From: Diplolepis rosae
Lineage: Eukaryota; Arthropoda; Insecta; Hymenoptera; Diplolepididae
Assembly (NCBI GenBank): GCA_030998225.1
Contig: JAPYXD010000553.1
Coordinates: 1-64,000 of the forward strand
Reading direction: 5' to 3'
Length of the DNA stretch: 64,000 nt
The notes below the pieces were generated by a model that made no database searches, was not told the origin of the DNA, and was given only the letters and a program-made list of their open reading frames with translations. This document shows positions 1-64,000 of this stretch, in pieces (the stretch's first letter is position 1; every line of letters starts with the position of its first letter). The translations under genes and the position numbers were made by a program.

Positions 1-254
1 GTTTTATGTACCTTTAATTGATTTACTAATTTTTTAGTTATAAAATTAGCTGTTTAACATATATCTAATAACGTTTTGCATGTTATCTGAAGGCCAGAAT
101 TATCAGTTACTTTCACCAGAGCGCTTGTCATCAAATCGGTGCACGCGGAAGTAATTTGAGACGACAAATAAACACTAATATCGTTAGGTTCATATAGTCA
201 TTCGGAATTTTTTGAGTCTTTCTCGTTTATTTTTTCATTTTTACTAAAATACAA

Positions 255-780
255 CAGGCTATTATGTTTTTGTTGCATATGCGGCAGTTACCAAATCGGC
301 ACTCGATTTTTCCATGATTTCTTAAGCAATTAAAACATAAATTTGCGTCTTTAACCATTTTTATTCTTTAAGTTACTGATAATTCTCGAAACTTTTCGCA
401 TTTGAATAACGGGTGGCCTTCATTTGAACATGCTGAAGCTCATCAGCTAAGAATTCAATGCTTTTATGATTATCTTTTTCTTGACAAGGCAAGTTTAAAA
501 GTAAAGATAGATGTTGAGAGATCAGTAGCCTTTTATTTTCGTACGCTTTATTTAAAATTTCCCATGAGTAGGCATAATTTTCATCTGAGATTGGGAGAAC
601 TTGTATTTTTCTTAATGCTTCATTTTGTAAAGCTGATTTTAAATAATGTAATTTTTCTGAATTTGTGATATCGTCGCGACTATCAATCATCGAAAGAAAT
701 GAAGTTTTAAATGAAAGCCACTGATCGAGGCCGCTGTGGTCTCTCGTGGCTGCTGTGGCCTTAGATTTCTCTTATAGGAG
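255..780 (-). pseudogene. BEL/Pao retrotransposon gag remnant (DUF1759 region plus zinc knuckle)
   Basis: Minus-strand reading from about 780 to 370 gives a stretch typical of BEL/Pao gag (DUF1759): QWLSFKTSF, a run about keeping 'EKLHYLKSAL', then 'PISDENY' and 'YENKRLLISQ', ending at a stop near 373. Further downstream on the same strand, about 345-255, lies a Cys/His knuckle beginning CFNCLRNHGK, as in the gag C-terminus of this superfamily. No protease or RT is visible before the window edge, and stops separate the pieces. Gag would package element RNA. I see a truncated, decayed copy that probably continues beyond base 1. Family assignment rests on motif recognition only. Confidence 0.75.
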
Positions 781-1384
781 ACGTATGAAAAGCTTTTCGT
801 ATAATCGCATCGTATGTGGTTGATGTCGCATATGATTTCCTCAATAGGAGGTTGAAAATGTCTTGGTATTAAACTACGTTGTTCTTTCTGCCTTGTGCAA
901 CCACTTAACTTCTTAACTTGCATTAATAACTTGCGTGTTGTTTTGATTGAATTTCTTCAAATCCGGCTCGAAGGACCAAAATTTTATGCACCATCGTGTG
1001 GGTGCCTTTCATCAGAAATTAACCTCATAAAAGAAGTTTCGGATAGATATTAGAATTGTAATTAATATGAAGTAGTTTTTATTTCTTTATATAATTGATG
1101 GAAATAGATTTCCATAGATTTTGCAAAAGTAGAAATTTGTTTCATTTTTCAAACCAAAAAGTGTCTATATCTGAGTTCGCTTCTATCTTCTCTACCATTT
1201 CCCAAATTATAGGAACAGAATATTATGAATTTTTACACAAACATGTAGAAATCTACAATCAATAATATTCGCTAATTTTCTAACTATTAAATGCCCTTAA
1301 TAAAACAAATTTTTACATTCTCATCATGGATGAGAAGGTATTGGTTTTATGTGAAAAATGACTTTCGAAATTTTCATCAAATCT
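781..1384. other. No gene seen (AT-rich spacer)
   Basis: No coding stretch with recognisable motifs and no clear repeat structure on either strand. It may include further decayed BEL/Pao sequence, but nothing diagnostic is visible. Confidence 0.5.
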
Positions 1385-2440
1385 TTACGTTTTGAGACCC
1401 CCTGAGTCCGAAAAAATGGTTTTTACGAAAGTGTCTGTCTGTCTGTAGGTCGTGTGCGGCATAACTCTCGATAGAATTATCAGATTGAATTGAGCTTTGG
1501 TACACTTTATCGGAGCCGAAAAATTAAGGACAAGTTCGTTAACCAGCCACATCCAATCAAAATTGAGGGATGGAGCACTACTTTTGTGTTTTTGAAAATA
1601 ATTTTTTGGAAAAATGAAAAATTCCAATCCTGGTTTTTGATAGTGCTCATAAATCTCTACAAATTATCCTTATAACATTTTTTGATTAAATCAAAATTAG
1701 AAATGTTACAGCATATTCAAATTCGAAAAAAGTCAATATCAAAATTCCATTTTTCAGTTAAATTATACGAGATACGAAAAAAACGTAAGAATACAATGTT
1801 GTTTGTTTCAAAAAGATCTACAAATTTTAATTTCAACATTTTTTCATAAGATGCATATTTTTCTTTTTAATTAAAAAAAGAACTATTGAATATTCAAAAT
1901 TCAATTTTTTAACAATAATATGTGAAATACGAAAAAAACGTTGTGATACAAAGTTGTTTGTTTCAAAGAGATCTACAAATTTGAAGTATAACATTTTTTC
2001 ACAAGATGCATATTTTTCTTTTTAATTAAAAAAAAAAGACTATTGAAAATCCATAATTCAATTTTTTAACAGTAACATGTGAAATACGAAAAAAACGTAA
2101 GAATACAAAGTTGTTCGTTTCAAAAAGATCTTCAAATTTTGTCTGACACAGTTTCTGATAGAACATATATTTTTCGTTTCAATTCCAAAAATACGATTAA
2201 AATTCAAAAATTCCATTTGTTAGAAAAAATATGTGAGATACAAAAAAAACGTTTAGATCGAAAATTGATTACCTAAATGAGGTCTACAAATTCTGATTGG
2301 GACATTTTGGGACAGGATGTATATTTTGTGTTTTGATTTTTAATATTAAAAAAATTCGATTTTTTTCACCAATATATGTGAGATACGAAATAAGCGTTGT
2401 TCTGCAAAATCGTTTCCTTAAATAAAGTCTACGATTTTTT
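1385..2440. repeat. AT-rich tandem array with ~150-157 bp period, headed by a dispersed repeat
   Basis: A block containing 'gatacgaaaaaaacgt', 'tctacaaat' and 'cattttttca' recurs with anchor starts near 1771, 1926, 2083, 2236 and 2382, so periods are about 155, 157, 153 and 146 bp. Divergence rises towards the right. The left part (about 1395-1530) carries the 'gtgtctgtctgtctgtaggtcgtgtgcggcat' type of sequence that I have seen as a dispersed insect repeat; that recollection is not verified. Short open frames here are accidental. The last unit runs into the GC-rich repeat at 2520. Confidence 0.75.
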
Positions 2441-2900
2441 TTTTCTTTTTGAGAGATTTGGAAGAAAACAAATTATTTTAATCATGTAATTTATTAAAAA
2501 GTTACTGAAATGAATACAGAAAATCGAGCGCGAAGCGCGAGCGTCATGATGAGAATGTGTTCCTTAAGGCTGATAGAGCCTTAAGTAAATTGAATTTCCT
2601 GTTTCACTTAAATTCAAAAAGAAATTGAGTGACTTTGAGAAAATGTGTAATCTACATCATCTGTAATATTATTGTAAAATTGGTTTGAGCTTCAGTATCA
2701 AATTATAAGAAATAAACTTAAATGTATGCGAAGAGCACTAGACCGAGCGCGAAGCGCGAGGTGCAGAAAGAACGGAGCGCGCAGCGCGACGATCAAATCG
2801 CGCGCCCTAGGCGCGCTCAAACTTGCGAGCGAATCGCGCGATGAGAATGTGCTCCGCAAAAGCGGGCAGATTTTTTTGTCTACATAAATGTAACTCTTAT
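2441..2900 (+). repeat. Dispersed repeat with GC-rich 'GCGCGAAGCGCG' palindromes
   Basis: Within AT-rich DNA there are blocks of short palindromes: gagcgcgaagcgcgag at about 2526 and 2744, then a run of GCGCG motifs to about 2842, followed by 'gatgagaatgtgctccgcaaaagcgggcaga'-like sequence. A related copy of the left half lies at about 7200-7460, and an inverted copy of the right half at about 18897-18985. This is a middle-repetitive element family; ends and class are unknown. Confidence 0.7.
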
Positions 2901-2919
2901 TGAGACCAAAAAAAGCCAT

Positions 2920-3504
2920 CCAAACAATCTATATATCTTTTCTCATTAAAATCATTTTTCTTGCTGAATGACACCACATAGAATTTTCAAAAAAATTTAA
3001 ATTAAATTTTTCCAATTTTTTTTAAAGATTTAAATTTTTATTACATAAAGCATAGACTCATTTTCTTCATTGTAAACAATAATTTGTTGATGCTTTGGAA
3101 AAGGAAGTTTAATTTTCAAAATTTACTAGCTTTTGTTAATTTTATTTTAGACGGTTTTTATAATTTATAAATTTTCATAAAATATTCTTATTATCTGTTT
3201 GAGATATTCGTGAGTTTAAGAGAACCAAATGATATCACATTATTTTATTCTGTTAAATTTACGAATTTACGAAACTAATAATACTTTTCTTTCGGGAACC
3301 ACCCTTTTCCTCCCCTAAATTTCCATTAATCGAGTTTTCCTTCTGAGACGCATGGTCTTCCTGTGATAGTGTCCATTTTTTACATATAGGAGCAACATAA
3401 AAGAAGGCTATACGAGGTGATAATTTTTCGATTTTTATTTCTGGACAAATTTTTTCGATTGGATATTTTTAAGAATAATGTAGGACTTATAATAGCAGAA
3501 TATA
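2920..3504. other. No gene seen
   Basis: AT-rich sequence without a recognisable gene, RNA or repeat boundary between the GC-rich repeat and the mariner element. Confidence 0.5.
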
Positions 3505-4778
3505 TTGGGTGCGCAACTAAGTTCCCGATATTTTTTTAATGAAAAGGTAACTTTATTGTGAAAAAATGGTTACAAATGAATCATTCAAAATATTGCATAT
3601 CGTTAGCTACAACTTTTGCCCATATTTCTGGTAGCGCTCGAATACCGTTACGGTAAAAGTGTTCATCTTTTGAGGCCATCCATGAATCAAACCATTTTTC
3701 GATGTCTTTATATGAGCGGAACTGCTGATCAGCCAGACCATGTGCCATCGACCGGAACAAGTAATAATCGGACGGCGCAATATCTGGAGAATACGGCGGG
3801 TGGGGTAGGACTTGCCATTTGAGCGTTTCCAGGTAGGTTTTAAGCGGTTTGGAAACGTGAGGCCGAGCGTTGTCACGTTGCAGAATCACTTTTTCGTGCC
3901 TCTGCTCGTATTGTGGTCGTTTTTCGCGCAGTGCTCGGCTCAATTGTATCAATTGAAGTCGATACCGTTCCCCAGTAATGGTTTCGTTCGATTTCAACGG
4001 CTCATAATAAATAACACGGGCCTGGTCCCACCAAATACACAGCATAACTTTCGTAGCGTGAATATTCGGCCGAGCCGACGACGTAGAAACATGACCAGGC
4101 AGTCCCCATGACTTTCTTCTCTTAGGGTTGCTGTAAGGAATCCATTTTTTATCACCCGTCACGATGCGATGAAGAAAACCCTTCCGTTTATGCCGCTGAA
4201 TCAGTTGTTCACAGGGGAAAATCGACGCTCAACATCCCTTGGCTTCAAATCATAAGGAATCCAATTTCCATGTTTTTAAATCATTCCCAACGCATGCAAT
4301 CGCTTGAAAATGGTTTGGAAGGTAACTCCTAATGCTAAAGCAAGCTCTTCATGCGTTTGGCACAGATCCTCATTGAGCAATGCCTCCAATCCAGCGTATT
4401 CGAAGATTTTAGACCTGCCTTCACGTGGACGACCGTCAACATCGAAATCACCGTCTTTGAAGCGACGGAACCAATCACGGCACGTTGTTTCACTTAGATC
4501 AGCATCTCCGTGAACTTCTTGGAGCTCTCGAAGCGCTTCAGCTGCCGTTTTCTTAGAATGAAAGAAGAAAAGCAACACTTCACGCAAATGACGATTATTT
4601 GGCACAAAATGAGACATTTTGACGTATATGACGCCAAAAAAATCACTTATGTGTCAAAACGATTGGTTTACCATATGTCGAAGCTTGGTTCATAACGTTT
4701 TGGATACGTCAAAATTTACCAGCACTTACTGCTGGAGCCATCTATTGACAAACAGCGGGAAATTAGTTGCACACCTAA
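3505..4778 (-). mobile_element. Mariner-type DNA transposon, complete in length, inactive
   Basis: Inverted ends are TTGGGTGCGCAACTAA... at 3505 and the complement of TTAGGTGTGCAACTAA... at 4778, agreeing over about 24 bp. Both are flanked by TA (3503-3504 and 4779-4780), the target duplication expected for Tc1/mariner. Length is 1274 bp, normal for mariner. The single transposase gene is on the minus strand and broken, so the copy cannot move by itself. Confidence 0.93.
3581..4617 (-). pseudogene. Mariner transposase, broken by a stop and a frameshift
   Basis: The gene would encode a DD34D cut-and-paste transposase. The N-terminal part (4617-4279) begins MSHFVPNNRHLREVLLFFF and holds the paired helix-turn-helix region, ending at an in-frame TAA (4276-4278). 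The catalytic part (4162-3581) contains MTGDKKWIPY, CIWWDQARVIYYE, LQRDNARPH and PYSPDIAPSDYYLF, carrying the expected aspartates. Between them the reading frame changes once, near 4215-4220. About 345 residues in total matches the family length. One stop plus one frameshift makes this a pseudogene. Confidence 0.92.
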
Positions 4779-4989
4779 TAACAAAAATAATGAACTGTCT
4801 CTTATAAATGATGATGAAGAATTATTTTTTACTCAATAATACTGCACGATTTATGTTTTTTAGACTTTATTATGCAAAATATTCCTATAACCTTTTCATC
4901 TGAGATCTAAGTCCAGACAGCTATGGTAGATTTATAAAAGTAGTGAGTGATTTTAGTGAAAAACATCTTTTTTGTTCTATTGTATTTAG

Positions 4990-7900
4990 AACCAGAAAGT
5001 AGTCCATCAACCACACAGATTTGTACATGGAATGGATGTTTGCACAATGGATGATGCCTACTGCATTCTAGTAGAATTCATAAATGAAGGCAATACTGTT
5101 GCGGTTGGTTTTCGCAGTTGGATAAGTCCTGAATTGTCTGACGATGAATTACAGGATGTCATTACAAAACAAGAAATTGTCGTAATAAATTGGCCCTATT
5201 GCATTGTGTAACCCGCTATAAAATTGTTAAAGCGACAGCATTTTTACAATTGGCAAAAAACAGTGGCAAAAATCCTTTCAGCAGGCAGTAAGTATATTTC
5301 AATTTACATGTTTTCAAATGTTTTATTCTATGAAATAATTTTTAAAATATCAAAACACTTTTTTAAACAGTAATTTAAAAAAATGTTAAATCTCACTATA
5401 TTTATACAGTGAAGCAAAGTGTAAGGTTCAATCTACAATTTGCCCATGTAGTAACTTAAGATTACTAAAATTTATTAATTTCATAAGTATCACATGCTCT
5501 TAAATTACATGCAAATCTAATAGCTCGTTATTTGCAATGTTCAATCTACGATGTGTCTATTCTTAATTTTGTTTAGCACGGATGGGTTCATGTGGTATAT
5601 AATTCATGAAATGTAGCTGAAGATGCGATTTTTGGAGGTTTCAAATTTATTTTTCTCTGAATAGCCATGAAAAATTTGTTGACATACTTCAAATAAAGTT
5701 ATTTTCCGGATTATTTGGCACATATAAAAGTCTTAAGGGCATGGATCAACCAGTACAGCTAACTTAATCAATAAAATCAGTTTCCCCTAAGATTTTTGTA
5801 CTATAATGAATTTTTAAGCTGAAACTTGAGGGTATAATAAAGGATACATCAACGGATGACTGTATACTTCAATTACTTATAAACGATAAAAAAAATCCTG
5901 TTTTGCTGACAGTAAATTTTTTACTGATTTTATTTATTTATTCGGCTGTGCTTGTTGATCCATTGCCTTAATGCTTTTTTGTTCATACTTTAATTTAATG
6001 TCACCAGCTTTTTTCCTAACTTAACTTCTAGCCTGGACTGAAATGAGTGGCAAGAGAAAAACTTTGCTCAGCTTGAATGTTTTGGAGTCAACAAAAAGTT
6101 CCAGAAAACTTTTGAAGAAAAAAGTTTTTAGTGATGACGACGAATGCCAAGAGAACGAAAAGAAGGGTAAAGGCAAGGTATGATAGTCTGATTGACGAGA
6201 TCAAATACAAGGTGTCCCAAAAGTCTGGAAACGGTCGAATACATCGAAAATAATTTACTATAGAAAAAATAATGGTCCAGACAGAAGTTGCAAAGTATTC
6301 AGCTGGCTTTTAAATGGAGTAGTCAAAAATTTAATCTGATTTATTTGTATGGGACTTATGGGACCCAAATTGTTTTTTTCAAATGACAACCCTTATTTTA
6401 TATTGCAAATTTTTACTCAGCATAATTTTTTATGTTGGGATAAGGTACTTCGGACTTTTTGTACACGAGTTGGTTCAGGCCTTATAACAGAAAAAATATT
6501 TTTTATGGATTCATTGTATTAATTTTCAGAATAGGGCAATATCGTGGAAATAATCTAAGGGTGATGCCCATAGTCTACTATCCCGTACAATTTACCCGTA
6601 GGAAGGCACAGTGGTGGGTCGATCCGTAACGCCGTGCACAAGCGTTCAGCGGCTTCAACACCACCGCGCTGTTTTCAGTCTATAACAAATACATTTTCTG
6701 ACATAAGGCCCAAACCGGGGCCCCTACAAAAAATCCGAATTATTCTATCTGAACGCGAAAAATTATGCTGAATACGAACCTGCAATAAAAAATAGGGGTT
6801 CTCATTAAAAAATGACAAGTTGGATCCCATAAATCTTGACCATTTTTTTCCATAATACATTATTTTCGAAATATTGAACCGTTTCTAGACTTTTGGGATA
6901 CCCTGTATGAAGCTGAGGGTAGAAGTTTGTCATAATTACATAAAATTAAATAAAGTGATGTAAACTCTGTTAGTTTACGTAAAAGAAAATGATTTTAAAT
7001 GTATTTCTGTTTCCAGTTATCAAAAAAGGCAAAAAGAGGACCGTTATTGGAAACCAATGTCAATGACAACAATTTTCTGAAAGACTTAAAAAAAGCGCAA
7101 ACACGCAAAATTAGAGTAAGTGAAAACATTTTTTCATATATATGTAAACATAATATTTTATGAGCACTATAAGAAACCAGTATTGAAATTTTGGGTTTTT
7201 TCATAAAGTTTTTTTCAAAAGTACATAAAATGTTCCTATTATATTATATGTCAAATACGAAAATAAGCACTGAAATGCAAAATTGTTTGCTTAATTAAAG
7301 TCTACGATTGTTTTTTTTTTTTTAGATATTTAGAAGAAAATAATTTTTTTTTTCAATTATCAAATTATTAGAAAGTTACAAGAATGTATAAAGATAATTC
7401 TGCAGAAAGCGCGAATGCCATGATGAGAATGTGTTCCTTAAGGGGGGAGCCTTATGTAAACGACTGTTTTTTTGAGAATTTTTTTCTAGAAAAATGAGAA
7501 CATTGATCAAATCGACACAAAGTACATGATAACATTGACTGTACAGAGTATTCGAAAATTTTTTTATAGTTGAAAAAATCAAAAATTAACCTGAATATAA
7601 CAAAAAAAATAATAATAATAATTCGAAATTCGGGGAAATTTAAAAAAAATTTCATGTCGAACGGTTCATTAGTTTTTGAGCTACATTCCCCGACGCGAAA
7701 AAATTAACGTTTCGAGAAAAACGTGTCGGAAGTTTTCAGTCTTGAAAAGTAGAGTTCAGAGTGATTTATAATTATCAAAGTATCAATGCATACTGTGTTA
7801 TGGATTTAGATTGACCAACCCAGTACTGACTGCCAACTCCCAGTCGACTTATCGTTAAGGGTCTAGACAGTACTTCGCCAGTATCCATTCCGATATTGCA

Positions 7901-10900
7901 CTAGTACCCTGCCTGTACCAAAAATCCGACGACGGTACTGGCATGGTACCTGTATATTGATAATTTGTGAGTTGATTATTCGCGTATGAAGCAATTATGT
8001 TTTTGAACAGATAAGTGATGATGAATCATTTACCAATTCAAAGGAAACAATCTCAGAGTCTAACAAAAATTCAAAGGACGAGATGAAAAAAATGATGAAC
8101 GAAATAAAATTACTAAAGGAACTGAATTTAAAAATGCATAATCGTCTTAGAGAAATTGAAGGTGAAATTCAGTTACTTTTAACAAATTTACTTGTAACTT
8201 TATTAGAAATTGTACAATTTTATTGTAAATCATTAATGCATGCTTTATCAAATGATTTTACTTATTGGGATATTTTTCAGAAATTAAAATCGAAATTTTT
8301 TATTTTGTTATTTCATTATTTATATATTATCGTATTATCATCATTAGGGTCGAAAAACGCTTCCCTTTACCACCAAGATACTGTAATATTAGATGCCAAT
8401 GTAGATCTAAATGACACAATTTCTGAAAAGGTAAGTTAAGGGCGATTTTTCAGTACTAGTATAATACCGCTGGCCTGAAGAAATTGCTTACTGTTTCTCA
8501 TCGTCATGTTTAGAGAAATATTTAAATTACTTTCTAAAGCAGGTTAATTTGTTGTAGGTCTTCGTAGAGTGTGAAACTCCTGCTTCTAAAAAAGTCAATC
8601 GCAGTCAAAAAAAGATGGTTGTTGCAGGTAAATATAACACTCACCGTCATCATAAAAAGTGTTACACTGAGAAAAATGTATCAAAGTAAATTTTTCATGC
8701 ACCAAGAAACAATGTTTTTCGAATGAGGGAATTCCGCTTTTTAGAAGAAAAATTTATTTCCATCAAAAAAATATTTAATAGGGGGTATTCACGTACAGAA
8801 TTATTGAAATGACATAGTTTAGATCAAATAAATATTTTCTCGTTCTTCTTATTTATTTTGACCCAATTTAGCTTTATTTGAATGTTTATTTTTCCAACTT
8901 GCTTTCTAAGTGTGTCCCATAAATTCTAGATCGGATGTATATCCGGGGATAGCGGTGGGTACTCTGAAAGCTTCAATTTTTGCGCTTTCAACAACTTCTG
9001 TAATATTATTTATTGTAATCTAATATTCAGATCATTATCCTGCTGCAATACCGAATCCTTGGCCATTTTTTCTAAACATATGGTGATATACTTTTTGCTA
9101 AAATATCCTGATATGTCACGCTGTTCATACTACCTTTGCTCTCGTGTAATGGACCTACTCCTTGCGAAGATATAGCTCCACAAACCATAACCAATTTACC
9201 ATCATATTAAACTGTCGACATTTGATTTTAAGAATTATATCTGGTGCCTTTCGGGCGTCGAACGTGATTTTTCCCATCACTTCCAAGTGGTTTGAATTTC
9301 ATTTCCAGTGAACCTTTGGGGGTATTTTTTTTTCAGGCAACAGAGGACTCAGAAATGTATGTAGATGGCATAAGACCAAGCACCAGCCGAGACAGTGTGA
9401 AGGAGAAAGACACTCCAACATTAGTAAATGATTTAATCATGCAACAGGTAAAATTTTATCACTTTCATTTTATTTCTTGACAGGCTTTAATAATTTCAAG
9501 TATTCGTTAATATATCAGGACTTCCTATTATTATTAATCGAACACATGATCTGAAAGTAATTATTTGATTATTTACAAATAAGAAAGTAAAAATCATTTT
9601 TTTTGCAGACAACAGAAGAGTCAGAAATGTGTGTTGATGACATAAGACCAAGGACCAGCCGAGACAATATAAAGGAGAAAGACACTCCAACATTAGTAAA
9701 TGATTTAATCATGCAACAGGTAAAAATTTATCACCTTCATTTTATTTCTTGGCAGGCTTTAATAATTGTAAGAAGTGTAAATATTCGTCAATATTTCAGG
9801 ACTTCCTATTACTATTAATCAAACACATGATCTGAAATTAATTATTTGATTGTTTACAAATAAGAAAGTAAAAATGATTTTTTTTTTCAGACAACAGAGG
9901 AGTCAGAAATGTGTGTTGATGACATAAGACCAAGGATCAGCCGAGACAGTGCGGAGGAGGACACTCCAACATTAATAAATTATTCAATTAATTCGCAGGT
10001 AAAAATTTATCACCTTCATTTTATTTCTTGGCAGGCTTTAATACTTTCAAGTATTCGTCAATATTTCACGACTTCCTATTACTATGAAATGAACGCATTA
10101 TCTGAATGTAATTATTTGATTGTTTACAAATAAAAAAGTAAAAATGATGTTCTTTTTCAGACAACAGAGGAGTCAGAAATGTATGCAGACGACATAAGAC
10201 CAAGGATCAGTCGAGACAGTGCGGAGAAGGACACTCCAACATTAATAAATGATTCAATCAATTCGCAGGTAAAAATATCTCACATTCATTTTACTTTTTG
10301 GCATACTTACCTTGAATATTTTAAAGTATTTCTTAATATTACGGGAATTCATATTACTATTAATTGAAAAAAAAACGTTGAATTTATCATTTCTAATTTC
10401 ATTTAAATAAATAAGCCAGTTATTTATAATTATTAAATATTTGATTCAATCTATCAAAAGAATTAGTCACTCACTTGCACGTCAAAGTTTTCGTCTTATA
10501 AAATATCAGATGTTTAGACAAAATAGTTTTTCTATGATTTCAAGAATTATACCGATATTATTTGTAATGCGTTAAAAATAAAAAGATTATTCATTATGAA
10601 TCAATAATCCAAACTTGCACAAAACATTAGTTTAAATAATGTTATTTGGAATTGAATTTTCTGCTACTACTGCTTTTTTCAAATTTTTTTTTTAATGTTC
10701 AGTTTTTAATAAATAAAAACTCATTTTTTGAGAGGAAGATTATGTACAACTCGGCCGTTTCTAATTTCAAGGGTACGTAAATAATCTACAAATATAGTTA
10801 TTTGTCTCATAAAAAATGTGTTTGGAAATATATCTTTAATTATTTCAGCAAGATAGCGGTAATAGGACAAAATTCAATTGCAAAAGACATTATTGAAACA

Positions 10901-11957
10901 AATATTTTTCGTAATTAAAAAAAAATTACGTAGAATAATGTTTCTATTGTATGGGGCACTATAAATGATATTACAATTCTTAAAATAATATATAATCTAT
11001 TTTTTTCATTGATATGATATTTTGACGACAAATACCGTGAAGTAAGATTTTCCTATAATTATATTGAACTGTATACTTACATAAAAACTAGGCTTTACAT
11101 TGTTTATTATCAATCTCAATTCAAAAAATTTTTAACAATTAGTAATATTTTATTAAATATGGACTTTATAAGAGTAAACATGAAAAATATTATGAACTTG
11201 TTTCAGATAAAAGAAAAGGTACCAGCCTCAAAGTACTTCAAACCGATGAACAGACCACAATATGCGACCAGTCAAACTCAGTTGAAACACAAAGTAAGAT
11301 ATTATAATTGATATTATCACTTTTTTGTTACGGCAAGCCATAATTTTTAGTACAAATAGATCATTTACAAACAAGTGCTATATGGTTTTTCAACATTTGA
11401 AATATGAATCGACAAAATGTGAAGAAAATCATATGGTTCAATAGATAAAAATTTATGAAATGTTCTTTCATTTATTATTAAATAATTATATTATACTTGC
11501 CTCACATAGGGAAAATTCATTACCATTGGTGGAAGAGAGTACAGCTCAAATAGGGTGGCATGTTGTAATAGAGACAGCGTGTCAAAATTCACATCGGAAC
11601 TGGCTGTGATAGTCTTCGAGAGAAAAGAGCTGGCAGAATCAAGTTTGACTGGAAAAGTATCAAACCTGCATAAAAATAAAGATTTGCCACCTAAAAAGCA
11701 ACTGTGTCCTGACCGGGTAAATGGAATGTTAGGTATACAAACATTATTTCATCCTGCATAAATTATGAAAAATATTTACTTGACAACTTTTTTTAATATT
11801 CCCATAATATTTGAATTTGTTTCATTGCTAATTATTAATTTCTTTTTCAGATTATGTATTATCAATTTTTGGTGACACAAATGATAATCGTATTTTATTC
11901 AAAAATTCTCTACGGAAAAAACTAAATAACACAAGTTTTGTAAGGAAGCCTAGATGA
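4990..11957 (+). CDS. BEN-domain protein gene 1, multi-exon, with an in-frame stop in its first recognised exon
   Basis: Proposed exons: 4990-5287, 6032-6177, 7017-7115, 8011-8161, 8348-8430, 8558-8627, 9337-9447, 9609-9719, 9891-9998, 10161-10268, 11207-11293, 11510-11732, 11851-11957, nearly all with GT-AG borders. Exon 1 has an N-terminal module (ILVEFINEGNTVAV ... VVINWP). The middle is charged and low complexity with a coiled stretch at 8083-8160. The last two exons form a BEN domain, ELAVIVFERKELAESSLTGK, then DYVLSIF ... SLRKKLNN, ending in TGA. BEN domains bind DNA or protein in chromatin regulation. An in-frame TAA at 5209-5211 interrupts exon 1 although the frame resumes and splices correctly into exon 2. 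Phase between 8627 and 9337 does not match, so an exon there is missing or mis-set. Likely start ATG 5032. Pseudogene or variant allele are both possible. Confidence 0.72.
6208..6905. mobile_element. Foldback MITE in intron 2 of BEN gene 1
   Basis: Left end CAAGGTGTCCCAAAAGTCTG pairs with right end ...AGACTTTTGGGATACCCTG. Complementarity continues for some 250 bp on each side around a short centre, and TA flanks both ends (6206-6207, 6906-6907). No transposase frame. The CAGGGTGTCCCAAAAGT type of end is common in insect nonautonomous DNA elements. Confidence 0.8.
7200..7460 (+). repeat. Partial copy of the dispersed repeat seen at 2380-2580
   Basis: Shares 'aatacgaaaataagc', 'aaagtctacgattgttttt', 'agaagaaaataa' and 'gcgaatgccatgatgagaatgtgttccttaagg' in the same order as 2380-2570. 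Lies in an intron of BEN gene 1. Confidence 0.7.
8890..9275 (-). pseudogene. Decayed Tc1-like transposase fragment in an intron
   Basis: Minus-strand reading shows pieces of a Tc1 transposase core: RRPKGTRYNS, VMVCGAISSQGVGPL, VTYQDILAKSISPYV, then 'SPDIHP' and 'NLWDTL' near 8900. These are spread over frames with several stops. They match the catalytic region of Tc1 enzymes and not mariner. A fragment without recognisable ends, located between exons of BEN gene 1. Confidence 0.75.
9337..10268 (+). repeat. Four tandem copies of one exon in BEN gene 1
   Basis: Exons 9337-9447, 9609-9719, 9891-9998 and 10161-10268 encode near-identical 36-37 residue peptides starting (A/T)TE(D/E)SEM and containing DTPTL(V/I)N. 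The start-to-start spacing is 272, 282 and 270 bp, so the exon together with its downstream intron was duplicated. All four are 111 or 108 bp, begin and end in phase 0, and keep AG/GT borders, so any subset can be joined without a frame change. Confidence 0.88.
11510..11957 (+). CDS. BEN domain exons of gene 1
   Basis: Exon 11510-11732 (223 bp, ends in phase 1) begins GKFITIGGREYSS and contains SELAVIVFERKELAESSLTG, the hydrophobic first helices of a BEN domain, then CPDRVNGML. Exon 11851-11957 continues DYVLSIFGD ... LFKNSLRKKLNNTSF and stops at TGA 11955-11957. Helix content and the SSLTGK and RKKLNN signatures fit the BEN fold. The matching exon of gene 2 (14518-14740) is also exactly 223 bp, so the two genes are paralogues with a conserved intron position. 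Confidence 0.85.
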
Positions 11958-11973
11958 ATTAATTATGATGTAC

Positions 11974-11979
11974 AATAAA
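11974..11979 (+). terminator. AATAAA polyadenylation signal of BEN gene 1
   Basis: AATAAA lies 17 bp after the TGA stop at 11955-11957. A T/GT-rich stretch follows. The close spacing implies a very short 3' UTR; other AATAAA-like sites occur in this AT-rich DNA. Confidence 0.45.
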
Positions 11980-12551
11980 CGTTTATTTCAAAAAGTAAAT
12001 TAAGCATATTACTATTTAATTTATACAAATTTATGCATATAAATTGTATTTCCTTACTGAAAAAATAATCTATAACCTTTTACTTTGTTTTCAGTAATTT
12101 TACATAGTAAATAAACGTGGCAAAATTACTGAAATAAAGGTATAATTTCACAAAATTTTGTAAATCGCTTCACATAAAATGGATCTCTTTATTACGAACG
12201 ATAATTTTACCGATTTAACATAATTTCGTAAAATTACTAACCTTATCGTAGTGTTTTTCTTTTATCTCTTTAATGTAACATACTAGTTAAAAGGAATTTT
12301 GTATAATTTTGTAAAATTATCAAAAACGATATGAAACTGCGTAATAAAAAAACTTATATCCAATTTTCAACCATTTTTTTAAACGCCTCTCTTTATTATA
12401 TAAAAAATAAATATAAATACTGAAAATTCGTAGACGTAAATGAATTTTTGAACACTTCTTCATCACTCATATTGTTTCATTAAGTTGTCTAGTTATAATA
12501 GTTTTTAAATCATTTTAAAGCATTCAATTCAGTGCATTCCGGTATTTTTTG

Positions 12552-12815
12552 CTTCAATACTTATCGCCAATACTTATAGCCAGTACTTATCGCCAATACT
12601 TTCGGCGCGAAAAAAGTATTTGATTTACCAATACTTATTCCAATATTTATTCCAATACTTATTCCAATACTTATTCCAATACTTGATCCAATACTTGATC
12701 CAATACTTTTTTTTCATAAGGGTTTCTTGAAATTTTAAATTTTTCCTGTTTCAAATGTATGTACATGACGTCATTATATTTTGGATAGATTTGGATAGAT
12801 TTGGATAGATTTTTC
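12552..12815 (+). repeat. Two short minisatellites
   Basis: 12552-12715 is an imperfect array of a 12-14 bp unit (caatacttattc and variants such as caatacttgatc, caatacttatcg). 12778-12815 is about four copies of tttggataga. No gene is visible here between the two BEN genes. Confidence 0.8.
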
Positions 12816-13402
12816 TTTTCTAGTACAAGAATTGGTAATAAAGAGGACATTCTTTTTAATTTCAGTCATTTCTTTAAGTTTCTCATTAATTTGTGATGCG
12901 ACTAATACCTTTTATTGTAAATAATTCTAATTGGTATATTTTGTTAACCTAATATAGAAATATTGCAAAAAAATTAAACTTCCCACGACTGAAGCTGCAA
13001 AGTATGAAAATGAAAAAATTTTGAAAAAGCACGCGGCGTTAATGTCATCTCGTAAAAGTTTTAACGAATCCGCCTCAGAGGGAAGTGAACCTGACAGAAA
13101 TGAGAGTGAAGGATCTGATTCAGAAGAAAGACTCAAAAGTAAAAGGACAGACGAAATAAGTCATCAGGCAACGTCATCAAAGAGGAATGATGTTGATCAG
13201 GAAATAGTGCAGAGTAAGCTTTATGAATATTTTTATTTGAAACGAAATTTTTTTAATTTTTGAATGAATTCCCTTTACAAAGAGTTCCTCCAAAAACCAA
13301 CAAAACCGTTATAAATTATATTGGCTTAAATTTGGGGTCAAAATCTGAAAATCAAGTAAATAACTCTTTATCAAAACATAAATGAATTATAATAATTTAT
13401 AA

Positions 13403-13446
13403 GGCAAACGTTTCGGCCCGGATTGGGGCCCTCTTCAGTGCTGAAC
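13403..13446 (-). ncRNA. Hammerhead-ribozyme-like motif
   Basis: On the minus strand the order is CTGAAGA, a stem II of GGGCCC/GGGCC around a CAATCC loop, GAAA, then C-GTT. Flanking GCA and TGC can form stem I. This matches the conserved hammerhead core (CUGANGA ... GAAA ... NUH). Stem III is minimal: the ACGU after GAA is self-complementary, so cleavage would probably need a dimer. A second copy is at 33231-33277. Hammerheads of this minimal type are known from Penelope-like and related retroelements. Activity is untested. Confidence 0.5.
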
Positions 13447-13540
13447 GAGGTGATTATGTAATAATAATTTTTATTTATTTATTTATTTTTTTTTTGAGGG
13501 AGAAATGCTTTATGCACCACCAGGGGGACACCGCAATGAT

Positions 13541-13541
13541 G

Positions 13542-13616
<75 letters not shown>

Positions 13617-13617
13617 T
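13541..13617 (+). repeat. (ATA)n microsatellite
   Basis: About 25 uninterrupted trinucleotide units within an intron of BEN gene 2. The Ile-only reading frame across it is an artefact. Confidence 0.97.
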
Positions 13618-15220
13618 GTGATAAAAATCATATATTAATAATGAAACTTATCGATATCCATTCCGCCGAAGGGGAGAGTGTGAACTAAATAATTTAAAAT
13701 TAAACTTACTTTTATTTGTTTTTATTGTACTTTACACTTTTAGGTAGCTCAACTTCAGCACTTTTGCAACAAAGAACTGCTTCTCGTGATACAATTATCT
13801 TGTCAAATTTAAAAGAAGATCTCGATCATTCAAATAATCGTAAGCATAGAAATTCCATACAAATTCTCTGTATAACACATTTCTTTACAGTTATGATGTA
13901 TAGAATATTTTATATTTTCACTTTTAAATATTATTTTATTCTTTGTAATATGTCATATTCTATTCAAAACTACAATAAATACTTTCTGTCAGGTAATTAC
14001 TCCAGCGTTGGTACCTCAAGTGATAATAGATCTCCAATAATTACACGGACGGTGTCAAGGCAACTTTTTTTAACAGAGGAAGAAGTACACAGTGATTCTG
14101 ACAACCTAACAACATCGAATGAAAGACGTTCTCGTATTTCGAGACGTTCACAATCTACACCTATCCCAAATGTACAAAATTCAATTAATGGAGATGATGA
14201 TAATATGGTGAATATGTGTTTTACTTGATAAAATGCCTGCTAATATATTTTTCATGTCGAAATCTATTTAAAATATCTGTTTAACATATGAAGGATGTTA
14301 TTTTAGAGACCATATCTTTCAGCACATGTTCCGTAAAGTTTTTTTTCTTAGATTTAAAGTAAAATAATGCAAATGTAATATGACTAAAACGAAACACTAT
14401 GACATTTATATGAAAATATCCTGATAATTCGCGGGGCCAAAATAAGCTGCAAAGGTTTAATATGTTGATAAATGTTTAATACAACATTATATGCAATCGT
14501 TTTGTCGTGAATTACAGGTGTACCTTGGGGAAAATATATCAATACATATAGACATTTGGGAGACAATGTTGGCGAAAAATGATTCCAAATTTGTAAGGGA
14601 TTTGGCTGAAGTTATTTGGGACCGAGAAGTACTGAAAAACAAATTTTTACAAGTAAAGCGAGTTAATCAGGATCCAGAAAATTGTTCACCAAATTCTCTT
14701 CGAACTGAATTGACTCCAAAAAAATATGAACTATTAAAGGGTAAGAAAAAAGATGTTAATTGAGGGACTATACCAAAAAAGGGCAAAAATGTTATAATTT
14801 TCTGTGAAATTAATTGTAAATAAAATACAAGTGGGTTTTTTTTTTATAATAGCGACTTTTCGGCGAACTATGAAAATGTACTTTAAACTTAAACTCATGA
14901 AATTATGGTTAACAAAAGAGAAATGGATTTAAAATTGGGACATTCAAATTGAATGTATGTTTATAGAATACATTTTTTATTGCAGATTGCCTTTACAAAA
15001 GATTACTGATGCCGGAGTTCGTGGAAGAGCTAGAGCTGCGAGAATGAGGAGAGTTTGGCAATATTTGTCCAAGAAGATATACTATGTTCGCAATAACAAT
15101 AAGTGAACATAGATTCACGGAATCTACTTGTATTACTTATTATTCTGTGTTCAATGATAAAATTAATTGACCAAAGTATTTCAGAAGTAAATAAGTTAAG
15201 TTTTCTAATAGAAATGTTAC

Positions 15221-15803
15221 AATCCCTAGCGAACTGGCTGAACGGCAGCTTTACGCTGTACCGTAAAGCTATCGTAAAGTAGCATTATAACTCATGAATG
15301 AGGCAAAATAAACATTCAAAATGTTTTCATCCTTATTCTACGTTGAAAATAACGTTAACTGGTAGTTGAAATATGCAATAATTTTATTTATTTACGCTAA
15401 AAATTAAAAAAAAACATAATACCTGTCATTGAAGACAGTGCAGTGGTTCATCACTTTCCATGTCTTCACTGTCAGGATTGAATATTTGTTAGAGTGAGAT
15501 GAAAGTATAGTTGTGTCTCACTCCAACCAATAGTCAATTTTAACGGAGAAGTTCCACAAAAGGTGAACCACTGCACTGCCTTCAATGACAGGTATTATGT
15601 TTTTTTTAATTTTTAGCGTAAATAAATAAAATTATTGCATATTTTAATTACCAGTTAACGTTATTTTCAACGTAGAATAAGGATAAAAACATTTTGAATG
15701 TTTATTTTGCCTCATTCATGAGTTATAATGCTACTTTACGATAGCTTTACGATAGCTTTACGGTACAGCGTAAAGCTACCCTTCAGCCAGTTCGCTAGGG
15801 ATT
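15221..15803. mobile_element. 583-bp foldback element with ~230-bp inverted arms
   Basis: Left arm starts AATCCCTAGCGAACTGGCTG and the right arm ends with its complement. The arms match over about 230 bp, including the 'gctttacgctgtaccgtaaagc' type palindromes and 'gtcattgaaggcagtgcagtgg'. The spacer is about 110 bp. The right arm has an extra copy of gctttacgatag. No open transposase and no clear target duplication. Confidence 0.85.
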
Positions 15804-16043
15804 ATATCTCAAATTAAATGATTATATAGTCTAGTTAGCCCGTTAGTTCTTCGATTTATATATACATTCTTTATGTGTCTTATGGTTGTGTATGACTATG
15901 CATGTCTATTATTTAATTTCAAAATATGAAATTGTTTAAACCTATAACGATCCGGTGTTTTATTTAGTAACAACCAGTATGAATAAATTAAATAACATTA
16001 TGCTATTTGTCTAATGAGCACACTGTGTTCATAAGACGAATTT
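15804..16043. other. No gene seen
   Basis: AT-rich spacer without recognisable features between the foldback element and the Cys-containing minus-strand ORFs. Confidence 0.5.
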
Positions 16044-16553
16044 TTAATACGCTAAACTGAAAAAATAATGATTTTTAAAAACCTTTTTAAAGTAGGAAAT
16101 GACGTCGTATAAAAGAACGTACAAAAGGACGTACCAAAGAACGTACAAAAGGACGTCTTTTTGTATCCCAATTTGGAATTTCCTTTTGTACGGACTTTTG
16201 TGCGTACTTTGGTACGGCCCTTTGGGCGTACTTTTATACGTTCTTTTGTACGTACTTTTATACGTCCATTTGTAAGTACAATTATACGTCCGCTTTTTCA
16301 AGTGGGTAAGATCCGTGGTTACAATATGGCGGTTAAGGAAAGGTACAGATATTTCTGATTCAAAAAAGGTAATTTTATATCTGTAACATTCTTTACATAT
16401 GAATTTTTGATCTAAAGTATTCTGATATATTTCGTTTTCTGGAGAGTAACAACAAAAATGTTTCATAATTATTTGATCGATATACGGTTGGTAGTACTGT
16501 TCGTCGTTTTCTGGATTTTCGGCTTGAATGGATTCGAAATCTTGCGGCAGCAT
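16044..16553 (-). CDS. Hypothetical Cys-containing ORF with a 4-residue repeat tail
   Basis: 169 residues from ATG 16553. The first ~95 residues contain YIDQIIMKHFCC and FICKECYRYKI, suggesting a zinc-binding pair of C-x2-C motifs. The rest is made by a 12-bp minisatellite (TYKS/RTYK repeats, then a Leu/Tyr/Val-rich end formed by the inverted half of the same array). The front part resembles the ORF at 16881-17096 (PYxxIIxxFC ... FCxxCF), so they may be paralogues or exons of one gene. Function unknown; the repeat tail may be an insertion. Confidence 0.4.
   Translation of the reverse strand: MLPQDFESIQAENPENDEQYYQPYIDQIIMKHFCCYSPENEIYQNTLDQKFICKECYRYKITFFESEISVPFLNRHIVTTDLTHLKKRTYNCTYKWTYKSTYKRTYKSTPKGPYQSTHKSPYKRKFQIGIQKDVLLYVLWYVLLYVLLYDVISYFKKVFKNHYFFSLAY
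16097..16292. repeat. 12-bp minisatellite in inverted halves (potential long hairpin)
   Basis: From about 16185 a 12-bp unit (ttttgtacgtac and variants) repeats about nine times; from 16097 to 16155 the complement orientation (gtacaaaagaac) repeats. The two halves can pair. The C/G-containing CGTAC core is retained in almost every unit while flanking bases vary. Confidence 0.85.
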
Positions 16554-16688
16554 TTTTCTATGAACAAATTCGTTATTGAGCTTTAAAATACTAATTAAAT
16601 TCTAACAGTTTTGTTTAAAAAAAAAACATTTTTTTTTTTTTTTTGACATGTTTAAAATTTTATTTATGACTTTGCAATTTATAATATT

Positions 16689-16832
16689 TTATCGAAAAAC
16701 ATTTTCAACTATAACTTCGTTTCCTAATTGAAGTTGCATTTTATTTTTTAAGAATTGCTCAGTACAACCTTTACAGTCGATTGCCCTACAGCGTGGCGTT
16801 ATTAATGCTTCCCTACAACCGTTACAATTCAT
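16689..16832 (-). CDS. Small Cys-rich ORF, 47 residues
   Basis: Starts MNCNGCREAL and includes CRAIDCKGC, giving C-x2-C repeated twice, a zinc-ribbon-like spacing. It lies between two other Cys-containing ORFs on the same strand, so it may be an exon of the same gene or a small paralogue. No family recognised. Confidence 0.35.
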   Translation of the reverse strand: MNCNGCREALITPRCRAIDCKGCTEQFLKNKMQLQLGNEVIVENVFR

Positions 16833-16880
16833 GTTAACGCATTGTATTTTACAAACTGAGTGCCATGAGGTACAGAATTC

Positions 16881-17096
16881 TTATTTATTTTGTTCTGTTA
16901 TTAGTAATTTTTCGAAACAAAATTGGCAAAATTTCTTTGTTGTTTCCTGACTGTAATAAATGAATAAGGTTGACGCTTCTAAGTCGAAACAAAAACTATT
17001 TATTAAATGTCCATATGTGATTGGATAATCCTGTGGACATACACCGTCCACAGGTCCTGAGTGGAACACGATCGGTTCTGCCGCAGTCGGAATCAT
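16881..17096 (-). CDS. Small hypothetical ORF, 71 residues, zinc-finger-like end
   Basis: Begins MIPTAAEPIVFHSG and ends with FCQFCFEKLLITEQNK, a C-x2-C motif. The middle (PITYGHLINSFC) aligns by eye with PYIDQIIMKHFC in the ORF at 16044-16553. No domain recognised. It may be a real small gene or a terminal exon. Confidence 0.4.
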   Translation of the reverse strand: MIPTAAEPIVFHSGPVDGVCPQDYPITYGHLINSFCFDLEASTLFIYYSQETTKKFCQFCFEKLLITEQNK

Positions 17097-17697
17097 TCTA
17101 TAAATTTAAAAAGAAAGGGATCTAAATTTACTTAACTATACCCTTGATTATATAATTTTTATACTTTATCTATTTAATTCGTGCAAAAGTACCCAAAATT
17201 TGATTCCAACAGAAGTTCTACATTATTGAAAGGTATTCTATTTCTCCATTAGAAAAACAATTCTTATATTACAATACCCTTACAAAAACTGTTCTTCTAA
17301 AGGTACATTCCCAGTGATCATGCTGTGGTTTTATAGTATAGAAAGAGAAGGATGGATTGTACCTGTACCAGGAAGGTTGAAAGGATGGAAAATATGGGTT
17401 TGTATTTGGTTGGATGTGAGAAAGAGGAGAGAAAAAAAGAAATAAAAAAGTAGTAAAAGTCAAGAATTGACAAGGGCTTTAGGTGACACTGGTCAAGAAG
17501 GAAGAAAATTTTATATTGTTTGAGCCATGAAGGTTCTAACGATTAGGGTAATAAAATCCTTAAGAAAACCTGTACGAGTTTCAGCTGGTGTTTGGTATGC
17601 TCGTAAAAAATTTGAAAAGAGGAAATGAAGGAGCCAATGTATTTTAGACTTTTAGTCTTGATATATATTTGGAAGCGAAATAAGATACTAAAGAAAC
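17097..17697. other. Upstream region of the 17698 gene; no gene seen
   Basis: No coding region is supported. A TATA-like run (gatatatattt) lies about 40 bp before the ATG at 17698, weakly compatible with a promoter. Confidence 0.4.
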
Positions 17698-18854
17698 ATG
17701 GAAGAAATTTTTGAATTATTAAATGAAATTGATTTTACTTTGTTGGAATCAAGTGATGTAAATGTTGAAAAGGCTAGTGACTTAATTTCGGATTCGAGTC
17801 GTGATATTAGTGTAAGAAAAAGTAAGGAATCAAGTGATGATGTAGATTTGGAAGGATTATGTGAAGAAGTGATACGAGGTGAATGTGTAGACAGAATTAA
17901 TTTCAGATCTTTGGTAGATGAGTTAGATTCTGGTTTTGAGAACGTTGAATGTCGATCTGAGAGTGACTTAAGGCCAATAATAGAAGAATTGGAGTCAGTG
18001 GGTTTGAAATTTAATGGGAACAGTGGTTTTGACGTTTTTTGTGGAGGGAAAACTGTAAAGTGTCCTTGTGAGTGGAACTCGTTACCTGCGGACAAAAGAA
18101 TTGCCTTGCTTGATGAATTGAGGCAGCAGGTAGCGTTCCATGGGGTTTCTAGAGCTTTTTGCTTAAGAGGGGTATTTTACAATATTGGCAGAGACAATGT
18201 GTTAAAAAGGGTAAGTTGGTTTTGATGGTTTTTTAGATAGTTGCTCATTTTTGAAATAGTATGTAATTTTGTGTATTATTATCAGTTGGATCCTTCGCGA
18301 ATTCGGTGGATGCAGGATGGAAGGCGATTGGTGAGGCCTAATTTCAGGTTAAAACCGAGAATTCGTCTTCCAAAAGAGTGGCAATCCAATCGTCGAATGA
18401 AGATCGAGGATTGGTTGAGGCCATGTAAAAATTCTGGAGAACCTTTTTCTTCTGGGGGAATGAGATGGATAATACATCAGCAGAAAATTTGTCGTGTAAG
18501 TAATAGGAATATATCTTGATAGTTTGTTTGTAAAATTTTGATTGTTCATACACTTTTATCATTCTTTTGTGTTTTTTTTTATAGGTAGGGCCTGAAGATT
18601 TAAAATGGACGGGTCAAAATTCGTCTATTGCAATCAAGGTAAATGATCGTTATATTGATTGTTGTGGGCGAATTTTGCGTATACCCATGGATTGGCTCTA
18701 CGTAAATAGTAGTAGGCTAGTAAAAAGCAAGAAAATTCTTTCGCATGTTATAAGGAATAATATGGAGGATGTTCCTTTCATCATTAAAGAGAAACGATAC
18801 CGCATTATAAATGATGAAGTTGTTGAGGTAATGTATAAAATTATTATTCACTAA
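17698..18854 (+). CDS. Unrecognised three-exon gene, about 330 residues
   Basis: Exons 17698-18210, 18286-18495 and 18585-18854, all phase 0 with good GTAAGT donors and pyrimidine-rich acceptors. Exon 1 encodes an acidic Ser-rich start (MEEIFELLNEIDF) and then a more ordered part with CPCEWNSLPADKR and RAFCLRGVFYNIG. Exon 2 is basic and Trp-rich (RIRWMQDGRR, IRLPKEWQSNRRMKIEDWL). Exon 3 has LKWTGQNSSIAIKVNDRYID and ends at TAA 18852-18854. A possible donor after GAG at 18828 leaves open a fourth exon lost to the repeat at 18897. The frame is intact across three exons, which argues for selection. I do not recognise the family and assign no function. Confidence 0.6.
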
Positions 18855-18896
18855 TTTGTTTAATTTAAAATTGTTTATTTGTTAAAAATAAAAATA

Positions 18897-18990
18897 AAAA
18901 ATCTGCCCGCTTTGCGGGCACATTCTCATCGCACGCGTCGCGCGCAAGTTTGAGCGCGCCTAGGGCGCGCGATTCGATCGTCGTTCTGTG
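18897..18990 (-). repeat. Inverted copy of the GCGCGA dispersed repeat, truncating E1
   Basis: Reads as the complement of about 2745-2875: 'tctgcccgctttgcgggcacattctcatcgc' followed by GCGCG palindromes. It sits between the 3' end of the plus-strand gene and the env gene of element E1, whose last dozen codons are made from this repeat. Confidence 0.8.
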
Positions 18991-20435
18991 ATCGACATAT
19001 TATATAAGAAGGGAGAAATTATTTCAAGAGAAGTGATCGACATACTAAGTGGAATTGAGTTATCCATTATTCTTGGGTAATTTCTAATATTATAGTATGG
19101 AATTGATGAGTCCAAATTACAGTCAGATTCTATTTGTAAAATTCCTATTCCTTGAAGAGTAATAAGGGTTTTGGAATTTTTGGAGCAAGATAAAAAGATT
19201 TGTTTAGGAAGAATAGTTGAATAAAGCCATCCACGGTGTGACAACAGTGGTGTTAAAAAAGGATATTCATTGAAACTTATGAATGTTTTACATTTATACG
19301 GTTGGGATTTTATAAACATTGATGTTTCGCAAATAGGATTATTTTGAGTACTGTATATGGAATGAGGGGGGCGACAAAAATTTTGAAGTCCATTTTGGTG
19401 CCATGAAGCGAGGAAATTTTCATTTGTTGTGAAGTAAGATTCGTTATTTGGAGAAATTGCGATATAAGAAATTTGAGATTTTATGAATATAGGTGTAATA
19501 TAATCAGTATTGAAGTCAAAATGTATTGGGGTTGAATGTGTTTTAAATACTTGAAATTCTTCAGAAGATGGAATTGGTATGGTCATAGTAAAAATTAAGT
19601 AATTTTCGAAAGTAAAGTATCTTATTTTAGAAAATGGAATGGTCATAGAAAAAAGAGACGTTGGAAGGTGAGGGTCTTCTTTGTTAGATTTGAAGTCTAG
19701 GAAGGTATCTGGAAGCAGCATGGGGTGCCATAAATTTGTAGCGGCATGGGTTATAGCTTCCGTAAGTTGTGTTAGGAGTGATAGAAAGGATCGGGATATT
19801 TCATGCAAGTCCATTAGCCAATGTGCTGCAAGAATTCTATAAATGTGCAAATTTGGGTAAATTTGTGATTTATGCCAGTCTTTGTACATCGTAACGTTGT
19901 TGAGATTGGATGAAAGGTTTCCAAGTTTTTCAGAAAATGGGTTTGGAAGTAGGAATAAATTTTCTTTAGGCCAATAAAGAGAAGTTTCTTGTCTTATTTT
20001 TGACTGTAGAAGAGCTTCTTGAATTTGGTGTAAAAATGGATCACTATTTTTGGGAATTTTAGTGATTTTATGAGCTTGTCTGGTTATAACTGAAATTTCT
20101 CCCAGAAAATAATTTATACGTTTTTTCATAAATTCAAGCTGAGTGTGGTGATTATATATATTACAGTTATTTGCAATATTTGTAAGTATACAATGTTCAT
20201 AAAGTTTGTGAGAAATATCTACTATTTTATACTTTAAGTTTTCTGGTTGCAAAATGTCAAAATAAGAGATAAAATTATAATTTTCGGAAAATAGACGTAT
20301 TTTTTAAATTGGTTCAAAATAAATACCAGATGAGTGATAAAATTGTGAATTGATATACAAGTTTTCTGCTTTAGAAGTGAAAAACAGAATTAATATCAAG
20401 TATACGCCAGAAGGTAGTTGGTATAGGAATTTCAT
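18960..20435 (-). pseudogene. E1 env (errantivirus/baculovirus F-like envelope), one stop and truncated C-terminus
   Basis: ATG at 20435 is followed by a hydrophobic signal segment (LPSGVYLILILFF) and the GIYFEPI start typical of gypsy env proteins. An in-frame TAA lies at 20304-20306; the same frame then stays open to 18960. The interior has the Cys pattern and final 'IFLSC ... LITLQGIGILQI ... C' of this envelope class. No furin-like site is obvious. The last residues come from the GCGCGA repeat, so the transmembrane anchor and tail are gone. Such proteins mediate entry in active errantiviruses; this copy is broken. Confidence 0.75.
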
Positions 20436-20445
20436 TATGCTTCTC

Positions 20446-20470
20446 GAATGGCTGAAAAAGAAAAAAGGAT
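20446..20470 (-). promoter_or_regulatory. Splice acceptor upstream of E1 env ATG
   Basis: On the minus strand a TACTAAT branch-site sequence is followed by a pure pyrimidine-rich run and CAG, about a dozen bases before the env ATG at 20435. Gypsy env is made from a spliced RNA, and this layout fits. Confidence 0.6.
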
Positions 20471-20493
20471 TAGTATTGGATAAAATTGGATGT

Positions 20494-21079
20494 TTACATA
20501 TGGTTGGATTTAGGTCTAGAAGTTTTTTGGAAAAAAGGGGAAAATAGATTACTAAATGTTGAGGAGTTTCGTGGTGGAAGTGGAGGGAGAACTTGTGTTG
20601 ATTTATCAGCTTTAAAAACATTCCGTCTACGGCACTCTTTTGTAGCATGCATTTGAGTGTTACAATATCTACATGAATTTTTCCATGATACTAATTTCGG
20701 TCTTGGATCAGTTTGAACACTTTGATTCTTCGTTTTTTTTTGTTTCTTTACATTTATTATTATAAAAATCCTCATCGCAAAGATCATAAGATCTTATTAA
20801 TATTTGTAGTAATTTTAAAGCAGCTCTATTTTCGGCTAACTCGCTTGTAGGACCCGCTTGTACAGCAAAATGATCGTTTGTATTAACTTGAGCAAGAAAA
20901 AATGATTTGGTTTTTGAATTTGGATCAGGACAAACGATGTATTGTGGTAACGGTAATCCATATTTTATCGTAAAATTTCTCAAAATTTCCACGTGGTTTA
21001 AAAGTCCCAGAGAGTCTGTTCTACATATCTTTTTTTTGTAACTTCGCACGTGGGTAGGCTCATCATAGTAATGCTCCAT
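20494..21079 (-). pseudogene. E1 dsRBD-2: dsRNA-binding domain plus CCHC knuckle, frameshift at A9
   Basis: Starts MEHYYDEPTHVRSYKK. Residues about 28-98 fit a dsRBD: EILRNFTIKYGLPLPQY, FFLAQV, then the C-terminal helix SELAENRAALKLLQILI. The frame closes at 20708, while the next frame continues with a CCHC zinc knuckle (CRYCNTQMHATKEC) and a Ser/Pro tail ending at 20494. The switch is near nine consecutive A residues on the coding strand (plus-strand T run at 20733-20741), so it is either a mutation, a sequencing error or slippage. The E3 homologue (57238-57723) has dsRBD and knuckle in one frame. Role inferred: dsRNA binding. Confidence 0.72.
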
Positions 21080-21116
21080 TATAGATGATTTCCTGAATCA
21101 GCATGGAATATTTATA

Positions 21117-21854
21117 TTAGAATTTATTGTACTGATTGGGGGGTCTATATCCGCATTTAAAACATTTCTTAAAGCTTTTTCCAGAAAAAGGCGATGTAGT
21201 AGAAATATTATTTCTTTTTATTTTATAAGGATTTATATTTGTAAAACGATTGTTATTGGATGTATTAGATTTTGTTATCTCACCACTTGTTGAAGGTCTT
21301 GGATCATTTATGGGTGATTCTTGGATTGTAACAGGTAAATGTTCTAGTGAGTTTATTAAATTTACTTCACATTTTTTATCTTTTTGCAAAAGAGAATTTA
21401 TCATCTTTATAGCTGCGAAATCCTTTGCTGTTTTTATTGTGTTTGCAATTCCTATTCGTTTAATATCATTAATAAAACAGATTGCTATGTATGTTGAGTC
21501 TTTTGATGAGGTTTTTAATCGTAATACTGTATATTTTGGATACTCAAATTTATTTTGAGTGCAAATTTCGTTTAATTTTTTGCAATTTTTACTAATAGAA
21601 TTTGGTTGGACGTTTTGATTTGTTTCCTTTGATTCATTAATCAAGGCGTTATATAAATTTTGTGCTACCTTTTGTGTTACAATTTCTTTATCTTTGCCAC
21701 TATTCATTATTATATAATTTTTATATTGTAAGTTAACGTGAAATAAACATTCATTATTATTGGTTTGTTCAATGAGTATCTCGTAAATGAGGGGTCGATC
21801 TCCTCTTTGTTGAATAATTTTGTTTAGTAAAGTTGTAATAGGAACATGCGACAT
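21117..21854 (-). CDS. E1 dsRBD-1: protein with two dsRBD-like segments
   Basis: 245 residues, intact. Residues about 5-72 (LLNKIIQQRGDRPLIYEIL ... VTQKVAQNLYNALI) have the alpha-beta-beta-beta-alpha pattern of a dsRBD. A second such segment is at about 92-165 (LNEICTQNKFEYPKYTVLR ... TAKDFAAIKMINSLL). The C-terminus has CFKCGY, part of a zinc-binding motif. The ATG lies about 10 bp after the stop of the glycoprotein ORF, so they may share an RNA or arise by alternative splicing. dsRBD proteins of viruses often sequester dsRNA from Dicer; that role here is an inference. Matching basic KK residues before the last helix are weak, so binding is uncertain. Confidence 0.7.
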   Translation of the reverse strand: MSHVPITTLLNKIIQQRGDRPLIYEILIEQTNNNECLFHVNLQYKNYIIMNSGKDKEIVTQKVAQNLYNALINESKETNQNVQPNSISKNCKKLNEICTQNKFEYPKYTVLRLKTSSKDSTYIAICFINDIKRIGIANTIKTAKDFAAIKMINSLLQKDKKCEVNLINSLEHLPVTIQESPINDPRPSTSGEITKSNTSNNNRFTNINPYKIKRNNISTTSPFSGKSFKKCFKCGYRPPNQYNKF

Positions 21855-21864
21855 TTTTAAGATG

Positions 21865-23168
21865 TTAGATTTGAATTGAATAATGTGATCTACTAAGTTC
21901 TTCTTTTAGTTCAGAGTGAGGATAAAGAGTAGTTTTCGTACTATTATGATCTTTACCTGAATTGGTATTTTCGTTATGAGATGAACTTTTAGTTTCCTCT
22001 ATAGAGTTTTGTGGTGCTGAAGCTGTAAGCAGTGGTTGATGGCTCTCAGCGGGAGGTCCAGCAGGTCGGTGGTACCTAAGTGTAACAAAAGGTTAGTGAC
22101 CGAATCCCAGAAGGCGCCTAGTAAATGGAGAGACCATCCAAATAATCTATGTAATGCATAACCATGAATAATATATATTTACTTCAGTGCGTATGTGTCG
22201 TTCTACATATATAAATTTAGAGTTGACGTATGTGAAAATGTCCATATTTTGAACTTCTAAATGTTTATTTTCTAAAAATGAATTCCCAGGTCTGGTTTCA
22301 AAAATTAATAATTTTGGATGTTCAGTTTGTATTAAAACGTAACTGCAAACTGGTTTTCTTGTTTTTTCAGCCAGTACGAAGGTTATATCTTCAGTCGTTA
22401 AAGAATAAAAGGTTTCAGAATTGTCTGTCGTATTGTCATATGTTTTATTTGTTGGTCCTTCATAAATAATTTCATATTTGTTAAAATTACATACGTCATT
22501 AGGTAATGTATCCCAGAATGTTTGTCCATATTCTACGTCTGTACAGAATGTGTCTGAAAGTGTGCATATTATTCCTATCCTAATTGAATTTTATTTGAAT
22601 TTGAATGAATAGTCGCGTAATGTTCTTGTAAAGTTATTTTGAATATTGCTTGGACTACGACATTATTCCATGTTCCATATGGGTCAGAAAATTGTGTACC
22701 AGTACAGTCTCCGTTAGGTGTTACAGAACCTGCTAAAGTAACGCTATGAAATGAAGTTTCATTTACTTTTTACTTTGATATCTGAAGAGAAGGGGTTACT
22801 AAAAATGTTCCTATTGTGTGCATTTGATTACATTGATCTCGTGTAACATCATGTATATATTCACTGTGGCCATTTGCAACTATGGAACTGTGAGAATGCA
22901 TACCACAATGAGAGATGGCGCGTCGAATTTCTATTTTGCATTGTATTACTTTTGTATTTGAAAATCCAGTTAATTGTAAAAGTTGTATATAAACTCTTTC
23001 AACATGTACTTGAGATCGAGGTAGATCACATTCTCCTACCTCTAGTAAAGATAATGTCGTAATATTTGATTGATTTGAACCGCAATCGAATCCTATGATG
23101 GCGTAGACTGTTGTTATTTAGTTGAATTTGCAAATGAGCAGTGCCAAAAGGAAGCCTCGTAATCCCAT
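21865..23168 (-). pseudogene. Chuvirus-like glycoprotein remnant (endogenous viral or captured env)
   Basis: From ATG 23168, two bases after a CTTTTTCCAG acceptor, comes a signal-like MGLRGFLLALLIC, an early in-frame stop, and then IIGFDCGS, LSLLEVGECDLP, CGMHSHSS and MHTIGTF, which I recognise as the N-terminal ectodomain of glycoproteins of Chuviridae and of related env genes captured by insect retrotransposons. Around 22560-22220 follows TFWDTLPNDVCNF ... EHPKLLIFETRPG. A further stop is near 22775 and a reading change occurs before 22560. Most of the C-terminal ectodomain and the membrane span are deleted; a tail (RYHRPAGPPAESHQPLLTA) ends at 21865. Non-functional as it stands. Confidence 0.75.
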
Positions 23169-23309
23169 CTCTGGAAAAAGGAGGTTCCAATTAGCAGCTT
23201 GCTTTGTAAAAAAAAGAATTAATAAAATTACTTGATAAACAATTTTGTTGTTACTATTATATATATATATTTTTTTTATGATATTTATTAAGTTTTTTAT
23301 TTTATATAC

Positions 23310-23591
23310 TTAGTCTATAATATCCAATGTGTCAGCTATGACACTATGATCTGATAGGCGTAAACTGATAATCAAGTTTTTGTATGCGTCTGGTCCTCTT
23401 GTTTTGATTGTTGAAAAAATGTCTTTTATTGTATCTGGATTGTTTAGGTTTTTGCTCCAAGTGGGAATATTACAGTCGTCTTGGTTAAAAATTCCAGTTT
23501 GAATTAAGTATGGCCAGAGAGCTACCATGTCGTTAAAACAGGGAACTATTTCAATGAGATCATCTATGCGTTTGCGATGAATTTGATCCAT
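23310..23591 (-). CDS. CARD-only protein, 93 residues
   Basis: Intact ORF starting MDQIHRKRIDDLIEI. The predicted helices follow a caspase-recruitment domain: FNDMVALWPYLIQTGIF (helix 2), a short helix 3, NPDTIKDIFSTIKTRG (helix 4), then PDAYKNLIISLRLSD (helix 5) and a last helix. The RGP-(K/D/T)AY motif between helices 4 and 5 is a CARD hallmark, and the closest family I can name is the initiator-caspase (Dronc/caspase-9) CARD. Nothing follows the domain, so it lacks a protease. A TTATTCCAG acceptor lies just before the ATG. CARD-only proteins can act as decoys for apoptosome assembly; here that is inference. It sits between pol and the glycoprotein of E1 on the same strand. Confidence 0.72.
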   Translation of the reverse strand: MDQIHRKRIDDLIEIVPCFNDMVALWPYLIQTGIFNQDDCNIPTWSKNLNNPDTIKDIFSTIKTRGPDAYKNLIISLRLSDHSVIADTLDIID

Positions 23592-23661
23592 TATATCTGG
23601 AATAATGTGTTATGTATATATTTTTTATATAAAATATATATTTTTATATAAATTTTATATA

Positions 23662-24505
23662 CACTACCGTCGGAAATTGTGCGCACGGTGCTTGTAATCG
23701 CTATCAAAAATCACTGCTGACTTTGAACCCGATATCTCGGTGAAAAAAAGAGATAGGGCATTTTTAAAAATACAGTTTAAAAAAAAATATTTATTGTTAT
23801 TTGTGATTATTAAAAATTATTTAAATCCAATATTATCCCCATATTAACGAATAGAACAATGATATGTAAAAATTTTTTATTTCTTAAAATTCTTATAAAC
23901 TAGAACATTAATAAAAATTTTAATAGTCATTGTAAATATCAACTAAGAATAAAAGGAAAGGAAATAAAGGAAACACGTTCTTGGATCAAAGAACATATAA
24001 GAGAGCTCTAATTAAGCGCCACCTTTGTGCGTGGCCTATTCGGTCCTGCCTCAACGAAGGAGGTTAGCAAGAAACCGGCCGAGAAGTGTGATCGTCGATT
24101 AAAATTCAACTCAGATATGATTGAACATTTTTAATCGTATCTCGGGTACCCATGAATATTTTTTAAGTTTTCTTCGCTTAAATTAAAGATAAGATTTTAG
24201 ACTTTATATTGTATAACTTTCAGATATTGAAAAAATTTTTCCTAGGTCATGCAAAAAGTTGAAGTTGAGGTAGAGAATTTGAGAAAATCTTGAATTTTTT
24301 TTTTACTTCCTCACGTGCTGTATTATTTTCAGAAAGTCAAAAAAATATTTATTGAGCATCACTAGACGTGGAATTACATAAGTTTTTCAACTGTATTTTT
24401 AAAAATGCACTATCTCTTATTTTCACCGAGATATCGTGGTTCAAAGTCAGCAGTGATTTTTGATAGCGATTACAAGCACCGTGCGCACAATTTCCGACGG
24501 TAGTG
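23662..24505. mobile_element. Tc1/mariner-type MITE after E1 integrase
   Basis: 844 bp with inverted ends CACTACCGTCGGAAATTGTG on both sides, complementary over about 120 bp, flanked by TA (23660-23661 and 24506-24507). No transposase frame. Inserted between the CARD ORF and the integrase end. Confidence 0.88.
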
Positions 24506-24638
24506 TATGTATATTTTATTTTTTATTTTTACCATTTATCGACAAAATAAAATTTCTATATTTTATTTAAATTGTATATGTATACATATTTTTTATAATT
24601 AAAGTAAAGATATTTTTTTTTTTTTTTTTTTTATTTAT

Positions 24639-26940
24639 CTACGTTTGTACTTGTACGTGTGAGCGTTTTAGTCTATTAATGTGAACTACAGTAGGTTTGC
24701 CTTTATAGCTTATTTTGACATTCCCTTTTCCTAACACTTCCAATATTTCATAAGGCCCTGTATAATGGTTCTCTAGTTTTTTTATTTTACCTCCTTTTAA
24801 TATAAATACGTTGTCTCCAATTTTTACTTCTAAAGGATTTATTTTTTTATCATAATATATTTTCGATTTTTCTTTTGCTGAAATAAGATTCTTTCTTGCT
24901 TGTGTTCGCATTTCGTGCAGTTGAGTTACGAAATTAATTAAATAATCATCATACGTTTGTAATTTTTCTTGTCGTGATAAAGGTTCGCTGGAAGGTTCAC
25001 GAGCTAATTTACCAAAAACCAATTCATAGGGTGTGCATTTTGTGCCTTCATGTACACTAGTATTATACGAGAACATTGCTAGTTCAAGCCAATCATCCCA
25101 TTCTGAATTTTTTGCAACAAATTGTTTGAGATATTCTCCTAAAACATGATGTGAACGTTCTAATGACCCGTTTGATTGGGGGTGAAAAGCTGTGGTACGA
25201 AATTGTTTAATTCTAAAACGTTTTGCCAATATTTTTAATAAATTACTTAAAAAATCTCTGCCTTGGTCAGGAAGTACTCCTTTTGGTGATCCAAATATGC
25301 AAATAAATTTTTTCACAAAAGCATCTGCTATTGTACTAGCTTGGTTATTAGGAAGAGGTATTGCTAAAGAATATTTGGTAAAATTGTCTTGTATCGTTAG
25401 AATATATAAGTTAGCAGATTTTGTTTCAGGTAGTGGACCAACAATGTCCATTGATATTTTTTCAAAAGCAGTAGTGGGTGTGTCTGTGATTACCATAGGA
25501 TTTTTTGTTTTGACTCTGATTAATTTTTTCAGTTGACATTGTAAACAGCCTTGAATATATTTTTGAATGTCTACTTTCATATTTTCCCAACAAAAATTTT
25601 GGCGAATTCGGCTATAAGTTTTTGTAACGCCTTTATGGCCTCCTAATGCCGAAGAATGAGCTTCTTCAATTAAATGAGTTCGTTGCTCCTTTGTTGGATA
25701 TTGCGTTATTCCATTGCAAACTATAATTTTTGTAGTTGAATTTGAAAAAATTGAATTGAAAATTGATTTCACTTCTTCCCAAGGTATATGATAAATTCTG
25801 AAAGTTTTTGAAATACTAATTGATCGTAATTTAAATTTTTGAGAGAATTCGTGTAATGCGTGAATTGATAATTTCATATTATTTAAAGTTTCTGATAAAT
25901 TGTCCTTAGTTTCTTCTTCAATTGGAAGTGCAAAATGGTAGTAGTTTCCTTTTTTAATATCTTTTGCTATTCCCTTATGTAAATTTTTAAATTTTGGTAA
26001 TGTTTCACGTTTTTCTAAAGTTTTTGATCCGTTGTCGCGAGGAGTTCCATTTGTTGTAACAAAGTATGCATAATTATCTTTTCGCATAGTTAATTGATCG
26101 CGACATTCAACTAAATTTTTCCTTGTTATAATTTTTTCTGTTTGAGAGTTTATAGGAGGAGGTTCTGGGGGTGGACGATTATAATTATCATGATCTTTAT
26201 CGAATTTTTCACAATTTATATGAGATCTTTGGTTTAATCTCAAATTTTCTTCAAAATAAGGCTCTTCAAATTCTTCTTCCAATTTTTCTTCTTGGTTTTC
26301 ATCAAACTTCTCTTCAAAATTTTCCTCAAGATTGTCTTCAAAATTTTCTTCAGAATTCTGTTCGAAATTCTTTTCAAAATCGTCTTCAAGATCATCTTCA
26401 AAATTCTCTTCCCAATTTTCTTCATAATTTTCTCCATCATTTCCTTCGTGTGAGGTTTCAATGTCGTTGATTTCATCTTCTGATGTTGAGAAATAATTTT
26501 CACTGTCATCACTTTCGAATTCATTAATATTTTTTTGCTTTTTGGCATTCTTCTTTTTTGTGTTTCTTGCTTGAGCTTGTTTTAAATAATCTGAATAATA
26601 CGGATCAGAGTCGGAATCTGATTCTACTTTTGTTCGGCTTCCCATTTGCATATTTATTTCTGGTAATTCGTTTTCAAATATTTGTTTTCTTGGCCTACCT
26701 CGTGATTTTTTCACAAGAGGTTTAGAAGAAAAATTTTCGTCTAATTTTTCTTGAGTTTCATTTCGATTCATATTTTTTGCTTTATCTTGCTCTATTCTCT
26801 TTTGAGCTCTTGTAGTAATAGTTTTCCATGATAAATTTTCGTATTTTTTGGAAAACATTGGACTTAATAAAAATATTGTCATAAAAATAAGTCTTGAAGC
26901 CATATTTTTGAATAAATTTGTGTATTTTAAAATATCCTTA
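24639..26940 (-). CDS. E1 pol C-terminal part: charged linker, macro-like region, integrase
   Basis: ORF of 754 residues (24639-26903). Residues ~1-250 are a disordered, highly acidic linker with imperfect ENFEDNLEENFEEKF-type repeats. Residues ~270-400 form a macro-like region (DNYAYFVTTNGTPRDNG, YYHFALPIEEE, RSISISKT, IPWEEVKSIF). Then the integrase H2C2 finger (HLIEEAH, GGHKGV, CLQCQ), catalytic residues at MDIVGPLPE, VLPDQGRDF and SNGSLERSHH, and a C-terminal YTGPYEI module. The link to the RNase H part at about 26927-26940 involves a frame change. Integrase joins element DNA to the genome. Confidence 0.85.
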
Positions 26941-28026
26941 CCAATCTCACTAAATGATTCTTCACTAAGGAATTCTTGTAAAAATTCTGGAATTTTTTGT
27001 CAATATTTAATATTTGGGCTTCTGGAATTTCGCTAAAATGATCTACGTCGTCTGGTACCATTCCTGGATTCAAGTTTTTTCGTTTTAAAGGTCTTACCTC
27101 ATTTTTAGAGTTTTCTTGTTTATTTCTTGTAAAAGTTTTCTTGGAAAACGTTTTTTCTTGAGAAGTCATGAAAGTATCATTGTCATCAACTTGTAAATAT
27201 TTTGATTTTTCCTGGCTATCATCAATAGGGTTTCTTGAGAGAGCATCTGCATTTACATTCATTTTTCCTGCTTTGTAAATTACATCAAAATCATATTCTG
27301 CGAGTTTTAATCTCCAACGTGAAACTCGTGAACAAGGGTCTTTAGAATTTTGAAACCAAACTATAGGTTTGTGATCAGTCACTAAAGTAAATCTTCTTCC
27401 ATACAAATAAGGACGAAAATGAGTTACACAAAATATTATAGCAAGAGCTTCTTTTTCATATGTATCATATTTTTTCTCAGTATCACTTAGACTACGTGAA
27501 GCATATGCTATTGGTTTATCTTTACCTATTTTACCTTGTGATAAAATACCTCCTATTGCAAATCCTGAGGCATCTGTTGTGAGTATAAAGGGTTGAGAGA
27601 AATCAGGTCGTTGTAAAAGTGGTTCTTCACATAACTTTGCTTTTAAAATATTGAAAGCTGCTTGTTGTTTTTCTGTGCAATTAAAAGGTATATCTTTTTT
27701 CAGAAGTTGATTTAAAGGACTTGCAATTTTTGAAAATCCATCAATAAATCGTCTATAATATCCTGCTAAGCCTAAAAATTGTTTAACATTTTTCTGTGTT
27801 TTTGGAACTGGAAAGTTTTTTACAGCTATTATCTTTTTTGGATCTGGACGTACTCCATTTTTATCAATTATATGACCTAAATATCCTACTTCAGGTCGTC
27901 AAAATTCGCATTTGTCTGGTTGTAAGTGAAGATTTGCTTTTCTAAGTCTTTCTGCTAAATTGTTGAATTTAATTTCGTGCTCTTCTAGAGTATTTGCATA
28001 TATAACTATGTCATCAAGATATACAA
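26927..28026 (-). pseudogene. E1 RT C-terminal part and RNase H
   Basis: Begins inside the RT active site: YLDDIVIYANTLEEHEI directly after the solo LTR, then the RT thumb, a nonsense codon at 27899-27901 (after KCEF), RNase H motifs (TTDASGFAIGGILSQ, EKEALAIIF, YGRRFTLVTDHKP) and DALSRNPI. It ends at 26927 with a low-complexity tail. The upstream half is at 29855-30432. Split by the LTR insertion and carrying a stop, hence inactive. Confidence 0.88.
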
Positions 28027-28239
28027 TGTTACGTTCCGAGCTAAGGCTAGGGTAGGTTGGGAAAATTAGAAGAGGGAGGAAAGTTTGCTGATTAAATCAG
28101 AGTGGTAAATTCTGATTATTTATATTTTTGTGGGATCGTGGTCACTAGTCAAACCTATGCGGCTCGAGTTGTTCACAATAATAACAAATTTGATTATATT
28201 GCGGTGTACAAGCTTTATTAATTAAAAGATAGGTATACA

Positions 28240-28598
28240 ATAAGTTTTGAGATGCTTATGTGTATGACTTATACTACTTCTCAGGATGAGAAGGCAATAT
28301 TAAGGGTTTTATGCGTTTATGAGTTAGTAATACAGGTTTTGATATGCCTATATATGTAACACACGCATTAAAAGTGTGCGTCTATATAAGTCAATAATAC
28401 AGGTTTTGAGATGCCTATATATGTGACTTCCGCGTTTAAGAGTGTGCGTCTACAAGTTATTAATACAAGTTTTGAGATGCCTATATATGTAACTTGTACG
28501 TTTTATGCAAATATACTAGGTTTTGAGATGCCTAGGTATACAACTCACGCACTACAATTGGCGTTATAGTTAATATAATAAGTTTTGAGATGCTTATT
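28240..28598 (-). repeat. Six-hairpin array in the solo LTR
   Basis: Six hairpins share the loop ttttgagatg (plus strand; one variant ttttgatatg) with differing arms. Positions: 28240-28259 (ATAAG/CTTAT), 28330-28353 and 28397-28420 (TACAGG/CCTATA, one mismatch), about 28464-28486 (weak), 28516-28535 (CTAGG/CCTAG), 28577-28598 (AATAAG/CTTATT). Spacing is 50-90 bp. The matching E3 LTR hairpins are at 48368-48506. Confidence 0.85.
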
Positions 28599-29100
28599 TA
28601 TATAACTTACGCTTTTTCCTTGCTTGAGAAGGCAAGAGAAAGAGTTTTGTCGTATATTTCTCCTTGTTGATAGCTGGATAACGGCACAATCCTGGCTGGA
28701 GTTAAGTAGTGCTAGTCAAGTAGTACAGGAAGCGTATCAGACAATCCAACTTGCTTGCTTAACACTGGTTAAGTTCGTTTTCTGTAGATTTAACTCTCAG
28801 AACTCGACTTAATACGACGATACACGTATTTAACGGCACTTATTAATTCACGACCGCCGGACTTGCACCACTTAAGGACCAGGGATTTTATTTACCAAGT
28901 ACCGAGGTATTCCTTGTGTAAGATACCGATTTACGAATATCGAAGGGTCAATTCGTGACACCGACAGTATGACTTGCGGACGGAGTGATTACCGACGTTA
29001 AGATCTTGAAGACTGAACAGCTACTAGCGAAAAGACAACCTCCAGAGGTAAATCTGGGGTTTATATATTATTGATTATTCCCATAGTGGGAGAGTGTCTG

Positions 29101-29181
29101 CTAATTTGTAGATCGGCACGTACGTTGCTAATTTGTAGATCGGCACGTACAGTGATAATTTGTTGATCGGCACGCGTCTGG
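29101..29181 (-). repeat. Three tandem 27-bp units in the solo LTR
   Basis: Units 29101-29127, 29128-29154 and 29155-29181, each (c/a)taatttgtagatcggcac plus nine bases. The E3 LTR has three 27-bp units at the matching place (47675-47755) with clearly diverged sequence. Confidence 0.85.
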
Positions 29182-29854
29182 CGGCAATGTCGATGACCAT
29201 GCTTGCTGACAGTCGCGGAAACTCGTGAACTCGCGGCTAGTTCTCACGCAGGTCATACTATCGGGATCAAAGTCCATTGATGCTCGGTGCGGTATATCTT
29301 TCTCTCGTCTTTTCAGCTATGTTACTTAATATGTATATGTTGACAGGTCGGTGCAATTGTACTAGGTCATAATTGCACTGACTCATCTATTATTTTACAA
29401 CTTGGTTTATATTCTTATAATATTTATGAAGTACATGAATTTTTGGTGTTTATATTCTAAAATATTATTCAAGCTAATTTGGGGATCCCCAATAATGTGA
29501 TTGATATTATTGATTGATTATCCATTATTGGTTATCGCTGATTATTATGTGCTATTGTTTGATTATTATTACCAATCATTTAATGGCTGTTCTTAACAAT
29601 AATGAAAATTATTGTTATTTTTATTAAATAATTATTAATTTTTTATTGGCTTGGTTCTCTACATTACCGACGGTAAGGTAGTTTTCCTATTTTATGCAAT
29701 TCAACTGCCTTGTCGATCTCAGGTAATTATCCTATCGACAAGTAGTTATCATCGCAGTGATGTGCTTTACGTTCGTCAATCGCCTGGTTATATGCCGGGT
29801 TGCCTTGCTGTAGGCGCGATTTTAAATTTTTATTAATTTTTTTGGGATGTAACA

Positions 29855-30432
29855 ACAAAAAGTTCCGTTCCGATTAATCCAGTTAATGTTAAATCCATTA
29901 ATCTCTGAAATGTGGCTGGTGCAGTTTGTAAACCGAAAGGCATTCTATCGAATTCGTAATGACCGTGAGGTGTGGAAAATGCGGTTTTATGAGAGTCTTT
30001 TGGGTCCATTTTTATATGGTGAAAACCGGTAGCTAAATCAAACACTGAAAAATATTTTGCTGATCCTAGAGAATCAAGTATATCGTTTATATTAGGTAAA
30101 GGATACGAATCGCCAATTGTTTTTTCATTTAATTTACGAAAATCAAGAACCATTCCCCATTTTATTTTTCCTTGGGAATCAGGTTTTTTAGGAACTATCC
30201 ACACTGGAGTGTTATATGGTGATTGTGAGGGCTTGATTATTTTATTTATTAATAATTCATCGACTTGTCTTGTAATTTCTTCCTTGTGAACTGGGGGAAA
30301 TCTATATTGTCTTGAAAAAATTGGAGCGTCATCTACAGTAGGAATTGAATGTTGTAATACATTAGTAGCTTCAAGTGGTTCTCCTGGGATTTGAAATCTG
30401 TCTGCATTATTTTTAATTAATTTTTCTACATG
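29855..30432 (-). pseudogene. E1 RT N-terminal part
   Basis: Open from 30432 to the LTR junction: HVEKLIKNNADRF, YRFPPVHKEEI, PVWIVPKKPDSQGK, VLDFRKLNEKTIGDSYPLP, FSVFDLATGFH (the first catalytic Asp) and FGLQTAPATFQRLMD, ending at ELFV where the solo LTR begins. Preceded by an in-frame TAA (30433-30435). Typical Ty3/gypsy RT fingers and palm. Confidence 0.9.
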
Positions 30433-31230
30433 TTAATATTCATCTTGATTTAAGTGGTCTAATCGAAGATGTTTTTTAATACATTCTACTCTGTCTTCGC
30501 CTGTTACATTATAAAATTTGCATGAGTTAATTAGAGAATTGTCAGTTTTTAAAAAGTTATTTAATATTTTACTTGATAAATCTTCGTTATTTGTTTGTTT
30601 GAAATTAATTAAATTTTCAATTTGTTTATAACATTCTTGTTCTTCAAAGTCTTCTAAATTAACTAATGGAACGGATAATGTAATTGGGATTTCATTTGTG
30701 TTTGCAAATTTTAAATAAGCTTTTCCTCTGTGATTTTTTACAACTGCGTCACCTACGTAGACGCCATCTTGGATATGTAATCGAGGTACATACCCTTCAC
30801 TCTTTTCCATATTTTTTATATTAACATAAAATGTTGTAACTGTTCGAGCTGGAATAGTAAATGTATTGGTAGATTTAAAAGGGTAACAGTGGTTCTCAAT
30901 TTCTAAGCATTTTGAAGTATAGTTTATATTCACACTATTATCTTGAAAAAATTCTGATCCTAATACTCCATCTTCTTCTACTGGGACTTCATTGGGAATA
31001 ATGTTAAATATCGTTGGATAACCAAAAATGTTTATTTTTACCTGTCCTAACGTGCAATGTGGTAAATCATTAATTCCTGTAAGTTTCAATACGTTTTGGC
31101 TATTTATGGGTAGTTCAGGGTTGAGAACCTTTTGTTTAATTAAATTTCGAGTTGATGGAATTGAAGTGGACTTCGAAATATTTATTGTTGTTGTTGTATG
31201 ATCGTTAGAAGTGGATGCCAGTGGTTCTCG
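30433..31230 (-). pseudogene. E1 protease region of pol, lacking the catalytic DTG
   Basis: Reads in the -1 frame relative to gag from about 31250. The retropepsin-like part has STRNLIKQKVLN, where the DTG-x-x-NLIK motif is expected but no Asp-Thr-Gly is present, then LGQVKINIFGYPTIF and GVLGSEFF. Next is the spacer ending HLRLDHLNQDEY at the TAA of 30433-30435. Protease would mature Gag and Pol. Loss of the active site marks this copy as defective. Confidence 0.75.
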
Positions 31231-31232
31231 AT

Positions 31233-33104
31233 TTATGCTTTCCTCAGTGCACCCATGCTGGGGAGAGCTTTGGAGTTTTCCTGATTAGCTGTTTGTGATT
31301 GGTTATTTGGTCGTATTTTGCAGTCTCGTACTAAATGACCGGGTTGTTTACAGTAATTGCAAATTATTTCAGTATAATTTGAATTTTGTTGAGTGTTATT
31401 ATTTTGTAAAAATCTATTTTCATATGGTTTATTTCGATTTTGAAACTGTCCTGAGTTAAAGTTTTTATACTGTCCTGGATTCAATTGTCTATTAGTATTA
31501 TTAACATTATTGTTATTATTGTAAAAATTTCGAGGAAAATTATTATTATTGTTGTATCTTTGTGGTAAAAAATTATTATTATTGTTTCTATAATTGTTAT
31601 TTCTATTTTGTAAAAAATGATTGTTGTTATTATTAAAATTATAATTTTTATTTCTTAAAAAATTGTTATTTGGAAAATTATTGTAATTGTTTTTTGCAAA
31701 GTTATTATTATTATTACTTCTTTGACCATTGAAATTTCTATATCCTTGTTGGTTAGGATGCAAAAATTTTTTTTGTTTATTATTAAGAACTGCATCTTGA
31801 GCTTTACTTAAATGAAAACATTTTTCAGTTGTGTGACCTGGTTTTTTACAAATTAAACAAATAGTTTTATTTTCAAGTGCTACGTTGAATCGGGTGGTTT
31901 TATTATTTTTATTATTATTAGTTGATTCTTCGGTTTTTAAATAATCAGTATTTTTATTTCTTCGCAGTGCAGAACTTGCAGCCAATCTTCGTTCTATGTC
32001 TATTGTATCATTAATTACTTCCTTAAATGTGTCCTTTTCTTCCACACGAATTTCTAACTCAGGACGCAAACCGCGTATAAAACATTGAATTACATCTCTT
32101 TCTAAATTTTGTTTAAAAGCATTATCTACTTGACCGTCATTATTAAGTCTGTGAGCATCTTCTATTCTATCAGCAATTTCTTTAATTCTAGCAGCATAGG
32201 AAAGGACATTTTCTCTTTCCCACATAAATGTATTACCTAATTCTCCCTGCAATTGATATACGCTTTTCGCAGGGGCATATACTCTTTTCAATTTTTCTAT
32301 TAATTCCTCTATTGTTGCATACGTTGACCCAAAAATACATTTTCCTGCCTCACTAGACAATTTACCTCTCAATAGACGTGCAAAATTTTCTTGGGCAGCA
32401 GGTGTCGGCAGCATTGCCTTTGCTTCCATGCAACCCTCAATAAAATGGGACAATGGGAGGTTACTTCCGACGAACAAAGGGACCACCTCTAGCGCGTCGC
32501 GTAAGGATACCTGCTGGCTGTTAGGTATGGCTACGGCCATCTCTTCGTTGCTTGCTATTACGGGATTATCCTGATTTATGACTTCTGTATCGCTTTTGTC
32601 GTCGTCGCTATCGTTGTTACTAATTAGAGAGTCGCGTGCCAATGAGGTTTTCAATTTTTCTTTCAAAGTTCTTTTTTCTATTGTTATTACCGTTGAGCTT
32701 AGCAAATTAGATCCGTCAAAATAAGATAACTCGTTCGTTAAAGTATGATCTTGATTACTAGATCCTGTCACAATGCTCAAATCTGGACAGAAACTTGAAT
32801 GAAATCCGCTAGTATTACTAGAATTTTCACTTGATATGGTTTGATCATTAATTAGAGTCTTGTCGAAACGTGAATCGTCTAGCTGAAGAGTGTTATCTAA
32901 TTCCTGTTCAGCAGAAAAAGTGTTTGAAATATCCTTGTATTTATTATAATCGACTAAATTTTCTTTGATTTTACCTGATCTTTTCATTTCCACGGAATCT
33001 ATTTGATTCTGATCGACAATTTTTGCGAGTTGATTGTCTTGTTTTGCTTTACTACGCGTAATAACTTTTTGGGCGGATTCTACAGGGGTATTTGAATTTG
33101 ACAT
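31233..33104 (-). CDS. E1 gag with two CCHC knuckles and an Asn-rich region
   Basis: 623 residues, intact, from ATG 33104. Residues ~1-195 are acidic and Ser-rich. Residues ~200-375 are the capsid (SLRDALEVVPLFVGSN, IEELIEKLKRVYAP, VIQCFIRGLRPELE). A zinc knuckle CLICKKPGHTTEKC is at ~420. A ~120-residue Asn-rich block (NNNNNF, NNNFLRNKNYN) follows, then a second knuckle CNYCKQPGHLVRDC near the end. Two knuckles separated by an Asn-rich, prion-like stretch is unusual. Pol follows in the -1 frame. Forms particles and packages RNA in active elements. Confidence 0.9.
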   Translation of the reverse strand: MSNSNTPVESAQKVITRSKAKQDNQLAKIVDQNQIDSVEMKRSGKIKENLVDYNKYKDISNTFSAEQELDNTLQLDDSRFDKTLINDQTISSENSSNTSGFHSSFCPDLSIVTGSSNQDHTLTNELSYFDGSNLLSSTVITIEKRTLKEKLKTSLARDSLISNNDSDDDKSDTEVINQDNPVIASNEEMAVAIPNSQQVSLRDALEVVPLFVGSNLPLSHFIEGCMEAKAMLPTPAAQENFARLLRGKLSSEAGKCIFGSTYATIEELIEKLKRVYAPAKSVYQLQGELGNTFMWERENVLSYAARIKEIADRIEDAHRLNNDGQVDNAFKQNLERDVIQCFIRGLRPELEIRVEEKDTFKEVINDTIDIERRLAASSALRRNKNTDYLKTEESTNNNKNNKTTRFNVALENKTICLICKKPGHTTEKCFHLSKAQDAVLNNKQKKFLHPNQQGYRNFNGQRSNNNNNFAKNNYNNFPNNNFLRNKNYNFNNNNNHFLQNRNNNYRNNNNNFLPQRYNNNNNFPRNFYNNNNNVNNTNRQLNPGQYKNFNSGQFQNRNKPYENRFLQNNNTQQNSNYTEIICNYCKQPGHLVRDCKIRPNNQSQTANQENSKALPSMGALRKA

Positions 33105-33162
33105 TGAGTCATTATAAATTTACAGTTTCTTTTTGTTGAGCGTTATCTTAGATTATTTATTG

Positions 33163-33439
33163 TTGAAGATATATGTTGATGTTGGTAATTGGCTTTAGGG
33201 TCCAAGGTTGATAAAAACTCAGAGTTTTACATAATCAGACGTTTCGGCTCTGATCGGAGCCCTCATCAGTGATTTATTCAAATCTTGATTAAAATTACGA
33301 CTTTTTGTATAAATGTTATTATCCAGTTTTTTCTTTTTCCGTTTTTTGGGAAGACACATAACTTAGACTGCACAAAACTCTGAGTTTTTATCAACCTTGG
33401 ACCCTAAAGCCAATTACCAACATCAACATATATCTTCAA
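33163..33439. mobile_element. Foldback element with 66-bp inverted arms in the E1 leader, carrying a hammerhead motif
   Basis: Arms 33163-33228 and 33374-33439 are almost perfect complements (ttgaagatatatgttgatg ... on the left). The 145-bp centre starts with the hammerhead-like motif at 33231-33277. It lies about 60 bp upstream of the E1 gag ATG. Inverted pseudo-LTRs with hammerheads are known in Penelope-like elements; no RT is present here. Confidence 0.8.
33231..33277 (-). ncRNA. Hammerhead-ribozyme-like motif, second copy
   Basis: Minus strand: AATCA, CTGATGA, stem II GGGCTC-CGATCA-GAGCC, GAAAC, GTC, TGATT. Stem I (AATCA/TGATT) pairs fully and stem II pairs fully. Relative to the copy at 13403-13446 both stems differ but remain complementary while the core is kept. 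Stem III is reduced to the palindrome ACGT, which suggests a dimeric form. Confidence 0.58.
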
Positions 33440-33963
33440 TTATTAATTAAGGGTCAATGTAAGTCCAGAATATGAATATTATTTATTGTTAATTATCGAT
33501 TGCTTATAACAATTTAAAAAAACTACATGTAAAATTTTGTTTGTAAATAAAGTGAAATTAGTAAAAATATAATTTTAATTTATAAAAATTCAAAAAAAAA
33601 TTATAATAATAATTTCAAAATATAATTTAATTATTTTTATTTGCTTATAACAATAATTAATATTTTTACTCTTTCATTAGGAAATAAGATAATAAAATAA
33701 AAATATAATTCTATAAAATATTCAAATAAATGAATAATCGCTCAATTTTCGTAAAATTATAATGTTAAATAATACATTTCTTAAAATTATAACAATATAT
33801 ATATATATATATATACATATTTTGTACTAACCACGTGCGTCTTATAAATTATAATGATCTATTTTATTAATTTATTGAATTATAAATTGTTTTTTAAATA
33901 AATAAAATTGTTTATAACAAGGATCAGATAAGATTCGAGTAATGCACAATTTATTTTTCTCCA

Positions 33964-34385
33964 GACTGGACAAGTTAGGCTCAAGCTCAAATCCTTGGAC
34001 AATCTTTGCATATAAAAATATTCTGTTCCTTAACAGAGTTAAAATTAAAGTTATAAACAATACAATCACTTGCACTTCGAACTTTGCCCTACCCAATGAT
34101 CGTAATCAATGGTGACCTTTCAACGTACCCAAAAGGGACTTATACTCTCGTGTGCAGTTTTTTTTGTTTGTTTTAACTTAAATCAAAACTTAGTTAACAA
34201 ATTAGAATAATTTTTTAAATAAGATAAATTACTTAATCACTTAGGTTAGCCTCAAGGTCAGATCCCTGCGTGATTTTTCAAACTTATTTTATTTTATACA
34301 ATTTGTATAAATTATAAAATTTCAAAGAAATGATTTGATTATTAAATCATTAAGGTTAGCCTCAAGGTCAAATCCCTTTCTGATC
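33964..34385 (-). promoter_or_regulatory. E1 leader hairpin array (41-nt units)
   Basis: Three 41-nt hairpins at 33964-34004, 34235-34275 and 34345-34385. Each has 11-nt arms (5 bp, a 2x2 internal mismatch, 4 bp, with variation) and a 19-nt loop, in minus sense GATTTGAGCTTGAGCCTAA or close variants. Arm sequences differ between copies yet stay complementary. Related copies occur in E2 and E3 leaders. Function unknown; packaging, dimerisation or translation control are possible. Confidence 0.75.
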
Positions 34386-34495
34386 TAACAAATCTATTTT
34401 ATTGAAATTTCAAGTTACACGTTGAAATAATATTTCATAATCATTTATTTATTCACTAGAAATAATCAATGTGTTAATTTTCAATTGACTTGTGT

Positions 34496-34514
34496 TTCCC
34501 GGGCCGATGCACCA
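34496..34514 (-). promoter_or_regulatory. E1 primer-binding site, tRNA-Gly type
   Basis: The plus strand reads TTCCCGGGCCGATGCACCA, the 3' end of an insect tRNA-Gly including CCA, with one extra G. The minus strand is thus complementary to that tRNA. It lies 14 bases from the LTR end, a longer gap than usual. Confidence 0.75.
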
Positions 34515-34528
34515 GAAAGAAGGAAGTA

Positions 34529-35368
34529 TGTTACGACACAAGTACGCAAATATACTTACTTTGATCGAAGATTCCTCGTTTTAAGTTAGGATCGAACGAT
34601 CCTCGCTTAGGGATGAGGATAAGTCAATGAAAGACACAATGATTATGAAAATAATACAAATTGAATTTATTTTACTGGTTAAAATTTCCGGATATACATT
34701 CGTTAAGACAATTCTTATATAATGTAGGCACAGGCTGGTTGGTACGTAGGTGAGAAAGAGACAAAGAATAAAGATAGAGAGAGAGAGGTTCGGTACCTTT
34801 ATGTTGAGGGTTAATCCACACGGCGGTGAGTAGTAAATACTGGATCCCCACAGGTGTAGTCCAAGTGTGTGAGAGAGACGGAGTTATAGGCCGCACAGGT
34901 ATATTCCGTAAAGGGCGGTGATCCAAATTTATGACACTGTTCGAAGATATTTACAAAGATCTATACAAGTCCACGATGATTTTTACGACTCCCGAACTTT
35001 GATTTTAAATTGTCCCGGTTGAATTTTATTAATCTCAAACTCAGAGATTTTCGAAGTTAAATTGAAATGCCGCACTGGACTATTGTCGCGAGACCGGTTA
35101 TAAATCCGAAGGAAAATTTAAGTGTCGAACTAGACGAAGAATTTACTGACTGCTTGCTCTTGGTGTGGGCCTCTTTTATATTTTTTTATACAAATTGACG
35201 GTCAGCGAAAATCGTGACGTAGACATATCTTCTTAGAGGAGAAGGGGCCCTATACTGCTCCCTACTTCCCCTACTCCCTATTCCCCTTTATCGATTTTCT
35301 CATAGATTTCTTAACTCAATCCAGCCTGTGTGTATTATATAAATTCAAATATGTCGCGGGACGTGACA
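34529..35368 (-). mobile_element. E1 5' LTR
   Basis: 840 bp; plus strand begins TGTTACGACAC and ends GGACGTGACA. A second LTR of the family is at 40441-41349; both share cctcgttttaagttaggatc, gatcctcgcttagggatgag and the end tcgcgggacgtgaca. No partner LTR is found at the 3' side of E1 in this window. Confidence 0.85.
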
Positions 35369-36132
35369 CAGTGAAAATTTTACTGATTCAGATTTAGAGA
35401 GTATAGAAGGATACTTTTTTTGAATTAAAAATTCAACATTATGAGGAGAATTGTTTTCTCATAGGTTTTGAAATTATATTCTCTAATTTTATGGATATCC
35501 ACATTTATGAATCTTGATATCTGCAGCATTAAAAAAAATATGTGTAGAGCTAAAATACTAGAAGAAATTTCAATTAGGATGTAAGACAACATTTTTAAAT
35601 CATGTGAATTGAAGACAAATCCATCTGAATAATCTATCGTCGACCTTTATGTTAATGAAAGTATATACTAATAACGGCGGTAAAAATTCCAAGAAAATTT
35701 GGATTTCTGGGAACAATGGAGTTAGAATTAATTCACCAGCGTATATGTTTTGAAAACGTGTTAATTTCCAAAAGATCTGTGAACTTCGATTTTTAAATTT
35801 GTGTTCGCTTATATTTATTTATTTAACGCAAAGTCTGGTAATAATAATCATCAAAATTATTATAAACAAATTGAGTTAACAAATGAACAATAGAGTAGTT
35901 TAATGGACGAAATTTTTTTATTTATTATTTTTATTATTATTTATTATTTATTATTATTATTATTTTTTAAATTATTTTTATTAACAATTATCATGAAAAA
36001 ATTAATATATTTTCAGATTTCTGTAAATTTAATCCCTTTTTTCAATTTCATTGCTTGATACACTCATAGAAGTTGCAAATTTTCATTATCAGTCGTCAAA
36101 ATATGATAACGATTATGTTTATGAACAAGCTG
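35369..36132. other. No gene seen; short (TTA)n tract
   Basis: AT-rich sequence flanking E1. A tract of TTATT units lies at about 35920-35970. No coding or structured element recognised. Confidence 0.5.
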
Positions 36133-36436
36133 CACGCAGAAAAAAGATCAGTAAAATTTACAGGAAATTCGGTAATTATTTGGACAACATGACTTTTTAC
36201 TAAATTTTACAAGAAGTTGAGTTGAATCAACAGATTTTCTGTACAAATCACTTAGCGTACAGTACAATCAACTTAACTCGGATTTTCTCGTATTCAGTAG
36301 ATTTTACTGGACGCTGAGTGAAACGTACAGAAAATCTGTTAATTGAACTCAACTTCTGGTAAAATTTACTGAAAAGTCATGTTGTCCGAATAAGTACCGA
36401 ACTTCCTGTAAATTTTACTGATCTTTTCTCTGCGTG
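36133..36436. mobile_element. 304-bp foldback MITE
   Basis: Ends CACGCAGA...TCTGCGTG with arms of about 110 bp (left to ~36242, right from ~36327) complementary almost throughout. Multiple 'taaaatttac' motifs. No coding capacity; target duplication unclear. Confidence 0.85.
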
Positions 36437-37220
36437 TGGATAAACACAAGCGAAATTTTAGCATTTTCACGCAGAATCTTTTAATTTTTTACACAAATCA
36501 GCCTCAAAATTCGTTATCTCAGAGGTCTGACTGTAGGAAATTCATGACAGTAAATAATTGTCATTTTCTCAAACAAACTCCAAAAACAAAAGCAATCTTT
36601 TGGCATTTTTGCGCAGGTTCTGTGTTTTTATTTACGCAAGCCAGCCTCCAAATTCGTTACTTGAGAAGCCCAACGACAGAACATTGTTGACATAGGTTTT
36701 TGTTTATAAAAGTGAACGATATAAATTTCAAACATAAGCATTGATTGACTAACATAAATAATGAAGAAACCCAAAATTTAAGATTTTTTCATGCATTATT
36801 TAAAAAGTTATGGGATAAATAGAAAAAATATGTTTTTGTTCTTTTTCAATTATTTAAAAAGTGAAACTGGGGAAAATTCTGAAAGAAATTACACAAAATT
36901 ATCATTAGATGGCCGATGTAGCAGCATTTTTTGGAAAAATTGTTACTCCAAATGTAATGACAAAACAAATGTTTTTTTCAAACAAATTGATTTTCTGAAA
37001 AAGCTGCATTTTTGACAAATCTGAAAGAAGTCATAGTGATAGCCCCAAGTAATACGCAAATTTTAGGTATGTAATTAAAGAATGCACTAAAAATTGCGCG
37101 AAATATGAATTTTTTTGCAAATTGATGCGCGTGGAATCACGATCTTCAATTGACGGCGTCGAGCGCAACTTCCACTAATGCTGTATTACTGTCTACTTTT
37201 TCGAGAACGTTATTGTCAAT

Positions 37221-37574
37221 AAACCTGCTTGGACCAGGCGGGGGAAGTAAAACTGTTTAGGCGAAATGATGAAAAAAAAATGTTATAAAAGAATGCCAAG
37301 AAAAAAAACCTATCAAAAAAGGAAACCAATAACCAAAGATTAAAAACCGAAAAAGGAAATTTAATACAGACAACACGTTTCACTTCTCTCGCCTGATCCA
37401 AGCAGGTTTATTTTCCAGCGGGAGAAGTGAAACGTTTTGTCTGTATTAAATTTCCTTCTTAGGTTTATGGTTTTCTTTTTTGTTAGGTTTTTTTCTTGTC
37501 ATTCATATTTAAGCTTTTTTTCTCATCATTTAACCTAAGAAGTTTCACTTCCCCCGCCTGGTCCAAGCAGATTT
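37221..37574. mobile_element. 354-bp foldback element
   Basis: Left aaacctgcttggaccaggcg and the complementary right end; arms of about 170 bp meet at a central copy of the end sequence (about 37388-37410), so the terminal motif occurs three times. No gene. The flanks 36437-37220 and 37575-38267 show no recognisable gene. Confidence 0.8.
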
Positions 37575-38267
37575 AGTTTTGAATTTTGCACTCGCATTGT
37601 TGTTAATGTTGTAAAAAACATGAATTGAGCCTCCGGAAAGCATAAAGGCCTGAGGGCGTGACCCGAGATTGCCAAGTAGGTAAGAGAGGGGATACGCGTT
37701 CTCATGCGCTGCGTTTAATTGAACACAAAATCTTGAAATCGCAGTTACTTAAGTAATAATGATCAGATCGATTTGTTTTGTAAGTAGAAATTTCCGCGAG
37801 TCTTTGCTGCTTCTGCCGGTACCAATATTATTGTCAACTCGGTAAAACTTCAATTTTTCATCGATTATCAAAGTTTCCATAACTTTTAGTTCAAAAACTT
37901 CGCTATAAATTTACACATTGACCAGAATCAAAAATATCGCTTCATTCCTCATACATTTAGTAATAATGAAACAAAAATTCAGCTCGATCGGATTATTTTT
38001 GCAGCAATGACATGGATTCTTGTGCGCTGAAACAACGATTTTTCATGTTTATATTCTATAAATATTTCCATTGAAAAAAATCGCCTATCGTCATTTGTTA
38101 AGAGCGAAATATTCTATTGTTTTGCTTGAAAATGCATCTGGTGAGCTTATTTTTTTAAAAATTTGTTAGAGGAAACAACCTTTCCACACCTTTTTTTTCT
38201 TGTAATATCAAATACCTTGCAGTTTTTCTCGCAATAGTGATATAAAATTATTTTCTACAACAATAAT

Positions 38268-39167
38268 AACTCAGGTCTGCAAGGTTTTGTTGTTCAAAAG
38301 CTATGGGTCGTTTCCGGAGTAATATTTGACGTAAAATTCGAATAATAATCAAGTTACGCCATCTCTGAACAAACCGCACGAATTAAGTTATAGATCTAGT
38401 TATAGACCCGGGTTAAGTCGATAGAGGAGAACGTGGGGGCGAACACTTGGATAGGTCAAACTCAAAACAATAGAAATTTTGAAATGAATAATACACTTAT
38501 AGAACTGATATTGATAAAATAACGTAAGCCTAATTTATTAATAAATCAAAACCCGCAAGCACAAATTTTCTAGATAAATTTTTGAATGCAAAATGGTAAG
38601 CACCAAAGAGTCAATGTGAATGCTCATAAGGTTGTTCGGATAAATGTCAAAACTTGATATGGCCCAATCTTCGTGAAAAAAATCACTTGCGACTGCTTAA
38701 TAGCTCATTTTGAAGGCAAATAGTAGTGATAAATGATAATATTTGAGAACAAAACCACAAAAATTTCTTGCGCCCTGTACATAACCTCAAAAGTAGCGAA
38801 AAACCCCATTTTTCGAGCACATAACCTCAAATATCTCAAAATCCTGGCGTGATTGGCTGATTCTGATTTCGGATTCGGATTCTACGTCAAAAATTAGCCC
38901 GGAAATGATCTTTCGTTTTCAAACAACAAATACAAACCCATTATTTGCAGACCTGTGTTATATGTTAATAAATTAGGCTTATGTTATTTTATCAATATCA
39001 GTTCTATAAGTGTATTATTCATTTCAAAATTTCTATTGTTTGAGTTTGACCTATCCAAGTGTTCGCTCCCACGTTCCCCTCTATCAACTTAACTCGGAAT
39101 CTATAACTGGATCTATAACTTAATTCGTGCGGTTTGTTCAGAGATGGCGTAACTTGATTATTATTCC
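38268..39167. repeat. Two interlocked inverted repeats (A-B-A'-B')
   Basis: Segment A (38268-38340) is complementary to 38880-38957, and segment B (about 38340-38545) is complementary to 38964-39167. The order A, B, A', B' is interleaved, not nested. A B-like stretch (accgca(c/t)gaattaagtta) recurs at about 39690. About 335 bp separates B from A'. No coding region. Confidence 0.75.
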
Positions 39168-39274
39168 ATCGTTCCAATATTCTGAACATGCGTTGGAAAG
39201 CTACTGTCATTGTGCGTGTCATTCACTTGAACTGTAAACAATAATAATTTTTTTTTCACCGAACACAATTAATC

Positions 39275-39643
39275 CGTTTGAAGAGAGCAATAGCCGAAAA
39301 ACGTCCGGAATATGCGACCAGGCACTAGGTAATAATTTTCCATTAATGCAACGCTCGGCCCCATGTTGCTATTCTAGTTCAGAACTATTTGGGACACAGT
39401 GAATGGGAAGTTTTACCTCACCCGGCTTATGGCCTAGACCTTGCCCCTTCTGACTACCATTTGATCCAGTCGATGCAGAATGCCCTCACTGGAATACGGT
39501 TCACATCAGAACAGGGTATCAAAAATTGGTTTGATTCATTCTTGGCCGCCAAGCCGGCGCAGTTCTTTTGGGATGGAATCCACAAATTGCCAGAAAGATG
39601 GGAAAAAGTCATAGCTTCAGATGGGCAATACTTTGAATAATAC
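39275..39643 (+). pseudogene. Mariner transposase C-terminal fragment
   Basis: Reads RAIAEKRPEYATRH, stops, NARPHVA, then an open stretch GHSEWEVLPHPAYGLDLAPSDYHLIQSM ... WEKVIASDGQYFE. The last catalytic Asp region is present; the N-terminal half is absent. Different in sequence from the mariner at 3505 and in the opposite orientation. AATAAA follows at about 39663. Confidence 0.85.
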
Positions 39644-39689
39644 TATTGTACATGTTTTTCTTAAATAAACGTTCAAATTTTGAAAAAAA

Positions 39690-40440
39690 AACCGCATGAA
39701 TTAAGTTACAGATCCACAACGGAATTTTTGGAAATAAATTTAAAGTAGGAAAATTAATTTCATTCGGTAATACAGATCAGTACCTGGCGAACAGCAAATA
39801 AGATCACGTTGGGCATTTGTGCCACACTTTCGCTGGCGTCTTCCCTCGTTAGTGAGACTTTCGTTACAAATGGTACAGAAGTTTAGTAATGCAAGATTGG
39901 ACAAGCCTGACTCAAGCATAACACCTTGGTCAATCTTTTGCATTTAAAAATATTCTGATAGTTAACAGAGTTGAAATAGATGTTTTAAACGATACTGCAT
40001 GAGCACTTTGAATGTTGCCTTACCCAATTCATTAAATCAATGGTGACCATTCAACGAATCTAAAAAGGTCTTATAGTCTCGTGTGCTGTTTTTTTTCGTT
40101 TTAACTCAAATTAGAACTTAGTTAGCAGTTTAGAATTAAAGAAGTACGAGATTAGACAGGCATGACTGAAGCACAAAATCCTATGTAATCCTTTTACGTT
40201 CAGAAATTAAGATAATAAAATTTCAAATAAAATAATTATTCAATCACTTAGGTTAGCCTCAAGGTCAGATCCCTTTGTGATTTGATAAAATTATTTTATT
40301 TTAACAAAATATGTGTGAAATCAGATAAATTATCATTATAATTTATTAATTTCTGATTCCTAGTAATTATAAAATTTCGATATCCCATTCACTGACTTTA
40401 AGTTTTCACGGCCGATGCAACAAAAAAAAGAGATTGGGTA
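39690..40440 (-). mobile_element. E2: leader of a second E1-family element, truncated
   Basis: Matches the E1 leader: 'tcaatggtgacc(t/a)ttcaacg', 'cttatagtctcgtgtgc', hairpin units at 39895-39935, 40150-40190 and 40242-40282 and a decayed primer site (cacggccgatgcaaca, about 40408-40423). It stops near 39690 without gag, so only the 5' end of this copy remains. Confidence 0.78.
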
Positions 40441-41349
40441 TGTTACGTTAGAAACGTAAGACTTCTCTTTTTTGAAGATCTCCTCGTTTTATGTAAGGAT
40501 CGGAAGGATCCTCGCTAAGGGATGAGGAATAGTCAGTGAATAAGAAGGGTTGATCATATAAAATATATTTATTAACAGTAAAAGTATTTTAAGTAAGCAC
40601 TATGAAAAAAATGGACGTGAATATATAAAAATTGAAATACTTTGTGATTACTCTGGTTTGGAAATTGGTCGGTGACGAAATGAGTCCAGTAGATTGGATG
40701 TGAATAATTGAGTCTTCACTTATAGACGTTGAGATAATTTTAGTCAAATCGGAAATTTGTGGTCCACCCGGTTAAGATAGTCGATTCTCTGATCCCAGGT
40801 TTTCGAGAGAATTTGGAAGGGGATTCCCGTTCACTTTTTACAGTCGTTGAACTTAGCGTCGAATTAGAACTGGTCCGACTAGCGGTGAATAATTTGATGA
40901 GGCTTGACTGAACTGCACTGACTGGACTGAACTCGCCGTAAGAAGATATGAAACTGAACTGGACTCGCGTTGGTTACATTTTAGAAATCGGACGTTGTCT
41001 AACTGACTGAACTGACTTCTATTGGAACCTTCGCTTTTTATAGGCCCAAAGTATGTCAATTATGGTGTGCCACCTTTTCCATATTTGGTATGGAAGCTTA
41101 AGATCGGATGAGTTGCCTTCCCCGATGACTCACGCTCCGATAAAATTTATTACCTGGCATTAATGTCACAGCCGAATATCTCAATTCTATTTTAATCTGC
41201 CTTTCGATTTGAATGATCTTCCTATTTCTTATTAGACCTTGCTGTATCTTGAGTCGATATAATCACGCACGCGGTAATGTTGCCTTGATCCCTTCATTGG
41301 TTCCTTAATTTGTTTGTTACTCTAGGTGGTAGAGTCGCGGGACGTGACA
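40441..41349 (-). mobile_element. E2 LTR
   Basis: 909 bp; plus strand begins TGTTACGTTAG and ends GGACGTGACA. Clearly related to the E1 LTR, more so towards the ends. Same orientation as E1. Confidence 0.85.
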
Positions 41350-41669
41350 ATCATTATGAATAAAAAAAAAGGTACCGTCTACTTGAAAAAAAAATTCATT
41401 GTACCTCACTAGCTGTAACTTGTTGCACAAACTTTATAAAAATGAAATTAATAGCGACTAGAATTATTTTGATCATATGTTTATGTAACTGAAACTAAAT
41501 TCCACCTTGAAATTGCAAAAGTATTTGCGTATGTACGAATTATCTTCGAAAATTGTATGATTGTGCAATGTCAAAATTATAACAATCCCAAATGACGTTA
41601 GCCATTCATAAACTTTTAAAAATTGACTTGAAGTATGTGCACCATTAGATTCCTCTTGATTTGCTATAT

Positions 41670-42057
41670 CGATTTAAAAAAAGTCAACGAATTTTTTATG
41701 AAAAAACAGATTTGTGTCATCGACCACCTTCCGTGTTCGCCTGATCTATCACCGTGTGACTATTTTCTGTTCCCAAAGCTGAAAACTGCAATGGAAGGAG
41801 CTTTTTACGATGACGTTCCAAGCACTCAATCAGCTGTGACACAGGTGCTAAAGAACATCCCAAAACCCGAGTTTAAACAGTCTATGGATAAATTGGTTGA
41901 TCGTTCCAAACGTTGCATTGAATTAAATGGATCCTATTTTGAATAAATATTAGCTTTATTTATATTTATACTTATATTCATATTATTACAAAGCTTTAGC
42001 GTTGTTTGATTCTATAACTAAAAAGTTCGGTTATTTTTAGATCACACTGTGTAGTAT
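41670..42057 (+). pseudogene. Mariner fragment (3' half with end)
   Basis: Encodes the transposase C-terminus (VIDHLPCSPDLSPCDYFLFPKLK, then RSKRCIELNGSYFE, stop near 41946) followed by a mariner-like terminal sequence (gttcggttatttttagatcacactg). A third, distinct mariner lineage in the window. The 5' half is missing. Confidence 0.82.
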
Positions 42058-42145
42058 ATTTTGTTTTTGTTTTTTTTCCAATTTAGAGAAGACCTGTTTG
42101 GTGTTACGAGTAAACCGTAAATGAAGAATAAATAAAATGTATAAT

Positions 42146-42184
42146 AAATCAAGTGAAATATTTGAACGATATTTCACTTGATTT
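42146..42184. repeat. Perfect 16-bp hairpin
   Basis: Arms aaatcaagtgaaatat and its exact complement around a 7-base loop (ttgaacg). Unrelated to the retroelement hairpins; possibly the residue of a small foldback element. Confidence 0.7.
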
Positions 42185-42415
42185 AAAAGAACGACGAAAA
42201 GTTCATTTGCGCTTCTCGCAACCTGAGCGCTACTGCGCGCTCAGCATAAGCTGTCAAGGGGTCGGTTCAAGGACCTAGGAAATTGTGAAACATTCTAAAA
42301 TCTAAAAATTATATATATAAAACATTCTGAAATCCAAAAATTATATATATAAACATTCCAAAATCTAAATATACCCTTATACTCATAAAGGGGCATATAT
42401 ATACATTAATACAAT

Positions 42416-42419
<4 letters not shown>

Positions 42420-42452
<33 letters not shown>
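42420..42452. repeat. (AT)n microsatellite, insertion site of E4
   Basis: About 16 AT units that end exactly where the E4 LTR starts (TGTGACG at 42453). Confidence 0.9.
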
Positions 42453-42455
<3 letters not shown>

Positions 42456-43998
42456 GACGTGGTATTTTGCCACGCACAAGAATTGTTTTAAAAATCGTTA
42501 TTTTTTTAGAAACCTCGAGCAGAGAATCATGCCAGTGGCTGTCTGTGACAGTCAAAAGTCAGGGGTCGAGCGTAATGTGCTCGGCAGGCTCCTGACTTTG
42601 ACTTACATTTTTGTTCTTTTTCTCTTAAACATAAGTTGAATGACAGGTTACCTGAAGGGAGAGGTTAGACTCCCGGGGAACCTATTCCTAATTGCCAGAC
42701 TCAGTGTTCCAACCATGCACAACACTGCATTTTAATTCTTATTATTTTATTTTCACATTCATACGCGAGTACCACGAGGTGACTTCCCGGTCGATGGCGA
42801 TCAATTTTCACGTCACGGCCGAAGTTTCACTACGAGCGATGGAGGAAATAACCGGACACAGCACCACGAGACCTCAGCACACCAGGAAGAGGATCCTTGG
42901 TGCGTCAGGCGGATGTGAGTCCCGCCTGTTCAAGAACACCATGGAGAGGAGTTCGCCGTCGCGTTGTTGACAGGTTGCCAACAAACTAACCTATGCGACG
43001 AGGTTAGTTCTGGTAATCGCCACGTAGCGGCGCTAAAGATCGGCGTACCGTCGCCATCTGTTGCTCGCGAATATGAACTAAGCGTAAATATCGGTAATGT
43101 CGGTAAGCTTTGTAAGCGCCACCGTCTTCCGGTTTCGCGAGCACGCCAGCGGATCTCGCCATATTTAATCATTCTCTCTGTTCGACGTTCTAAGTAGCAG
43201 GAGCCAGAGCCTAGCTTGCAAACTTTCTGCTCTTAACAAAAAAAAGATCTCCAGGATGGCTGGTCGTGGAGCCTGGCGGGGACGCCGTAGATTGTCAGGT
43301 AGCCTTTGATCTTCTCTTTCATTTTATATTTGAATTCGTATTATATTATTTAACGTTAGCGGTAATTTCGGGTGGTGTGTGACGCACAGACCTCACTACT
43401 AAGATTCCGAGGCGGCAGACTCTGGGTCAGCCTCGTTAATTGAGTAGTAAGTTTAAATTCAGTGTTCGCGAATATCGTAATTGGATCTCGCGAGGTCATT
43501 TATGGGCACGGTGTTTGCGCCCAAGAACTATAAAAATTTCATGGACGAACTTACAAGTGTCCGTGATCGCGGATAGTGACGCTGCTCCTTACCCCGCGCT
43601 CTCCGCGGTATTTTCTGTGGTCCCTGTACCTTCATTTACAAATGTACAGGGTGACCCGCCTGAGTGGGCCGGTCAATTAATAAATTCACAATTTATACTT
43701 AAATATTAACTTTGGTTATTTGTAGGAAATAATCTGGCGCTCAACGAATGCTATTCATAAAATTTAAAGTTAGTTTCCGGTATTGGTTGTTTTGTTCGGG
43801 TTAGGTTGCCCGGGGTCAATAGTTTACCCCGAATTCTGTACAGTTGGTAGTATTAATAAATATGTTAAAATTCTCATAGTAATTCGAGCAATAATTCATG
43901 TTTAATCGGAATATGACCTAATCTAACCTCCTCGAATTTATAACCTAACCTCCTTAAATCCTCATTTTATCTTGAAAAATAAAATTCAGGTTATAAAA
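42453..43998 (+). mobile_element. E4 5' LTR (3' boundary uncertain)
   Basis: Starts TGTGACGTGGTATTTTGCCACG after an AT tract and ends somewhere before the primer site at 43999. The GC content is clearly higher than the surroundings. No CA end is obvious at the primer site, and a second primer-like TGGCGCTCAACG occurs at about 43733, so the true border may be earlier. A partner LTR is not in the window. Confidence 0.55.
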
Positions 43999-44016
43999 TG
44001 GCGCCCAACGTGGGGC
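43999..44016 (+). promoter_or_regulatory. E4 primer-binding site, tRNA-Lys type
   Basis: TGGCGCCCAACGTGGGGC is complementary to the 3' end of tRNA-Lys(CTT), a common gypsy-group primer. Confidence 0.85.
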
Positions 44017-44573
44017 CTGAGTAGCGTCATAGCGTGGCGAATCACGGACACGTTCGAACTCGGAATCTCAGGGTTGGGTCGGCATGATGGAACCCCGCTT
44101 CTAGAAAAATAATTTATTGTAGACGTAACATTGGTAATTAACGATGATTAGAATTTAGAACTGACGTGACATTTGAATGGAATAAATAAAACTAGAAATT
44201 GGAAATTTTTGGTACTTATTAGAAGGTGGTCTTGACCTTCAGGAATTTTTGCTCCAACCAGCATCCGGTAAGGAAGCTGTAGAGTAAATCAGCCATCTTG
44301 AATACTTTGCTGAATAGGAATTTATCTTAGAACAATAGAATTTAAGATAAATGGACCAAAATTCCTGGAACTGGGTCTACTGAGATGAGACGAGATATGG
44401 ACCACAAATAAACTGGGATGGTCCGTAACCTCCAATTATTGTTTAAAAATTTATTAACTTATTTTTTTTTATATAAATTATAAATTCATCTAAGCCAATT
44501 CCGATACAGTGATAGGAGATAGAAGACTTGGATTTAATTTTCGTTAACAATTGTCACGTCAGGCTCTATGGAC

Positions 44574-45296
44574 TCAGGAGTGGTTTTGAAGATTCGCCAG
44601 TCTGGAATCAACTTATTTAATAATAATTATAATTGTGTAGCTGTAGTAATTGGCTGATTAACCATTTTCATGCTTCTTTTATTTGTGTGTAATTTTTGAT
44701 ACATTGTTTAAAAGAACAGGTATTCCATAATACCTGCCTAGTGCTGATGTTATTCAAGTTTTAAACGCCAAACGAATGCGAAGCCACTCATCGCTCAATT
44801 ATCAGGTTAGGCTTTGAAGTTTCGCCTGCCCTGGTTCAAAACAGAAGCGCTATTTAAAGAATCTTGATTCATTAAAAAGAGGTGTCCAACGGATATTAAT
44901 AGATATTTGATTTATTGAAGTTCGATTCCAGTATGGAATCTCGAACAAGGAGTGACATCGCATCCGGTTCGGCTTTATAGAGTTGGCTTGTATGTGACGC
45001 CAACCTGAACTCAATTTTGGCAATCGTGGCTCAAACTTGGCAAGCCTGTAAATGAACCGGAGCAATCCTGACTCAATCCTGGCTCTATACTGGCAAGCCT
45101 AGATTCGCTTGGGGTGAAAACTGGCGCAATCCTGGCGCAACCCTGGCATCACCAAATTCTCCCTTTAGCTAATTGAAGTAAAAGGCCGGTATATATGCAC
45201 TCCGAAGAGCATTATTTCGGGTACGTGATACAATTAGACAGCAATAGATAGGGTTGCTAGTATTCTGGATTGGCTTTGACGATTCGCCACTCCTGA
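44574..45296 (+). promoter_or_regulatory. E4 leader hairpin set (33-nt units)
   Basis: Units at 44574-44606, 44802-44834 and 45264-45296. Each has 10-nt arms and a 13-nt loop of the form (c/t)tttga(a/c)g(a/t)ttcg. The arms differ (tcaggagtgg, tcaggttagg, tctggattgg) with compensating changes opposite. Between them (44900-45150) further 'ctggc'-rich direct repeats occur. No gene in 44017-45415. Confidence 0.65.
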
Positions 45297-45415
45297 ACTG
45301 ACCCACTTCATTTAGCTGACAGGTCTCACGCGTTATAGTTGCAGTGTGTGACTGCGTCTAGAAAATTTTTATTTCTTTTCACAATATAGTATCTGGTTCG
45401 AATAAATTAATTAAA

Positions 45416-46948
45416 ATGACGGACACTAACTTTGAGATTCCCCCGCATTTATTAGAGTATTCAGAGGATGAATTGCGAGATTTCCTTAGTAGAAACGGGC
45501 ACAAGTCAACTGGGGTCCACGATGTCATATTGGACCGTGCCATTCGGGCATTCCGGAGATTTATGGCGGACCCAAACGTAAAATGGGCCCCTGAGGATGA
45601 TTCGGACTCGCGACTACGTAGTAACAGAGGCCATAAACGCGGATCGGACAGAGATAACGAGTCGGTCCGTTCAGACAACATATCGGTCTCGAGTGCGGGT
45701 AGACTTCCGGATCTTGATCCGGAAAACGTCATTAATGAAATCTACCAATCGGAAACGTTTAGCTTGAAGGTGCTTTCGGCTCTTCAGAATACGCCGGCAC
45801 AGTTTCAAACGTTCTTCATGAATCAGTCTCCGGTGAAGAATAACACGTCGATTCCGGAAACTGTAGGTTCCGTTTCCCAGCCTCCGGACGTGGTGACAAA
45901 AGCGGAGTTATTCCACACGGTGGACAACACGCGAGTTGACTTGCTTAATTCGGTAAAACGCGAGACCGAACACATAAAGACCGAATTGTATGACGCGATT
46001 TATAAAATGGGCGAGCTCATAGTATCGAGAATTAACGAGACCGGATTATCCTCGGCCGCTACGAAACAACAGCAGCTGACTTCGGAGCAGCCCATAAGCG
46101 CGCATCGCGATTTATACCGGACATCAGGTAATCCGGACGGCACTGATCAGTCATGCCACCAGCCTTCAAAATTGGCAGTTGAAAGTCCTAAATTCACTTC
46201 CGACCCTCATTTAGATGAAGTAGCTACCCGACCTACCTCAATTGAGGCAAATCGCCTTACTCAAATTAGAAGCGATCTGGGTACAGCTCCACTTCCTCGC
46301 GTCATAGATTATCCCCGGCTAAGCGAGCACTCGTTGGGCCACTCGATGCATCCGAATATAGGAAGCGTGGCACCCTCGGGCAAGATTTTCGCGTCCGGCG
46401 ATATAGAGCCGCCTTCACCGTTCGACGCCACAGTAAGTACGCTCCATACTCGCTACGAGCGAGTTGCTCACTCATCGCCATTAAGGGAGCGTAAAGTGGC
46501 ATGGAACCCTAGTTTTTCGTTTAGCCGGGCCAATATCGAGGCTGGTACGGAAATAGAACGAACACCCCTATCTGGCTCGGGCAGATTCAATCGGACACTC
46601 CACGCAGTAGTCAAAAATTGGGGCATCACTTATTCGGGTGATAGAAGAACAAGCGTTGACAATTTCCTCGCACGTAATGCTTTACCATTTTTGCTAGATG
46701 GCCTGGCCCTGCAGTGGTTCAGACAGAACAAGAGCTCGTGGCCGACCTGGGTACACTTCAGAGTGGCATTCCGTGCCAGGTTTGGCGATATCAGTTATCA
46801 ATAGAGATTAGATGAGCAGGTGGCGGGTAGAGTTCAAGGCGAGGACGAATTGACTGCCGACTACTTGACCTGTCTCCAGGGTCTATATCAGAAATTCGAG
46901 CGCCCAGTGTCCTTGATCGAACATATGGACAGGGCCTACATGAACATG
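45416..46948 (+). pseudogene. E4 gag, interrupted by a stop and by E3
   Basis: ATG 45416 opens 462 residues (MTDTNFEIPPHLLEYSEDEL). A long Ser/Pro-rich and charged front precedes a capsid-like domain (WGITYSGDRRTSVDNFL, LDGLALQWFRQNKSSWPTW, FRARFGD). An in-frame TAG at 46802-46804 is followed by the same frame (RLDEQVAGRVQGEDEL, LYQKFERPVSLIEHM) until the E3 LTR at 46949. Codon use is GC-richer than in E1 and E3. The rest of E4 is not found in the window. Confidence 0.8.
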
Positions 46949-47674
46949 TGTTACATCCCGGTAACATTAAATTTTTATAATTTTAATTATTGCCTCTGCA
47001 TATGAGCAATACGTAATACGCAAGCGTAAATAAGTACTAAATACTCTTTAAATTTAGTCTTATGGTAATTACTACCTGGACCGGGTAACTGTTCTACGGA
47101 GGTAAACTAATGCGCTACCTCACATCGATAAATCGGCTCGACACTTGGTAACAAGTGATAAAGAAGAGCATCGGTCGGTCCATATGGTAATTACCCGCGC
47201 GGTAATTGGTCAGTGAATCATGCCACGCGTCGATAATGTAGTGATGCAGCGTTAGTGACCTAACGAGATGGTAACGGGTTACTGGCGTGGCACCATTAAC
47301 ATTGACTAATTATTACTTTAATTAATAATTAATATACCAACCCTGTTAGTATTTGAGCATACAATTATTACGTATATTGATAAAAATAATTTATCAATTA
47401 ATCATAAACCAGCCACAAATAAGAAAACATGTTATCATAAATATTGATTGATTGATTATAGAAAATCAATCAATCAATCAGTTAATGGCTATAACACATA
47501 AAATACAAGCTACAACTAAGTAGATGCAGGTATTCTTAGTCATACCTGGCTCTACTTGTTGATTAGAAATAATAGGTAAGAGAGAGAATAGAGGGGATAT
47601 AAAAATCCAAATTACAGATCAACATCGACCAATAGTAATAGACCGTGGTGGGGGAGGATCATAGATCTCTGATC

Positions 47675-47755
47675 GAACGTGACTTCCATCACTTTTGCAA
47701 AGAACGTGACTTCCATCACTTTCGCAAAGAACGTGACTTCCATCACTTTTGTGCG
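47675..47755 (+). repeat. Three tandem 27-bp units in the E3 LTR
   Basis: gaacgtgacttccatcactt plus seven bases, three times, almost identical to each other. LTR repeats of this sort often hold enhancer sites; not shown here. Confidence 0.9.
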
Positions 47756-48367
47756 AGTCTACTCCCACTGCAGTCACTATTGGAAGATCAATAGTATATA
47801 TACCCCAGGTTCACCCCTGGTGGTTTGTCATTAAGTTCCGAACAGTTGTACGGTTGTTAGGTCTGGACCGGTAATTCAACGTCGTGAGCAGACCCTTCGA
47901 TAAACGTAAGTCTCATTGGATTTCTATGATCAACTCAACATTCGGTACTTGGTAAATAAAATCCTTGGTCCTTAAGTGGTGCAAGTCCGGAAACCGTAGT
48001 GCTAGATAGTTCCTTTGGATTACGTGTATCGTCGTATTTAGTCGTGTCGGTTAATAGTGATTTAATTCTGAAATCGGGACGAACTAACCTATCTTGTTAA
48101 CAAGTGCATGTTTGATTCATTTCTCGTGTACTCAACAAGATACGTAAGCGGATAATTGATCACATCAGTTGCTGGTGGACTTGCATCCCTTACACCATAC
48201 CTCCTGCAAAATTTATCGTTGTTTTGCTACCTCACGGAGACTCAAACGAAACTCAACTATCCTGCAAGGATTTGTGCGCGTTGACTTGCAATAACAGGAG
48301 TAATAAACGACAATTCTCTCTTTTGCCCTCTAATTTAAGAGGTAGACAAGTAAGTTATATAAATATA

Positions 48368-48506
48368 AATAAGCATCTCAAAACTTATTATATTTATGTG
48401 GAGCGTGAGTTGTATATCTAGGCATCTCAAAACCTAGTATATCAGCGTAAAACGTCCACAATCAACTGCGGAAGTTACATATACAGGCATCTCAAAACCT
48501 GTATAT
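48368..48506 (+). promoter_or_regulatory. E3 LTR hairpin array with constant loop CATCTCAAAA
   Basis: Hairpins 48368-48389 (AATAAG/CTTATT), 48418-48437 (CTAGG/CCTAG) and 48479-48506 (ATATACAGG/CCTGTATAT). The 10-nt loop is identical in all three while each arm pair is different and fully complementary. They lie in the downstream part of the LTR, likely R/U5 and so in the RNA. Confidence 0.85.
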
Positions 48507-48825
48507 TTGGCTCATAACCGCATAAAACTCACAACATCGCCTTCTCATCTTGGGAAGTAGTATAAGTTACCAACTAAGTATCATTTTATGAAAACTCGTG
48601 CAACAATTTATTTATTTATAATAAATTACCTTATATATTCGTAAAATCAGTGTTTTATTATCATTGTGAGCAACTCAGGGCCCATAGACCTGACAAGTGA
48701 CAACGTACCCACAAACAAAAATAAATTATCAGGCCTTACCAACCTGATATAATCAGCTAACCTCCTCCCTTACATCCAAAAATCCAACCTACCCTCGCCT
48801 TTTGCTCGGGACGTAACAGCTGATT

Positions 48826-48845
48826 TGGTGGCAGCGGTGGGATTG
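48826..48845 (+). promoter_or_regulatory. E3 primer-binding site, tRNA-Leu type
   Basis: TGGTGGCAGCGGTGGGATTG is complementary to the 3' end of tRNA-Leu(AAG) including CCA; 7 bases after the LTR. Confidence 0.8.
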
Positions 48846-49270
48846 TCACTTTTGTTATCACAATTGATAATAAATTAAAAATTATTTAATTGAAGCTAAT
48901 AAAATTATAAGTGCAAATATTTCGATTAAAAATTGTACATAAATAAAGCTTCAAATTTTAGAAATTTTCAAAATTACAAAATTATAAGTTTAGTAGAAAT
49001 AATTGGATAACATATTTCTACTTGTCAAAATTCAAATATTTAGGACTAAAAACTTAAAATAAATTATCTTATTTTAAGCGTTGGTATACTTCGTGTGATC
49101 ACAAGCTCTGCCATCGTCAATAACATCATCGAATCACCCCGAATAAACCTTGCGTGTATTCTTTATAGCAAGATTGTGCAAGTGAAGGGTTTAAAAAGTA
49201 TAAGAAAAAGTAAAACATTATTATTTTGATTTAAAATAAATTTAAAGTTCAGAAGTTTTTCTACCTAGAG

Positions 49271-49800
49271 TTTACGCAGGCAATTGTGTCTCAACCATTG
49301 CCTGAATAAACTTATAGTATTAAAACATTGAATATTTAAATTCAAAATATTAAAATTATCTGAATTTCTGAAAGTACTAAAATTACACAAGGTTTTGAGC
49401 TTGAGCCTGGCTTGTTTAATTTCGTACTACTGACATTTCCAAATTGTTAAGTAAGTTTGAATTTAAGTTCAAAGCAAAACAAGAACAGCACACGAGAGTG
49501 TAAGTCCTTTTTAGATTCGTTGAACGGTCACCATCGATGACGATCGACTGGGTAAGGCAAAGTTCGAAGTGCTAGCATTGTAATTGTTTAAAACTTTCAT
49601 TTTAACCTTGTTAACTAACAGAATATTTTTGATTGCAAAGATTGTCCAAGAGTCTGTGCTTGAGTCTAGCTTGTCCAATCTTGCATCTCCAAAATTCTGT
49701 GTCATTAAACAAAAATTTTTTTTTGTTTATTAACAATAAACATTTTCTGTGATTTTAAAGATTAATTAAGGGTTTGTGCTTGAGTCTGGCTTAATTAATT
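49271..49800 (+). promoter_or_regulatory. E3 leader hairpins
   Basis: 41-nt units at 49381-49421, 49640-49680 and 49760-49800 with loops GTTTTGAGCTTGAGCCTGG, AGTCTGTGCTTGAGTCTAG and GGTTTGTGCTTGAGTCTGG. The arms differ and are complementary, the last over all 11 positions. A different, long hairpin is at 49271-49312 (GTTTAcgCAGGCAAT and complement). The remaining leader 48846-50452 and 50801-51176 has no gene. Confidence 0.75.
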
Positions 49801-50452
49801 TTGTATCACCGAAAACGCAAATTGTTAATACACATCATCAAATTATAAATTCAAATATTGCAAAAATTTGCTCAGGAATTCGCGGTCGCGGCTGGCCTGA
49901 CCCGCCTTATATCACTGAAAACATATAATCCAGGGTTAAACGCTGCAGCGACTGCGCGCGCCACAGCAAGAATTTGCAGTGCAGTAATAGCTAGAACAAA
50001 TCATTAACAATAACAGTTCAAAATTAGCATTACCGCATTCATTTAACAATAAACAATTACAGACGAATAAATAATCACATTTAGCAATAAATAAAATTTT
50101 CTAAATTAACAATTAAAAATAAAATTCAAGGATTATAGTATACAATAATAATTGAATTATAATAGTTTTTTTAAAAATATAAATTCAACACTTTGAACAG
50201 ATTCTCATACAAAAACAATAAAAAATCAATTTCAATACCATAACAGCTGATTTGCTAGCAGCAATCAAAATTCATACGGTCAAGGAACCTAGGAAGAAGA
50301 ATTAAAATCTACAGAATAGTTTATCAAAATTTAAAAAAATCAAAATATTCTCAATTTTGCTCACAAAAGGATAAAATTTAGGGACAATTATAAAAAAAAA
50401 ATTATTATCTGGAAATTACAATTAAAAATAAGAATATAGAGATAAAAATTAT

Positions 50453-50800
50453 ATGGCACATAAAAACTCACATATAGTGTTTAAACACGATTCAAACACT
50501 ATAATTTCAGTATATTCCGATTTATTAAAAAACGAAGTAGGCGACTTCCTATACGACCCAAATTTAACAATTAATCTAATCCAGAAGGAGAAATTAGCCT
50601 CTTTTAACAACATCAACCATCTCAAAATTTACATTATACACAACGCCACCCTTACAAAAAGTGGTGTAGTAAAAATCCCCATATTAAAGCAAGAAATCGA
50701 ATTCAACATTATAAATCCAGAAATAGGTACAGGTATATCCAGAGTAATTGGAAAATCATTTCCAACTATTTTCAAAATAGATATTCCGGACAAAGTCTAA
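50453..50800 (+). CDS. E3 pre-gag ORF: protease-fold protein without catalytic Asp
   Basis: 115 residues, intact. YDPNLTINLIQKEKLAS, GVVKIPILKQEIEFNII and SRVIGKSF align by eye with the E3 protease (DTGADINVIK, IGTVNIELMKSNITFHVV, GILGRKYL), but the DTG position reads DPN. So it looks like a retropepsin duplicate that cannot cut. It lies ahead of gag in the leader. Possible roles: dimer partner or inhibitor of the real protease, or an RNA-level function only. An open frame kept without a catalytic site suggests selection, but length alone does not prove it. Confidence 0.5.
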   Translation: MAHKNSHIVFKHDSNTIISVYSDLLKNEVGDFLYDPNLTINLIQKEKLASFNNINHLKIYIIHNATLTKSGVVKIPILKQEIEFNIINPEIGTGISRVIGKSFPTIFKIDIPDKV

Positions 50801-51176
50801 ATATTTCTTAGAAAAATTACAATACGGGAAATAAAAATAGATATAATTATAATAATTAAAAACAATAAACATTTTACATAGGGCAATTTAATTTTGGAAG
50901 GATTAATTACTGGTTTCAAAAACATATTTTGACATTACACTGGCAATTTAATTAATTTATTAAATTTTTAATTAATAATAATTAATTTAATTAATATGAT
51001 TAATTTTTGAAAAGGTCAGTTTTTATTAATAATCGAAATTAAGTATCAGGTAGTAAAATTCAATATAATTTCACACACAAGGAGCATTCGAAACTCCCGT
51101 TTTCTAGAAAAACCATATTATAACGGATTGTATTTAACTTGCCGAATAATAAAAAAAAAAATAATAATAACTCAAA

Positions 51177-52313
51177 ATGCCTCAAGACAAAAATAGTACC
51201 ACTCATGACAAAACGCAGGGTGGAGAGTTCACAGGGAACATCTCATGCACCCTTAGTGACGCAATGGTCACTTCAATGGCAGAATGTTTTGCTATACAGC
51301 AAGGAGTGATGAATATACCCACTTTTAACGGAAAAAATATGCCAGTTAGGGACATTATTCAAGATGTTCTAAGCGGAGAATCCAGTGTACCTGCAAATTG
51401 CGAAAGGCAGTACATAATGGCGGTACTAGCGCGATTAAAGGGTGCTGCAAGAGATAGTACTCACGGAAAAACATTTTCCACAATAAGCGATTTAATACAG
51501 CATCTCAAACAGCGTTTTGCCCCCCACAAAACTTACTCGTGGTATTTGCACGAGATATCTACAATTAGGATGTCTCGCAGCGAAAGTGTAAGCGAGTTTT
51601 ATGACAGAATCACCCTACTTAAATCCGGAGCTCAAGCAGCGTTAGAAGACAAATATCAGAACGCGGAGCAAATGTTACTACCCTTAAATGATTGCGCCTT
51701 AGAAGCTTTCATCCGAGGACTACCCGATGTAATATCAGGAATGGTGGAATCACGGAATCAATCGTCATTGGAATCAGCATTAAAATACGCACTCGAGTAT
51801 GAGGCTCGACATCAATTAAACCCCCATTTTCCTATGAATAATATGGCGGAAAATAGATATTCCACACCCTATACAGGATCAAGGGATAGAAGCCCGAGCC
51901 CTCATGTTAGGTTTGCGTCATCACCGGATAGGAATAGAGCAATGGAACCCAGACAAGGACCAACAGGGATAATAAGGAGACCTACATCACCAATAGTGCC
52001 TAATTACCCAAATAATTACGCACCCCCATTTCAATACCCACCTTATTTACCCTATCAACCTTATCCGTACTATCCAGGTTCGCTCGCATCAAACAACCCT
52101 TACCCTAACCACAATTACCCATATAAGGGAACTAATACACCCCCGAGAGCACAATCACCCGCTCCAGCTAATAAAAATGATTTAAACTTCGACTCCGCTC
52201 GCCGAACAGACGCGGCGACGAGCGTGGAGAAAACAGAGCGTCAGAACAGCGTGAGATTTCTGAAGAAGCAAGAAAAATCTTCTGTACCAAACTCAGTCGA
52301 GAATCCCCAGTAG
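51177..52313 (+). CDS. E3 gag
   Basis: 378 residues from ATG 51177. Capsid-type region ~40-225 (MNIPTFNGKN, LIQHLKQRFAPHKTYSWYL, ESVSEFYDRITLL, ALEAFIRGLPDVI), then a Pro/Tyr-rich tail (PPFQYPPYLPYQPYPYY) and no zinc knuckle, unlike E1. Stop TAG at 52311-52313. Pol is reached by -1 frameshifting at 52181-52187. Confidence 0.88.
   Translation: MPQDKNSTTHDKTQGGEFTGNISCTLSDAMVTSMAECFAIQQGVMNIPTFNGKNMPVRDIIQDVLSGESSVPANCERQYIMAVLARLKGAARDSTHGKTFSTISDLIQHLKQRFAPHKTYSWYLHEISTIRMSRSESVSEFYDRITLLKSGAQAALEDKYQNAEQMLLPLNDCALEAFIRGLPDVISGMVESRNQSSLESALKYALEYEARHQLNPHFPMNNMAENRYSTPYTGSRDRSPSPHVRFASSPDRNRAMEPRQGPTGIIRRPTSPIVPNYPNNYAPPFQYPPYLPYQPYPYYPGSLASNNPYPNHNYPYKGTNTPPRAQSPAPANKNDLNFDSARRTDAATSVEKTERQNSVRFLKKQEKSSVPNSVENPQ
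52181..52229 (+). promoter_or_regulatory. -1 programmed frameshift signal between E3 gag and pol
   Basis: The heptamer T TTA AAC (52181-52187) lies exactly in gag phase (codons GAT TTA AAC), a classic -1 slippery sequence. The -1 frame opens directly before it (TGA at 52178-52180) and runs without stops into protease. Five bases downstream, 52193-52204 (CTCCGCTCGCCG) pairs with 52213-52229 (CGGCGACGAGCGTGGAG) with two small bulges, a GC-rich stem in AT-rich sequence. Confidence 0.85.
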
Positions 52314-55300
52314 TAGAGCTTTCGTCAAAGGAACTTTTACAGTCAAAGGCAAGGTTTCTAGTGGACACAGGTGCGGACATAAATGTTATTAAATTAGATG
52401 CTTTAGATGAGGACCTACTGGTTAATGAAAATGAAGCAATAGAAATTACGGGAATAACACAAAGTATAATTTCGACCATAGGCACTGTAAACATCGAATT
52501 AATGAAATCTAACATCACTTTTCATGTCGTTCATTCTGATTTCCCCATAAGCACAGATGGAATATTAGGTCGAAAATATCTTCGACAAGAGAAGGTGGAA
52601 ATATCCTTTTGGCATAACACTATTGTGACGCATTCCAACCCCACAAAACCTATACCGTTCATAGACAACGAATCTAGAGTAGCGTTAGAAAATACCACAG
52701 ATTACAAAGGACCTCTACTAGGACCTATCAAAGTAAGAGCCAGGACTCGACGAGCTATCCCAATAGCAGTGATAAATTCAGAATTAAAAGAAGGGTACTT
52801 ACCCTTAATAAAAACCACAGAAGGCGTGCTAGTAGGCGAAGCAGCCGTAACCAACTCGAATGGAATTTGTCATGTATTCGCTATTAACACCACAGATGAT
52901 GACCTCGAAATAGAAATACCCCCGCAAGAAATCATCCCCTTTGAATATTACAAATTTCCAGGAGAGGATTTCGACGAATACTCCACCGACGAAGATTATT
53001 CACCCCCAGTAAATAAGGATGAAGAGGTGATAAAACACCTTCGTCTAGATCATTTAAACCCCGAGGAAAAAGAACACGTGCTAGAGATAATTAGAGACTT
53101 TCCTGATAATTTTTATCTTCCAGGAGAATCCCTAACCCCCACTCATTTAGTACGGCACAGAATTCACACCTTGGACGACGTACCTATTAATACTAGAACA
53201 TACCGATTTTCACCCTCTCAAAGGGAAGAAGTTGAGAGAGTAATACAAAAAATGAAGACGGAAGGAGCAATTCAAAACTCAAAATCTCCTTATAACTCAC
53301 CCCTACTGATTATACCCAAAAAGATAGACGCCACAGGAAAGAAGAAATGGAGAATAGTAATTGACTTTCGGCTTCTAAACGAGAATACAATTGGGGATGC
53401 ATACACATTGCCAAATATTGCAGATATTTTAGATCACTTAGGTACTGCACAATATTTCTCTATTTTTGATCTGGCCAGTGGATTCCATCAAATAGAACTA
53501 GACCCGAATGATAGACAAAAAACAGCATTTTCATCATTGAATGGGCACTACGAGTACGTCAGAATGCCCATGGGATTGAAAAATTCACCGGCTACATTCC
53601 AGCGCCTAATGGACCAAGTCCTATTAGGGCTACAGGGGACAGAACTATTTGTCTACCTGGACGACATAGTAATATACGCCAAAGACTTAGAAGATCACGG
53701 AAAAAAGGTAAGACGTCTCCTCAAACAACTGAGAGAAGCCAACCTGTCACTACAACCGGAAAAGTGCGAATTTCTTTTCAAAGAAATAGCATATCTAGGG
53801 CACATAATTACAGACAAAGGAGTAAAGCCAGATCCTAAAAAGATCGAGGCTGTTCAAAAATTTCCCAGACCAAAAACACCAAGAAACATAAAACAATTCC
53901 TAGGACTAGCTGGATATTACAGAAGATTCATCAAGGACTTCTCAGCAAGAGCAAAGCCTCTATCAAATTTATTAAAAAAGGAAGTAGTATTTAAATGGGG
54001 ACCGGAGGAAGAGAAGAGCTTCAAGGATTTACGACAGGCTCTGTGCGAAAGCCCCATATTACAATACCCTGACTTTGAAAAACCCTTTACAGTAACCACT
54101 GACACTTCAGACTATGCAATAGGAGCCGTTCTAAGCCAGGAAAAGGATGGAATGGATCTCCCTGTGGCATATATGTCGAGGGTGTTAGTTGGACCTGAAT
54201 TGAGTTATTCTACCACGGAGAAGGAATGCCTTGCGGTGCTTTACGCGGTACAACAATTTCGACCTTATATTTATGGAAGAAAATTTACCCTCATGAGCGA
54301 CCATGAGCCCCTCAGGTGGATAGATTCTGTAAAAGATCCAGGCCAAAGACTGATTCGCTGGAGACTAAAATTAAGAGACTACGAATATGATTTTAAATAC
54401 AAACTAGGAAAATTAAATACTAATGCTGATGCCCTATCGAGAAATCCAATCGTAGAAAATTCTGACAAAGAAGGCAAAGACGAAAAACAGCCTGCCAGGT
54501 TACTGCCAATGTTGACTAGGCAAGCTAATAAACGAGAGGAAAATAGAACGAAGTTTGGTTCAAAGCCTAAAGCCGAAAATAAGCCCGCTGTTCAAACTAG
54601 AAAAGGATTCACTTCCAGAATTTTACCCTCTAAACCATCTACTTCAAAACCTCAAAAACCAACCCTTGCTAGGTCTAAATCTAGTGCATCAACATCAGCT
54701 GATCTGGACAGGAGCACCATCACTAAACGCCTGATTAGGCGACGGGTAGAGACTCAACGAGTTCAGAATCGACCAGATTATAAAGAAGATAGTAGTTCGG
54801 AAGACACAGAAGAGGATGAAGAACAACCCCCAATCCTCAGAAAAAGAAAAAGTGTGTTACCAAGCCTGAATTTACCACCTACAGCCTACCCCTCGTCAAC
54901 AATATCTAAGAGTGCACCGGCAAAAGCACCAGAGTACTCAACTGAATTCTTCCCAGAAGATCAGGAAGAGTTAACCCCTATGACCGAAAAGCAAGAAGCA
55001 GGACCCATTAAAACGGTAAGTCCGCCATCCAGCGACAGTGATGACAGCACGACGGAAGAAGAACAGGAAAATGAGCAGATGGAACAAAAAAGGCCTGGTT
55101 TCACTAAAGAAAATATAGAGAAATCATTTTCACGATTTGAACAATCCTTGAAGGCACATGAAGACTGGCTGGAGAAGACAGAAGTGAATGAAGAAGCCCC
55201 ACTTCTTGAAGTCACAGCAGTTTCGGAAGGAGAAAATAATCAAGAGCTCCTTGATGCCATTGAAGAAATGGAACCTGAAAGCGAGACCGAATTCACGAAC

Positions 55301-57211
55301 AGAATTGAATCAGCTATAAAAATAGCTGAAGAATTACTAAAAGAGACTCAGGAAAAAAGAAAGGTGATAAATTCCGAAAGTAAGGAAAATCTGGACCCCG
55401 GTATCTCATCCTCAGATGAAGAAACCCCGGTCAGAAATCCACACGCTCACACCAGAAAAAGTGTCACTTTTCACCCTGGAATAGCTTCAACCCCGGATGC
55501 TTTAGGGAAATATACCCCCTCAGCACTAAGAAAACCCAGGGCTATTTCCACGCCCTTTCCAGAAAAACTCGATAACGACCCTAATTGCAATTTATCAACC
55601 GACAAAAATAATACTCGCAGAATGGGAATAAATATACCTACATACTCAGACGAACTTACCATGGATACCACTAGTTTGCCGTCTGACCATTCGCGACCGT
55701 CAATCACTTGGATCCCTCCGGCACTGCCTAAGGCCTGTGAAATGTCCAGTAGAACGGAGACGCACAGTAGTAAAAACATGCCGGTCAGACTAAATAGCTG
55801 TCGAGAGAATCTCACTTATTTAAAAAATAACTATGTACATTTTCTCTCGGCTGACTGTGAGTTTGTCACCCCCGTCAGCCGACTACTAGTGGACTTGGGA
55901 GCAATAAACCCTCAGAACCTAAAAGATAGGAAACCTAAAATAGGAGAAGTGCTTATCACCCCTCATAAACATTTTAACATATATTCCCTCATAGTCAAAC
56001 AAAACCATTTTGATGAAATAAACGAAGAATACGTTAGAGTAGCAGTACATAATTTGAGAATAGCTTTAGAAAAGGAAAATATTTCGGGATTTCGCATTTC
56101 AAAACATGGAGATTTTAGTGACACATTGCCAAAAGGAAAATTGCGCGAGATACTAACTCAAGAATTCACTAATTCAAAAATAGAAATAACGATATGTTAT
56201 GGCAACGTAAATATACCTCCCGAGGAGTTACGTACTCAAATTATTTCTGAAAATCATGAGAGTAAAATTGGGGGTCACAAAGGCATAAATAAAACGTATC
56301 GAAGAATTAGAGAAAGATACATGTGGCAAGGACTAAAAGATCAAGTTACTGAATTTGTCAGAACATGTGACAATTGCCAGAAACAAAAAATTGTACGGGC
56401 AAAAATTCACGAACCCATGTTAATCACCGATACACCCCTCGCCACCTTCGACAAAGTATCCTTAGACACAGTAGGAAAATTGCCTACCACCCCTGACGGT
56501 AATAAACATATTCTCACTATGCAGGACAATTTATCTAAATACTGCATAGCTGTCCCCATACCGGATATTTCGGCAACTACTATCGCTCACGCAATAGCAA
56601 AACATTTATTTTCCCAATACGGAGTCCCGAGAGCCATACTCACAGACAGGGGAGGAAGTTTCATCAATAATTTACTCAGAAAATTATCAAAAATTTTCGG
56701 GGTAAAACAAATTACCACCTCTGGATATAGACCGCAATCAAACGGATCCCTAGAAAGGAGCCATGCCGTGTTAATGGATTACATAAGGACGTATGCAGAA
56801 ACCTATGACGATTGGGACCAACTTCTACCCTTCGCGATGTTTGCATGCAACACCTCGATACATGAAGCCACTAAATTTACACCCTTCGAAATAGTATTCG
56901 GTAAAACCGCACGCACCCCCAGTTCATTTCCAGACCCCAAAAAATTAGAAACCTACGGAACCTATCTGCAGGAGTTGATATTAAGACTATCGGAAATTAA
57001 ATTAATAGCAGCAAAAAATTTGATCACCGCGAAGGAACACTCAAAAGAAAATTATGACCGAAAGGTAAAGCCATTTTTAGGAAAGGTAGGAGATCAAGCA
57101 TACGTCCAAAGGGAAGTTAAAACGCACGGGAAATTGGATAGTCCGTCATTAATACGCAACCACCAAAAGGAAAGATATACCCTGCTACCCTCCATCCAAA
57201 AGGGGAGATAA
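52181..57211 (+). CDS. E3 pol: protease, RT, RNase H, linker, macro-like region, integrase
   Basis: Translated by -1 frameshift from gag; the first ATG in frame is 52361. Numbered from there: protease DTGADIN at 2-8; RT with FSIFDLASGFH and FVYLDDIVIYA (~432); RNase H with TDTSDYAIGAVLSQ (~579) to NADALSRNPI (~690); a disordered charged linker ~700-1140; a macro-like region ~1150-1280 (NNYVHFLSADCEF, VLITPHKHFNIYSLIVK, ISGFRISKHGD); integrase with H2C2 finger (~1296-1343), LDTVGKLP, ILTDRGGSF and SNGSLERSH. All catalytic motifs are present. The C-terminus (SIQKGR) lacks the GPY/F module seen in E1, so the end is probably shifted or shortened. No internal stop. Confidence 0.92.
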   Translation, partial: FKLRLRSPNRRGDERGENRASEQREISEEARKIFCTKLSRESPVVELSSKELLQSKARFLVDTGADINVIKLDALDEDLLVNENEAIEITGITQSIISTIGTVNIELMKSNITFHVVHSDFPISTDGILGRKYLRQEKVEISFWHNTIVTHSNPTKPIPFIDNESRVALENTTDYKGPLLGPIKVRARTRRAIPIAVINSELKEGYLPLIKTTEGVLVGEAAVTNSNGICHVFAINTTDDDLEIEIPPQEIIPFEYYKFPGEDFDEYSTDEDYSPPVNKDEEVIKHLRLDHLNPEEKEHVLEIIRDFPDNFYLPGESLTPTHLVRHRIHTLDDVPINTRTYRFSPSQREEVERVIQKMKTEGAIQNSKSPYNSPLLIIPKKIDATGKKKWRIVIDFRLLNENTIGDAYTLPNIADILDHLGTAQYFSIFDLASGFHQIELDPNDRQKTAFSSLNGHYEYVRMPMGLKNSPATFQRLMDQVLLGLQGTELFVYLDDIVIYAKDLEDHGKKVRRLLKQLREANLSLQPEKCEFLFKEIAYLGHIITDKGVKPDPKKIEAVQKFPRPKTPRNIKQFLGLAGYYRRFIKDFSARAKPLSNLLKKEVVFKWGPEEEKSFKDLRQALCESPILQYPDFEKPFTVTTDTSDYAIGAVLSQEKDGMDLPVAYMSRVLVGPELSYSTTEKECLAVLYAVQQFRPYIYGRKFTLMSDHEPLRWIDSVKDPGQRLIRWRLKLRDYEYDFKYKLGKLNTNADALSRNPIVENSDKEGKDEKQPARLLPMLTRQANKREENRTKFGSKPKAENKPAVQTRKGFTSRILPSKPSTSKPQKPTLARSKSSASTSADLDRSTITKRLIRRRVETQRVQNRPDYKEDSSSEDTEEDEEQPPILRKRKSVLPSLNLPPTAYPSSTISKSAPAKAPEYSTEFFPEDQEELTPMTEKQEAGPIKTVSPPSSDSDDSTTEEEQENEQMEQKRPGFTKENIEKSFSRFEQSLKAHEDWLEKTEVNEEAPLLEVTAVSEGENNQELLDAIEEMEPESETEFTNRIESAIKIAEELLKETQEKRKVINSESKENLDPGISSSDEETPVRNPHAHTRKSVTFHPGIASTPDALGKYTPSALRKPRAISTPFPEKLDNDPNCNLSTDKNNTRRMGINIPTYSDELTMDTTSLPSDHSRPSITWIPPALPKACEMSSRTETHSSKNMPVRLNSCRENLTYLKNNYVHFLSADCEFVTPVSRLLVDLGAINPQNLKDRKPKIGEVLITPHKHFNIYSLIVKQNHFDEINEEYVRVAVHNLRIALEKENISGFRISKHGDFSDTLPKGKLREILTQEFTNSKIEITICYGNVNIPPEELRTQIISENHESKIGGHKGINKTYRRIRERYMWQGLKDQVTEFVRTCDNCQKQKIVRAKIHEPMLITDTPLATFDKVSLDTVGKLPTTPDGNKHILTMQDNLSKYCIAVPIPDISATTIAHAIAKHLFSQYGVPRAILTDRGGSFINNLLRKLSKIFGVKQITTSGYRPQSNGSLERSHAVLMDYIRTYAETYDDWDQLLPFAMFACNTSIHEATKFTPFEIVFGKTARTPSSFPDPKKLETYGTYLQELILRLSEIKLIAAKNLITAKEHSKENYDRKVKPFLGKVGDQAYVQREVKTHGKLDSPSLIRNHQKERYTLLPSIQKGR

Positions 57212-57237
57212 ATACCCTACGGTTTGCTAAAGGATAG

Positions 57238-57723
57238 TTAGAGGAGCTGGCGGCAGAATACGGCTTTACAAAACCAAAATACACGTTAGAGGAAACCGCG
57301 GGAACCGACAACGCAAAAATTTTCGTCATTAAGTGCGAAGTTGAAGACCGTAGACGCGAGAATAAATTTAGTACCATAAGCAATGGGGAAAGAAAAATAC
57401 GTAGCGCAGAACATGAGGCCGCAAGAAAAATGTTAACGGCCCTTGAAAAAATGTATTTTTTTAGCGAGGAAAAAAATGATTGTAACATTAGGGATGATCA
57501 GTACGTTATTTGTATGGACAACCCCGCGACTTTATTAATCAAATTGTACAAATGGGAAGCCTGCTGCGAATACTGTTATTTGAGGGGCCATACTATGGCA
57601 AATTGTAAAAAGCAAATTAAACGAAACAAGCGGCTTCCCGACGATCAGGAACCAAATAAAGAAGACTTCTGGGGCCCTCCACAAGGGGATGAAAATACAA
57701 ATCTTATCTATCTGACGCCCTAG
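57238..57723 (+). CDS. E3 dsRBD plus CCHC zinc-knuckle protein
   Basis: 161 codons open after a TAG at 57235-57237. Residues ~1-70: ELAAEYGFTKPKYTLEET, KIFVIKCEV, then KIRSAEHEAARKMLTALEKM, a dsRBD pattern with a conserved basic-Ala helix. CCEYCYLRGHTMANC is a CCHC knuckle near residue 110. Same domain order as E1 dsRBD-2. No ATG is visible at the front; an upstream exon or the in-frame ATG at 57430 (which would drop the dsRBD) are alternatives, so the 5' end is uncertain and the TAG may be a lesion. The predicted action is RNA binding, perhaps shielding element dsRNA. Confidence 0.72.
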   Translation, partial: LEELAAEYGFTKPKYTLEETAGTDNAKIFVIKCEVEDRRRENKFSTISNGERKIRSAEHEAARKMLTALEKMYFFSEEKNDCNIRDDQYVICMDNPATLLIKLYKWEACCEYCYLRGHTMANCKKQIKRNKRLPDDQEPNKEDFWGPPQGDENTNLIYLTP

Positions 57724-58388
57724 AGAAGTCTTCCTTCAATAGAAAATCCATAGAATACAACTTTATTAATTTTATTATTATTATATATGTTTATTTATTT
57801 ATATATTTATTATTATGTTTTGTTATCCTTCGAGTCATAAAACTATATATTATAGGATTACCGAAGTATAATTAGTTAGCATTACCCATGATTCATACCA
57901 TATATCACTACTAGTATTATATAGATTTATTCTCAGATACACATTACAACTAGATTAGGCGTACATTACCATTATACCAATGTACAAATTATATTATACC
58001 CATCTATACAAACTTTGTAAAATAAATTTGAAAGAGTTTAAACATAAAATGTTCAAGCAGTAATTCAAATCCCAAAACACCTATAGTATTTGATAAAATT
58101 TGTGCAATTGATTGGTAGCCTCAAAACTCATCAACTATTTCATATTCTTATATATAATTATATCACTTTTATATTTAATAATTTTTTTTTTTTTTTTGTT
58201 TCACGTCGGCATATTCTGAGTTCATAAAAATAAGGGAATAAAGAAATCAAGGGAGAGGATATGGAGGTTGCCTTATTCTTTCTTCCCTTATCAACACAAC
58301 AACGTAACAAAAGATAACATCCCTGATAAAAAATTAATAAAATTCTAACACAAACCTTACTTTTGTAGACAAGTAGACAAGCAACAGG
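57724..58388. other. E3 spacer before env; splice acceptor at its end
   Basis: No gene. A TTACTTTTGTAG acceptor-like sequence ends at about 58368, some 20 bases before the env ATG at 58389, compatible with a spliced env RNA. Confidence 0.5.
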
Positions 58389-60161
58389 ATGATTGCCCAG
58401 ATACTAGGCCAAGCAACAATGATCTGTACAGGAATACTACTCATCATAACAGGCACGTCGGGAAACTCACAAAACTACGAAATCCAACCATTCAATAACA
58501 ACCCAGGACTATTCTACGAAAAATTGGAAAATATCCGCACTACTCAAAACCATTGGAGGTTTGTTATATTCATGGACCCCCAAAAACCACAGGAACATAT
58601 TCAATTCGACAGAATAAAATCAGAAATTCAGGAAATCTACAAGACATGCCCAAATCGATTGAAAAGTACTAATTGCAAAGAAATGATAAAATTGGATCGC
58701 CTCAATGAAAAGCTACACCAACTCAAAACTATAAGTGAGGATTTAAGTACAATAATAATGGAATTACACCAGGACATACCCCATGAAATAATTCCACCCA
58801 GGACCATGCATAGACGAAGAGCACCTCTTCTATGATTCATAGGCAGCATTCTAGGACCAGTAATAGGAGTCATGACTGCCGACGATGCAGATGAATACAA
58901 CGAAGCAATAAATGATATTTATGAGAAGCAAAATAACATCAGTAAAATAATTGGAAAACAAACCCACATAATAAAAGCAGAAGTGAATAATATTGACCAA
59001 GATTTAAACAAGAAAACTAACCAAATTCAAATCCTTCAAAAAGAATTAAATGAAATTATCACCAAAATAGAATCGCAAGGACAATACTGGAATGATTACA
59101 TGTATTATGAAAAAATGATGCAATGGTCAGCACATTTGGAACTAAAATTGGAAAGTTTATATGAAATAATAAAAAAATTCATTAAAATAACAGAATACGC
59201 ACGAGAAGGCAAATTACACCCTTCGACAATTTCCAAAGCCCAACTACAAGAAGTAATTACTGAAATACACACAAAAATGGAAGATTGCGAATTTCCGATT
59301 CCTACTTCACACGCTAGAGTGGAATTACTTTCACAAATTGGCAAGACAGACCTGAAAATTAAATCTGGAAAATTACTAATATCAGTAGACATTCCATTGC
59401 TAGATAGAAAAGCACTACAATTATATAAAATTTACCCATTTCCTGTGTTCCAAGACATTTCAGGAAATTACACAAGAGCTATCTACATTTTGCCAAGAAA
59501 ACAATATATTGCCCTGACAGAAGACGAAAGAAAATTCTTTTATGCAGATAAAGAGTACTATGACACCTGCCAGAAAACAATCTATCACACAATTTGCGAA
59601 AACATCCAACCAATACACGAAACAGTCACAACAACGTCCTGCGAATGTCAAATGCTCACAGGCCCTTCAATGGAAATTTTAAAGCCATTTGATATAAGAA
59701 TAAACACAGAAAATTCAGTTTTTTGGAAGCATATTCCATCCTTAAACGCATGGATATTTTCAACTAAAAAACTAGAGCCAATCAGCATCACCTGCAAAAA
59801 GGGAAAAACAGAAAAGGATAAAAAATTTAAAAATCTGCATACGGAAGAATCACTCTCTCCCATAGAAGAACAACTTCTCAAAATGGAAAACAATCATTAT
59901 AGACATAAACTAACCCAAAAATATTGGTTAGGAGGGTCCAGTATCCTAACCTTATTAACAATAACAACAGTAATATACCTCACACAAGAAATAATCCGTA
60001 AAAACTGTAAAATCTGTAATAATAAAAATATAAACATAAAAGAAAACCTAGAGGAAGTAGAACTACAACCCCTTTCGGTAGACAACCAAACAAACACAGA
60101 AGAAATTCATCCCCTCCAGAGAGTATTAACAATCCCAACAGCAAATGTTAGAATTGCATAA
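58389..60161 (+). pseudogene. E3 env (errantivirus/baculovirus F-like), one in-frame TGA
   Basis: ATG 58389; signal-like MIAQILGQATMICTGILLII, then PGLFYEKLENI typical of gypsy env starts. A basic HRRRAPLL furin-type site is followed by a TGA at 58833-58835, after which the same frame continues with a hydrophobic fusion-peptide-like stretch (IGSILGPVIGVM), heptad-rich helices, the Cys region (CQKTIYHTICENI, CECQMLTGP), a transmembrane span (SSILTLLTITTVIYLT) and a short tail to 60161. In active relatives the protein fuses membranes. One nonsense codon at the cleavage/fusion boundary separates the two subunits here. Confidence 0.85.
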
Positions 60162-60195
60162 ACAAATGCAAGTCGTTGAGGACAACGACACTTTT

Positions 60196-60207
60196 AAGGA
60201 GGGAGGA
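60196..60207 (+). promoter_or_regulatory. E3 polypurine tract
   Basis: AAGGAGGGAGGA shortly after the env stop, the usual plus-strand primer just before a 3' LTR. The following bases (caagtaccc) do not match the E3 LTR start. Confidence 0.7.
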
Positions 60208-62798
60208 CAAGTACCCAGGTAGACAAAATTTTTGCCAAAAATCACCCTGAATTACGATACATCATTACGGATACCACCAGGAAAATACAATAAATAATCA
60301 CGAAACATAATGGCAGCTATAATAAAATAAAAATCAAAGCAACAGAGGAAAAAGAATAAGGATCATAGAAAGTACGAAGAGTTTAGCCGTAGCAAGCTAA
60401 CAAACCACTCCCACTTGAGAAAGAAATTAATCACACCCACCGAGAGCAACCATAATGAATTATAATCCAATCACATAAAGAAATGCAATGTGACACCTTA
60501 CTGGACGCAGCGTATCACTAGCAGTCGAGACTCCCGACAACATGGCCAGAGCGTAACTTGAACCGCCCAGCGATAAGAAGACTCGCGACCGCCTGCAATG
60601 AATCATATACACTAAGCAGTTCTCCTGTACCTATATGAATGCCTATTACAAGTTCTTTATTACACTTGCCAAAAACCCACATGCAGCGGGCCTTATACCA
60701 ATGGAGGCACCGACAAGATGGTTATCATTATCAAAAACTCAATGGCAGCACCGCAACAATGGCCACCTAATATACAAGTGTTGTTGGACATGCCACCATC
60801 ATAGAGGTACAAGTGATACATATAGGTATGCAGAACAGCGAACTCCACATACGGTATGTTATCCGGTCAGAAAATTTTAAACGAACAATCAAATTCGGGC
60901 GATTCCATTAACATTAATTGAATAATATCCGCGAAGAATAAAAGATGTGCATTGCCATATATCCATAAACCATTAATTATGTAAATCAATCAGAATTGAG
61001 CCAGATAACTAAGGGTTTCTCCGAACTATAAGGGCACATATCTCCATTGTTAACACAATACTGGAAATAACCACAGAGATATTTCAAGTAATTGATTAAC
61101 AAACTATTTAATGGGATAAGGCCAAATTTTGTCTGAGAAAATTTTCATGAGCATGGCGATTAATAAAGCCGTTATTGGTAAAATCGGGTAACAACAAAAC
61201 TTAACCAAGAAATTTTTAATTATAAATTACCTGATTTGGCCAATAAATGAGCTCGTGCCAGCCAAATTAACCTAGCAATAAGCAATAGATGGAACGAATA
61301 AAATAACTATGAAATGGATTCCCAGAATTTGGATTATAATCAGATTATAAATTAAAAATTAGGGTAGAACTTTGTACAATATCGATGCTTCTAACTCATT
61401 AAAGGAAGTGTTCTGGTTTCGAATCACACGGAATCAATTTAACATTTTGAGCAACTGAGGTTTCGTACAGTTGCATGTAAAAGGAAATTTTGTCAATAAT
61501 TATAATTTTATAATAACTTTTATAAAAATCCTGTTACGGTTTCATAATACTGACTAAAAATTCAAAAGTTGATGCATGTTCCGCAATTTTAAGATACCTA
61601 CAATCAAATGCCTTGAGAATACCGTCAAATTTTACATAGAAAATTGAGCAATTTCAAGAGTTCCTAACAACATAATAAATAAATAATAAGAAACAAAAAT
61701 AGATGAAACTTTAATCATAATTAAGAAATAATGCTGAAATTGTATAAAATCACGTATAGTTTTATACAATTTCGGCATACAAAAGTAAAAGGGGAAAATC
61801 TCATGACTGCCCCGCAATAATGGCTACCTAACAAGCACACAATTAGACAAGGCATGGTTATTTAAACCACTACCATGAACGCTCCAATGATGTATAACAG
61901 CACGAGTGCTCCTCTAACAGCATGCTACCCTACTAACTACTTACTAACCCAGCAGCCGAATTCGGGTGGTCCTGTGGCAAAAATTGACACAATCTACCCG
62001 GCAACCTGAAAATAATTACTAATCAAAAGCCTACAAACCCCAAAATGTGTAAATCCATCGAAATTGAGTTACATAATTTGAGGTTTCCCGGAATAGTAAT
62101 CGATTCTAAATTCCAGCATGGCAGCTCCAGTATCTTTACGGTGAGGTTAATTACTCACCAGGTGTAAAAGTATTGCGAAGGCGGAAAACTACAACAGTGG
62201 GAACGCGCAATGGCGGAATCTGACCCCCCTCCTCTACCATATCAAAATAGGGAACAATAATAATACAACCAATGACTATAAAATACCTTTACCTCAGAAA
62301 TATTCGGTTTTCCCGGGACAAAGGCTCAGATTTAGCTAGCGAGCGAACCTCACGTGAATTGATTGATATAACCCATCAATCCACGACTACAGCTAGGTAT
62401 GGGGACATCGGATATTAATCAATGAACCCATACACAGAACGAATAAATAGGCCTAGGCATCTGCGAGCGCTCCATCTAATATCCTAACCTAAATATACTC
62501 ATAGTGTAAAATTTAGAGGCCATTATCGATTGGCCAGTGAAAAAGGCATAACAGATAAGGGGGAAAGGAAACAAAAAATATGCAAAATAAAAGAGACCGG
62601 CAAGCGGGGTACACAAACAGTAAAAATGTGTAAAAGGAATGAAAATAAGCCCGCCTGACGATCTCTTAACCACAATATAACATAAAACTGTTTATTTTAC
62701 CTACTTAACTTTAATACATAGGATAATCGTAAAATAATTAGATATATCTTTAATAACAATGATTAGAATAAGGCTACAAATAGACTGCTAGTGTAAAA
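60208..62798. other. No gene seen
   Basis: No ORF with recognisable motifs, no LTR of the families found elsewhere and no tRNA. Composition is more balanced than in the E1 region. Two loosely similar stretches around 60735-60770 and 61803-61832 (gc(a/c)cCGCAAcAATGGCcACCTAA type) may be parts of an unidentified repeat. Confidence 0.45.
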
Positions 62799-63486
62799 TT
62801 AAAACTGCAAAGAATCACCCGACGAACCATCCAAGGAGACGCCCAGCGGATCTTCGGTAATCCAGATGCACTCTGGAGACGGAACTGCAACAACAAAATT
62901 CGTTAGTACTAGAACAATCATAGCAAAGCAATCCAAATTCTAAAGAATTGATCACTCACTCTGGGGATCGGCAGCAACGGAACCGCACCCACAATAAGAC
63001 GCAGAAGCTAAGAATCGCCCACACGGACAGAAACCGCCCCCAGTTCCAGGAGCCCTAAAACAAGAAATTAGGCATCAGCCCTAAAACAATAGTAAGGAGC
63101 ATGGGATGGAAGAGAGCAAAAGCCAAAATAAACCTACCCCAAACAAATTGATTGACCTGACGACAGATGGGAGCAGGAACGACGTGGAGGCAGGTCACAA
63201 TGCGCAGCTACTAACGCCTGAAGTGCAAGAGTGCGCAGGTAAGCCAACTCCAGCGCTTGTATGGACTCCTGTTCCCTCGTAACAACAGACGGATCTTCAA
63301 ATTGCTGGCGTGGTCTCCTACGACCTCTTTTGGGGGTCAGGACACCTCGCGGGGGCGGATGGGCCTCCAAACTCCTAAAATATCCAATGCCCGAAAAGTG
63401 GGCTGCTCCTGTAGCCAAGTCCAAAACTTTCCGCATTAATTGCGGCGGGGAGCATCTTTTGAGCAATTTTGACCGGCCAGTGACAC
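62799..63486 (-). CDS. Unrecognised gene, three terminal exons
   Basis: Exons 63486-63138, 63054-62960 and 62884-62799, with acceptors TTTTTTACAG, TTTTAG and TTGTTGCAG and donors GTAGGT and GTGAGT. Reading phases agree across both introns and end at TAA 62799-62801. Protein pieces: LLKRCSPPQLMRKVLDLATG, a basic TPKRGRRRPRQQFED, QALELAYLRTLALQALV, then a Gly/Cys part GGFCPCGRFLASASYCGCGS and an acidic end. The CxC ... CxC motif could bind zinc. No family recognised. An upstream exon probably overlaps 63566-64000, but the phase does not connect cleanly. Confidence 0.55.
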
Positions 63487-63565
63487 CTGTAAAAAAAAAA
63501 AGGAACAGGAGAAATTAGTGAACGATTATTTCGACCCTAAGAAATCTAGTAACATGATCGTACAC

Positions 63566-64000
63566 CTAAGCTACGTCCACCGAAAGCCCTCGAAGTCTAA
63601 AAAAGGCCTTGTTCTCTAGAATCGCCCCTTTCAGATTTAAAGAAGAAACCTTCAACAAAACCCCGCCCCGACGCACATCTAATTCCCGCACGACCGAAAA
63701 GTCATTTATGGATGGCCCGGGAACACACAATTCATGGCAGAGAAGAGTCATCTCCCTCACGGCACGACGAGGTGAAACTCTCCACACCGCCAAATAAAAA
63801 TTACCTAACTGGTCTTCAATTTCGGATATCCGAAGCTTCAAGCTGTCACGCACTCCCGCGGAAGCTGGAACACCCGAATCTAGCGCATCACCTGAGGGAG
63901 TTTCGGACACTTGGTTCAACAGGGATAAGTCAAAGTCCCGCACGGCACTATCGAAACTATCCGCAATTATGGAACTACTAGATTCAACAGTCCCGACCAA
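63566..64000 (-). CDS. 5' part of the same or an adjacent minus-strand gene, partial
   Basis: 144 residues open to the window edge: MVGTVESSSSIIADSFDSAVRDFDLS ..., an amphipathic LKLRISEIEDQLGNFYLAVWRV, ELDVRRGGVLLKVSSLNLKG, ending at TAG just before a GTGTAC donor-like site. GC-rich compared with most of the window. It may be an exon of the gene at 62799-63486; the in-frame TAG at the border argues against a simple join. Function unknown. Confidence 0.4.
   Translation of the reverse strand: MVGTVESSSSIIADSFDSAVRDFDLSLLNQVSETPSGDALDSGVPASAGVRDSLKLRISEIEDQLGNFYLAVWRVSPRRAVREMTLLCHELCVPGPSINDFSVVRELDVRRGGVLLKVSSLNLKGAILENKAFFRLRGLSVDVA

What the first reader, a model, noticed from the sequence alone, without database searches (positions are those of the whole stretch)
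18960..24640. Retroelement E1 carries a block of accessory genes after pol: CARD, chuvirus-like glycoprotein, two dsRBD ORFs, env
Seen: five ORFs in a row on the same strand directly after integrase. Known: Ty3/gypsy errantiviruses normally carry only env there. Inference: E1 is a complex retroelement with a defence-related gene set, like complex retroviruses. E3 in the same window has the reduced version (dsRBD then env), which supports true linkage.
Basis: partly seen in the sequence, partly recalled or inferred. Interest (0 to 1): 0.92.

Follow-up and report, generated by a model that had tools for sequence, protein, structure and literature searches.

The report
Retroelement with CARD and two envelopes
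A decayed virus-like mobile element in this (probably insect) genome carries, after its replication genes, a cell-death-type domain, a fusion protein related to those of chuviruses, RNA-binding proteins and a second, baculovirus-type fusion protein, and pieces of the same gene set recur in other copies, so it looks like an insect counterpart of a complex retrovirus.

Summary
On the minus strand, after a gypsy-type integrase (ends 24642), come CARD (23313-23591), a chuvirus-like fusion glycoprotein G in pieces (21868-23168), a dsRBD ORF (21120-21854), a second dsRBD with a zinc knuckle, and an F-type env (18963-20435). G, dsRBD2 and env are broken here; the 3' end is lost and no LTR pair was found.

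The block is not a one-off. Three database searches gave 51 CARD, 29 dsRBD1 and 55 G relatives. Deletion products among them join integrase-CARD (3), CARD-G (3), integrase-G (1), dsRBD1-dsRBD2 (4) and dsRBD2-env (1), in E1's order. The G-dsRBD1 joint (10 bases) is bridged only in the window. E3 has a dsRBD-knuckle gene in the same place.

Three of the five best splice-acceptor-like sites lie just before env, G and dsRBD2 (noticed before testing). I infer separate spliced mRNAs, a CARD-only apoptosis blocker and dsRBD counter-defence; none is tested, and a selection test was negative. The host genome search did not complete. Novelty is provisional: a key survey was not held.

The parts
34496..34514 (-). 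candidate primer-binding site of E1 (resembles the complement of a tRNA-Gly 3' end as I recall it)
   Evidence: one match of the copied 19-mer in the window, 0 in 100 shuffles, which shows only that it is unique; tRNA identity recalled, no call
34552..34559 (-). splice-donor-like GTAAGTAT upstream of the primer-binding site
   Evidence: one of two donor-like matches in 30400-35200
31236..33119 (-). E1 gag ORF with CCHC zinc knuckles
   Evidence: Pfam zf-CCHC 3e-4; two CX2CX4HX4C motifs at 31859 and 31361
29836..31284 (-). E1 pol, first part (RT start), two adjacent ORFs
   Evidence: RVT_1 9.9e-18 on 29836-30432; no significant Pfam match on 30436-31284
28030..29830 (-). insertion that splits E1 RT (approximate borders)
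   Evidence: the E1/E3 match breaks here; parts match inverted 47775-48818
24642..27898 (-). E1 pol, RNase H and integrase (ORFs 26930-27898 and 24642-26999)
   Evidence: RT_RNaseH 1.4e-38, Integrase_H2C2 3.5e-20, rve 2.6e-10; integrase ORF 38% identical to E3 pol over 476 columns
23648..24519 (.). inserted element with terminal inverted repeats between integrase and CARD
   Evidence: 137-column inverted repeats, 95%
23313..23591 (-). CARD ORF, 93 codons from its ATG, intact
   Evidence: Pfam CARD, 25 of 43 family members match at E up to 0.1, six-helix model
21868..23168 (-). chuvirus-like fusion glycoprotein gene, in pieces, centre deleted
   Evidence: PF24664 on four pieces; 55 relatives of one piece; last six residues of the tail shared with P0128
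21120..21854 (-). dsRBD1 ORF, 245 codons, intact, with CFKC near its end
   Evidence: dsrm 3.6e-11; same ORF end in P0052, P0053, P0054
20497..21079 (-). dsRBD2 plus CCHC knuckle, in two frames in this copy
   Evidence: dsrm 0.0018; knuckle at 20673; P0080 passes from the dsRBD2 frame into the knuckle frame but ends at the first Cys
18963..20435 (-). F-type env, one in-frame stop, 3' end cut off
   Evidence: Baculo_F 6e-13; 20% identity to E3 env over 218 columns, 4e-10
20452..20453 (-). acceptor-like AG 16 nt before the env ATG, best of 254
23171..23172 (-). acceptor-like AG 2 nt before the G ATG, rank 2 of 254 (5 with the region's own base composition)
21093..21094 (-). acceptor-like AG 13 nt before the dsRBD2 ATG, rank 4 of 254 (3 with own composition)
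57238..57720 (+). E3 dsRBD plus CCHC ORF between integrase and env
   Evidence: dsrm 1.7e-5; knuckle at 57565
58377..60158 (+). E3 F-type env, two ORFs
   Evidence: Baculo_F 4.1e-10 and 4.2e-21

Best explanation
E1 is a decayed copy of a multi-copy, envelope-carrying Ty3/gypsy (errantivirus-like) element whose 3' half is a true accessory gene block: CARD, a captured chuvirus-type fusion glycoprotein (G), a dsRBD protein (perhaps with two dsRBDs), a dsRBD-zinc-knuckle protein and an F-type env. Shown: gene content and order here, and recurrence of every junction but G-dsRBD1 in other database copies. Inferred from sequence: the genes are expressed from the 5' LTR through one leader donor and separate acceptors in front of CARD, G, dsRBD2 and env, with dsRBD1 read from the G message by restart 10 bases after the G stop. 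Inferred from analogy only: the 93-aa CARD-only protein blocks apoptosome assembly (Ark/Dronc type), as an iridovirus CARD protein blocks apoptosis; the dsRBD proteins shield element dsRNA from Dicer/RNAi or serve as RNA chaperones; G and env give two routes of cell entry, or G replaced env as the working envelope in part of the family.
Confidence: 0.72

Rival explanations
1. Mosaic of two elements: an integrase-CARD-G gypsy element and a dsRBD-dsRBD-env element that were joined in this locus by recombination or nested insertion, so that no single element ever held all five genes.
For: The two halves are each linked in other copies, but none of the 135 relatives joins G to dsRBD1. Two different fusion proteins in one element are redundant.
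Against: The joint would lie in a 10-base gap exactly between a G stop and a dsRBD1 start; P0128 shares the end of the G tail; E3 shows that dsRBD-env belongs behind a gypsy integrase.
Confidence: 0.15
2. Chance capture: CARD and G are an endogenous-virus fragment (EVE) that landed in one gypsy copy and was then amplified as passive cargo without a function for the element.
For: No signal of selection. Ant genomes hold many Mono-Chu glycoprotein EVEs with few other genes of those viruses (PMC6540820, passages). Gypsy fragments flank jingchuvirus glycoprotein EVEs in Hymenoptera but no clear capture was found (PMC10084718, passages).
Against: Acceptor-like site directly before G; 22 of 51 CARD relatives look full length by a simple pattern, though a search of predicted proteins favours intact ORFs; amplification with integrase means that an active element carried it.
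Confidence: 0.2
3. The dsRBD-knuckle proteins are not counter-defence but a structural RNA-binding or nucleocapsid-like helper, and the CARD-like domain is an assembly domain (filament former) rather than an apoptosis blocker. (This is about function and can be true together with the main explanation of the block.)
For: E1 dsRBD2 and the E3 dsRBD are followed by a CCHC knuckle like that of gag nucleocapsid; the structural relatives include MAVS CARD filaments.
Against: Nothing here tests function; the weak sequence match of dsRBD1 to R2D2 (E 0.02) leans to RNAi factors, but the family profile lost it.
Confidence: 0.3

Closest known systems
Insect endogenous retroviruses / errantiviruses (gypsy, ZAM, 17.6; Metaviridae)
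   Same: gag, RT-RNaseH-integrase order and F-type (Baculo_F) env downstream
   Different: insect ERVs are described with env-F as the third ORF (PMC12992720, passages); E1 has four more genes between pol and env
Anakin (BEL/Pao element of mosquitoes with chuvirus glycoprotein; PMC7642597, passages)
   Same: chuvirus-type glycoprotein captured behind integrase of an LTR element and amplified with it
   Different: Anakin is BEL/Pao, and no CARD, dsRBD or F-type env was mentioned in the passages I read; E1 pol matches Pfam domains that I associate with gypsy
Jingchuvirales glycoprotein EVEs flanked by gypsy fragments in Hymenoptera (PMC10084718, passages) and Mono-Chu glycoprotein EVEs of ants (PMC6540820, passages)
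   Same: many copies of a glycoprotein gene, in the first paper near gypsy sequence
   Different: those authors found no clear gypsy capture; E1-family junctions offer one (that E1's G belongs to the same clades was not tested)
Gypsy elements with type III fusion glycoproteins (PMC13172572, passages and legends; Chary and Hayashi 2025, not held, recalled)
   Same: type III fusion protein as envelope of a gypsy element
   Different: I saw no element there with both a type III glycoprotein and an F-type env, nor with CARD or dsRBD; the key paper could not be read
Iridovirus vCARD (grouper iridovirus, 91 aa, anti-apoptotic; PMC4457926, abstract)
   Same: CARD-only viral protein of about 90 aa
   Different: DNA virus of fish; no sequence comparison was made
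Complex retroviruses (lentiviruses, deltaretroviruses; recalled)
   Same: accessory genes between pol and env, probably reached by alternative splicing
   Different: unrelated genes; splicing here only predicted

Membership tests
Errantivirus-like Ty3/gypsy (Metaviridae) | pol with RT, RNase H, integrase in that order | tested here: met
   RVT_1, RT_RNaseH/_2, Integrase_H2C2, rve; BEL/Pao has the same order, and no tree was made
Errantivirus-like Ty3/gypsy (Metaviridae) | F-type (Baculo_F) env downstream of pol | tested here: met
   Baculo_F 6e-13
Errantivirus-like Ty3/gypsy (Metaviridae) | two LTRs and a tRNA primer-binding site | tested here: inconclusive
   candidate primer site 34496-34514; 3' end lost, no LTR pair
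Errantivirus-like Ty3/gypsy (Metaviridae) | RT phylogenetic position within errantiviruses | not tested
   RT is split by an insertion; no reference set at hand
Anakin-type BEL/Pao elements | BEL/Pao pol | tested here: inconclusive
   pol pieces match RT_RNaseH, RT_RNaseH_2 and Integrase_H2C2, and no model that I recall as BEL/Pao-specific appears; leans to not met, no tree made
Chuvirus-like fusion glycoprotein | match to Monjiviricetes_fusion (PF24664) | tested here: met
   four pieces cover 19-121, 132-194, 194-331, 571-601 of 653; relative P0121 covers 269-456
CARD domain | profile match | tested here: met
   25 of 43 members match at E up to 0.1, best 1.3e-5; the window copy, 20.6 bits, is below the curated cut-off of 23.9
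CARD domain | six-helix death fold | tested here: met
Viral CARD apoptosis inhibitors | blocks caspase activation | not testable with these tools
   needs an assay
dsRBD proteins | dsrm profile match | tested here: met
   dsRBD1 3.6e-11, E3 1.7e-5; dsRBD2 only 0.0018, below the cut-off
Complex-retrovirus-like expression | separate spliced mRNAs for accessory genes | tested here: inconclusive
   acceptor-like sites before env, G, dsRBD2; no RNA data

The most novel reading that the evidence does not exclude
E1 belongs to a lineage of insect complex retroviruses: a gypsy-derived virus that carries two fusion proteins from different virus groups, a CARD-only inhibitor of host cell death and two dsRNA-binding counter-defence proteins, made from separately spliced mRNAs; and this lineage, not repeated chuvirus infection, produced many of the chuvirus glycoprotein 'fossils' reported from ant and other insect genomes.
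Probability: 0.35. Interest if true: 0.92.

Novelty: new variant of a known kind. Interest (0 to 1): 0.76.

Why it matters
Insect retroviruses are described as gag-pol-env only. A gypsy element with five genes after pol, among them a CARD and two unrelated fusion proteins, would show that invertebrate retroelements evolved complex-retrovirus-like genomes on their own. [quoted passage not shown] passages): they may be cargo of gypsy elements, a capture that PMC10084718 looked for without clear evidence (passages). That E1's host is an ant, or that its G falls in those clades, was not tested.

Tried and rejected
LTR search between 33.1-37.0 kb and 12-19 kb (E1) and between 47.0-51.2 kb and 60.1-64.0 kb (E3): only short, low-complexity or dispersed matches. 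Relatives in viral contigs with G3, integrase, CARD, G1, the CARD alignment and the dsRBD1 alignment and in genome contigs (bacteria and archaea) with the CARD alignment: none confirmed. PDB sequence search with the CARD ORF and its profile gave designed repeats, a major capsid protein at E 0.46, influenza PB2 and a cyclin, no CARD; the dsRBD1 profile gave nothing, though the single sequence gave R2D2 at E 0.02. The dsRBD1 fold model is useless (pLDDT 36). Rfam and tRNA scans: nothing. Test of how conservative amino-acid changes are: no signal of selection (it used 46 CARD, 24 dsRBD1 and 47 G3 relatives after a 70% identity cut). Considered and dropped: that E1's block is unrelated flanking DNA (junctions in other copies); that the dsRBDs are close homologues by sequence (BLASTP E: dsRBD1-E3 9.6, dsRBD1-dsRBD2 4e-4, dsRBD2-E3 0.002). 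Of 16 of 80 proteins that matched more than one piece, I dropped six (P0052, P0057, P0058, P0059, P0065, P0074) as cross-matches between the two dsRBDs; ten are the joined products. Of the 51 CARD relatives, P0030, P0033, P0045 and P0050 run into 24-30 residues with no match in the window, so not every copy shows E1's neighbours. The protein searches saw only proteins of 0.55-1.75 times the query's length, so a full-length intact G could not appear. Novelty: ten paper searches; I saw the listings, which show 3 to 20 papers each (for example, 15 of 1,324; all 3), and in them no title or abstract start that joins CARD or dsRBD genes to an LTR element. Chary and Hayashi 2025 is not held.
Full report
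What is there. E1 upstream is a gypsy-type element: gag ORF with zinc knuckles 31236-33119, RT 29836-31284, an insertion of about 1.8 kb, RNase H and integrase 24642-27898. A candidate primer-binding site lies at 34496-34514 (its tRNA-Gly identity is recalled). After integrase comes an 872-bp element with inverted repeats, then CARD (93 codons, intact), then a chuvirus-like glycoprotein G in pieces, dsRBD1 (245 codons, intact), dsRBD2 plus a CCHC knuckle (in two frames), and an F-type env (one stop near its start, 3' end missing). The gaps between the genes are short: about 140 bases from the CARD stop to the G ATG, 10 from the G stop to the dsRBD1 ATG, about 40 from dsRBD1 to dsRBD2, about 60 from the knuckle frame's stop to the env ATG (positions).

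State of this copy. The four PF24664 matches cover profile positions 19-121, 132-194, 194-331 and 571-601 of 653, each on its own piece; the centre is missing here but present in relatives such as P0121 (269-456) and P0096 (235-409). The env coding region breaks off at 18.98 kb at a repeat that recurs at 2787-2876. No LTR pair was found for E1 or E3. So this is a fossil copy; less damaged copies of single genes exist elsewhere.

Is the block real? Three searches of the protein database gave 51 relatives of CARD (45 at 78-92% identity, one at 76%, five at 57-67%), 29 of dsRBD1 (48-90%) and 55 of one G piece (49 at 65% or more, six at 49-58%). I compared all 135 with E1's separate pieces (80, the other 55). 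Because many copies carry deletions or frameshifts, some predicted proteins run from one E1 gene into the next: integrase-CARD P0040, P0043, P0051; CARD-G P0026, P0044, P0048 (the first two through the DNA of the G leader in another frame); integrase-G P0134 (its integrase part is Glu-rich); dsRBD1-dsRBD2 P0066, P0078, P0079, P0080; dsRBD2-env P0066. These eleven proteins keep E1's order. Six further double matches are only cross-matches between the two dsRBDs and were dropped. P0128 ends in HYSIQI, as does the window's G tail (seen by eye, too short for a BLAST hit), which places a shared G end 10 bases before the dsRBD1 start. G to dsRBD1 itself is not bridged in another copy. Four of 51 CARD relatives run into sequence without a match in the window. 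The sources are short public contigs without organism names, so single joins could be assembly errors, and copies could stem from one host group.

E3. The second element (gag 51171-52310, pol 52181-57208, plus strand) has a dsRBD ORF and an F-type env behind integrase. Its integrase is 38% identical to E1's over 476 columns, env 20% over 218. The dsRBD sequences are barely alike, but both E1 dsRBD2 and the E3 dsRBD are followed by CX2CX4HX4C; only four such motifs exist in all six frames of the window, the other two in E1 gag. I take the dsRBD-knuckle gene as an old gene of this lineage and CARD-G as an addition in the E1 line (inference; loss in E3 is as possible).

Expression. While reading the sequence I noticed C/T-rich CAG sites just before several ATGs, then scored them; the P values are therefore after the fact. 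With a simple acceptor model (recalled approximate frequencies) over 18700-25000, the best, second and fourth of 254 AG sites lie 16, 2 and 13 nt before the ATGs of env, G and dsRBD2; with the region's own base composition they rank 1, 5 and 3. Seven AG sites lie within 20 nt before the five starts; 3 of them in the top 5 has hypergeometric P 1.3e-4, in the top 4 5.1e-5. Against five random ATGs out of 95 in the region the mean score of the five starts has P 0.005. By plain pyrimidine count, env (12 of 12) and G (10 of 12) stand out among 118 sites, dsRBD2 (8 of 12; 25 sites as good) and CARD (7 of 12; 45 as good) do not. CARD ranks 26 or 38, and dsRBD1 has no AG within 25 nt. A donor-like GTAAGTAT lies at 34559, 45 bases before the primer site. 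The E3 env site is rank 7 of 208. This is suggestive of alternative splicing, not proof.

How it may work. In an insect cell a CARD-only protein would compete for the CARD of Ark or Dronc and delay cell death; dsRBD proteins would hide element dsRNA from Dicer-2 or help package RNA; G and env would allow entry. All of this is inference from domain type. A test for constraint on amino-acid changes was negative for all three genes tried, so functional claims rest on recurrence and layout, not on measured selection.

What is known. Insect ERVs carry F-type env as a third ORF (PMC12992720, passages). A BEL/Pao element with a chuvirus glycoprotein is known (PMC7642597, passages). Gypsy elements with type III fusion proteins are mentioned in PMC13172572 (passages and legends). 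Chuvirus-type glycoprotein EVEs near gypsy fragments were seen in Hymenoptera without clear evidence of capture (PMC10084718, passages), and ants hold 224 such EVEs in clades without close exogenous relatives (PMC6540820, passages). My ten paper searches gave capped listings in which I saw no LTR element with a CARD or dsRBD gene, nor one with both fusion proteins; the most relevant survey (Chary and Hayashi 2025) is not held, so novelty is provisional.

Limits. The host genome search was asked eleven times and never answered.

Noticed in passing
9325-10368, + strand: Four tandem copies of a unit of about 270 bases, each beginning with a T tract and CAG, which looks like a repeated exon plus intron of a gene.
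   Followed up: no
17692-18854, + strand: A run of ORFs, the first with MEEIFELLNEIDF near its start, just beyond the cut end of E1; the first (17692-18222) has no Pfam match.
   Followed up: partly
57238-57720, + strand: The E3 dsRBD starts at the first residue of its ORF with no ATG before it, so it may take its start codon from a spliced leader or be cut.
   Followed up: partly
23648-24519 and protein P0079: The end of P0079, a dsRBD1-dsRBD2 relative, matches the inverted repeat of the element between integrase and CARD, so that element is probably dispersed and unrelated to E1.
   Followed up: partly
28027-29830: Parts of the insertion that splits E1 RT match an inverted stretch at 47775-48818.
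   Followed up: no
relatives P0098, P0100, P0108, P0125, P0131, P0132: A second, more distant group of G relatives (49-58% identical) that may come from other hosts or from other elements.
   Followed up: no
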